Positions 1-32,903 of a stretch of DNA of 32,903 nt are shown here, one piece after another. Every line of letters starts with the position of its first letter. The stretch's first letter is position 1. Under the pieces are notes generated by a model. It had not been told where the DNA came from. It was given only the letters and a program-made list of their open reading frames with translations, and ran no database searches. Position numbers and translations under genes: made by a program. Origin of the DNA: Burkholderia sp. Ac-20379 (lineage in GTDB: Bacteria; Pseudomonadota; Gammaproteobacteria; Burkholderiales; Burkholderiaceae); assembly GCF_017104645.1 (NCBI RefSeq), contig NZ_JAAGPF010000054.1:1-32903 (forward strand), given 5' to 3'.

Positions 1-1896
1 TCGGCGGCCGGCGTGCGCATCGTCCACGCGCGGCCGAAGGTGGTGCTGCTGTGGGCCTCGCAGACGGGCAACATCGAATCGCTGACCGAGCTGTACGCCA
101 CGCTGCTGATGAACGCCGGCTTCGAGATCCGCGTCGCCTGCATGGCCGACGCCGCGCCGGCCGTGTTCGCGAACGCGCAGTACGCGCTGCTGATGACCAG
201 CACGTTCGGCGACGGCGACGCGCCCGCAAAGGGCGCGGCGTTCTGGGACGCGCTGTCGGCGGCCGCCGCTCCGCGCCCCGACGGCCTGCGATTAGCCGTG
301 CTGCTGTGCGCGTGGCAGACGGGCAACATCGAATCGCTGACCGAGCTGTACGCCACGCTGCTGATGAACGCCGGCTTCGAGACCCGCGTCGCCTGCATGG
401 CCGCCGCCGCGCCGGCCGTGTTCGCGAACGCGCAGTCCGCGCTGCTGATGACCAGCACGTTCGGCGACGGCGACGCGCCCGACAACGGCGCGGCGTTCTG
501 GGACGCGCTGTCGGCGGCGGGCGCGCCGCGCCTCGACGGCCTGCGCTTCGCCGTGCTTGCGTTCGGCGACCGCAACTACGACGCGTTCTGCGGCCACGGC
601 CGCCGGCTCGACGCGCGCCTGGCCGAGCTGGGCGGCGAACGGCTGGCCGAGCGCGTCGATTGCGACGCCGAATTCCAGCCGGCCGCCGACAGTTGGCTCG
701 AACGCACCATCGCGCGGATCAAGAGCGTGGACGCCGCGCTGCACGCGGTGCCCGACGGCGGCGCGATCCCGTCGCTGCTGCCCACCAAGGCGCGGCCGGC
801 CGCGTCGCGGCTGGTGTCGAACCTGAAGCTGAATCAGCCGGGCGCATCGAAGGACACGCGCTACCTGTCGCTGTCGGCCGAGGGCGCGGCGCTCGAATAC
901 GAAGCCGGCGACGCGCTCGGCATCTGGCCGACCAACTGCCCGGCCGTGGTGGACGAACTGCTGACGCTGACGAAACTGTCGCCCGACACGCCGGTGGCGG
1001 TGGCGGGCGTGGGCGACGTGCGGCTGGCCGACGCGCTCGGCAAGCATCTCGACATCACGCGCCCGCATCCCGACGCGCTCGCGCTGATCGCCGAGCGCAG
1101 CCGCAACGGCGCGCTCAGGTCGCTGCTCGCCGACGAGCGTAAAGGCGACCTCAAGAACTGGCTCTGGGGCCAGCAACTGGCCGACGTGCTGCACGAATTC
1201 CCGGTGGATCTGTCGGCGGCCGATCTGGTCGGCATGCTCAAGCGGATCCAGCCGCGCCTGTATTCGATCGCGTCGAGCCCGGCCGCGCATCGCGACGAGG
1301 TGCATTTGACGGTATCGGCGGTGCGCTACAGCAACGGCCGCCGCGACCGCAAGGGCGTGGCCTCGACGTTCCTGGCCGATCGCGCGGCCGACGGCGGGGT
1401 GCCGGTGTTCGTGCAGAAATCGGCGCATTTCCGGCCGCCCGCGCACGGCGAGACGCCGATCGTGATGGTGGGCCCCGGCACCGGCATCGCGCCGTTCCGC
1501 GGCTTCCTGCACGAGCGGCGCGCGCGCGGCGCGAGCGGGCGCAACTGGCTGTTCTTCGGCGAGCAGCACGCGGCCACCGATTTCTACTATCGCGACGAAC
1601 TGACGGCGATGCGCGACGACGGCTTCCTGACCGAACTCGATCTGGCGTTCTCGCGCGATCAGGAGGCGAAGGTGTACGTGCAGGACCGCATGCGCGAGCG
1701 CGGCGCCGAGCTGTGGTCGTGGCTCGAGGCCGGCGCGCATTTCTACGTGTGCGGGGATGCGTCGCGGATGGCGAAGGACGTCGATGCGGCGCTGAAATCG
1801 GTGGTGGCCGCGCATGGCGGCATGGACGAGGCGCAGGCCGGCGAGTATGTGGCGAAGATGGCGAAGGCGCGCCGCTATCTGCGCGACGTGTATTGA
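1..1896 (+). CDS. CysJ-like sulfite reductase flavoprotein / C-terminal part of a larger reductase (5' partial)
   Basis: The frame is open to the left edge and has no convincing ribosome site at the GTG at 13, so the gene most likely begins outside the window. Counting from that GTG, the visible part contains a flavodoxin-like FMN domain (residues about 9-240), an FAD-binding domain with RLYSIASS near 415, an NADPH-binding domain with GPGTGIAPFRG near 487, VCGD near 579, and the C-terminal YLRDVY typical of CysJ/P450 reductase-type diflavin enzymes. Such modules pass electrons from NADPH through FAD and FMN to a partner. In Burkholderia this module is often fused behind a molybdopterin nitrate reductase (from memory), which would explain the missing start; this is inference. 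The FMN domain is odd: residues 17-101 are repeated as 102-186, giving two QTGN phosphate loops where the family has one. Whether the domain still binds FMN is uncertain. Confidence 0.85.
   Translation, partial: SAAGVRIVHARPKVVLLWASQTGNIESLTELYATLLMNAGFEIRVACMADAAPAVFANAQYALLMTSTFGDGDAPAKGAAFWDALSAAAAPRPDGLRLAVLLCAWQTGNIESLTELYATLLMNAGFETRVACMAAAAPAVFANAQSALLMTSTFGDGDAPDNGAAFWDALSAAGAPRLDGLRFAVLAFGDRNYDAFCGHGRRLDARLAELGGERLAERVDCDAEFQPAADSWLERTIARIKSVDAALHAVPDGGAIPSLLPTKARPAASRLVSNLKLNQPGASKDTRYLSLSAEGAALEYEAGDALGIWPTNCPAVVDELLTLTKLSPDTPVAVAGVGDVRLADALGKHLDITRPHPDALALIAERSRNGALRSLLADERKGDLKNWLWGQQLADVLHEFPVDLSAADLVGMLKRIQPRLYSIASSPAAHRDEVHLTVSAVRYSNGRRDRKGVASTFLADRAADGGVPVFVQKSAHFRPPAHGETPIVMVGPGTGIAPFRGFLHERRARGASGRNWLFFGEQHAATDFYYRDELTAMRDDGFLTELDLAFSRDQEAKVYVQDRMRERGAELWSWLEAGAHFYVCGDASRMAKDVDAALKSVVAAHGGMDEAQAGEYVAKMAKARRYLRDVY
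61..315 (+). repeat. In-frame tandem duplication, copy 1 (255 bp)
   Basis: Positions 61-315 and 316-570 begin with the same 68 bases and match at roughly 94% over about 240 bases by eye. The period is 255 bases, exactly 85 codons, so the reading frame of the flavodoxin domain is kept. Copy 1 keeps the canonical WASQTGN context before its phosphate loop. Confidence 0.9.
316..570 (+). repeat. In-frame tandem duplication, copy 2 (255 bp)
   Basis: This is the second copy of the 85-codon unit. It is preceded by LLCAW where copy 1 has LLWAS, and it continues into the normal flavodoxin sequence AFGDRNYDAFCG. Scattered substitutions against copy 1 (for example D/A, I/T, Y/S, AK/DN) show divergence since duplication, which argues against a simple assembly duplication. 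Confidence 0.88.
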
Positions 1897-1940
1897 GCGG
1901 AAGCGGGGCGGCGCGTCGCGCGCCGCCCGCTGGATGAGGG

Positions 1941-1964
1941 AACGGGGGCGTCGGCCCCCGTTTT
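1941..1964. terminator. Bidirectional intrinsic terminator between convergent genes
   Basis: The arms AACGGGGGC (1941-1949) and GCCCCCGTT (1954-1962) are perfectly complementary around a four-base loop and are followed by T residues to 1964. It sits between the flavoprotein stop and the convergent ggt stop, so it can serve both strands, with the better T tract on the plus strand. Confidence 0.8.
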
Positions 1965-1967
1965 CGT

Positions 1968-3959
1968 TCAGCGCGTGAACGTGTCGCCGAGCACCACGCC
2001 TTCGCGGCGCGGATCGGTGCCGCCCTGCAACAGCGCGCTGCCGTTCTGCTGGATCCGCAGCACGGTGTTCACGCCGCTGGCCTGCGCCGAGGTCGAGACG
2101 GTGTGACCGAGCGCCTTCAGGCCCGCGAGCAGCGCATCGTTCGCGCCGCCGTTGCTGGTGTCGACGTTCGGATGCTCGCCGCCGACCGTGGTGGTCGGGC
2201 TGTTGCTCGCGCCGAAATCGATCAGCCCGGCCGATTGCTGCGCGTCGAGGCCCCAGTCGAGCGTGCCGATCAGCGTCTTCAGCACGTATTGCGGGATCGT
2301 GCCGCCGCCCGGCGAGCCGGTCGCCATCAGGAAATCGCCCTTCGAGCCGTCCGCCGCCATCTTGAACACGATGGTGGGCGCCATCGAGCTGCGCGGGCGC
2401 TTGCCCGGCTGCACGCGGTTCGCCACCAGCGCGCCGCCGCTGTCGGTCGGGCTGGCCGAGAAGTCGGTCAACTGGTTGTTGAGCAGGAAGCCGTGGGTCA
2501 TGTGGAACGAACCCATGCTCGATTCCACCGTGGTGGTGGCGCTCAGCACGCTGCCGTCGCCGTCGACGATCGTGAACTGATTCGTGCCGTGCTCGATCAG
2601 CGTGGTGTCCACGCCGAGCGGGATCGCGCCGAGGTCGCCCGGCAGCGCCGTGCCCATGCTCTTGGCGGTGCTGATCAGGGCCGCGCGCTGCTTCAGGTAC
2701 GGCTTGTTCAGCATCGTGTCGGCGCTGCCGCCGGGCAGCGGGATGAAATCGGTGTCGGCCACGTACTTGTCGCGGTCGGCGTAGGCGAGCCGCTCGGCTT
2801 CGGTGATCAGGTGCACGGCCTGCACGGCGGGCTTGCCGCCTTCGAGATCGAGCGCCGCCGGCCCCATCGATTTGAGGTCGAAGTTCTCGAGGATGCCGAG
2901 CGCCGAGGCCACCGCGATGCCGCCCGAGGACGGCGGCGGCATGCCGCACACCCAGTACGCGCCGCGATAGGTCGTGCAGATCGCGTCGCGGCGCTTGGCC
3001 TGATAGGCGGCGAGGTCGGCCAGCGTGGTCTTGCCCGGGGTGATCTTCGAGCCGTCCGCGCCGGTGGCGGTGGCGATCTTCGCGACGATGTCCTGTGCGA
3101 TCGCACCCGTGTAAAGCGCGTTCGCGCCGTTCTGCGACATCTGCGTGAGCGCGTCGGCGTAGGCCGGGTTCTTCAGCACCGTGCCGAGCGCCTTCGGCGA
3201 GCCGTCCGCGTTCAGGAAGTAGGCGGCGGCCTCGGCGTCGCGCTTCAGGCTCGCGGCGTTGCCCGAGATCGCCGCGGCCAGCCGCCCGCCGATCGGGAAG
3301 CCGTTGGTGGCCAGCGAGATCGCGTCGCCGAACAGGTCGCGCCATTGCAGCTTGCCGTGGTCGCGCTGCAGCAGCTCGATCAGGCGCGGCACGCCGATCG
3401 TGCCGATCGAGCGGCCGCTGGCGCGCGCGCTCGGCACCGGGGTGGTCTGGTCGCTCGTGTCGTCGACGTAGCGCAGGTAGTTCGCCGTGGCGGCGGCCGG
3501 CGCGGTTTCGCGGCCGTCGTAGGCCTGGAGCGTCTTGGCGCGGCCGTCGTAGTAGAGCAGCACGCCGCCCGAACCGAGCCCCGTGGCTTCCGGCACCGTC
3601 AGCCCGAGCACCGCCTGCACGGCCACCGCCGCGTCCGCCGCCGAGCCGCCCTTGCGCAGCACCGCGCAGCCGGCCGCGCTCGCATAGGCGTTCGAGGTGG
3701 CGACCAGGTAGGTCTTCGAGACGATCGGCTTGAGCCCCTTGCGATAGCCCGACGCCGGCTCCGGCAGCGACGGATCGCCGGGCTGGTTCGAGCCGACCAC
3801 GGAGGTCGAGCCGCTGCTGTCGATCGCGAGGCAGGTGGTGTCGGTGGAGGCGGTTTGCGACGGGGCCGGCGCGGCGGTTTCGGTGTCGCCGCCGCAGGCG
3901 CCCATCAACGCAGCAGCCAGCACGGCGGACGCGTACGGGAGAAGTTTCGGAGGGGTCAT
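1968..3959 (-). CDS. ggt: Gamma-glutamyltransferase, exported lipoprotein type
   Basis: The 663-residue product is a gamma-glutamyltransferase, an Ntn-hydrolase that cleaves or transfers the gamma-glutamyl group of glutathione and related peptides, usually in the periplasm. The start at 3959 gives MTPPKLLPYASAVLAAALMG followed by AC, a signal peptide with a lipobox-like end (cysteine 22). A longer upstream frame to 4067 lacks this logic. The processing site is visible as GTNQFTIVD, where Thr459 should be the autocatalytic nucleophile and the first residue of the small subunit (about 205 residues). The ESSMGSFHMT and GSPGGGTIP motifs follow. Length and motif order are normal for the family. 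It stands alone and is convergent with the flavoprotein. Released cysteinyl-glycine is a sulfur source, which fits the window's theme, but that link is inference. Confidence 0.92.
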   Translation of the reverse strand: MTPPKLLPYASAVLAAALMGACGGDTETAAPAPSQTASTDTTCLAIDSSGSTSVVGSNQPGDPSLPEPASGYRKGLKPIVSKTYLVATSNAYASAAGCAVLRKGGSAADAAVAVQAVLGLTVPEATGLGSGGVLLYYDGRAKTLQAYDGRETAPAAATANYLRYVDDTSDQTTPVPSARASGRSIGTIGVPRLIELLQRDHGKLQWRDLFGDAISLATNGFPIGGRLAAAISGNAASLKRDAEAAAYFLNADGSPKALGTVLKNPAYADALTQMSQNGANALYTGAIAQDIVAKIATATGADGSKITPGKTTLADLAAYQAKRRDAICTTYRGAYWVCGMPPPSSGGIAVASALGILENFDLKSMGPAALDLEGGKPAVQAVHLITEAERLAYADRDKYVADTDFIPLPGGSADTMLNKPYLKQRAALISTAKSMGTALPGDLGAIPLGVDTTLIEHGTNQFTIVDGDGSVLSATTTVESSMGSFHMTHGFLLNNQLTDFSASPTDSGGALVANRVQPGKRPRSSMAPTIVFKMAADGSKGDFLMATGSPGGGTIPQYVLKTLIGTLDWGLDAQQSAGLIDFGASNSPTTTVGGEHPNVDTSNGGANDALLAGLKALGHTVSTSAQASGVNTVLRIQQNGSALLQGGTDPRREGVVLGDTFTR

Positions 3960-4397
3960 GGGTTCGCGGTAGGAAATGTCGTTGGAATGGGCGCGCGCTT
4001 CGCGGCATTCCGTGGCATTCGGCCGCGCGCGCCAATCGATCCTTACCGGAAATATTTCAATTGGCAATCGGGCAGTTTTCCGTATTCCGACATCGGATTA
4101 CGGATGCGACACACTTTTCGGAGCGATTCGTCACAAAGCGGGGGGGCGAACGTGCGATGGCGCACGGTGCGCGTTTTGGCCTCGCGTTAAACGATGTTGG
4201 CCACTAAATATCGCGTGAATCCGGCAATGCAGTTTTGCAAGGCGGCTCATCTATGCGTGCAATCGGCTCTGCGATACTGCCCGCCGTGTCCTGCCCTCGG
4301 CCTGCTGCCGCAAGCCGCCAGGCCACGCGCCGCTTCCGAGACACCCCGCCGCGGCGCCGCTCGACGCGATACCAACACACCCCGTTCGAATCTCGCC
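3960..4397. other. Divergent intergenic region, ggt / CoA-transferase
   Basis: These 438 bases hold no convincing gene. They are less GC-rich than their surroundings around 4040-4260, as expected for promoters in both directions. A possible sigma70 promoter for the rightward gene is TTGCAA (4235-4240), 17 bases, TGCAAT (4258-4263). No clear promoter for ggt could be chosen. Short open frames here lack initiation signals. Confidence 0.5.
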
Positions 4398-5912
4398 ATG
4401 TCCACATCCCGAATCCTCGCCGAATCCCTGCGCTCGCTGGTGCGCACCGCCGATGAAGCCGCCGCGCTGATCGCCCCGAACATGACCGTCGCCATGAGCG
4501 GCTTCACCGGCTCCGGCTACCCGAAGGCCGTGCCGGCCGCGCTGGCCACGCGCATTTCGGCCGCGCACGCGCGCGGCGAGGATTTCCGGATCAACGTGCT
4601 GACCGGCGCGTCCACCGCGCCCGAGCTCGACGGCGCGCTGGCCAAGGCCGACGGCATCTCGATGCGCCTGCCGTATCAATCGGATCCGATCCTGCGCGAG
4701 AAGATCAACGCCGGCGAACTCGATTACCAGGACATCCACCTGAGCCACGTCGCCCAATACGCGTGGTTCGGCCTGTTCGGCGAACTCGACGTGGCCGTGG
4801 TGGAAGTGGCCGGCATTCGCGAAGATGGCCTGCTGATTCCGTCGGCTTCGGTGGGCAACAACAAGACCTGGCTCGATCAGGCCAAGAAGGTGATTCTCGA
4901 AGTCAATTCGCGCCAGCCGCTCGGCCTCGACGGCATGCACGACATCTATTACGGCACCGCGCTGCCGCCGAACCGCAAGCCGATTCCGCTGGTGTCCGCC
5001 GACGATCGCATTGGGGAGCCTTACCTGCGCTGCCCGGCCGAGAAGATCATCGCGATCGTCGAAACCGACGCGCCCGACCGCAGCAACGCGTTCAACGCGC
5101 CCGACGCCGATTCGAAGCAGATCGCCGCGCACCTGCTCGATTTCCTGCGCCACGAAATCGGCCGCGGCCGCCTGCCGGCCAACCTGCTGCCGCTGCAATC
5201 GGGCGTGGGCAACATCACGAACGCCGTGCTGGCCGGGTTGGGCGAGGGCGGTTTCACGAACCTGACCGCCTATACCGAGGTGATTCAGGACGGCATGCTC
5301 GACCTGCTCGCGAACGGCACGCTGCGCTTCGCCTCGGCCACGGCGCTTTCGTTGAGCCCGGACGCCGTGAAGCGCTTCGCCGACGACATCGCGCTGTTCC
5401 GCTCGAAGATCCTGCTGCGCCCGCAGGAGATCAGCAACCACCCCGAACTCGTGCGCCGCCTCGGCTGCATCGCGATGAACGGCATGATCGAGGCGGATAT
5501 CTACGGCAACGTGAATTCCACGCACGTGATGGGCACGAAGATCCAGAACGGCATCGGCGGCTCGGGCGATTTCGCGCGCAACGGTTACCTGTCGTGCTTC
5601 ATGTCGGCCAGCACGGCCAAGGGCGGCACGATTTCGCGGATCGTGCCGATGGCCAGCCACGTGGACCACACCGAGCACGACGTGGGCGTGGTGGTGACCG
5701 AGCAGGGCCTGGCCGACCTGCGCGGGCTGTCGCCGCGCCAGCGCGCGCGCAAGATCATCGACACCTGCGCGCACCCGGATTTCCGCCCGATGCTGGCCGA
5801 TTACTTCGAACGCGCGAGCCGCGAGAGCTTCGGCAAGCAAACGCCGCATTTGCTCGGCGAAGCGCTGTCGTGGCACGAGCGCTTCGTGCGTACCGGCACG
5901 ATGAAGCCGTAA
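4398..5912 (+). CDS. Acetyl-CoA hydrolase/transferase family (succinyl-CoA:acetate CoA-transferase type)
   Basis: The 504-residue protein belongs to the class I CoA-transferase group that includes AarC/Ach1/ScpC, which moves CoA between succinyl-CoA and acetate. The likely start is the ATG at 4398 (MSTSRILAESL); the frame runs further upstream but that part is arginine- and proline-rich and unlike the family. Key features are the GVGNITNAV loop near residue 270, YTEVIQDG with Glu294 as the expected catalytic glutamate that forms the CoA thioester, and GGSGDF near 387 for CoA binding. No strong Shine-Dalgarno precedes the start. It appears monocistronic: a minus-strand terminator and a minus-strand gene follow. 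The exact acyl acceptor cannot be read from the sequence. Confidence 0.88.
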   Translation: MSTSRILAESLRSLVRTADEAAALIAPNMTVAMSGFTGSGYPKAVPAALATRISAAHARGEDFRINVLTGASTAPELDGALAKADGISMRLPYQSDPILREKINAGELDYQDIHLSHVAQYAWFGLFGELDVAVVEVAGIREDGLLIPSASVGNNKTWLDQAKKVILEVNSRQPLGLDGMHDIYYGTALPPNRKPIPLVSADDRIGEPYLRCPAEKIIAIVETDAPDRSNAFNAPDADSKQIAAHLLDFLRHEIGRGRLPANLLPLQSGVGNITNAVLAGLGEGGFTNLTAYTEVIQDGMLDLLANGTLRFASATALSLSPDAVKRFADDIALFRSKILLRPQEISNHPELVRRLGCIAMNGMIEADIYGNVNSTHVMGTKIQNGIGGSGDFARNGYLSCFMSASTAKGGTISRIVPMASHVDHTEHDVGVVVTEQGLADLRGLSPRQRARKIIDTCAHPDFRPMLADYFERASRESFGKQTPHLLGEALSWHERFVRTGTMKP

Positions 5913-6220
5913 CCGCAGCGAAGCACCGAGGCCACGCAACGCGAGCGGCGCAACGCCGTTCGCGAGTGGGCCGGCCTGATCGCCCGGATAAAAAAAGCCG
6001 CCGCGCAACCCGATGGTTGTGCGGCGGCTTGTGCGTTTACTCGGCGCCCGGTTCGGGCGCTTCGCTCGCGTGGCCTTCGGCGCGTTGCGCGCCGCGATAT
6101 GCCGTGGCGGGACGCGCATGCCGTGCCGGCGCTCCGATCACGAACGCGCGCCGGCGCAGGGCGCCGCCGCCGCGCGAGGCCGCCGCCGTGGCCGCCGAGA
6201 TGCGCCAGCCGGCGCTTGGC
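5913..6220. other. Intergenic region with terminator and a doubtful minus-strand small frame
   Basis: About 308 bases between the CoA-transferase stop and the stop of the small minus-strand gene. It contains the strong minus-strand terminator at 5990-6030. A 65-codon minus-strand open frame (6037-6234) ends just before that terminator and overlaps the upstream small gene by 14 bases, but it has no visible ribosome site and its Ala/Arg/Pro-rich composition is what random GC-rich frames give. I see nothing else here. Confidence 0.5.
5990..6030 (-). terminator. Strong minus-strand intrinsic terminator
   Basis: A 16-base stem (5995-6010 with 6015-6030, one G-T mismatch) with loop CGAT has a run of A residues on the plus strand at its left side, which reads as a run of U in minus-strand transcripts. 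It therefore ends transcription of the small gene at 6221-6490. On the plus strand no T tract follows, so it is a weaker stop for the CoA-transferase transcript. Confidence 0.8.
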
Positions 6221-6490
6221 TCAGCGGGCCGCATGATTGGCCAGATGCTGGCGGATCAGCGCCAGATAGTGATCGCCGACCGAGTGATCGGTGGCGGCGC
6301 GGCGCGCGGGCCGCTGGATCGTGACCGGCGGGCGCATGCCGAGATAACGGCACAGTGCCGACACGTAAGGCTTACGCGTGCGCCCGAGCTGGTGGAGCGC
6401 CCGTGCGACGCGGTCGTCGCCGGCCTGGCTGCGCAGCCACGCAAGGATCTGGCGGTCGGTATCGTTGACGATTCGAACCCGATGTTCCAT
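6221..6490 (-). CDS. Small protein of unknown function, probably SOS (LexA) controlled
   Basis: An 89-residue protein starting MEHRVRIVNDTDRQILAWLR. I do not recognise the family with certainty. It is basic, predicted mostly helical, has no signal peptide or membrane segment, and the middle part (about residues 10-50) could form a small helical DNA-binding or protein-binding bundle. Support for a real gene is good: an AGGTGAG ribosome site lies just before the ATG, a sigma70-like promoter (TTGTGT, 17 bases, TATATT) is upstream, two LexA-type boxes overlap that promoter, and a strong terminator lies downstream at 5990-6030. The control signals imply induction by DNA damage. The molecular job is unknown. 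Confidence 0.7.
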   Translation of the reverse strand: MEHRVRIVNDTDRQILAWLRSQAGDDRVARALHQLGRTRKPYVSALCRYLGMRPPVTIQRPARRAATDHSVGDHYLALIRQHLANHAAR

Positions 6491-6504
6491 TGCTCACCTC
6501 GATA

Positions 6505-6538
6505 CTGGTTATCAGTACAGTGCTGTGAATATATCCAG
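6505..6538 (-). promoter_or_regulatory. Two tandem LexA-type SOS boxes
   Basis: Two CTG-N10-CAG elements lie at 6505-6520 and 6523-6538, 18 bases apart start to start. Read on the minus strand, the distal one is TACTGGATATATTCACAGCA, which matches the enterobacterial LexA consensus at about 16 of 20 positions; the proximal one matches less well (about 14 of 20). The distal box covers the TATATT -10 element (6528-6533), with TTGTGT at 6551-6556 as the -35. This is a typical arrangement for repression by LexA. The known consensus is established; binding here is inference. Confidence 0.65.
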
Positions 6539-6717
6539 TATTTTGCGGCAACACAACCAGGAACAAACGGGGGCGGATGGAACTGGCCGAACGGCCTATG
6601 CGATGCGCTTCGATACCGGCGGCAATCCGTCAGAAAGCCTTGCCGTGCTTGCCGGAAGCGCGTGCGGCGCGCCCGCGCCGGTTGCCATTTCAGACATCAA
6701 CCACTATCATTCGCGCG

Positions 6718-6747
6718 TTGCAAATAAGAATCATTATCGAAATATCT
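6718..6747 (+). promoter_or_regulatory. Fur-box promoter of the cyclic-peptide exporter
   Basis: GCAAATAAGAATCATTATC at 6720-6738 matches the classical 19-base Fur box at about 14 positions. It lies between a possible -35 (TTGCAA, 6718-6723) and -10 (ATATCT, 6742-6747), so Fur binding would block transcription when iron is sufficient. Confidence 0.65.
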
Positions 6748-6800
6748 GCCGGCCGGCGCGAAGTGGCACCGGCCATCATCACGAATTCGAGGAAAGACGG

Positions 6801-8552
6801 ATGACTCGCGACACGCGCGACACCACGCAGGCGAATTACGGCGGCACCCTGAAGCAACTGCTGAAGCCGTTCATGCCGATCACGATCGGCGCGACGCTGC
6901 TGGGCGTGGCGGGCGGCCTGTGCACCGCATGGCTGCTGTCGGTGATCAACGCCAGCCTGCACGCGCCGGGCGGCATCGGCGCGAACACCGCCTTCACGTT
7001 CGTCGCGCTGTGCGTGGCCACGCTGCTCTGCAACGCCATCGCCGGGATCGGCAACAGCGTCACGGGCCAGCGCATCATCGCCGCGCTGCGCAAGGACATT
7101 TCCGCGCGCATCGTCTGCGCGCCGGTGGCCGAACTCGAGCGCTACAAGACGCACCGCCTGCTCTCGACGCTGAACAGCGACGTGGAAACCGTCAGCGCGA
7201 TGACCTTCAGCTTTCCGAGCATCGCCGTGGCGGCGGCCGTGACGGTGGGCTGCGTGGCCTACATGCTGGTGCTCTCGCCGGTGCTGTTCCTGATCGCGCT
7301 GTGCGCCATCGCGATCGGCGGCCTGATCAACCGTTACGCCAGCGGCAAGTGGAGCCATTACTACGGCGGGGTGCGCGGCGCGCAGGACGAGCTGCAGAAG
7401 CAATATCGCGCGATCACCGAGGGCGCGAAGGAATTGCGTCTGAACCGCAACCGCCGCCAGCGCGTGTTCAGCGAGCGGCTGGCCGGTGCGGCCGACGACG
7501 TGGCCGAACTGAAGATCAAGGCAATGCGCATGTATTACGGCGCGAATGCGTCGGTCACCACGCTGTTCTTCGTCGTGATCGGCCTGTTGCTGCTGTTGCA
7601 GCAGCGTCTGGGCGTGACGCCCGAAGTCGTGAGCGGTTTCGTGATCGTGCTGCTCTATGTGCGCGGCCCGGTGGATACGCTGGCCAGCAGCCTGCCGGCG
7701 CTGAGCCAGGCGCGCATTTCGTTCAAGCGCATCGCCGAGCTGTCGGCGCAATTCGCCACCCGCGAGGCGCGGCTGCTCGACGGCGCGGCGCCGGCCCCGG
7801 TGGCCGAGCTGCGCGAGATCGAACTGCGCCAGGCCTCGTGGGCGTTCCCGGCGGTCGGCGATCAGGCGCCGTTCCGGCTCGGCCCGATCGATCTGAAGAT
7901 CGAACGCGGCGACATGCTGTTCGTGATTGGCGAGAACGGCAGCGGCAAGACCACGCTGATCAAGCTGCTGCTCGGGTTGTACGAGGCGGGGCAGGGCCAG
8001 TTGCTGCTGAACGGCGAGCCGGTGCAGGCCGATGGCATGGATGCCTATCGCCAGCTCTATTCGGCGGTATTCGCCGATTACCACCTGTTCGAGGATCTCG
8101 TGGTGCACGACGCGGCGCTGCTCGCGCGCGCGCAGGCCTATCTGGAGCAGCTCGAGATCGCACACAAGGTGAAGATCGAGGACGGCGTGTTCTCCACCAT
8201 CGATCTGTCCACCGGCCAGCGCAAGCGGCTCGCGCTGGTGCACGCGATGCTCGAGCAGCGCCCGGTGATGATGTTCGACGAATGGGCGGCCGACCAGGAT
8301 CCGACGTTCCGCCGCGTGTTCTACACGGTGTTCCTGCCGGAGCTGAAGCGCCAGGGCAAGACGCTGATCGTGGTGTCGCACGACGATCGCTATTTCCATG
8401 TGGCCGACCGCGTGATCCGTATCGAACGCGGCCAGATCATCCAGTCGTCGAAGGGTTCGGAATTCGTCTACGAGGATCGCGGCACGGCGGCCGAGCGCCT
8501 CGAAGGGATCGCGAACGGCCAGGCCAACGACCCGGCGCACGCGCACGGTTGA
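6801..8552 (+). CDS. Cyclic-peptide / siderophore export ABC transporter (PvdE/SyrD type)
   Basis: A 583-residue half-transporter with the membrane domain fused to the ATPase. The first about 310 residues carry six hydrophobic segments. The ATPase has Walker A GENGSGKTT near 377, a degenerate signature LSTGQRKRLAL near 469, Walker B MMFDEWAADQDP near 490 and a switch histidine in VVSHDD. STGQRKRLAL and FDEWAADQDP are hallmarks of the cyclic-peptide exporter family (PvdE of pyoverdine, SyrD of syringomycin, OrbE of ornibactin). The start at 6801 follows GAGGAAAG. A Fur box lies upstream, so an iron-repressed siderophore export role is likely. No peptide synthetase gene is in the window, so the cargo is unknown. 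A clear terminator follows. Confidence 0.88.
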   Translation: MTRDTRDTTQANYGGTLKQLLKPFMPITIGATLLGVAGGLCTAWLLSVINASLHAPGGIGANTAFTFVALCVATLLCNAIAGIGNSVTGQRIIAALRKDISARIVCAPVAELERYKTHRLLSTLNSDVETVSAMTFSFPSIAVAAAVTVGCVAYMLVLSPVLFLIALCAIAIGGLINRYASGKWSHYYGGVRGAQDELQKQYRAITEGAKELRLNRNRRQRVFSERLAGAADDVAELKIKAMRMYYGANASVTTLFFVVIGLLLLLQQRLGVTPEVVSGFVIVLLYVRGPVDTLASSLPALSQARISFKRIAELSAQFATREARLLDGAAPAPVAELREIELRQASWAFPAVGDQAPFRLGPIDLKIERGDMLFVIGENGSGKTTLIKLLLGLYEAGQGQLLLNGEPVQADGMDAYRQLYSAVFADYHLFEDLVVHDAALLARAQAYLEQLEIAHKVKIEDGVFSTIDLSTGQRKRLALVHAMLEQRPVMMFDEWAADQDPTFRRVFYTVFLPELKRQGKTLIVVSHDDRYFHVADRVIRIERGQIIQSSKGSEFVYEDRGTAAERLEGIANGQANDPAHAHG

Positions 8553-8567
8553 GCGCCCGAAAACGCC

Positions 8568-8600
8568 ACGGCCCGCCCGAATCGTCGGGCGGGCCGTTTT
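8568..8600. terminator. Bidirectional intrinsic terminator
   Basis: A perfect 12-base GC-rich stem (8569-8580 with 8585-8596, loop ATCG) is followed by TTTT on the plus strand and preceded by an A run that gives U residues on the minus strand. It separates the exporter from the convergent nitroreductase gene. Confidence 0.85.
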
Positions 8601-8627
8601 CGTTGGGCAACCGGCCGAGGCCGGCTG

Positions 8628-9248
8628 TCAGATCGATGCGCGGCCGAGCCACTCGCGCACGTGGTTGGCGCGAGGCGGGCGCGGCGGCGGCGCGTCCTTC
8701 GACACCGGCGTGCCGACCAGCAGGAAGCCGAGCAGGCGGTCGGCCGGCTCGAAATCGAGCGCCAGCGGCAAGGCCGGATCGTAGTTGACGTCGCCGGTGA
8801 TCCAGAACGCGCCGTAACCGAGCGCATGGATCGCGTTGAGCAGGTTCATGGTGGCGGCGCCGGTCGAGAGCAACTGTTCGACCTCGGGGATGAACGCGTC
8901 GTCGCGCACGGCGCAGGCCACCGCGATGATCAGCGGCGCGGCCTGGGCCGCACCGGCGTGCGCCTGCAAATCCTCCGGAGAGAGATTCGGCTCGCGGGCC
9001 AGGGCACGTTCGGCCAGCACTTCGCCCAGCTCGGCGCGGGCTTCGTCGCGGATCAGCGCGAAGCGCCACGGGCGCAGCTTCGCGTGGTCGGGCGCGCGCA
9101 TCGCGGTATCGAGAATCAGCGCGAGTTGGTCGTCGCTGGGCGCGGGCTCGGTCAGCGCGTAATGCGACTGGCGCGACAGCAGCGTGTCGATCACGGCGTG
9201 GCCGGTGGTGGATGCGGATGCGTCGGCAAGGGCTTCGGTCAGGCTCAT
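8628..9248 (-). CDS. Nitroreductase family FMN protein (YdjA-like)
   Basis: A 206-residue flavoprotein of the nitroreductase superfamily. RAPDHAKLRPWRF near residue 50 is the FMN-binding signature of the YdjA subgroup, and the GYGAFWITG segment near residue 145 also fits. These enzymes reduce nitro compounds, quinones or related acceptors with NAD(P)H; the natural substrate is unknown. The chosen start at 9248 (MSLTEALAD) follows a GGAAG site; the upstream extension of the frame crosses the Fur box and is not credible. It is divergent from a Fur-family gene and shares an upstream region holding a Fur-type box, so iron control is possible. Confidence 0.88.
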   Translation of the reverse strand: MSLTEALADASASTTGHAVIDTLLSRQSHYALTEPAPSDDQLALILDTAMRAPDHAKLRPWRFALIRDEARAELGEVLAERALAREPNLSPEDLQAHAGAAQAAPLIIAVACAVRDDAFIPEVEQLLSTGAATMNLLNAIHALGYGAFWITGDVNYDPALPLALDFEPADRLLGFLLVGTPVSKDAPPPRPPRANHVREWLGRASI

Positions 9249-9301
9249 GGTGTCTTCCGTTGAACAAGATCGCATCATGATGCGCAAGTGTTGCGATTTA
9301 T

Positions 9302-9320
9302 GCAAATGATTCTCATTCGT
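9302..9320. promoter_or_regulatory. Fur-type box between nitroreductase and fur-like gene
   Basis: GCAAATGATTCTCATTCGT contains the inverted repeat AATGA-TTC-TCATT and matches the 19-base Fur consensus at about 12 positions. It lies in an AT-rich stretch between divergent genes, so it could serve autoregulation of the fur-like gene and iron control of the nitroreductase. Confidence 0.6.
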
Positions 9321-9421
9321 ATTTTTGTCGGTTATCGTATCGCGAATGCAGCAGCTTCCACGCTCCGGCGGCCGCACACGCGCCGCCGGGGTTTCATCCC
9401 AGGACACTCGACGATTCGCCT

Positions 9422-9916
9422 ATGCCGATGCCGGTACTCGAACAATTGCAGGGAGCGGGGTTGCGCGCGACGTTGCCGCGCGTCAAGGTGCTTGAATTCT
9501 TCGCGGCGGCCGGCACACGGCATCTGAGCGCGGAGGACGTGTATCGCCGGCTGATCGCGGAGAAGATCGACATCGGCCTGGCCACGGTCTACCGCGTGCT
9601 GTCGCAGTTCGTCGAGGCGGGGATCCTGACGAGCGGCACGCTCGATTCGAACCGTCATGTCTACGAACTGAACGACGGCAAGCGGCACGACCACATCATC
9701 TGCCTCAGTTGCGGCAAGGTGGACGAATTCTCCGATCCGCTGATCGACGGGCGCGAGAAGGCGGCGGCCGATGCGCTTGGCTATCTGCTGACCGGCCACC
9801 ATCTCGTGCTGCACGGCTATTGCATCGATTGCCGCCCGAAGGCGCGGCTGGCGCCGGTGGCCGACCTGGCGGGCGCTCAGGGCGCTCTGGGCGCTCCGGC
9901 GAGGGAAGACGGCTAG
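9422..9916 (+). CDS. Fur-family ferric uptake regulator (paralogue)
   Basis: A 164-residue metalloregulator. The N-terminal winged helix contains the recognition segment [12 protein letters not shown] (about residues 53-64), and the dimer/metal domain has the [12 protein letters not shown] motif near 92 and a second CxxC in GYCIDC near 137, as in zinc-structured Fur proteins. The C-terminal tail is a low-complexity Ala/Gly-rich extension. The start at 9422 is followed immediately by a second in-frame ATG at 9428, either of which is possible. It is probably a second Fur (the main one normally sits near omlA/smpA in this group), so the metal it senses is uncertain. Its stop overlaps the stop of the convergent sbcC by four bases. 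Confidence 0.88.
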
Positions 9917-12900
9917 ATCACCAGCCGCGAATGCCCGATCCCGCCGCCTTTCTCCACGCGGATCTGGGTGGCGATGCGCTCCTTGAGCCCGTCGACGTGG
10001 CTGATCACGCCGATCATCTTGCCGCTCGCATTGAGCGCGTCGAGCGCATCGAGCGCGATCTCCAGCGTGTCGGCGTCGAGCGTGCCGAAGCCCTCGTCGA
10101 GGAACACCGAATCGATCGAAGTCTTGTGGCTGACCAGATCGGATAGGGCCAGCGCGAGCGCGAGGCTGACCAGGAAGCTTTCGCCGCCCGACAGCGTGCG
10201 CGTGTCGCGTGTCACGTCGGCCTGCCAGAGGTCGACGATCTCCAGTTCGAGTTCGCCGCTGGCCTTGCGCCGCAGCAGGTAGCGCGCGTGCAGGCGGTCG
10301 AGATGGCGGTTCGCCAGCATCAGCAGGTGATCGAGCGTCAGCCCCTGCGCGAATTTGCGGAACTTGTCGCCCTTGGCCGAGCCGATCAGCGCGTCGAGGT
10401 GCTGCCAGATGTCGGTGTCGCGCGCCTGCGCCTCGATCTGCGCGAACAGCGCCTGCTGGTTGCGGCGCAGCGCGTCGTCGCGGTTCAGCCGTTCGCGGTG
10501 GCCGCCCAGGTTGCCGTTCAGTTCGGCGGTTTGCTTGCCGATCGCCTCGATCCGCGCGGTCAGTTCGTCCAGCGGCACCTCCGATTGCGCGGGTTGGGCG
10601 GTCAGCGCCGTCAGTTTTTCCTGCGCCGATTGCACGAGCGTCTGCGCGGTCTGCTGCGCCTGCTCGCTGGTTTGCTTCAGCGTTTGGAGGCGCTTGCGCT
10701 CGTCGGCGGGCAGCAGCGCGGCGAGGAAGGCCGGCTGATCGTCGAACGGGCTCGCGGCCAGCGCGCTGCGCCATTGCGTCTCGGCTTCGGCGAGCGTGGC
10801 GCGCTGCTGCGTCTGCAGGCCGTCGAGTTGGCCGATGCGGCCTTCGAGTTGGCTCAGTTCGTTCGTCAGCGCATCGATGCGATTCGTGCAGGCCGACAGC
10901 GCCTGCGCGGGGTCGTCGGCGGCTGCGTCGTCGGGCAACGGCGCGTCGGCGTCGCGATGCTGCGCTTCGAGCTTGGCCAGGCGCGTTTCCCAATGCGTCA
11001 GCACCGCGGCGGCGGCTTCGCATTGCGCGCGTTGCGCCACGCGGTGCTGCGTCAGCGTCTGCAGGCGCTGCTGCGTGGTTTGCCAGGCCTGCCATTCGTC
11101 GACGCGCGCGGCCAGCCAGGCTTCGGCCTCGCCGGGCAGGCCGGCGGCGTCGAAGCCGGCCTCGACGATCGCGGCCAGCCGGGCGGCGTCGTCCTGTTCG
11201 AGCGCGGCGCGCTGCGCCTTCAGTTCCTCGCCGATTTCGGCCTGGCGTTCGCTCGTGCTCGCGATCGTCTGCTCGATGGCCGCCTGCTGCGTGCGGGCGC
11301 GGTGCCACGCCTCGATCGATTCGGCGTCGGCCTTGCGCAGGCCGTTCAGGCGTTCTTCGGCGTCCTCGATCGCGTCGAGCGTCTGCTTCAGTTGCGCCGA
11401 CGCCTGATCGGCGGCCAGGCGGCCCGCTTCGAGGCGGTCGGCGTGCGCCCAGTCGTCCAGGCCGATTGCCGCGCCGTCGAGCGCGGCGGCGAATTCGCGC
11501 CACTCTCGCAGGCCCTGATCGATCTGCGCGGCAAGCCGTGTCTGGCGTGCCTGCGATTGCTGCTGCGTCGCGCGTTTGCCCGCGAGTTCGCCGTTCAATG
11601 CGTTGATCTGCTGTTCGGCCGCGCGAATCTCCGCGTTCAGTTCGCGCAAGCCGCGCGCGGTGGCCGATACGTCGATGTCGCCGTACGCGCCGATCGCCGG
11701 ATGTTCGTGCGAGCCGCATAGCGGGCAGGCCTCGCCGGGCTGCAGGCGCACGCGATGCTCGCTCAGGCTGCGAATCACCTGTTCCTGTTCGAGCAGCTTC
11801 TGCTTGTCGGCGGCGTGTGCCTTGAGCTTGTCGAGCGCGGTGTTCCGCTCGGTCAAACGCGTGCCGTGAACGGCCAGATCGGCGTCGAGTTGCTTCAGTT
11901 GCGTGCCCAGCGCGTCGCGCTCGGCAGAGAGCTCGCGCAGCGTGGCCGCGCGCGTGCCGAGATCCTTCCAGGCCGTCACGCCTTGATGGGCCGCCTGCCA
12001 GCGCTGCCGCCATTCGGGCAGCGTGCGGCCGTCGAGGCGTTGTTGCTGCGCATCGTGCAGCGCGGCGATGCGCGTGGCCGAATCGGTCCGCGCCTTGTCG
12101 GCCAGCGCCACGGCTCCGGTTTGGCGCGTCAGCTTCGCGCGCTCGTCCAGGAGCTTGTGTGCGAGTTCGCCGGCGGCCTTCTCGCGCTGCCCGATGCCGG
12201 CCACGGCCTGGCTGCGATGCGCGAATTGCTGCCGCCACGCGCCGATCCGCTCGCCGAGCACGGCATGATGGCGCAGCGATGCGGCGCGTTCGTTCAACTG
12301 CTGGAGTTGGGCGTCGAGCGTGCCGAGCTTGCGTTGCGCGTCGTTGCTCGCGCGCGTGGCCAGCCGCACCGCGAGCCGGTGCTCCGTGCCGTGCCGGGCG
12401 GCGGCCGCCGTCTGGCGGGTGCGCTGTTCGGCCAGTTGCGCGACGGTTTGCCGGCACGCGGCGTCGGCCCGTTGCAGCGCTTCATGCAGCGGGCGCAGCA
12501 GTTCGGCCGGCTCGCTGGCAGCCAGCTTTGCCAGTTCGCCAGCCGCCGCGTCGAGCGCGGCGACGGCTTTCGCCAGCCCGGCCTGCGCGTGCTGCGCGGC
12601 CTGTTGCGCCGCGTTCAGGTCGACACGCCACTGGCGCTGCGCCTGCAGCGTCGTCAGTTGCTTGCCGAGCGCGTCGAGCTGCACGGCCAGCGCCGCCATC
12701 TCGCGCTGCATCGTGTCGCGTTGCGCCGCGTCGAGCAGATCCATGCCGTCGGCCTGCGCGCGCATCGTCTTGAGGATGTCGCGCGCGGCGGCGGCGCGCT
12801 CGTAGACGCGCCGCGAAATCTCGCCGTAGATCTCCGTGCCGGTCAGTTCTTCGAGCAACTCGGCGCGATCGTTCGACGGCGCGTTCAAGAACACCGCGAA

Positions 12901-13368
12901 GCCGCCTTGCGCCAGCAGCATCGAGCGCGTGAAGCGCGCGAAATCGAGCCGCGTGATCTCGGCCACGAGCCGCAGCTTCTCGGCGATCTGGCTGCTCAGG
13001 ATCGTGCCGTCGCCTTTCGCGAGTTCCACCTTCGGCTGCTGGAGCGCGCCGTCCACCTTGTTGCGCGCGCGGTGCTGGCTCCAGAAGGCCCGGTAGACCT
13101 GGCCCTTCACCTCGAATTCGACCTCGGCCAAACAGTCGGACGTGTGGCGCGTCATGATGTCGTTGACCGACGCGGAGACCGTCTTCAGGCGCGGCGTTTC
13201 GTGATACAGCGCGAGGCAGATCGCGTCGAGCAGCGTGGATTTGCCCGCGCCGGTCGGGCCGGTGATCGCGAACAGCCCGTGGTCGGAAAACGGCGGCTTG
13301 GTGAAATCGATGAACCATTCGCCCTTCAGCGAATTGAGGTTCTTCAGGCGCAGCGTGCGGATCTTCAT
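9913..13368 (-). CDS. sbcC: SbcC exonuclease ATPase subunit
   Basis: The 1151-residue protein is the SMC/Rad50-type ATPase of the SbcCD nuclease, which cuts hairpins and protein-blocked DNA ends. Walker [10 protein letters not shown] is at residues 37-45. Two very long Gln/Ala/Glu-rich coiled-coil arms flank the zinc hook CPLC at residues 548-551. The signature [20 protein letters not shown] (about 1060) and Walker [12 protein letters not shown] (about 1088) close the ATPase head. Length is usual for the family. The start overlaps the end of sbcD by four bases (ATGA), so translation is coupled. The C terminus runs into the end of the convergent fur-like gene. Confidence 0.95.
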
Positions 13369-14615
13369 GCGTCGTGCTCCCCGGTGGCGGCGACGATTTC
13401 GCGGTAGCGCTCGGTCAGCGAATCGCGCAGCGCGTCGGGCAGCGCTTCCTGGCCGAGGCGGCGTGCGAACACGTCGAGCGGATCGAGTTCGTCGAGCGTG
13501 ACGCCGGTTTCGGCCGTCAACTGCGCTGCCGTGTTGGCGCGTTCACGGCGGATCCGCAGCACGTCGAGCGGCAGGCCTTCCGCGAGCGCCTGGATGCGCG
13601 CGGGCAGATCGGACAGGTAATCGTCCTCGGTCACGGTCACTTCCACCCACACCGGGTGTTCGGGCGTGGCGCCTTCGGCGAGACGCGGCAGCGCATCGGC
13701 CAGCGATGTCAGGTTGCCGTTCAGCACGGCCAGCCGCCGGAATACCGGGATCGGCACGGGCGTGACCGCGCGCAGGCCGGTGTCGTCGAGTTCGACCAGC
13801 AGCATTTCCTTCTGCTGCGCTGCCTCGTCGAAACTGAGCGCGATCGGCGAGCCGCTGTAGCGGATGTGTTCGAGGCCGCCCACCTTCTGCGGACGATGGA
13901 TATGGCCGAGCGCGAGGTAGTCGACGGGCGGGAACGCGGCCGTGGGGAACGCCTCCAGCGTGCCGACGTAGATCTCGCGCACCGATTCGGTGGCGCTCGC
14001 GCCGACCGTCGTCAGATGGCCGGTGGCGATCAGCGGCAGGCGGCGGCCGGTTTCCTCGTGCAGCGCGTCGCGCACGGCTTCGGCGGCGTCGTAGCAGGCC
14101 CGGTAATACGACTGGATCGACGCCATCAGTTGCTGGCGCTTCTCGTCGGCCGTCTGGCCGGCTTCGCTGAGCGTCACGTCGCGCGGGCGGATGAACGGGA
14201 TCGCGCACACCACGCAGCCGGGCACGCTGCCCGCCTTGTCGTCGCCCTGGCGGCGCAGCGGCAGCACGCGCACCTGATCCTCGGGCACGTCGGCGTGCGG
14301 CACCACGGTGGCCGACAGGCGCGCGAGCAGGGCGCTGCTTTCGCGCAGCGTGGCCACCGAATCGTGATTGCCGCCGAGCAGCAGCAGCGCCACGCCGGCT
14401 TCGTGCATGCGCACCACGAGCTGGCTGTACAGCTCGCGCGCGTAGCTGGGCGGCGTGCCCGTGTCGAAGATGTCGCCGGCGATCACGACGGCGTCGATGG
14501 CCAGATCCTGAACGCGCAGCATGAGCCAGTCGATCAGCGCCTGGTGTTCGGCTTGACGGCTTTTGCCCATGAAGCTCTGGCCCAGATGCCAATCGGAAGT
14601 GTGGAGGAGACGCAT
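13365..14615 (-). CDS. sbcD: SbcD exonuclease subunit
   Basis: The 416-residue protein is the metallophosphoesterase nuclease of SbcCD. Metal-binding motifs are in order: TSDWHLG (Asp8, His10), AGDIFD (Asp48), GGNHDS (Asn83, His84, Asp85), ATGHLT and ALGHIHRPQ. The start at 14615 gives [12 protein letters not shown], the classical N terminus; the longer upstream frame is an arginine-rich artefact. It is the first gene of the sbcDC operon. A minus-strand -10 element TATACT lies at 14694-14699, with a poor -35. Confidence 0.95.
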
Positions 14616-14973
14616 GACGATGAGTGAGGGCGGGGCGCCGGCGGTGCGGGCGGCGGTGGGCCGCCGTGGGATGGCGCGTGGGCGAAAGCGCCTAGTATAA
14701 AGCGCCGCGTTCGATGCCGAGACACGATGGGGACGGATGGCTGGGCGCCTGCGCGGGCGATGCGTGCGGGCCGCCGGTTCGAGCCTGTCGACCTCGATGG
14801 GCATGCGCGCCGCGGCGGCTCGCTTGCCGTGCCGCCGAAAAGCATTCCTCGATTGATTGGTTCGACGCCCGCGCCCTTGCTGCTATCGTTTTTTGCTGCA
14901 CGCGGCGCACCGGCTCGTCGTTTTCCGGTGGCGGGCCGCGCCCGTGGTTCCCTGTCCCGGAGATCCGTTTTTC
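14616..14973. other. Divergent region, sbcDC / organosulfur operon
   Basis: A 358-base gene-free region. The left side holds a probable sbcDC -10 (TATACT on the minus strand, 14694-14699). The right side holds the motif ATTGATTGGTTCG (14850-14862) with TATCGT 19 bases after it (14882-14887), a pattern also found before the rhodanese-encapsulin operon. Plus-strand frames through this region lack initiation signals. Confidence 0.5.
14850..14887 (+). promoter_or_regulatory. Shared motif, copy A (upstream of LLM monooxygenase)
   Basis: ATTGATTGGTTCG is followed after 19 bases by TATCGT, 124 bases upstream of the LLM start codon. The same 13 bases and the same spacing to TATCGT occur at 29778-29815. 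TATCGT may act as a -10 element and the 13-base block as an activator site or extended -35; this is inference. Confidence 0.45.
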
Positions 14974-16338
14974 ATGACCCGACGCACCGGCCGGCTGAGT
15001 CTCGGCGCCTTTCTCTATCCCACCGGCCATCACATCGCGGCCTGGCGTCATCCCGACACGCAGGCCGATGCCGGCGTGGATTTCCGTCATTACGTCAAAC
15101 TCGCGCAAACCGCGGAGGCCGCGAAGTTCGATCTGGTGTTCCTGGCCGACGGCGTGGGCACGCGCGGCGACGACGTCGAATTCCTGAGCCGCACCGCGCA
15201 CAGCTACAACGCGCAGTTCGAGCCGTTGACGCTGCTGTCGGCGCTGGCTGCCGTGACCGAGCGGATCGGCCTGGTGGGCACCGCGTCCACCAGCTTCAAC
15301 GAGCCGTATCACGTCGCGCGCAAGTTCGCCTCGCTCGATCACATCAGCGGCGGGCGCGCGGGCTGGAACCTCGTCACCTCGTCGAACCGCCACGAGGCCG
15401 AGAACTTCAATCGCGACGAGCACATCGCGCACGCCGACCGCTACGATCGCGCCGAGGAATTCGCCGACGTGGTGCGCGGCCTCTGGGATAGCTGGGACGA
15501 CGATGCATTCGTGCGCGACAAGGCGTCCGGGCGCTTCTTCGATCCGGCCAAGCGCCATGTGCTCAAGCATCGCGGCAAGTTTTTTCAGGTGCGCGGGCCG
15601 CTGAACGTGGCGCGTGCGCCGCAGGGGCACCCGGTGGTGGTGCAGGCCGGCTCGTCCGAGGCCGGGCGTCGGCTCGCGGCGCGCACGGCGGAAGTGATCT
15701 TCACGGCGCAGCAGACGCTCGACGATGCGGTGGCGTTCTACGCCGACGTGAAGGGCCGCATGGCCGAGTGGGGCCGCGATCCCGACGAACTGAAGATCAT
15801 GCCGGGCGTGTTCCCGGTGGTGGGGCGCGACGAGAGCGAGGCGCACGAGAAGTTCGAGGCGCTGCAGCAACTGATCGACCCGGTGGTGGGGCTCGCGCTC
15901 GTGTCGGGGCTGACGGGCGGCTTCGATCTGTCGGCCTATCCGTTCGACGGGCCGATTCCCGAATTGCCGGAAACCAATGCGAGCAAGAGCCGCCAGACCC
16001 TGACGCTCGATCTGGCGCGCCGCGAAAACCTGACGATCCGCCAACTGGCGTTGCGCGTGGCGGGCGCGCGCGGGCATTGGCAGGTGATTGGCTCGCCGAA
16101 GCAGATCGCCGATGCGCTGGAGGAACGGTTCGTCAACCACGGCGCGGACGGGTTCAACGTGATGGCGCCGACGCTGCCGGGCGGGTTGGAGGATTTCGTC
16201 TCGCTCGTGCTGCCGGAGTTGCGGCGGCGCGGGTTGTTCCGCGACGAATATGAAGGGAAGACGCTGCGGCAGCATCTGGGGCTGGCGCGGCCGGAGCGGG
16301 TGGCGCGGGTGAGCGAGCATGGGGAGGCAGTGGCCTGA
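14974..16338 (+). CDS. NtaA/DszA-family flavin-dependent (LLM) monooxygenase 1
   Basis: A 454-residue bacterial luciferase-like monooxygenase of the nitrilotriacetate/DszA group, which uses reduced flavin from a separate reductase to oxidise and cleave C-S, C-N or sulfone substrates. Family features are LGAFLYPTGHH at the N terminus, FLADGVGTRG near 60, the core segment SLDHISGGRAGWNLVTS near 120-138 and QAGSSEAGRRLAA near 225. The start at 14974 (MTRRTGRLSLG) lies after a GGAGA site. It precedes SsuCBA-type genes with a 272-base gap that has its own promoter, so it may be transcribed separately or together with them. The neighbours point to organosulfur breakdown; the actual substrate is unknown. 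Confidence 0.85.
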   Translation: MTRRTGRLSLGAFLYPTGHHIAAWRHPDTQADAGVDFRHYVKLAQTAEAAKFDLVFLADGVGTRGDDVEFLSRTAHSYNAQFEPLTLLSALAAVTERIGLVGTASTSFNEPYHVARKFASLDHISGGRAGWNLVTSSNRHEAENFNRDEHIAHADRYDRAEEFADVVRGLWDSWDDDAFVRDKASGRFFDPAKRHVLKHRGKFFQVRGPLNVARAPQGHPVVVQAGSSEAGRRLAARTAEVIFTAQQTLDDAVAFYADVKGRMAEWGRDPDELKIMPGVFPVVGRDESEAHEKFEALQQLIDPVVGLALVSGLTGGFDLSAYPFDGPIPELPETNASKSRQTLTLDLARRENLTIRQLALRVAGARGHWQVIGSPKQIADALEERFVNHGADGFNVMAPTLPGGLEDFVSLVLPELRRRGLFRDEYEGKTLRQHLGLARPERVARVSEHGEAVA

Positions 16339-16510
16339 TCGACCCCGCATGTTTCCGGGGACCGGCACCGAACCGGCACCCGGAACCGCGAATTCGCCCC
16401 CCACCCGCCAGACCATCGAAACCGCCACCCCAGCGCCACCCACAGTCACCGCAACAGACAATTCCTCGCTCCATACCCCAACGCCCGAAAAGCAAACCCG
16501 AATCGCTTAT

Positions 16511-16539
16511 TTGTCGTGGCGAAATCCACCGGTTTTAAT
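16511..16539 (+). promoter_or_regulatory. Predicted sigma70 promoter for ssuCBA-like operon
   Basis: TTGTCG (16511-16516), a 17-base spacer, and TTTAAT (16534-16539) form a good promoter in an AT-rich patch 72 bases upstream of the permease start. It lies in the 272-base gap after the first monooxygenase gene. Confidence 0.55.
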
Positions 16540-16610
16540 AACGAACCGACACACCGCATGCGGCGGCGTCCCCCAAACGCCGTCGCCCGCACGATTTCGC
16601 GAAGATTCAC

Positions 16611-17447
16611 ATGACCGATCTGACTTCCTCCCTCCCGGCCAGCGCGAGCGCCGACGCGCGGCGTCGCGGCCTGTCCCGGGCAACGCTCTATTGGTGGCTT
16701 TCGTGGGCCGTGCCGCTGGTGCTGGTGGTGCTCTGGGAGATCGGCGCGCGCACCGGCGTAATCGACCCGCAAGTGCTGCCCGCGCCGAGCCGCGTGGCGG
16801 AAACCGCGTGGGGCCTGATCGAATCGGGCGCGCTGTTCGTTCATCTCGGCGTGTCGCTGCTGCGCGCGGCCAGCGGCTTCCTGATCGGCGGCGCGGCGGG
16901 CTTCGTGCTCGGCGTGGCGGTGGGCTTCTCGCCGCTCACGCAGGCGCTGCTCGACCGCTCGATCCAGATGCTGCGCGCCGTGCCGTTTCTCGCGATGCTG
17001 CCGCTCGTGATCGTCTGGTTCGGCGTGGGCGAGACGGCGAAGATCTTCCTCGTGGCGCTCGCGGTGCTGTTCCCCATCTATATCAACACGGTGCTCGGCA
17101 TTCGCCAGATCGACCCGAAGCTGATGGAGCTCGGCAAGGTGGTGGGGCTGTCATGGCCGGCCGTCGTGCGCCGCATCATCCTGCCGGGCGCGATGCCGTC
17201 GATCCTGACCGGCGTGCGCTATGCGCTGGCCCATGCGTGGCTCGCGCTGGTGATCGCCGAGACGCTGGCGACCACCAAGGGCATCGGCTTCCTCGCGATG
17301 GACGCGCGCGAATTCCTGCAGACCGACATCATCGTGCTGACGATCGTGATCTACGCGGTGATCGGCGTGGTGGCCGACGCACTGGCCCGCGCGCTCGAAA
17401 CGCGCCTGCTGGCCTGGCATCCGAACTTTGCGAAGGAGTCCCGTTGA
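16611..17447 (+). CDS. Sulfonate-type ABC transporter permease (SsuC-like)
   Basis: A 278-residue inner-membrane permease of the NitT/TauT/SsuC family with about six membrane segments. The EAA-type loop contacting the ATPase is visible around ELGKVVGLSWPAVVRRIILP (about residues 172-191). AMPSILTGVRYALAHAWLAL and the HPNF C terminus are typical of aliphatic sulfonate permeases. It is the first gene of a tight block with the ATPase gene, whose ATG overlaps this stop (TGATG). Import of sulfonates or sulfate esters is the likely role; substrate range cannot be read from the permease alone. Confidence 0.88.
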   Translation: MTDLTSSLPASASADARRRGLSRATLYWWLSWAVPLVLVVLWEIGARTGVIDPQVLPAPSRVAETAWGLIESGALFVHLGVSLLRAASGFLIGGAAGFVLGVAVGFSPLTQALLDRSIQMLRAVPFLAMLPLVIVWFGVGETAKIFLVALAVLFPIYINTVLGIRQIDPKLMELGKVVGLSWPAVVRRIILPGAMPSILTGVRYALAHAWLALVIAETLATTKGIGFLAMDAREFLQTDIIVLTIVIYAVIGVVADALARALETRLLAWHPNFAKESR

Positions 17448-18193
17448 TGAGCACCGCCGATTACGCCACGCCGGTGGCGGCCGCACCGGCGCAAGCCGCC
17501 GCCGATCGTTTCGCGGGCGAGCCGCTGGCGGTCTCCGTCTCCGGGCTGCGCCGCCGTTATGGCTCGCGCGTCGTGATCGATGCGCTCGATCTGCAGATTC
17601 GCGAAGGCGAATTCGTCGCGCTGCTGGGCGAAAGCGGCTGCGGCAAGACCACCTTGCTGCGCGCGCTCGCCGGCCTCGACGCCGCCGATGCGGGCCGGAT
17701 TCATACGCCGCGCCGCGCGGCCGTGGTGTTCCAGGAGCACCGGCTGCTGCCGTGGGCGCGCGTGCACGAGAACGTCGTGCTCGGCAACGAGCGCACGGTG
17801 GGCCGCGCCGGCGCCGATCGCGCGCTGGCCGAAGTGGGCCTGGCGGGCCGCGAGGAGGATTGGCCCCGCAACCTGTCGGGCGGCCAGGCGCAGCGCGTCG
17901 CGCTGGCCCGGGCGCTGGTGCACGACCCGAAGCTGCTGCTGCTCGACGAGCCGTTCGCCGCGCTCGACGCGCTGACCCGCATCAAGATGCATGGGCTGGT
18001 CAAGGAGCTGGTGGCGCGGCACCGGCCGGGCGTGCTGCTCGTCACGCACGACGTGGACGAAGCGGTGGCGCTCGCCGACCGGATTCTCGTGATGCGGGCC
18101 GGCCGCATCGCCGACGTGCACCTGCCCGCGGACACCGATCCGAAGGCGTTGCGCGAAGCGCTGCTGGCCTCGCTGGGCGTGCAACTGCACTGA
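17447..18193 (+). CDS. Sulfonate-type ABC transporter ATPase (SsuB-like)
   Basis: A 248-residue ATPase with Walker A GESGCGKTT (61-69), a Q-loop in FQEHRLLPW, signature LSGGQ (143-147), Walker B LLLLDEP (163-169) and the switch His201. The motif spacing and the FQEHRLLPW sequence are typical of SsuB. An AAGGAGT ribosome site lies inside the end of the permease gene, and the start overlaps the permease stop by one base, so the two are translationally coupled. It energises the permease encoded just upstream together with the binding protein encoded downstream. Confidence 0.9.
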   Translation: MSTADYATPVAAAPAQAAADRFAGEPLAVSVSGLRRRYGSRVVIDALDLQIREGEFVALLGESGCGKTTLLRALAGLDAADAGRIHTPRRAAVVFQEHRLLPWARVHENVVLGNERTVGRAGADRALAEVGLAGREEDWPRNLSGGQAQRVALARALVHDPKLLLLDEPFAALDALTRIKMHGLVKELVARHRPGVLLVTHDVDEAVALADRILVMRAGRIADVHLPADTDPKALREALLASLGVQLH

Positions 18194-18362
18194 CTGACGC
18201 CCGCGCGCCGCGCATCGCCGCGGCGCACTCCCCGAATCCGATGGACGACGGCCCGAGCGCGCCGCGCGGCTCGTCGCGCCTTGCGCAAGCGTGTGCGCAG
18301 ACGCCGCCGCTATCCCGACACCGATATCGCAACACGCACCCGAGTAGACCAAGGAAACACGC

Positions 18363-19370
18363 ATGAACGATTTCACGTTGAGCCGCCGCCATCTGCTGCG
18401 CACCGCGGGCGGCCTGCTGGCCGGCGCGGCCACCGGGATCCTGCCCGCCGCCGCGTTCGCGGACACGCCGCGCAAGCCGACCCGCAACACCGACACGGTG
18501 CGGATCGGCTGGGGCCACGGCAGCCTGTCGCTGCTTGCCAAGCAGAGCGAAACATTTTCGAAGACGCTGGCCGGGCAGGGCATCAAGGTCGAATGGGTCG
18601 GCCCGTTCCCGAACCACGCACCGTCGCTGCAGGCGGTGATCGGCGGCAGCGCCGATTTCGGCTTCTGGGGCTCGACGACGCCCGCGCTGGCCGCGATGCT
18701 GGCCGGCGCGCCGCTGGTGTTCAACGAGTTCAACATCTACTCGCCGCGTTCGACGGCGATCATCGTCAAGAAGTCGAGCGGCATCAATTCGGTGGCCGAT
18801 CTGGTCGGCAAGAAGGTGGCGATCAACCGCTCGGGCCTCGGCGAATTCCTGCTGGTGGCGGCGCTCGAGCAGCACCATATCGACCGCAGCAAGGTGGAAT
18901 TCGTCTATCTGAACCCGCCCGACGCCGGCCCCGCCTTCGCGCAGGGCAAGGTGGACGCGTGGTCGATGTGGTCGCCGGCCGTCGACATCGCGCGCTTCGC
19001 GACCGATTCGAAGGACATCTTCAACGAAGGCCGCGACCTCAATTTCCTGATCGACTTCAACTCGCTCGTCACGCGCCGCAAGTTCAGCGAGGAGAATTCG
19101 GCGCTGGTGCGCGCGGTGATCGACGCCTACGTGAGCGTGGGCAACTGGCAATCGACGCATTCCGTGGAGTCCGAAAAGCTCGCGCAGGACGACGCCGGTT
19201 ACCCGAATCAGGTGCGCGATTACCTGGCGAGCCTGAAGCGCCAGAACAAGTTCTACGAAGCCGACAACACCGAATTCCGCGCCCGCTTCCAGCGCGCCGC
19301 GGATTGGCTGGCCGAGCGCCAGATCATTCGCTCGAAGGTCAATGTCGGCGATTACTGCGTCCGCGTCTGA
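18363..19370 (+). CDS. Sulfonate ABC transporter substrate-binding protein (SsuA-like, Tat exported)
   Basis: A 335-residue periplasmic binding protein of the NMT1/THI5/SsuA fold. The N terminus LSRRHLLRTAGG followed by a hydrophobic stretch and AFA is a twin-arginine signal, so export is probably in the folded state. The segments IGWGHGSLSLLAKQ and GGSADFGFWGSTTP are typical ligand-pocket regions of sulfonate-binding proteins. The ATG at 18363 follows AAGGAAAC. A 169-base gap separates it from the ATPase, and only 13 bases separate it from the next monooxygenase, which supports one operon. Confidence 0.88.
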   Translation: MNDFTLSRRHLLRTAGGLLAGAATGILPAAAFADTPRKPTRNTDTVRIGWGHGSLSLLAKQSETFSKTLAGQGIKVEWVGPFPNHAPSLQAVIGGSADFGFWGSTTPALAAMLAGAPLVFNEFNIYSPRSTAIIVKKSSGINSVADLVGKKVAINRSGLGEFLLVAALEQHHIDRSKVEFVYLNPPDAGPAFAQGKVDAWSMWSPAVDIARFATDSKDIFNEGRDLNFLIDFNSLVTRRKFSEENSALVRAVIDAYVSVGNWQSTHSVESEKLAQDDAGYPNQVRDYLASLKRQNKFYEADNTEFRARFQRAADWLAERQIIRSKVNVGDYCVRV

Positions 19371-19383
19371 CCGGGAGATCCTC

Positions 19384-20751
19384 ATGACCGCACCTCGCCA
19401 TCTGCGCCTCGGCGTCAATGTCCTCGCGTCGGGCCGGCACGATGCCGCCTGGAAGACGTTCGACGACAAGCGCCGCCTGCCGACCGACATCGACCATTTC
19501 GTGACGATCGCGAAATCGGCCGAACGCGCGCTGCTCGACGCGATCTTCCTGGCCGACGGCCCCGGCGGCCTCGTGTCGGAATCCTACACACGGCCGTGGC
19601 GCGCGCTCGATCCGGCGGTGCTGATCGCCAACCTGGCGGCGCACACGCGCAACATCGGGCTGGTGTGCACCACCACGTCGCTGTTCGGGCATCCGTATAC
19701 GATCGCGCGCCAGATCGCGTCGGTCGATCACATGAGCCGCGGCCGCGCGGCCTGGAACGTGATCACGTCGCAGAATCCGCCGGCGCTCGATGCGTACGGC
19801 ATCGAGCACGGCTGGAACCAGGAAACGCGTTACCAGCGCGCCGAGGAGTTCGTGAAGATCGTCACGGCGTTCTGGGACAGCACGCCCGACGAGGCCGTGG
19901 TGGCCGATCCGGACACGACCGTCTATCTCGATCCGTCGAAGCTGCGCAAGCTCGATTTCCGCGGCGAGCATTTCTCGGCGCGCGGCGCGCTGTCGGTGCC
20001 GGAAACGCCGCAGGGCCGCCCGGTGATCTTTCAGGCCGGGCAATCGGCCGACAGCCGCGCGTTCGGCGCGCGCTACGCGGACGCGTTGTTCACGGGCCAG
20101 CGGATCATCGAGGGCGCGCGCACGTTCTATCGCGAGGTCAAGGCGCTGGCGGCCGGTTACGGCAGGAATCCCGATCATCTGCTGGTGATGCCGGGGCTGT
20201 TCCCGATCCTCGGCTCGACCGACGACGAGGCCCGCCGCCACAAGCGCGCGCTCGACGACCAGCTCGATTCGGTCGCGCTGCGCAAGGAACTGGCGCGCCA
20301 TCTGGCCGTCGATCCCGCGCTGCTGGCCGATCTGGACGGGCCGATTCCGTACGCGGCCACCGAGGCGAACGCGGAGCAGGTGCCGGTGGCGTCGCGCTGG
20401 CATCGCAACGAGATGCTCAAGGAAGCGAAGCAGAACGCATGGAATATCCGCGAGCTGCTGTTCTCGAACATCACGGGCGGGCACCGGATTTTCGTCGGTA
20501 CGCCTGAAGGCTTCGCGCACGACATGGTGCACTGGCTCGACACGCAGGCTACCGACGGCTTCAACCTGAACATCGACGTGCAGCCGACCGGCCTCGACCT
20601 GATCGCCGACGAGGTGATCCCGGTGCTGCAGAAGCTTGGCCGCTTTCGCACCGCCTACGAAGGCACCACGCTGCGCGACAACCTCGGGCTGCCGCGCTAC
20701 GACGCGCGGGCCGGCAACGTGCAGGCCCGCGCGCTCGACGCGGCCGCCTGA
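19384..20751 (+). CDS. NtaA/DszA-family flavin-dependent (LLM) monooxygenase 2
   Basis: A 455-residue luciferase-like monooxygenase, clearly a relative of the first one (about 450 residues each, with SVDHMSRGRAAWNVITS in the same place and QAGQSADSRAFGARYADALF further on) but well diverged, so the two probably act on different substrates or steps. The ATG at 19384 follows GGGAGATC and begins 13 bases after the binding-protein stop. Enzymes of this group need reduced FMN; no dedicated flavin reductase is seen beside it. Confidence 0.87.
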   Translation: MTAPRHLRLGVNVLASGRHDAAWKTFDDKRRLPTDIDHFVTIAKSAERALLDAIFLADGPGGLVSESYTRPWRALDPAVLIANLAAHTRNIGLVCTTTSLFGHPYTIARQIASVDHMSRGRAAWNVITSQNPPALDAYGIEHGWNQETRYQRAEEFVKIVTAFWDSTPDEAVVADPDTTVYLDPSKLRKLDFRGEHFSARGALSVPETPQGRPVIFQAGQSADSRAFGARYADALFTGQRIIEGARTFYREVKALAAGYGRNPDHLLVMPGLFPILGSTDDEARRHKRALDDQLDSVALRKELARHLAVDPALLADLDGPIPYAATEANAEQVPVASRWHRNEMLKEAKQNAWNIRELLFSNITGGHRIFVGTPEGFAHDMVHWLDTQATDGFNLNIDVQPTGLDLIADEVIPVLQKLGRFRTAYEGTTLRDNLGLPRYDARAGNVQARALDAAA

Positions 20752-20790
20752 GCGGCGGCCGCTTTCACCCTCTACGGAAACCGATCGACC

Positions 20791-22086
20791 ATGTCCGATA
20801 CCGATTTCACCGCCGACCTCGAACGGCCCGGCGTGCACCTGTCTCAGCCTGAACCGGCGGCGCCTGCGGCCAACGTGCCGCCGTATCTTTCCGCGTTGTC
20901 CGTGCGGCTCGGCTTCGCGGCGCAATTGGCCGAGATCGGCCGCACCGCAGCGGCGCGCGACCTGACGCAGGCGCTGCCGCATGCCGAGATCGCCGCGCTG
21001 AAGGCAGCCGGCGCGGGCGCGCTGCGCCTGGCCACCGATGCCGGCGGCCACGGGCTGTCGCTGTCCGAACTGTTCGCGGTGGCGCGCGACATCGCCGCGG
21101 CCGATTCGAACATTGCGCACGCGTTCCGCAATCACTTCTTCCAGATCGAGGCGGCGCTGCGCCGGCCCGCGCATCCGTTCCACGCGCAGGTGCTCGGCAT
21201 CGCCGGGCAGCGGAAAACGGTGGGCCTGAGCTTCACCGAAACCGACGTCAAGGAAGCCGGCGCGCGTCCGACGCGCGTGCTGAACCGCCTCGAATGGGAT
21301 GCGCGGCGCGAGGCTTATATCGGCTCGGGCGACAAGGTGTACGCCACCGGCAATCTGTACAACGATGCGTTTGTCGGCACCGCGATCGAAAGCCGGCGCG
21401 GCGAGACGGTGCAATACGTGCTGCCGCGCGGCGAGGGCGTGGCGAACGACGACGACTGGCAGGGCTTCGGCCAGCGGCTGACCGGCTCGGGCACGGCGCG
21501 CTTTCGCGAGGTGGCGGTGCCCGCGTCGAACGTGCACCCGCTCGATCCGCCCGATCGCGAGGGCGCCGCGCCGTGGAAATTCACGTTCCACCAGGTGTAT
21601 CTGACCAACTGCATCGCCGGCATCGTGCGCCGCATCGCGGCCGATGCGGCCGACGTGCTGCGCAGCCGCGGGCGCAATTTCTATCACGGCGAGGCCGCGC
21701 ATCCGTCGGACGAAGCCGTGCTGCAGGCGCAGCTCGGGCGGATTCGCGCCTATGCGGCCAGCGTCGAGGCGACGATCGATCGCACCATCGCGAAGTTGCA
21801 GCTTGCGTGGGATTCGAGCGGCACGGACGCGGAATACGAGACGGTGCTCGCGGCCTCGCTGTCGGCCGCCGAGGCGAAGGTGGTGATCGACGAACTGGCG
21901 CCGCAGATCGCGAGCTGGCTGATCGATCTCGGCTCCGGCTCGGTGGTGTCGCGCCGCAACGGGCTCGACCGTCACTGGCGCAACATCAAAGTGATTGCCT
22001 CGCACAATCCGCGGCTCTACAAGGAGCGCTTTCTCGGGCAGAACCAACTGAACGGCGCATTGCCGCCGACCGGGGCGTTTTTCTGA
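20791..22086 (+). CDS. Acyl-CoA dehydrogenase-fold flavin monooxygenase (DszC/SfnB-like)
   Basis: A 431-residue protein of the acyl-CoA dehydrogenase fold. GLSFTETDVKEAG, GDKVYATGNLYNDAFVG and the C-terminal HNPRLYKERFLGQNQLNG segment match the DszC/SfnB sulfur-acquisition group rather than beta-oxidation enzymes; it lacks an obvious catalytic glutamate context for acyl-CoA dehydrogenation. DszC-type enzymes use reduced FMN and oxygen to oxidise organic sulfur. It follows the second LLM monooxygenase by 39 bases and ends the plus-strand operon. Pairing of DszA-like and DszC-like enzymes suggests stepwise oxidation and cleavage of an organosulfur compound; substrate unknown. Confidence 0.82.
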   Translation: MSDTDFTADLERPGVHLSQPEPAAPAANVPPYLSALSVRLGFAAQLAEIGRTAAARDLTQALPHAEIAALKAAGAGALRLATDAGGHGLSLSELFAVARDIAAADSNIAHAFRNHFFQIEAALRRPAHPFHAQVLGIAGQRKTVGLSFTETDVKEAGARPTRVLNRLEWDARREAYIGSGDKVYATGNLYNDAFVGTAIESRRGETVQYVLPRGEGVANDDDWQGFGQRLTGSGTARFREVAVPASNVHPLDPPDREGAAPWKFTFHQVYLTNCIAGIVRRIAADAADVLRSRGRNFYHGEAAHPSDEAVLQAQLGRIRAYAASVEATIDRTIAKLQLAWDSSGTDAEYETVLAASLSAAEAKVVIDELAPQIASWLIDLGSGSVVSRRNGLDRHWRNIKVIASHNPRLYKERFLGQNQLNGALPPTGAFF

Positions 22087-22095
22087 CGAGAACGC

Positions 22096-22116
22096 AGGCG
22101 CGCGTGCGGCGCGCCT
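22096..22116. terminator. Stem-loop between convergent organosulfur operons
   Basis: AGGCGCGC (22096-22103) and GCGCGCCT (22109-22116) form a perfect eight-base stem with a five-base loop in the 43-base gap between the two converging operons. There is no T tract on either side, so terminator function is plausible but unproven. Confidence 0.4.
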
Positions 22117-22129
22117 CGGTACCGCGGAT

Positions 22130-23068
22130 TCAGTTCAATGCCACCGCCGCCGCGGCGCCCACCGGCGTGCCCTCGATCGCGACCGAAGCCCGGCCGTCCG
22201 GCCCCACCGGCACATCGCCCACCAGCGTGGTGCGATACAACTGCCGATCGAAGTCGAGATCGAAGATGTCGGTGGGCGCCAGATGCGCGGTCGAGCGGTT
22301 GTCCCAGAACGCCAGGCTGCGCGGCTCCCACTTGAAGCGCACCGTGAACTCGGGCCGCGTGACGTGTTCCCACAGCAGTTCGAGCAGCGCCTGGCTTTCG
22401 CGCGCGCTCACGCCGACGATCGATTTCAGAAAGCTCGGGCTGACATACAGCGCACGTTCGCCCGTCTCCGGGTGAATCCGCACCAGCGGGTGCTCGGTCA
22501 CGAGCGCGCGCCGTTCCACGGCCTCGGCATAGCCGGCCGTGGCGTTCGCGCCGGCGGGCGGCGTGAAGCGGTGAATGCCGCGCAGGCCGTCGACGAGCCG
22601 CTGGATCGGCGCGGACAGCGTTTCGTAGGCGCGCACGAGGTTGGTCCATTGCGTGTCGCCGCCGTACGGCGGAATCGTCACGCCGCGCAGGATCGACGCC
22701 CACGGCGGGTTGACGGCGGCCGTCACGTCGGTGTGCCAGCCCGTCCACGGGCGGCGCACCGGCTGCCCCTCGTAGCGCGTGGCCTGGCGATGCTTCGAGA
22801 TCGAATAGACCTCGGGATGCCCGTCGACGTGGCCGAACACCGGGTGGCCGAGCGTCAGCTCTCCGAACTGTTCGGAGAACGCCACATGTTGCTCGTGCGT
22901 CAGGAACTGCTCGCGGAAAAACACCACGCGCCACTTCAGCAGCGCGCCGCGAATCGCGGCGATTTCGACCGCGTCGAGCGGGCGGGTCAGGTCGACGCCG
23001 CGGATTTCCGCGCCGATATGCGCGGACAGCGGAATCACGTCGAGCGACGACGATACGGCCTGGTTCAT
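22130..23068 (-). CDS. TauD/TfdA-family Fe(II)/2-oxoglutarate dioxygenase 1
   Basis: A 312-residue dioxygenase. The metal triad is visible: His112 and Asp114 in WHTDVT, and His262 in WDNRSTAHLA; an arginine near 279 should hold 2-oxoglutarate. TauD-group enzymes hydroxylate the carbon next to a sulfonate or sulfate ester, which then releases sulfite or sulfate and an aldehyde. The start at 23068 (MNQAVSSSLD) follows GGAGA. It is the last gene of the minus-strand operon, 170 bases after the second dioxygenase gene. Alkylsulfatase (AtsK-like) and taurine-like activities are both possible. Confidence 0.88.
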   Translation of the reverse strand: MNQAVSSSLDVIPLSAHIGAEIRGVDLTRPLDAVEIAAIRGALLKWRVVFFREQFLTHEQHVAFSEQFGELTLGHPVFGHVDGHPEVYSISKHRQATRYEGQPVRRPWTGWHTDVTAAVNPPWASILRGVTIPPYGGDTQWTNLVRAYETLSAPIQRLVDGLRGIHRFTPPAGANATAGYAEAVERRALVTEHPLVRIHPETGERALYVSPSFLKSIVGVSARESQALLELLWEHVTRPEFTVRFKWEPRSLAFWDNRSTAHLAPTDIFDLDFDRQLYRTTLVGDVPVGPDGRASVAIEGTPVGAAAAVALN

Positions 23069-23185
23069 GCGGATTCTCCGATCGGGGCGGGGCGGACAGG
23101 CAACGCCGGGATCGGCGTCGCCGGACAATTCAGTCAACCGAAACATCTGGCGGCGGCCCGCCGTGGCGCGGCAGCGGGCTGCTGG

Positions 23186-23209
23186 GGGCCGGCCTCGCCG
23201 CGCCGGCCC
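23186..23209. other. GC-rich stem-loop between the two TauD-family genes
   Basis: GGGCCGGC (23186-23193) pairs perfectly with GCCGGCCC (23202-23209) around an eight-base loop in the 170-base gap between the dioxygenase genes. It has no T tract. It could stabilise an mRNA end or reduce readthrough into the last gene. Confidence 0.35.
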
Positions 23210-23238
23210 GGCGCGGCCGGCGGCCGAATCGCGACGCG

Positions 23239-24192
23239 TCATTGCAGCGTGGCGTTGAGGCCTTTCAGCGCGACGCTGTGGCGGCCGTCCACGCTGACCG
23301 GCACGTCGCCGTGCACGGTGGCGCGGCGCACCACGCGACGCGCGTCGCCGTAATCGTTGATCGCGTAGTGCTGGGTGGCGCGGTTGTCCCAGATCGCCAC
23401 GTCGCCCTCGCGCCAGTTCCAGCGCACGGTGTTCTCGAGGCGCGTCACGTGTTCGTGCAGCACCTGCAGCAGATGCGCTGAATCGCTGGCCGACAGGCCC
23501 TTGAGCCGCTGCACGAAGTGGCCGAGCACGAGCGTGCGCTCGCCCGTGACCGGGTGCACGCGCACCACCGGGTGCTCGGTTTCGTAGACGGTGGACGTGA
23601 ACACCTCGCGGTAGCGCTTGAGCTGATCCGAATCGGCGTTGACGTGCGAGGCGGCGTAGTCGTAGGCGTTGGTGTGCAGCGCCCACAGCGTGTCCACCAG
23701 CTCGCGCAGCGCGGTCGGCAGGTTGGTGTACGCGGTGGCCGTGTTGGCCCAGACGGTGTCGCCGCCGGCCGGCGGAATTACCACCGCGCGCAGGATCGAT
23801 ACCTTCGGGTAGGCGTCGACGAAGGTCACGTCGGTGTGCCAGGAATTGGCGCGCGCGCCGTGCGCCGAATCGAGTTCGAGCAGGCCGGCGCTGCCGTCGA
23901 CGGACGGCACGGTGGGGTGGGCTACCGTCTCGCCGAAGCGGCGTGCGAACGCTTCCTGCGCGGCGTCGTCGAGGTGCTGCTGGCCACGGAAGAACAGCAC
24001 CTTGTGCGTGTGCAGCGCATCGAGCAGCGCGTCGAACGTGGCGTCGTCGATGTCGCCCGACAGTTTGACATCTGAAATTTCCGCGCCGATCCGGCCGGCG
24101 ACGCGCCGCAATGCGAGCGGCGAGACCTGCGAGCGGGGGGCGTGGGCGGCGGCTTGCGGCGCGTGCGAGTGGGCGATCTGAACGTCGGACAT
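23239..24192 (-). CDS. TauD/TfdA-family Fe(II)/2-oxoglutarate dioxygenase 2
   Basis: A 317-residue dioxygenase with the metal triad His119/Asp121 (SWHTDVTF) and His275 (WDNRATQHYA), and the conserved RRVVRRATVHGD 2-oxoglutarate arginine region near the C terminus. That RATVHGD ending and the long histidine/alanine-rich N-terminal tail (first 20 residues) distinguish it from dioxygenase 1, so the pair are paralogues with likely different substrates. The start at 24192 (MSDVQIAHSH) follows GGAGA. It lies 117 bases downstream of the ATPase gene of the same strand, fitting an import-and-cleave operon for sulfonates or alkyl sulfates. Confidence 0.9.
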   Translation of the reverse strand: MSDVQIAHSHAPQAAAHAPRSQVSPLALRRVAGRIGAEISDVKLSGDIDDATFDALLDALHTHKVLFFRGQQHLDDAAQEAFARRFGETVAHPTVPSVDGSAGLLELDSAHGARANSWHTDVTFVDAYPKVSILRAVVIPPAGGDTVWANTATAYTNLPTALRELVDTLWALHTNAYDYAASHVNADSDQLKRYREVFTSTVYETEHPVVRVHPVTGERTLVLGHFVQRLKGLSASDSAHLLQVLHEHVTRLENTVRWNWREGDVAIWDNRATQHYAINDYGDARRVVRRATVHGDVPVSVDGRHSVALKGLNATLQ

Positions 24193-24309
24193 CGGGTGTC
24201 TCCTTCGGTGGGGAAAGCGGTTCGGATATTCAAGCAGCGCGCGCGGCAAAACAGAACTGACGATTCGTCGTATCGATAGCGCCGGCGCGCGAAAAGCGCT
24301 CTCGGCGGC

Positions 24310-25152
24310 CTACCAGGCGAGCCGCCAGTTGCCGGCCGGCAGCGGCGCGGCCGCGACGGGCGGGGCGATGCGCGCGGTGGCGTCGTCGTCGCCGAGATCG
24401 CTGAGGATCGCGTCGCGCAGTTGCGCGAACGCCGCGCCGTTGCGGTCGCGCGAGCGCGGCAGATCGACGTCGACGATCCGCGCGATGCGGCCCGGGCGCG
24501 GCGCCATCGTCACGACGCGATCGCCGAGCCAGACGGCTTCGTCCACGTCGTGCGTGACGAGAATCATGGTGATGCGTTCCTGCTGCCAGATCCGCTGCAA
24601 CTCGTGCTGCATGCGCGTGCGCGTTTGGGCATCGAGCGCGCCGAACGGCTCGTCGAGCAACAGCAGCCGCGGCCGGTTCACGAGCCCGCGCGCGATCGCG
24701 ACGCGCTGCGCCATGCCGCCCGACAACTGGCTCGGATACGCCTGCTCGAAGCCGTTCAGGCCGACCAGCGCGATGTGCTCGGCCACGGCCGCGCGCCGCG
24801 CCTTCGCGTCGAGCGGCGAATTGCGCAGCGCCGCTTCCACGTTCTGCGCGACGGTCAGCCACGGGAACAGCCGGTGATCCTGGAACACGATGCCGCGTTG
24901 CAGCGAGGTGTCGCGTACGCGCTCGCCGCCCGCACGGATCTCGCCGTCGTAGTCGACGTCGAGCCCGGCGATCAGCCGCAGCAACGTGGATTTCCCGCAG
25001 CCGCTGGCGCCCACGATGCTGACGAATTCCCCGCCGCGCACGTGCAGCGAAATGTCGTCGAGCACGTCGAGCGCTTGCGCGCCCGCGCCGTGCGGCGCGT
25101 AGCGCTTGCGCACATGCTGGATGTCGAGCGAATCGGAGAGGTCGAGCGTCAT
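24310..25152 (-). CDS. Sulfonate/nitrate-type ABC transporter ATPase
   Basis: A 280-residue SsuB/TauB-type ATPase with Walker A GASGCGKST (48-56), FQDHRLFPW Q-loop, signature LSGGM (143-147), Walker B LLLLDEP (163-169) and switch His201. A C-terminal extension of about 50 residues rich in alanine and proline is longer than in the plus-strand ATPase. Its start overlaps the end of the upstream permease gene by four bases (ATGA). It is the only ATPase in this operon, so it presumably serves both permeases. Confidence 0.9.
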   Translation of the reverse strand: MTLDLSDSLDIQHVRKRYAPHGAGAQALDVLDDISLHVRGGEFVSIVGASGCGKSTLLRLIAGLDVDYDGEIRAGGERVRDTSLQRGIVFQDHRLFPWLTVAQNVEAALRNSPLDAKARRAAVAEHIALVGLNGFEQAYPSQLSGGMAQRVAIARGLVNRPRLLLLDEPFGALDAQTRTRMQHELQRIWQQERITMILVTHDVDEAVWLGDRVVTMAPRPGRIARIVDVDLPRSRDRNGAAFAQLRDAILSDLGDDDATARIAPPVAAAPLPAGNWRLAW

Positions 25153-26003
25153 GAGGCTTCCCTGAGTGGCGAGGACGAATCGAGGGCGGTGGAGGCGGCA
25201 TCGACGGCGCGGGCGGCCCGGCCGCGCGCGAGCAGCCGGCGCTCGATGGCGCGCGCGCCCGCATTGAGCGCCCAGCCGGTGATGCCGACCACCAGGATGC
25301 CGAACAGCACGAGATCCATGCGGAACTGCTCGCTGCCGTCGATCAGCGTGTTGCCGATGCCGCTGCCGGCCACCAGCAGATATTCGGCGCCGAGCGTGGC
25401 GAGCCACGAATAGATCAGGCCCAGATAGAGGCCGGTGGAGATCGACGGCAGCGCGGCCGGCGCGATCACGTGGCGGATCAGTTGCCAGCGCGAGTAGCGC
25501 AGCGTGCGCGCCACTTCCACGTAGGCGCGCGGCACCGCGTGGATGCCGTCGCAGGTGTGCGCGGCCACCGGCAGCAGCGCGGCCAGCGACAGGAACACCA
25601 CCTTGGCGGTGTCGCCGAGCCCGAACCACACGGAAATCAGCGGGATCCAGGCGAACAGCGAAATCTGCTTGAACGTGTCGAAGGTGGGCCCGATCACGCG
25701 CGCGGCGAGCCGCGAGAGCCCGAGCGCCGTGCCGAGCAGCAGGCCGGCGGCCGTGCCGATCGCGAAGCCCGCGAACTCGCGCGCCAGCGAGGCCGACAGC
25801 GCCCGCGCCAGTGCGCCGCTTTCCATCTGCTGGCGGGCGGTGTGCAGCACGTCGGCGGGGCTGACCAGCAAGCCAGCGTGGCCGCGATGCGTGGCGGCGA
25901 TCAGCCACCAGGCCGCGAACGCCGCGAGCGGCAGCACGAGCCCGCGCAGGTCGGGCGCGCGCCAGCGGCCCGAGGTAGAGGTGAGGAATGCGAACGACGG
26001 CAT
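25149..26003 (-). CDS. Sulfonate-type ABC transporter permease A
   Basis: A 284-residue SsuC/TauC-family permease with about six membrane segments. The ATPase-contact loop is at EVARTLRYSRWQLIRHVIAP (about 170-190). The chosen start at 26003 (MPSFAFLTSTSG) has GGAG about 13 bases upstream; the frame extends further upstream without family resemblance. Coupled by ATGA to the ATPase gene. The C-terminal 30 residues are low-complexity and cytoplasmic. With permease B it could form a heterodimeric channel. Confidence 0.88.
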   Translation of the reverse strand: MPSFAFLTSTSGRWRAPDLRGLVLPLAAFAAWWLIAATHRGHAGLLVSPADVLHTARQQMESGALARALSASLAREFAGFAIGTAAGLLLGTALGLSRLAARVIGPTFDTFKQISLFAWIPLISVWFGLGDTAKVVFLSLAALLPVAAHTCDGIHAVPRAYVEVARTLRYSRWQLIRHVIAPAALPSISTGLYLGLIYSWLATLGAEYLLVAGSGIGNTLIDGSEQFRMDLVLFGILVVGITGWALNAGARAIERRLLARGRAARAVDAASTALDSSSPLREAS

Positions 26004-26061
26004 GATGCGGAACTCCGGCCAGGACGACGAAAGCGAAACGGATCGATAGCGGGGCGGCGGC

Positions 26062-26922
26062 TCAGGCCCGGAACGCGGAGGCCCGGCCGCGCCGCAGCCG
26101 CGCTTCCAGCGCATCGAGCAGGCGGTTGATCGCATAGCCGATCGCGCCGACGATCACCACCGCCGCCATCACGAGATCGAGCTGGAACAACTGCCGGCCA
26201 TACACGATCAGGTAGCCGAGCCCTTCCGAGGAGGCGACCAGTTCGACCACCACGAGCGCGAGCCAGGCCTTCGTGAACGCGAGCCGCACGCCGGTGGCCA
26301 GCGTGGGCACCGCGGCCGGCAGCACGACGTGCACGATCCGCTGGAACCGGCTGTAGCCGAACACGCGGGCGGCCTCGTCGAGGGCGGGCGGCGTCTCGCG
26401 AAAGCCTTGCAGCGTGCTCATCGCCACCGGCACCAGCGCCGCGTGCGCGATCAGGATGATCTTGAGCGGCTCGCCCACGCCCACCAGCAGCAACAGGAAC
26501 GGCAGCCAGCCGAGCACCGGAATCTGCACGATCGCGTTGAAGCTCGGCAGCACGTAGGCTTCGGCCGTGCGCGACAGCCCGAGCCAGGCGCCGATCGCGA
26601 AGCCCGCCAGCGAGCCCGCCGCGAAGCCGAAGAACACCCGTTGCAGGCTGATCCAGGTGTTGCTGAGCAGATCGCCGCTGCGCGCGAGTTCGGCGAGCGT
26701 CTGCCACACGGCTTCGGGCGGCGGCAGGATTTGCGGCGCGATCCAGCCGCGCTCGCAACCGATCGTCCACAGCGCGAACAGCGCGGCCGGCAGCAGCCAC
26801 GGCGCGACGGCCCAGCCGATCGCCGCAGCGCGGCGGCGCAGGGCGGGTTTCGCGCGCGGTGCGTCGGCGGTAGCGGCGGCCTGCTGCGCGCGCTCGCGGA
26901 TCGAAATCGCGGTATCGCTCAT
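26062..26922 (-). CDS. Sulfonate-type ABC transporter permease B
   Basis: A 286-residue permease of the same family, with a 35-residue cytoplasmic N-terminal tail before the first membrane segment. The ATPase-contact loop is EAARVFGYSRFQRIVHVVLP. The start at 26922 (MSDTAISIRER) lies 20 bases after the binding-protein stop. Most SsuABC/TauABC systems have one permease gene; here two different ones stand in a row before a single ATPase, suggesting a heterodimer or two alternative homodimers. Confidence 0.88.
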   Translation of the reverse strand: MSDTAISIRERAQQAAATADAPRAKPALRRRAAAIGWAVAPWLLPAALFALWTIGCERGWIAPQILPPPEAVWQTLAELARSGDLLSNTWISLQRVFFGFAAGSLAGFAIGAWLGLSRTAEAYVLPSFNAIVQIPVLGWLPFLLLLVGVGEPLKIILIAHAALVPVAMSTLQGFRETPPALDEAARVFGYSRFQRIVHVVLPAAVPTLATGVRLAFTKAWLALVVVELVASSEGLGYLIVYGRQLFQLDLVMAAVVIVGAIGYAINRLLDALEARLRRGRASAFRA

Positions 26923-26942
26923 CACGGCTCCCGAAGGCGTGC

Positions 26943-28043
26943 TCAGGTTTGCGGTTTGCCCGACGCGTCGTAGCTCGGCCAGTAGTGTTCGAGATGCTGG
27001 GCCTTCAGCGCGTTGTCGAGATACTTCGGTTCGATCCAGCCGTTGACGTCGGCAGGATGACGAATCAATTTGAGCTTCAGCGCGTCCGCCGCGACGGACG
27101 TGTAGCGCGCCACGAAGAACGGATCGAGCAGCGGCGATTCGCGCGACTTGAGCGTGCCGGCCGGGAATTCGGCCGCCCACGACGAAACGGGGATGCCCGT
27201 CTTCGCCCAGGTGTTCAGCAGCGCGTCGCGGTTGCCTTCGTCCGAGGCCCAGCGCGCGGCCGTCACGAACACGTTGACCACGCGCTGCACGATGTCCGGG
27301 TGCGCCTGCTCGAAATCGTCGAGCACCAGCAGATGCGATTGGCGCGTGAACTGCAGGCCCTGATCCTGCGACTGATAGATGATCTTCGCCAGCCCGGAAT
27401 CGACCAGCTTCGACAGGTGGTAATCGGTGACGGATGCGTCGATGCCCTTCGAGGCGAGCGCGGCCAGCGCGCTCGACGTGTCGAGGTTGATCACGCGCAG
27501 GTCGCGTTCGTCCAGGCCGTTGGCGGCCAGCACGTTGTCGATCACGAGCTGCAGGTTGGTGCCGCGGAAGATCGCGACGCGCTTGCCTTTCAGATCCTTC
27601 ACGGTGCGGATGTCGGAGCCGGTCGGCACGCCGATCTTGATGCCGCTGCGCACGCCCACGGCCGCGATCAGGTGCGTCTTCAGGCCGTTCGCGCGCGCCA
27701 GCACGGCAGGCAGATCGCCCTGCAGCGCGAAGTCGATCGACTTGTCGGCGATCGCCTCGTTGACGGCCGGCCCCGCGCCCTTGAAGAACAGCCACTGGAT
27801 GCGGATGCCCTCGCGCGCGAATTCCTTTTCGAGCAGCTTCTGCTGCTGCACGACGGCGCCGGGGTTGCTGCCGAACGTGGGCGGATCGCCCGCACCCTGT
27901 TCGGCCACGCCGATGCGGATGGTGTCGGGCGCGGCGGCATGGGCGGCGGCGCTCAGCGCGAGGGCGGTGGCCAGCAGCACGGGGCGCAGCAGCAGGCGGA
28001 TCAACGAATGGGGCTGAAAGCGGGGCGTGGAAAAGCGCGGCAT
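26943..28043 (-). CDS. Sulfonate-type ABC transporter substrate-binding protein
   Basis: A 366-residue periplasmic binding protein of the SsuA/TauA class. The Sec signal peptide has a basic start (MPRFSTPRFQPHSLIR), a long hydrophobic core and cleavage near AHA-A at about residue 36. Mature start PDTIRIGVAEQGAG and the segment KGKRVAIFRGTNLQLVID are typical of this fold. The start at 28043 follows an AGGAT site. It is the first gene of the minus-strand operon with two permeases, one ATPase and two dioxygenases. It is not Tat-exported, unlike its plus-strand counterpart, and the sequences are only distantly related, so ligands probably differ. Confidence 0.88.
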   Translation of the reverse strand: MPRFSTPRFQPHSLIRLLLRPVLLATALALSAAAHAAAPDTIRIGVAEQGAGDPPTFGSNPGAVVQQQKLLEKEFAREGIRIQWLFFKGAGPAVNEAIADKSIDFALQGDLPAVLARANGLKTHLIAAVGVRSGIKIGVPTGSDIRTVKDLKGKRVAIFRGTNLQLVIDNVLAANGLDERDLRVINLDTSSALAALASKGIDASVTDYHLSKLVDSGLAKIIYQSQDQGLQFTRQSHLLVLDDFEQAHPDIVQRVVNVFVTAARWASDEGNRDALLNTWAKTGIPVSSWAAEFPAGTLKSRESPLLDPFFVARYTSVAADALKLKLIRHPADVNGWIEPKYLDNALKAQHLEHYWPSYDASGKPQT

Positions 28044-28090
28044 GGATCCTCGGGGCGGCGGTGGGGCCGGTTCGATATTGGAGAGGAATA

Positions 28091-28157
28091 CGGATCGATT
28101 CGCGGTGCCGATCGATCCGGACGAATCATTCTTGTCGAGCGTTTGCCCGATCGCAAA
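28091..28157. promoter_or_regulatory. Inverted repeats upstream of the minus-strand sulfonate operon
   Basis: CGGATCGA (28091-28098) pairs with TCGATCCG (28112-28119), and a second inverted repeat TTTGC-N6-GCAAA lies at 28142-28157, in the 197-base gap between the binding-protein start and the porin stop. These are candidate operator sites for a LysR-type sulfur regulator (CysB or SsuR class), but no consensus was matched. Confidence 0.3.
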
Positions 28158-28206
28158 CAAGCATTTCTGATTTGCTTTCGTGCGGAGAATCCGCGCGAAC
28201 CGCAGC

Positions 28207-28230
28207 GAGCCGGCGCGATCGCGCCGGCTC
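28207..28230. terminator. Stem-loop after the porin gene
   Basis: GAGCCGGCGC (28207-28216) and GCGCCGGCTC (28221-28230) form a perfect ten-base stem with loop GATC just beyond the porin stop. No T tract follows on the minus strand, so it is a likely but non-canonical terminator. Confidence 0.5.
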
Positions 28231-28240
28231 GTCTGCTTGC

Positions 28241-29428
28241 TTAGAACTTCACGCGGATGCCGCCGAACGCCGCCACCTGGCGGTTGTTCGACGAGGCCGT
28301 GCCCGCGTCGGCGATCGCCGCGATCGAGCGGTAGCCGCTGCCCGCCACGGCCGTGCTCGCGTCGCCGGCCGCCAGTTGATAGACGCCCGACAGATACAGC
28401 TCGGTGCGCTTCGACAGCGCGTAATCCACGCCGAGCGTGAACTGGTGCCAGCGCGGCTTGAGCGTGCCGCCGCCCGCGCCCGGCAGGCCGCTCGCGCGGC
28501 CGTCGGTGAACGTGTAGACGCCGATCAGCGTGGTGGCGGGCGTGATGCGGTAGCGCGCGTTGACATCGTAGTTGTTGAGGCGGCGCGAGGAGCCGTCCAC
28601 GTAGTTCAGTTGCGAGTGGCTCCAGGCAAAGCCGAGGATCGCCGCGCCGAACGTGTAGTTCGCGCCCGCCACCGCGATCTGCTGCTTGGCCACGCCGCCG
28701 TTCAGGCCGTAGAAGAAGCCGCCGCTGTAATCGTCGCCCGCCGTGGTGCTCGCGCCGCCCACCGCGCCGCCAGTATTGCTCGTCGAGTTCGGATGGTTCA
28801 GCACCACGTAGCCCGCGCCGAGCGAGAGCGGGCCGTTCGCGTAGTTCGCGGCGATGCCCCACGCGCGGTTGTTGCCGAAGCCGGTGCCGGCGCCCGAGCC
28901 GGGCTGGTTGCTGAACGCATACAGGCCGTCCACGGTGAAGCCGGCGATCGTGTCGCTGCGGAACTTCACGGCGTTGTTGATGCGGAACGTCTGGTTCAGG
29001 TTGTCGTTGTCGCCCACGTGCGTGGCCGGCGACCAGAAGCCCGAGCCCGAGTATTGCGCGACCAGATCGGACAGCGGCTCGTACTGGCGGCCGAACGTCA
29101 GCGTACCGATGCCTTGCTTCGCAATCCCGACGAATGCCTGGCGGCCGAAGATGCGGCCGCCCTGGCCCAGCGTGCCGTCGTTGGTGCGGAAGCCGCTTTC
29201 CACCGTGAACACGGCCGACAAGCCGCCGCCTAGATCCTCGGTGCCCTTCAGGCCCCAGCGGCTGCCCGACAGCTTGCCGCTCGACTGCTGGATGTTCGAC
29301 GCGCCTTTCTGATTGTTCGTATACGCGATGCCCGCATCGACGATGCCGTACAGCGTGACCGAGCTTTGCGCATGCGCCGCCACCGAAGTGGCCGAGACGA
29401 GGCCGAGCGCCAGGGTTTTCTTCAACAT
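28241..29428 (-). CDS. Gram-negative trimeric porin (OmpC/Omp32-like)
   Basis: A 395-residue outer-membrane porin. The start at 29428 (MLKKTLALGLVSATSVAAHA) is a clean Sec signal peptide after AAAAGGAAT; the mature protein starts QSSVTLYGIVDAGI and contains LSGSRWGLKGTEDLGGGL and GRQAFVGI, signatures of betaproteobacterial porins. The C terminus ends GGIRVKF with the terminal phenylalanine required for barrel assembly. It lies between the sulfonate operon and the encapsulin operon, on the same strand as the former, with a stem-loop between. A role in uptake of sulfur compounds is suggested only by position. Confidence 0.92.
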   Translation of the reverse strand: MLKKTLALGLVSATSVAAHAQSSVTLYGIVDAGIAYTNNQKGASNIQQSSGKLSGSRWGLKGTEDLGGGLSAVFTVESGFRTNDGTLGQGGRIFGRQAFVGIAKQGIGTLTFGRQYEPLSDLVAQYSGSGFWSPATHVGDNDNLNQTFRINNAVKFRSDTIAGFTVDGLYAFSNQPGSGAGTGFGNNRAWGIAANYANGPLSLGAGYVVLNHPNSTSNTGGAVGGASTTAGDDYSGGFFYGLNGGVAKQQIAVAGANYTFGAAILGFAWSHSQLNYVDGSSRRLNNYDVNARYRITPATTLIGVYTFTDGRASGLPGAGGGTLKPRWHQFTLGVDYALSKRTELYLSGVYQLAAGDASTAVAGSGYRSIAAIADAGTASSNNRQVAAFGGIRVKF

Positions 29429-29777
29429 ACGATTCCTTTTGTATTGATCGCGAGTGGGAGAGGAACCCGATGCTAGGGATCCCCGCCCGCCGCACGAAGC
29501 AATGTTCCGGGAATAGCAAAGCAGAATTTCATGGTTGCGGGCATGCATCTCGCTGGGTGCGCGCGACGTCGGACAAAACGTATGGATGCCGAATGAAATG
29601 ATTGCGCCCGCATCGATAACGGAACTTGAGCGTCCGCTTCGCAAGGTCTTGAGAATTCCTTATCGAAAACGCAATGAAGCGAAATGGGGCGCGTTGACGT
29701 TTTTATGCGACGCGGCCGGCCCGGTTCCCGCCGCGGCCGATAAGCACCGGCCGGGCGCGGCGCATAACCTTAGGCGA

Positions 29778-29815
29778 ATTGATTGGTTCGCGGCCGCCGC
29801 GGCGCGTCATATCGT
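29778..29815 (+). promoter_or_regulatory. Shared motif, copy B (upstream of rhodanese operon)
   Basis: ATTGATTGGTTCG at 29778-29790 is identical to the block at 14850-14862, and TATCGT follows after the same 19 bases (29810-29815). It lies 205 bases upstream of the rhodanese start. Confidence 0.45.
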
Positions 29816-29853
29816 GATGGGGCGTTTCGTATGTTGCTGCTTTGGAAATGACA

Positions 29854-29865
29854 ATTGATTGGTTC
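29854..29865 (+). promoter_or_regulatory. Shared motif, copy C (upstream of rhodanese operon)
   Basis: ATTGATTGGTTC occurs again 76 bases downstream of copy B, 129 bases before the rhodanese start, nearly the same distance as copy A from its gene (124). The TATCGT element is not conserved here; GATAGC follows at 29882. Confidence 0.4.
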
Positions 29866-29982
29866 TCATCCGGCGCGGTGCGATAGCACAGTGGCGTTGA
29901 CGGCTATAGACGGCAGCGATGCCGCACCCGGACCGTCGCGTGGCCGTGCATCGGCACGGCACTGGACAGCAAGGAGGAACCC

Positions 29983-30444
29983 ATGACATTGACGACCGAA
30001 GCGCACGACATTCTCGAACAGGCCCGCACGGCGGCGCAGGCGCAGGGCCTGAGCTACGGCGGCGGCGTGGCCCCGGCGCAGGCCTGGGCGCTGGCCAGCG
30101 CCGGCGAGGCGCTGCTGATCGACGTGCGCACCGGCGAGGAGCGCAAGTTCGTCGGGCAGGTGCCGGGCACGCAGCACGTGGCCTGGGCCACCGGTACGAG
30201 CCTCACGCGCAACCCGCGCTTCGTGCGCGAGCTGGAGGCGAAGGCGGGCGGCAAGGACGCCGTGATCCTGCTGCTGTGCCGCAGCGGCAACCGCTCGGCG
30301 CAGGCGGCTGATGCGGCGGCCAAGGCCGGCTTCACGCAGGTCTACAACGTGCTCGAAGGCTTCGAGGGCGAACTGGACGACGCGCAGCAGCGCGGCGCCC
30401 GCAACGGCTGGCGCTTGCGCGGCCTGCCGTGGATACAGGATTGA
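29983..30444 (+). CDS. Rhodanese-domain sulfurtransferase
   Basis: A 153-residue single-domain rhodanese. LLIDVRTGEERKFVGQVPGT (about 44-63) is the CH2A-type motif and the active loop is CRSGNRS with Cys99, which would carry a persulfide. There is no signal peptide, so it acts in the cytoplasm. A strong AAGGAGGAA precedes the ATG. It is the first gene of the rhodanese, acetyltransferase, XRE, encapsulin, desulfurase series; rhodaneses are frequent neighbours of family 2A encapsulins, where they may move sulfane sulfur into or out of the stored pool. That role is inference. Confidence 0.9.
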   Translation: MTLTTEAHDILEQARTAAQAQGLSYGGGVAPAQAWALASAGEALLIDVRTGEERKFVGQVPGTQHVAWATGTSLTRNPRFVRELEAKAGGKDAVILLLCRSGNRSAQAADAAAKAGFTQVYNVLEGFEGELDDAQQRGARNGWRLRGLPWIQD

Positions 30445-30487
30445 CGAACCCGCGCAGAGCGCGCATCTGATTGACGAGGATCCCAAC

Positions 30488-31444
30488 GTGGCAGCATTCG
30501 ACATCGACGACGTGGTCCGCTCGCTGCATGCGGCGCGGCATGGCTGGCGCGAGCGCCAGCGGCGCCTGATCGAGCCGGGCGGGCGCGATTTGCCGTCGCG
30601 CGAGGCGCTCGGCGGCATCGTCGACGCGCTCAAGGGCGTGCTGTTCCCCATGCGGCTCGGGCCGCCCGACCTGCGCCAGGAAAGCGAGGATCTCTATGTG
30701 GCGCATGCGCTCGACGCCGCGCTGAACGCGCTGTTCTCGCAGGCGCGGCTCGAACTGCGCTATGCGGCGCGCTATCGCGACAGCGGCGACGCCACCGAGG
30801 CCGCCGCGCGCGCCGCGGTGCAGGCGTTCGCCGGGCGCTTGCCCGACATCCGCACGCGTCTCGACGAGGACGTGCTGGCCGCGTTCCACGGCGATCCGGC
30901 CGCGGGCAGCGTGGACGAAGTGCTGCTCTGCTACCCGGGCGTGCTCGCGATCCTGCATTACCGGCTCGCGCACGAACTCTACCGCCTCGGCCTGCCGCTG
31001 CTCGCACGCATGCTGGCCGAGCGCGCGCACGCCGATACCGGCATCGACATCCACCCCGGCGCGCGGATCGGCGCGGGCTTCTTCATCGATCACGGCACCG
31101 GCGTGGTGATCGGCGAGACGGCGATCATCGGCGAGCGCGTGCGCATCTATCAGGCGGTCACGCTCGGCGCGAAGCGCTTTCCGCGCGACGCGGCCGGGCA
31201 CCTGGAAAAAGGGCTGCCGCGCCATCCGCTGGTGGAGGACGACGTGGTGATCTACGCCGGCGCGACGATCCTCGGGCGCATCACGATCGGGCGCGGCTCG
31301 GTGATCGGCGGCAACGTCTGGCTCACGCACGACGTGCCGCCGGGCAGCCATGTGACGCAGGCCGTGCCGTCCACCGACGTGTCGCGGCCCGCGCCGAAGG
31401 CTGCGGCTCAGCCCGCTCAGGCCACCTCGGAGGCCACCTCATGA
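30488..31444 (+). CDS. epsC: Serine O-acetyltransferase, EpsC type
   Basis: A 318-residue enzyme that acetylates serine with acetyl-CoA, the first step of cysteine synthesis. An N-terminal helical domain is followed by left-handed parallel beta-helix hexapeptide repeats (DIHPGARIGAGFFIDHGTG, VIGETAIIGERVRIYQAVTLG) in the last third. The family is close to CysE but of the longer EpsC kind. The GTG at 30488 (VAAFDIDDVV) is chosen because GAGGA lies seven bases upstream and it starts 43 bases after the rhodanese stop; the longer frame overlaps the rhodanese gene. The C-terminal tail is Ala/Pro/Thr-rich. It overlaps the XRE gene by four bases. In family 2A encapsulin operons it supplies precursor for the cysteine consumed by the cargo desulfurase. 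Confidence 0.9.
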   Translation: MAAFDIDDVVRSLHAARHGWRERQRRLIEPGGRDLPSREALGGIVDALKGVLFPMRLGPPDLRQESEDLYVAHALDAALNALFSQARLELRYAARYRDSGDATEAAARAAVQAFAGRLPDIRTRLDEDVLAAFHGDPAAGSVDEVLLCYPGVLAILHYRLAHELYRLGLPLLARMLAERAHADTGIDIHPGARIGAGFFIDHGTGVVIGETAIIGERVRIYQAVTLGAKRFPRDAAGHLEKGLPRHPLVEDDVVIYAGATILGRITIGRGSVIGGNVWLTHDVPPGSHVTQAVPSTDVSRPAPKAAAQPAQATSEATS

Positions 31445-31671
31445 CGCAACTGGTTCGGCAATTCGGCGTCGCGGTGCGGCGCCTGCGCGAGACGCGCGCG
31501 TGGTCGCAGGAGCTGCTGGCCGAGCACGCGGGCTTGAACCGCTCGTATGTCGGCGAGATCGAGCGCGGCGAGGTGATCGCCTCGCTCGTCACGGTGGAAA
31601 AGCTCGCCAATGCGTTCGAGGTGCCGATCGCGTTGCTGCTGCGCCCGGCCACGGACGAACTCCCGGCCTGA
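31441..31671 (+). CDS. XRE-family helix-turn-helix regulator
   Basis: A 76-residue single-domain Cro/C1-type DNA-binding protein. The helix-turn-helix is in WSQELLAEHAGLNRSYVGEI (about 21-40), followed by ERGEVIASLVTVEKLANAFE, the usual conserved second half. No sensor domain is present. The ATG overlaps the acetyltransferase stop (ATGA), so it is made together with it. Position directly before the encapsulin gene makes it the best candidate for local control of the operon; its operator is unknown, though a GCGTCTGACGC palindrome lies at 31752-31762. Confidence 0.88.
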   Translation: MTQLVRQFGVAVRRLRETRAWSQELLAEHAGLNRSYVGEIERGEVIASLVTVEKLANAFEVPIALLLRPATDELPA

Positions 31672-31682
31672 TCGCAGGCATC

Positions 31683-31704
31683 GCGCGGCGCGCTCGCGCC
31701 GCGC
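31683..31704. terminator. Stem-loop after the XRE gene
   Basis: GCGCGGCGC (31683-31691) pairs perfectly with GCGCCGCGC (31696-31704), loop GCTC, followed by TTCCGGTTTCTCCC. It could terminate or attenuate the upstream transcript before the encapsulin gene. The T content after it is modest. Confidence 0.45.
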
Positions 31705-31730
31705 TTCCGGTTTCTCCCGTTGTTGCCGCG

Positions 31731-31748
31731 CCGGGCCGCTTGGCCCGG
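31731..31748. other. Second stem-loop before the encapsulin gene
   Basis: CCGGGCC (31731-31737) pairs with GGCCCGG (31742-31748) around GCTT. Together with the stem-loop 27 bases upstream it makes a structured gap between regulator and shell gene. Confidence 0.4.
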
Positions 31749-31751
31749 TGC

Positions 31752-31802
31752 GCGTCTGACGCCTATAGCATGTTGAGCGTCGATGGGCCCCGTCCCCATA
31801 AT
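31752..31802 (+). promoter_or_regulatory. Predicted promoter and palindromic operator before the encapsulin gene
   Basis: TTGAGC (31773-31778), an 18-base spacer and CATAAT (31797-31802) form a plausible sigma70 promoter about 50 bases before the shell start codon. A perfect 11-base palindrome GCGTCTGACGC (31752-31762) lies just upstream, and single GCGTC half-sites recur at 31777 and 31809. A second inverted repeat ATGGG-N7-CCCAT sits in the spacer. These are candidate sites for the XRE protein; no experimental or consensus support is available from sequence alone. Confidence 0.45.
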
Positions 31803-31853
31803 CGCCGGGCGTCATAAGCATTCCTGTTTTTCTTCTAAACCCGGAGCCCCGAC

Positions 31854-32786
31854 ATGTCGACCGTAGCAAACGGCCCGACCACGCTGAGCGATCACGCCGC
31901 ACGCCAGCTTGCGAATGCCACCAAGACCGTTCCCCAGCTTTCCACCATCACGCCGCGCTGGCTGACCCATTTCCTGCAATGGGTGCCCGTGGAGGCCGGC
32001 ATCTATCGCCTGAACCAGGTGAAGGATCCGGAAGCCGTGCGCGCCGCGTGCACGCAACTGGAAGACGAGCGCGAACTGCCGAAGACGTTCGTGCCGTACG
32101 AGGAACAGCCGCGCGAGTATTTCCTGAACGCGGTCAGCACCGTGCTCGACGTGCATACGCGGATCTCCGATCTCTACAGCAGCCCGCACGACCAGATCAA
32201 GGAACAACTGCGCCTGACGATCGAGACGATCAAGGAGCTGCAGGAAAGCCAACTGATCAACAATCCCGACTATGGCTTGCTGGCGAACGTGGCCGAGGAA
32301 CAGCGCGTGTTCCCGCTGACTGGCGCGCCCACGCCCGACGATCTCGACGAGCTGCTGACCAAGGTCTGGAAGGAACCCGCGTTCTTCCTGACGCACCCGC
32401 TCGCGATCGCCGCGTTCGGCCGCGAATGCACGCGTCGCGGCGTGCCGCCGCCGACCGTCAGCCTGTTCGGCTCGCAGTTCATCACGTGGCGCGGCATTCC
32501 GCTGATCCCGTCGGACAAGGTGCCGGTGGCCGACGGCAAATCGAAGATCCTGCTGCTGCGCGTGGGCGACAAGCGCCAGGGCGTGGTCGGCCTCTACCAG
32601 CCGGGCGTGGCCGGCGAACAGGGCCCGGGCCTGTCGGTGCGCTTCATGGGCATCAACAACCAGGCGATCGCGTCGTACCTGATTTCGCTGTACTGCTCGC
32701 TGGCCGTCCATTCGGTGGACGCGCTCGCGGTTCTCGATGACGTGGAGATCGGCAAGTACCATGACTACCCCGACACCTACCGCTGA
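31854..32786 (+). CDS. srpI: Family 2A encapsulin nanocompartment shell protein (SrpI type)
   Basis: A 310-residue HK97-fold shell protein. Recognition rests on the overall sequence: N-terminal LSDHAARQLANATKTVPQ, ITPRWLTHFLQWVPVEAGIYRLN, the segment FLTHPLAIAAFGRECTRRGVPP, SLFGSQFITWRGIPLIPSDK, and the end VEIGKYHDYPDTYR, all characteristic of SrpI/family 2A shells, whose members self-assemble into roughly 25 nm T=1 cages. Length is normal. The start at 31854 (MSTVANGPTTLSD) follows a GGAG site. The downstream cysteine desulfurase begins inside its last 26 bases. Known family members package a cysteine desulfurase and, in a studied case, store elemental sulfur. Identification of the family is firm; sulfur storage in this organism is inferred. 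Confidence 0.95.
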   Translation: MSTVANGPTTLSDHAARQLANATKTVPQLSTITPRWLTHFLQWVPVEAGIYRLNQVKDPEAVRAACTQLEDERELPKTFVPYEEQPREYFLNAVSTVLDVHTRISDLYSSPHDQIKEQLRLTIETIKELQESQLINNPDYGLLANVAEEQRVFPLTGAPTPDDLDELLTKVWKEPAFFLTHPLAIAAFGRECTRRGVPPPTVSLFGSQFITWRGIPLIPSDKVPVADGKSKILLLRVGDKRQGVVGLYQPGVAGEQGPGLSVRFMGINNQAIASYLISLYCSLAVHSVDALAVLDDVEIGKYHDYPDTYR

Positions 32787-32903
32787 TCTGGCGGCCCCGG
32801 GCGCTCGCGCGCCCGCCGGGCTGCCCGATCCGGCGGCGCTCGCGCAGTTGGCGAACGCGTTCTTCTCGGCCTTGCCGGGGCGCGCCGATGCGCCGGGCGC
32901 GGC
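32761..32903 (+). CDS. Cysteine desulfurase cargo of the encapsulin, 5' end only (3' partial)
   Basis: An open frame starts at the ATG at 32761, 26 bases before the shell stop and in another frame, and runs to the window edge (47 whole codons). The visible peptide is Ala/Pro-rich and disordered (MTTPTPTADLAAPGARAPAG), then LPDPAALAQLANAFFSALPG, a short helical-looking segment. Cargo desulfurases of family 2A encapsulins carry just such a long disordered N-terminal cargo-loading domain with short conserved motifs before the PLP-binding SufS-like domain. The catalytic domain lies outside the window, so the call depends on this N terminus plus its place after the shell gene. Overlapping translation suggests coupled synthesis of shell and cargo. 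Confidence 0.82.
   Translation, partial: MTTPTPTADLAAPGARAPAGLPDPAALAQLANAFFSALPGRADAPGA

What the first reader, a model, noticed from the sequence alone, without database searches (positions are those of the whole stretch)
29983..32903. Complete front end of a family 2A encapsulin sulfur-compartment operon
Rhodanese, EpsC-type serine acetyltransferase, XRE regulator, SrpI-type shell and the disordered N terminus of the cargo desulfurase stand in one direction with overlaps. Family 2A encapsulins with cysteine desulfurase cargo are known to act in sulfur metabolism, with elemental sulfur storage shown in at least one bacterium. Here the whole biosynthesis-to-storage set is together: cysteine precursor supply, sulfur transfer, shell and cargo. 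The family is described, but I know of no detailed study in this Burkholderia-type setting.
Basis: partly seen in the sequence, partly recalled or inferred. Interest (0 to 1): 0.85.

Follow-up and report, generated by a model that had tools for sequence, protein, structure and literature searches.

The report
Encapsulin sulfur operon with switch-like regulator
This is the front half of a known bacterial protein-cage operon for handling sulfur, ordinary in Burkholderia relatives, but it carries a small regulator whose two likely DNA binding sites, one at each promoter, can now be named and tested.

Summary
Rhodanese, EpsC-type serine acetyltransferase, small XRE regulator, family 2A encapsulin shell and the first 47 codons of the cargo lie in one direction. 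The window is the whole contig, which ends inside the cargo gene; no cargo-type desulfurase domain was found elsewhere in the assembly, so it is inferred from relatives. The operon is ordinary: 52 of 65 genomes of the genus have the shell, and published surveys describe such operons.

Six encapsulin literature searches gave nothing on its control. An 18-bp element (TGNYGNCTATAG...) lies about 99 nt before the shell and again before the rhodanese. With a 16-base pattern, 97 of 100 hits in 65 genomes fall at these two places. A model trained on Burkholderia ranks the shell-side site first or second in 58 of 61 other loci; the three misses lack a local regulator gene. The 76-residue regulator's best solved relatives are restriction-modification controller proteins (C.BclI, C.AhdI); a third, C.Esp1396I, has TATA-centred operators of similar architecture, although C.AhdI's box is described differently. 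I propose an autoregulatory switch on both promoters. Binding, and activation or repression of the shell promoter, are untested.

The parts
29842..29865 (+). Conserved AT-rich element upstream of the rhodanese promoter (TTGGAAATGA-N3-TT-N-ATTGGTTC); possible activator site
   Evidence: Conserved in the alignment of rhodanese upstream regions; the only site in the own genome with up to 3 mismatches. Binding protein unknown.
29898..29915 (+). Predicted XRE operator, rhodanese side (TGACGGCTATAGACGGCA)
   Evidence: rhodanese-side copies are symmetric beyond shuffles.
29983..30444 (+). Single-domain rhodanese, active-site loop CRSGNRS
   Evidence: PF00581 48.5 bits; C[RK]SGxR in 77 of 77 relatives found.
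30488..31444 (+). Serine O-acetyltransferase, EpsC type (start GTG inferred)
   Evidence: NF041874 163.4 bits over cut-off 150; TIGR01172 173.1 under cut-off 210.65 (run on the longer ORF from 30311); PDB serine acetyltransferases, best 3f1x 255 bits.
31441..31671 (+). 76-residue XRE/HTH regulator, resembles restriction-modification controller proteins
   Evidence: PF01381/PF13560; PDB best C.BclI 47.6 bits, C.AhdI 42.9 bits.
31757..31774 (+). Predicted XRE operator, shell side (TGACGCCTATAGCATGTT)
31773..31802 (+). Sigma-70-like promoter of shell and cargo (TTGAGC, 18 nt, CATAAT)
   Evidence: Only promoter-like match in 29500-32903, 0.2 expected. In 78 sequences, choosing the best -10 among spacers 16-19, the spacer is 17 or 18 in 77; the -10 matches 5 of 6 in 59, 4 of 6 in 1 and only 3 of 6 in 18.
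31814..31832 (+). Conserved leader element ATAAGCA-N5-GTTTTTC, function unknown
   Evidence: one exact site in the own genome and four with 2 mismatches, against 8 for the reversed control; also before two shells that lack the XRE operator (L066, L068, sequences printed).
31854..32786 (+). Family 2A encapsulin shell protein
   Evidence: NF041162 524.7 bits, PF19307 332.4 bits, SrpI-type structures.
32761..32903 (+). Cargo gene, first 47 codons only (contig ends)
   Evidence: Open frame with LAQLANAFFS; 58% identical to the L006 cargo N terminus, whose whole protein scores NF041166 958.5 bits.

Best explanation
A family 2A encapsulin operon for sulfur handling. The serine acetyltransferase supplies O-acetylserine for cysteine synthesis. 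The shell cages a SufS-type cysteine desulfurase that takes sulfur from cysteine, and the rhodanese is the likely sulfur acceptor or carrier. In Burkholderiales it is run as two transcription units, rhodanese-acetyltransferase-XRE and shell-cargo. The operon's own small XRE protein is the regulator of both: as a dimer it binds a TATA-centred element before the rhodanese and again directly upstream of the -35 box of the shell promoter, so its own level sets shell and cargo expression. Shown here: gene content, order, conservation, the two paired sites and their link to the XRE gene. Inferred: that XRE dimerises and binds them, that regulation is autogenous, and the sign of the effect. Repression of both promoters is my first choice (about 60:40), because in the window the shell promoter is fair to consensus and the site touches its -35 box. 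The biochemical roles are taken from published relatives.
For: Gene identities. Pattern TGAYGNCTATAGNNNG: 100 sites in 65 genus genomes, 46 at 97-104 nt before the shell, 51 on the rhodanese side, 3 elsewhere (reversed-pattern control 28 by my count); both sites in 46 of 52 shell-bearing genomes, one in 5, none in 1; of 13 shell-less genomes one has a single site. In the window 2 matches against 0.00 expected. Held-out test: a matrix from 20 Burkholderia sequences ranks the shell-side site first or second in 58 of 61 other loci; the 3 misses (L066, L068, L079) lack a local XRE gene; the rhodanese-side site ranks first or second in 46 of 58. L079's genome has no close XRE (best 2.9e-6); L060 lacks a local XRE but its genome has one at 4.2e-26 and the site is kept. 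Rhodanese-side copies are symmetric: 2.79 of 7 flank positions against 1.70 shuffled, 0 of 2000. In 17 loci the XRE reading frame runs through the shell-side site and in 52 the site is non-coding, so the DNA word itself is kept. XRE resembles C.AhdI, 27 of 55 aligned residues identical. The C.Esp1396I operators are pseudo-symmetric with TATA between GAC and GTC and an outer TG (PMC3758141, introduction read).
Against: No binding or expression data. Shell-side copies are not symmetric beyond the core (1.38 against 1.42 shuffled). Sequences are related, so counts are not independent. L079 keeps a rhodanese-side site without a close XRE in its genome. L066 and L068 lack the site although their genomes have an XRE elsewhere (1.5e-24, 3.1e-29); both also lack rhodanese and acetyltransferase, so a different lineage may explain it. 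The rhodanese-side site fails the rank test in 12 of 58 loci, partly by variant cores. Outside the genus a laxer pattern gives many background hits, and its reversed control often more (39 genomes). The closest solved relatives are C.BclI and C.AhdI, and C.AhdI's box is given as AGTCCN2GGACT (PMC5282649 passage), not TATA-centred; the TATA-centred comparison rests on C.Esp1396I, a weak sequence match (18.3 bits, E 0.027). XRE has V45 where C.BclI and C.AhdI have arginine.
Confidence: 0.7

Rival explanations
1. The operon is an ordinary family 2A encapsulin locus and the shared element is bound by another regulator, for example a general sulfur-starvation factor, while XRE controls something else.
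For: Two further conserved elements lie in the same promoter regions. One of them is also found before shells without XRE (L066, L068), so another input exists. The window also holds a sulfonate-type transporter. L066, L068 and L079 do not follow the simple rule.
Against: A general factor should have many sites. The pattern has only 3 off-operon sites in 65 genomes, and on the shell side the site ranks first or second in 77 of 77 sequences that have a local XRE gene (window and 76 loci; 20 of these trained the matrix).
Confidence: 0.18
2. The element is only core promoter sequence that looks shared by chance or common descent, not an operator.
For: The shell copy touches the -35 box and is not symmetric; relatives are close.
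Against: The left half (11 of 12 bases identical in the window, 12 of 12 in many relatives, list) recurs 1.86 kb upstream at another promoter, that copy is symmetric, and the word persists whether coding or non-coding.
Confidence: 0.09
3. The cargo gene is truly broken in this strain and the shell is a relic.
For: No cargo desulfurase domain found in a 99.58% complete assembly.
Against: Other assemblies also end soon after the shell (L018 23 nt, L067 75 nt, L054 162 nt), which points to a region that is hard to assemble. The shell is 95% identical to its nearest relatives.
Confidence: 0.08

Closest known systems
Synechococcus elongatus SrpI / CyD operon on pANL (family 2A encapsulin)
   Same: Shell 72.8% identical over 98% of the query; EpsC, desulfurase and rhodanese genes alongside; cargo with a disordered N terminus and LARLANEFFS-type motif (PMC8049743 passages).
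   Different: Order is cysK-epsC-srpI-cyd-rhodanese; no XRE match in the fetched stretch (tblastn E up to 0.01). A reference title in PMC8049743 names sulfur availability and CysR as regulators of genes on a cyanobacterial plasmid.
Family 2A desulfurase operons surveyed in PMC8346489
   Same: Shell, desulfurase with disordered N terminus, serine acetyltransferase and rhodanese; Burkholderia cepacia named (passages).
   Different: 'xre' has 0 occurrences in the main text, and the passages I saw name no operator.
Acinetobacter baumannii family 2A locus (L173)
   Same: Rhodanese 63%, acetyltransferase 63%, shell 80% identical, same order.
   Different: No XRE match (tblastn E up to 0.01). No operator pair: the best two matrix words lie elsewhere, and a weak third one (12.4 bits) lies between acetyltransferase and shell.
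Controller (C) proteins of restriction-modification systems: C.AhdI, C.BclI, C.Esp1396I
   Same: Single-domain HTH of about 75-80 residues; recognition helix NRSYVGEIERG against DRSYVGGVERG in C.AhdI; the predicted site shares TATA centre, flanking G-N-C and outer TG with C.Esp1396I operators (spacing of the TG recalled).
   Different: Gene sits in an encapsulin operon; arginine at position 45 is replaced by valine; one site per promoter instead of the OL+OR pair of C.Esp1396I; C.AhdI's box is described as AGTCCN2GGACT.

Membership tests
Family 2A encapsulin system | Shell of the SrpI-like family, without a cNMP domain | tested here: met
   NF041162 524.7 bits over nearly the whole protein, cut-off 380; Pfam finds only SrpI-like in 310 aa. 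It also passes the 2B model (409 against 400) through the shared shell domain.
Family 2A encapsulin system | Cargo with disordered N terminus and loading motif | tested here: inconclusive
   47 codons with LAQLANAFFS against the published LARLANEFFS: motif met. Disorder not computed and the rest is cut off. A loose LxxLAxx[FL] pattern is found in 59 and PYYF in 39 of 78 relatives' cargo N termini.
Family 2A encapsulin system | SufS-type desulfurase domain on the cargo | tested here: inconclusive
   Contig ends; not found elsewhere in the assembly. The L006 cargo scores NF041166 958.5 bits; cargo matches in 78 of 80 relatives' loci, some cut by contig ends.
Family 2A encapsulin system | Assembles a cage and sequesters sulfur | not testable with these tools
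   Needs electron microscopy and chemistry. Sulfur storage in one bacterium is recalled; the library search did not list such a paper.
Restriction-modification controller (C) proteins | Small single-domain HTH protein related in sequence | tested here: met
   C.BclI 1.5e-11 and C.AhdI 4.5e-10 are the two best PDB matches.
Restriction-modification controller (C) proteins | Pseudo-symmetric operators at its own promoter | tested here: inconclusive
   Predicted sites fit the C.Esp1396I type but not the box given for C.AhdI; binding not shown; shell copy not symmetric.
Restriction-modification controller (C) proteins | Gene lies in a restriction-modification system | tested here: not met
   Its neighbours are a serine acetyltransferase and an encapsulin shell. 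The five nearest plasmid-collection relatives (64-75%) also lie beside a shell, by coordinates. It may work like a C protein but is not filed as one.
Restriction-modification controller (C) proteins | Base-contacting residues R35, T36, R46 of C.Esp1396I | tested here: inconclusive
   R34 and S35 as in C.AhdI; the loop arginine is V45. Equivalence to C.Esp1396I numbering is my inference through C.AhdI and C.BclI.

The most novel reading that the evidence does not exclude
The XRE is a controller-protein-like timer: it represses its own rhodanese-acetyltransferase promoter and, bound about 43 nt upstream of the inferred shell transcription start, activates the shell-cargo promoter. Cysteine precursor supply would come first and the cysteine-consuming cage later, with switch-like expression, a logic known from restriction-modification systems and not found for a protein organelle in my searches. 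Probability lowered from 0.25 to 0.22 on re-check, because C.AhdI's box differs.
Probability: 0.22. Interest if true: 0.72.

Novelty: new variant of a known kind. Interest (0 to 1): 0.5.

Why it matters
How family 2A encapsulins are switched on is little described in what I could search. The paired sites and the adjacent regulator turn that into a two-oligo binding test and a two-promoter reporter test, and suggest that a regulator of the restriction-modification type was built into an organelle operon in one bacterial order.

Tried and rejected
C30:528 looked at first like the missing cargo half; its frame has stops upstream and reads as IscS-like with a rhodanese-like tail, so I rejected it. 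I suspected the AT-rich element before the rhodanese to be a general CysB-type box (recalled idea); it has no second site in the own genome with up to 3 mismatches, so that is unsupported, though such boxes can be degenerate. No Rfam family reaches its gathering score in 24000-32903. Matrix words do not mark the two promoters in the loci of Methylosinus, Azospirillum, Aliarcobacter, Synechococcus or Acinetobacter (one weak third-ranked word in Acinetobacter lies between acetyltransferase and shell). A structure prediction of XRE was queued and not finished at seven collections, so no fold comparison was made.

My first count of the rhodanese-side site by the exact core CTATAG (58 of 81) is too low for Comamonadaceae-type loci, which carry variant cores such as TGATGGTTATCGCCATCA; one search replaces it. 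In PMC8049743 the main text has no hit for rhodanese, serine acetyltransferase or regulator. On re-check I dropped a claim that the operators of C.BclI and C.AhdI are TATA-centred: no call shows it and one search gives another box for C.AhdI. For that reason confidence went from 0.72 to 0.70 and the novel case from 0.25 to 0.22.
Full report
What is there. The shell is a family 2A encapsulin: NF041162 524.7 bits against a cut-off of 380, and the SrpI structure sequence 6x8m matches with 488 bits. The refuting case 'aligns with phage capsids' is excluded at sequence level. The cargo gene begins at 32761, overlapping the shell by 26 nt, and is cut by the end of contig C530 at 32903.

The desulfurase of this strain is not seen. 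I searched the own assembly (7.40 Mb, 826 contigs, 99.58% complete) with a relative's whole cargo protein, with the cargo family model and with the relative's DNA. The best matches are 35% identical or less, apart from the 47-codon start itself; the DNA search scored 40 of 1112 candidates. A gap is likely: the contigs of L018, L067 and L054 also end 23, 75 and 162 nt after the shell.

How ordinary it is. Of these 80, 77 have the rhodanese, 76 the acetyltransferase, 76 the XRE and 78 cargo sequence, in the same order, and 73 have all five (my count of rows). The seven exceptions are L018 and L067 (contig ends at the very start of the cargo), L057 (no acetyltransferase match), L079 (no XRE) and L060, L066, L068 (shell and cargo only). 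Within the window's genus 52 of 65 genomes have the shell, at 93-95% identity apart from the window itself. PMC8346489 (passages) counted 1281 family 2A desulfurase operons, names acetyltransferases and rhodaneses as the most enriched accessories, and lists desulfurase systems in Burkholderia cepacia.

Aligning the XRE-shell intergenic region and the rhodanese upstream region showed a shared word, TGAYGGCTATAG. In the window it lies at 29898 (TGACGGCTATAG) and, with one base different, at 31757 (TGACGCCTATAG): 2 matches of the pattern, 0.00 expected in shuffles. Across 65 whole genomes of the genus the 16-base pattern gives 100 sites: 46 lie 97-104 nt before the shell (39 of them at exactly 99), 51 lie 1.9-3.2 kb before it, on the rhodanese side, and 3 are elsewhere. 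46 of 52 shell genomes have both, 5 have only the rhodanese-side one, and G017 has none by the exact pattern but shows a variant, TGTCGTCTATAGCATG, before its shell. Of the 13 shell-less genomes one (G015) has a single site. The reversed-pattern control gives 28 scattered hits (my count).

Held-out test. A symmetric matrix from 20 Burkholderia sequences (9 distinct sites) was run over the 61 other loci. The shell-side site is the best or second best word of the whole locus in 58 of 61; the rhodanese-side one in 46 of 58. The three shell-side misses are L066, L068 and L079, all without a local XRE gene. The fourth locus without a local XRE, L060, has the site, and its genome has an XRE elsewhere (4.2e-26). 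Against this: the genomes of L066 and L068 also have an XRE elsewhere, L079 keeps a rhodanese-side site although its genome has no close XRE (best 2.9e-6), and L066 and L068 lack the other two upstream genes as well. None of the 13 shell-less genus genomes has a close XRE (best 46 bits, 45% identity). In other genera a laxer pattern also hits elsewhere, and the reversed control often hits more (39 genomes), so the near-exclusive placement is shown only for the genus. A further named locus, on a Variovorax plasmid, has both sites as its two best words.

Nature of the site. Rhodanese-side copies are symmetric around CTATAG: 2.79 of 7 flank positions pair against 1.70 after shuffling, 0 of 2000, 28 distinct copies. 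Shell-side copies are not (1.38 against 1.42, 29 distinct copies); their right half runs into the -35 box. The shell promoter (TTGAGC, 18 nt, CATAAT) is the only promoter-like match in the region. Over 78 sequences the best -10 lies 17 or 18 nt from the -35 in 77, but in 18 of them it matches only 3 of 6 bases. No promoter-like match was found before the rhodanese. In 17 loci the XRE frame reads through the shell-side site; in 52 the site is non-coding; 7 touch it by 2 nt. The same DNA word is thus kept under different coding states.

The regulator. The 76-residue XRE shows no second domain and no cysteine. Its best solved relatives are C.BclI and C.AhdI; it shares 27 of 55 aligned residues with C.AhdI and 24 of 70 with C.BclI. 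C.Esp1396I, a weaker match (18.3 bits), binds pseudo-symmetric sites with TATA between GAC and GTC and an outer TG (PMC3758141, introduction read); [quoted passage not shown] The predicted site, TGNNGNC-TATA-GNC, has that architecture with a freer middle base. Two facts weaken the analogy: C.AhdI's box is described as AGTCCN2GGACT (PMC5282649 passage), and this XRE lacks the loop arginine that in C.Esp1396I contacts the boxes (PMC4041747 passages; equivalence inferred). I take the resemblance as support that this XRE reads this site, not as proof.

Mechanism. Most likely the XRE controls both promoters and so its own level. Repression of both is the simple reading; activation of the shell promoter is the bold one, since the site centre is about 43 nt upstream of the inferred start (inference from the -10 position). 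No signal is known: the regulator has no sensor domain. The two further conserved elements (29842-29865 and 31814-31832) may carry the sulfur signal; the second is also present before two shells without the operator.

Verdict. The operon is a known kind and ordinary in its order of bacteria. The built-in controller-like regulator with paired operators is not described in what my searches returned (for encapsulins; 41, 57, 66 for CysB and C proteins; an open-access library only). That makes it a new variant worth a bench test, not a new kind of system.

Noticed in passing
window 25149-28043: Minus-strand sulfonate-type ABC transporter (SsuA-family binding protein 161.6 bits, just under its cut-off 163.5; two permeases) beside the operon; another NMT1-type binding protein and an ABC ATPase at 16319-19367. 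The region may be a sulfur-acquisition cluster.
   Followed up: partly
window 28241-29576: The porin block is 84-85% identical to G014 and G028, two genus genomes without the encapsulin shell, so the operon sits in a neighbourhood that lacks it in these relatives.
   Followed up: partly
window 31814-31832; L066, L068 upstream of shell: Leader element ATAAGCA-N5-GTTTTTC between the -10 box and the shell start, with similar words before two shells without the XRE operator; function unexplained.
   Followed up: partly
window 29842-29865: Conserved AT-rich element upstream of the rhodanese promoter, single-copy in the own genome with up to 3 mismatches.
   Followed up: partly
L064, L065, L067, L069-L077, L080, L081, L083-L085: The XRE reading frame ends inside the shell-side operator, so that the site also encodes the last residues of its presumed binder.
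   Followed up: yes
L066, L068: Shell and cargo copies without rhodanese, acetyltransferase, XRE or operator, in genomes that have an XRE elsewhere: perhaps a second, differently regulated version.
   Followed up: no
L049 and L053: Paraburkholderia xenovorans LB400 carries two full operons, on chromosomes 3 and 2, each with both sites.
   Followed up: no
G000 C30:528-1610 (L087): IscS/NifS-like desulfurase with a C-terminal rhodanese-like tail (my reading) elsewhere in the own genome.
   Followed up: no
window 30488-31444: The acetyltransferase lacks a C-terminal isoleucine (1 of 76 relatives ends in it); in CysE that residue docks into cysteine synthase (recalled), so this enzyme may not form that complex.
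   Followed up: no
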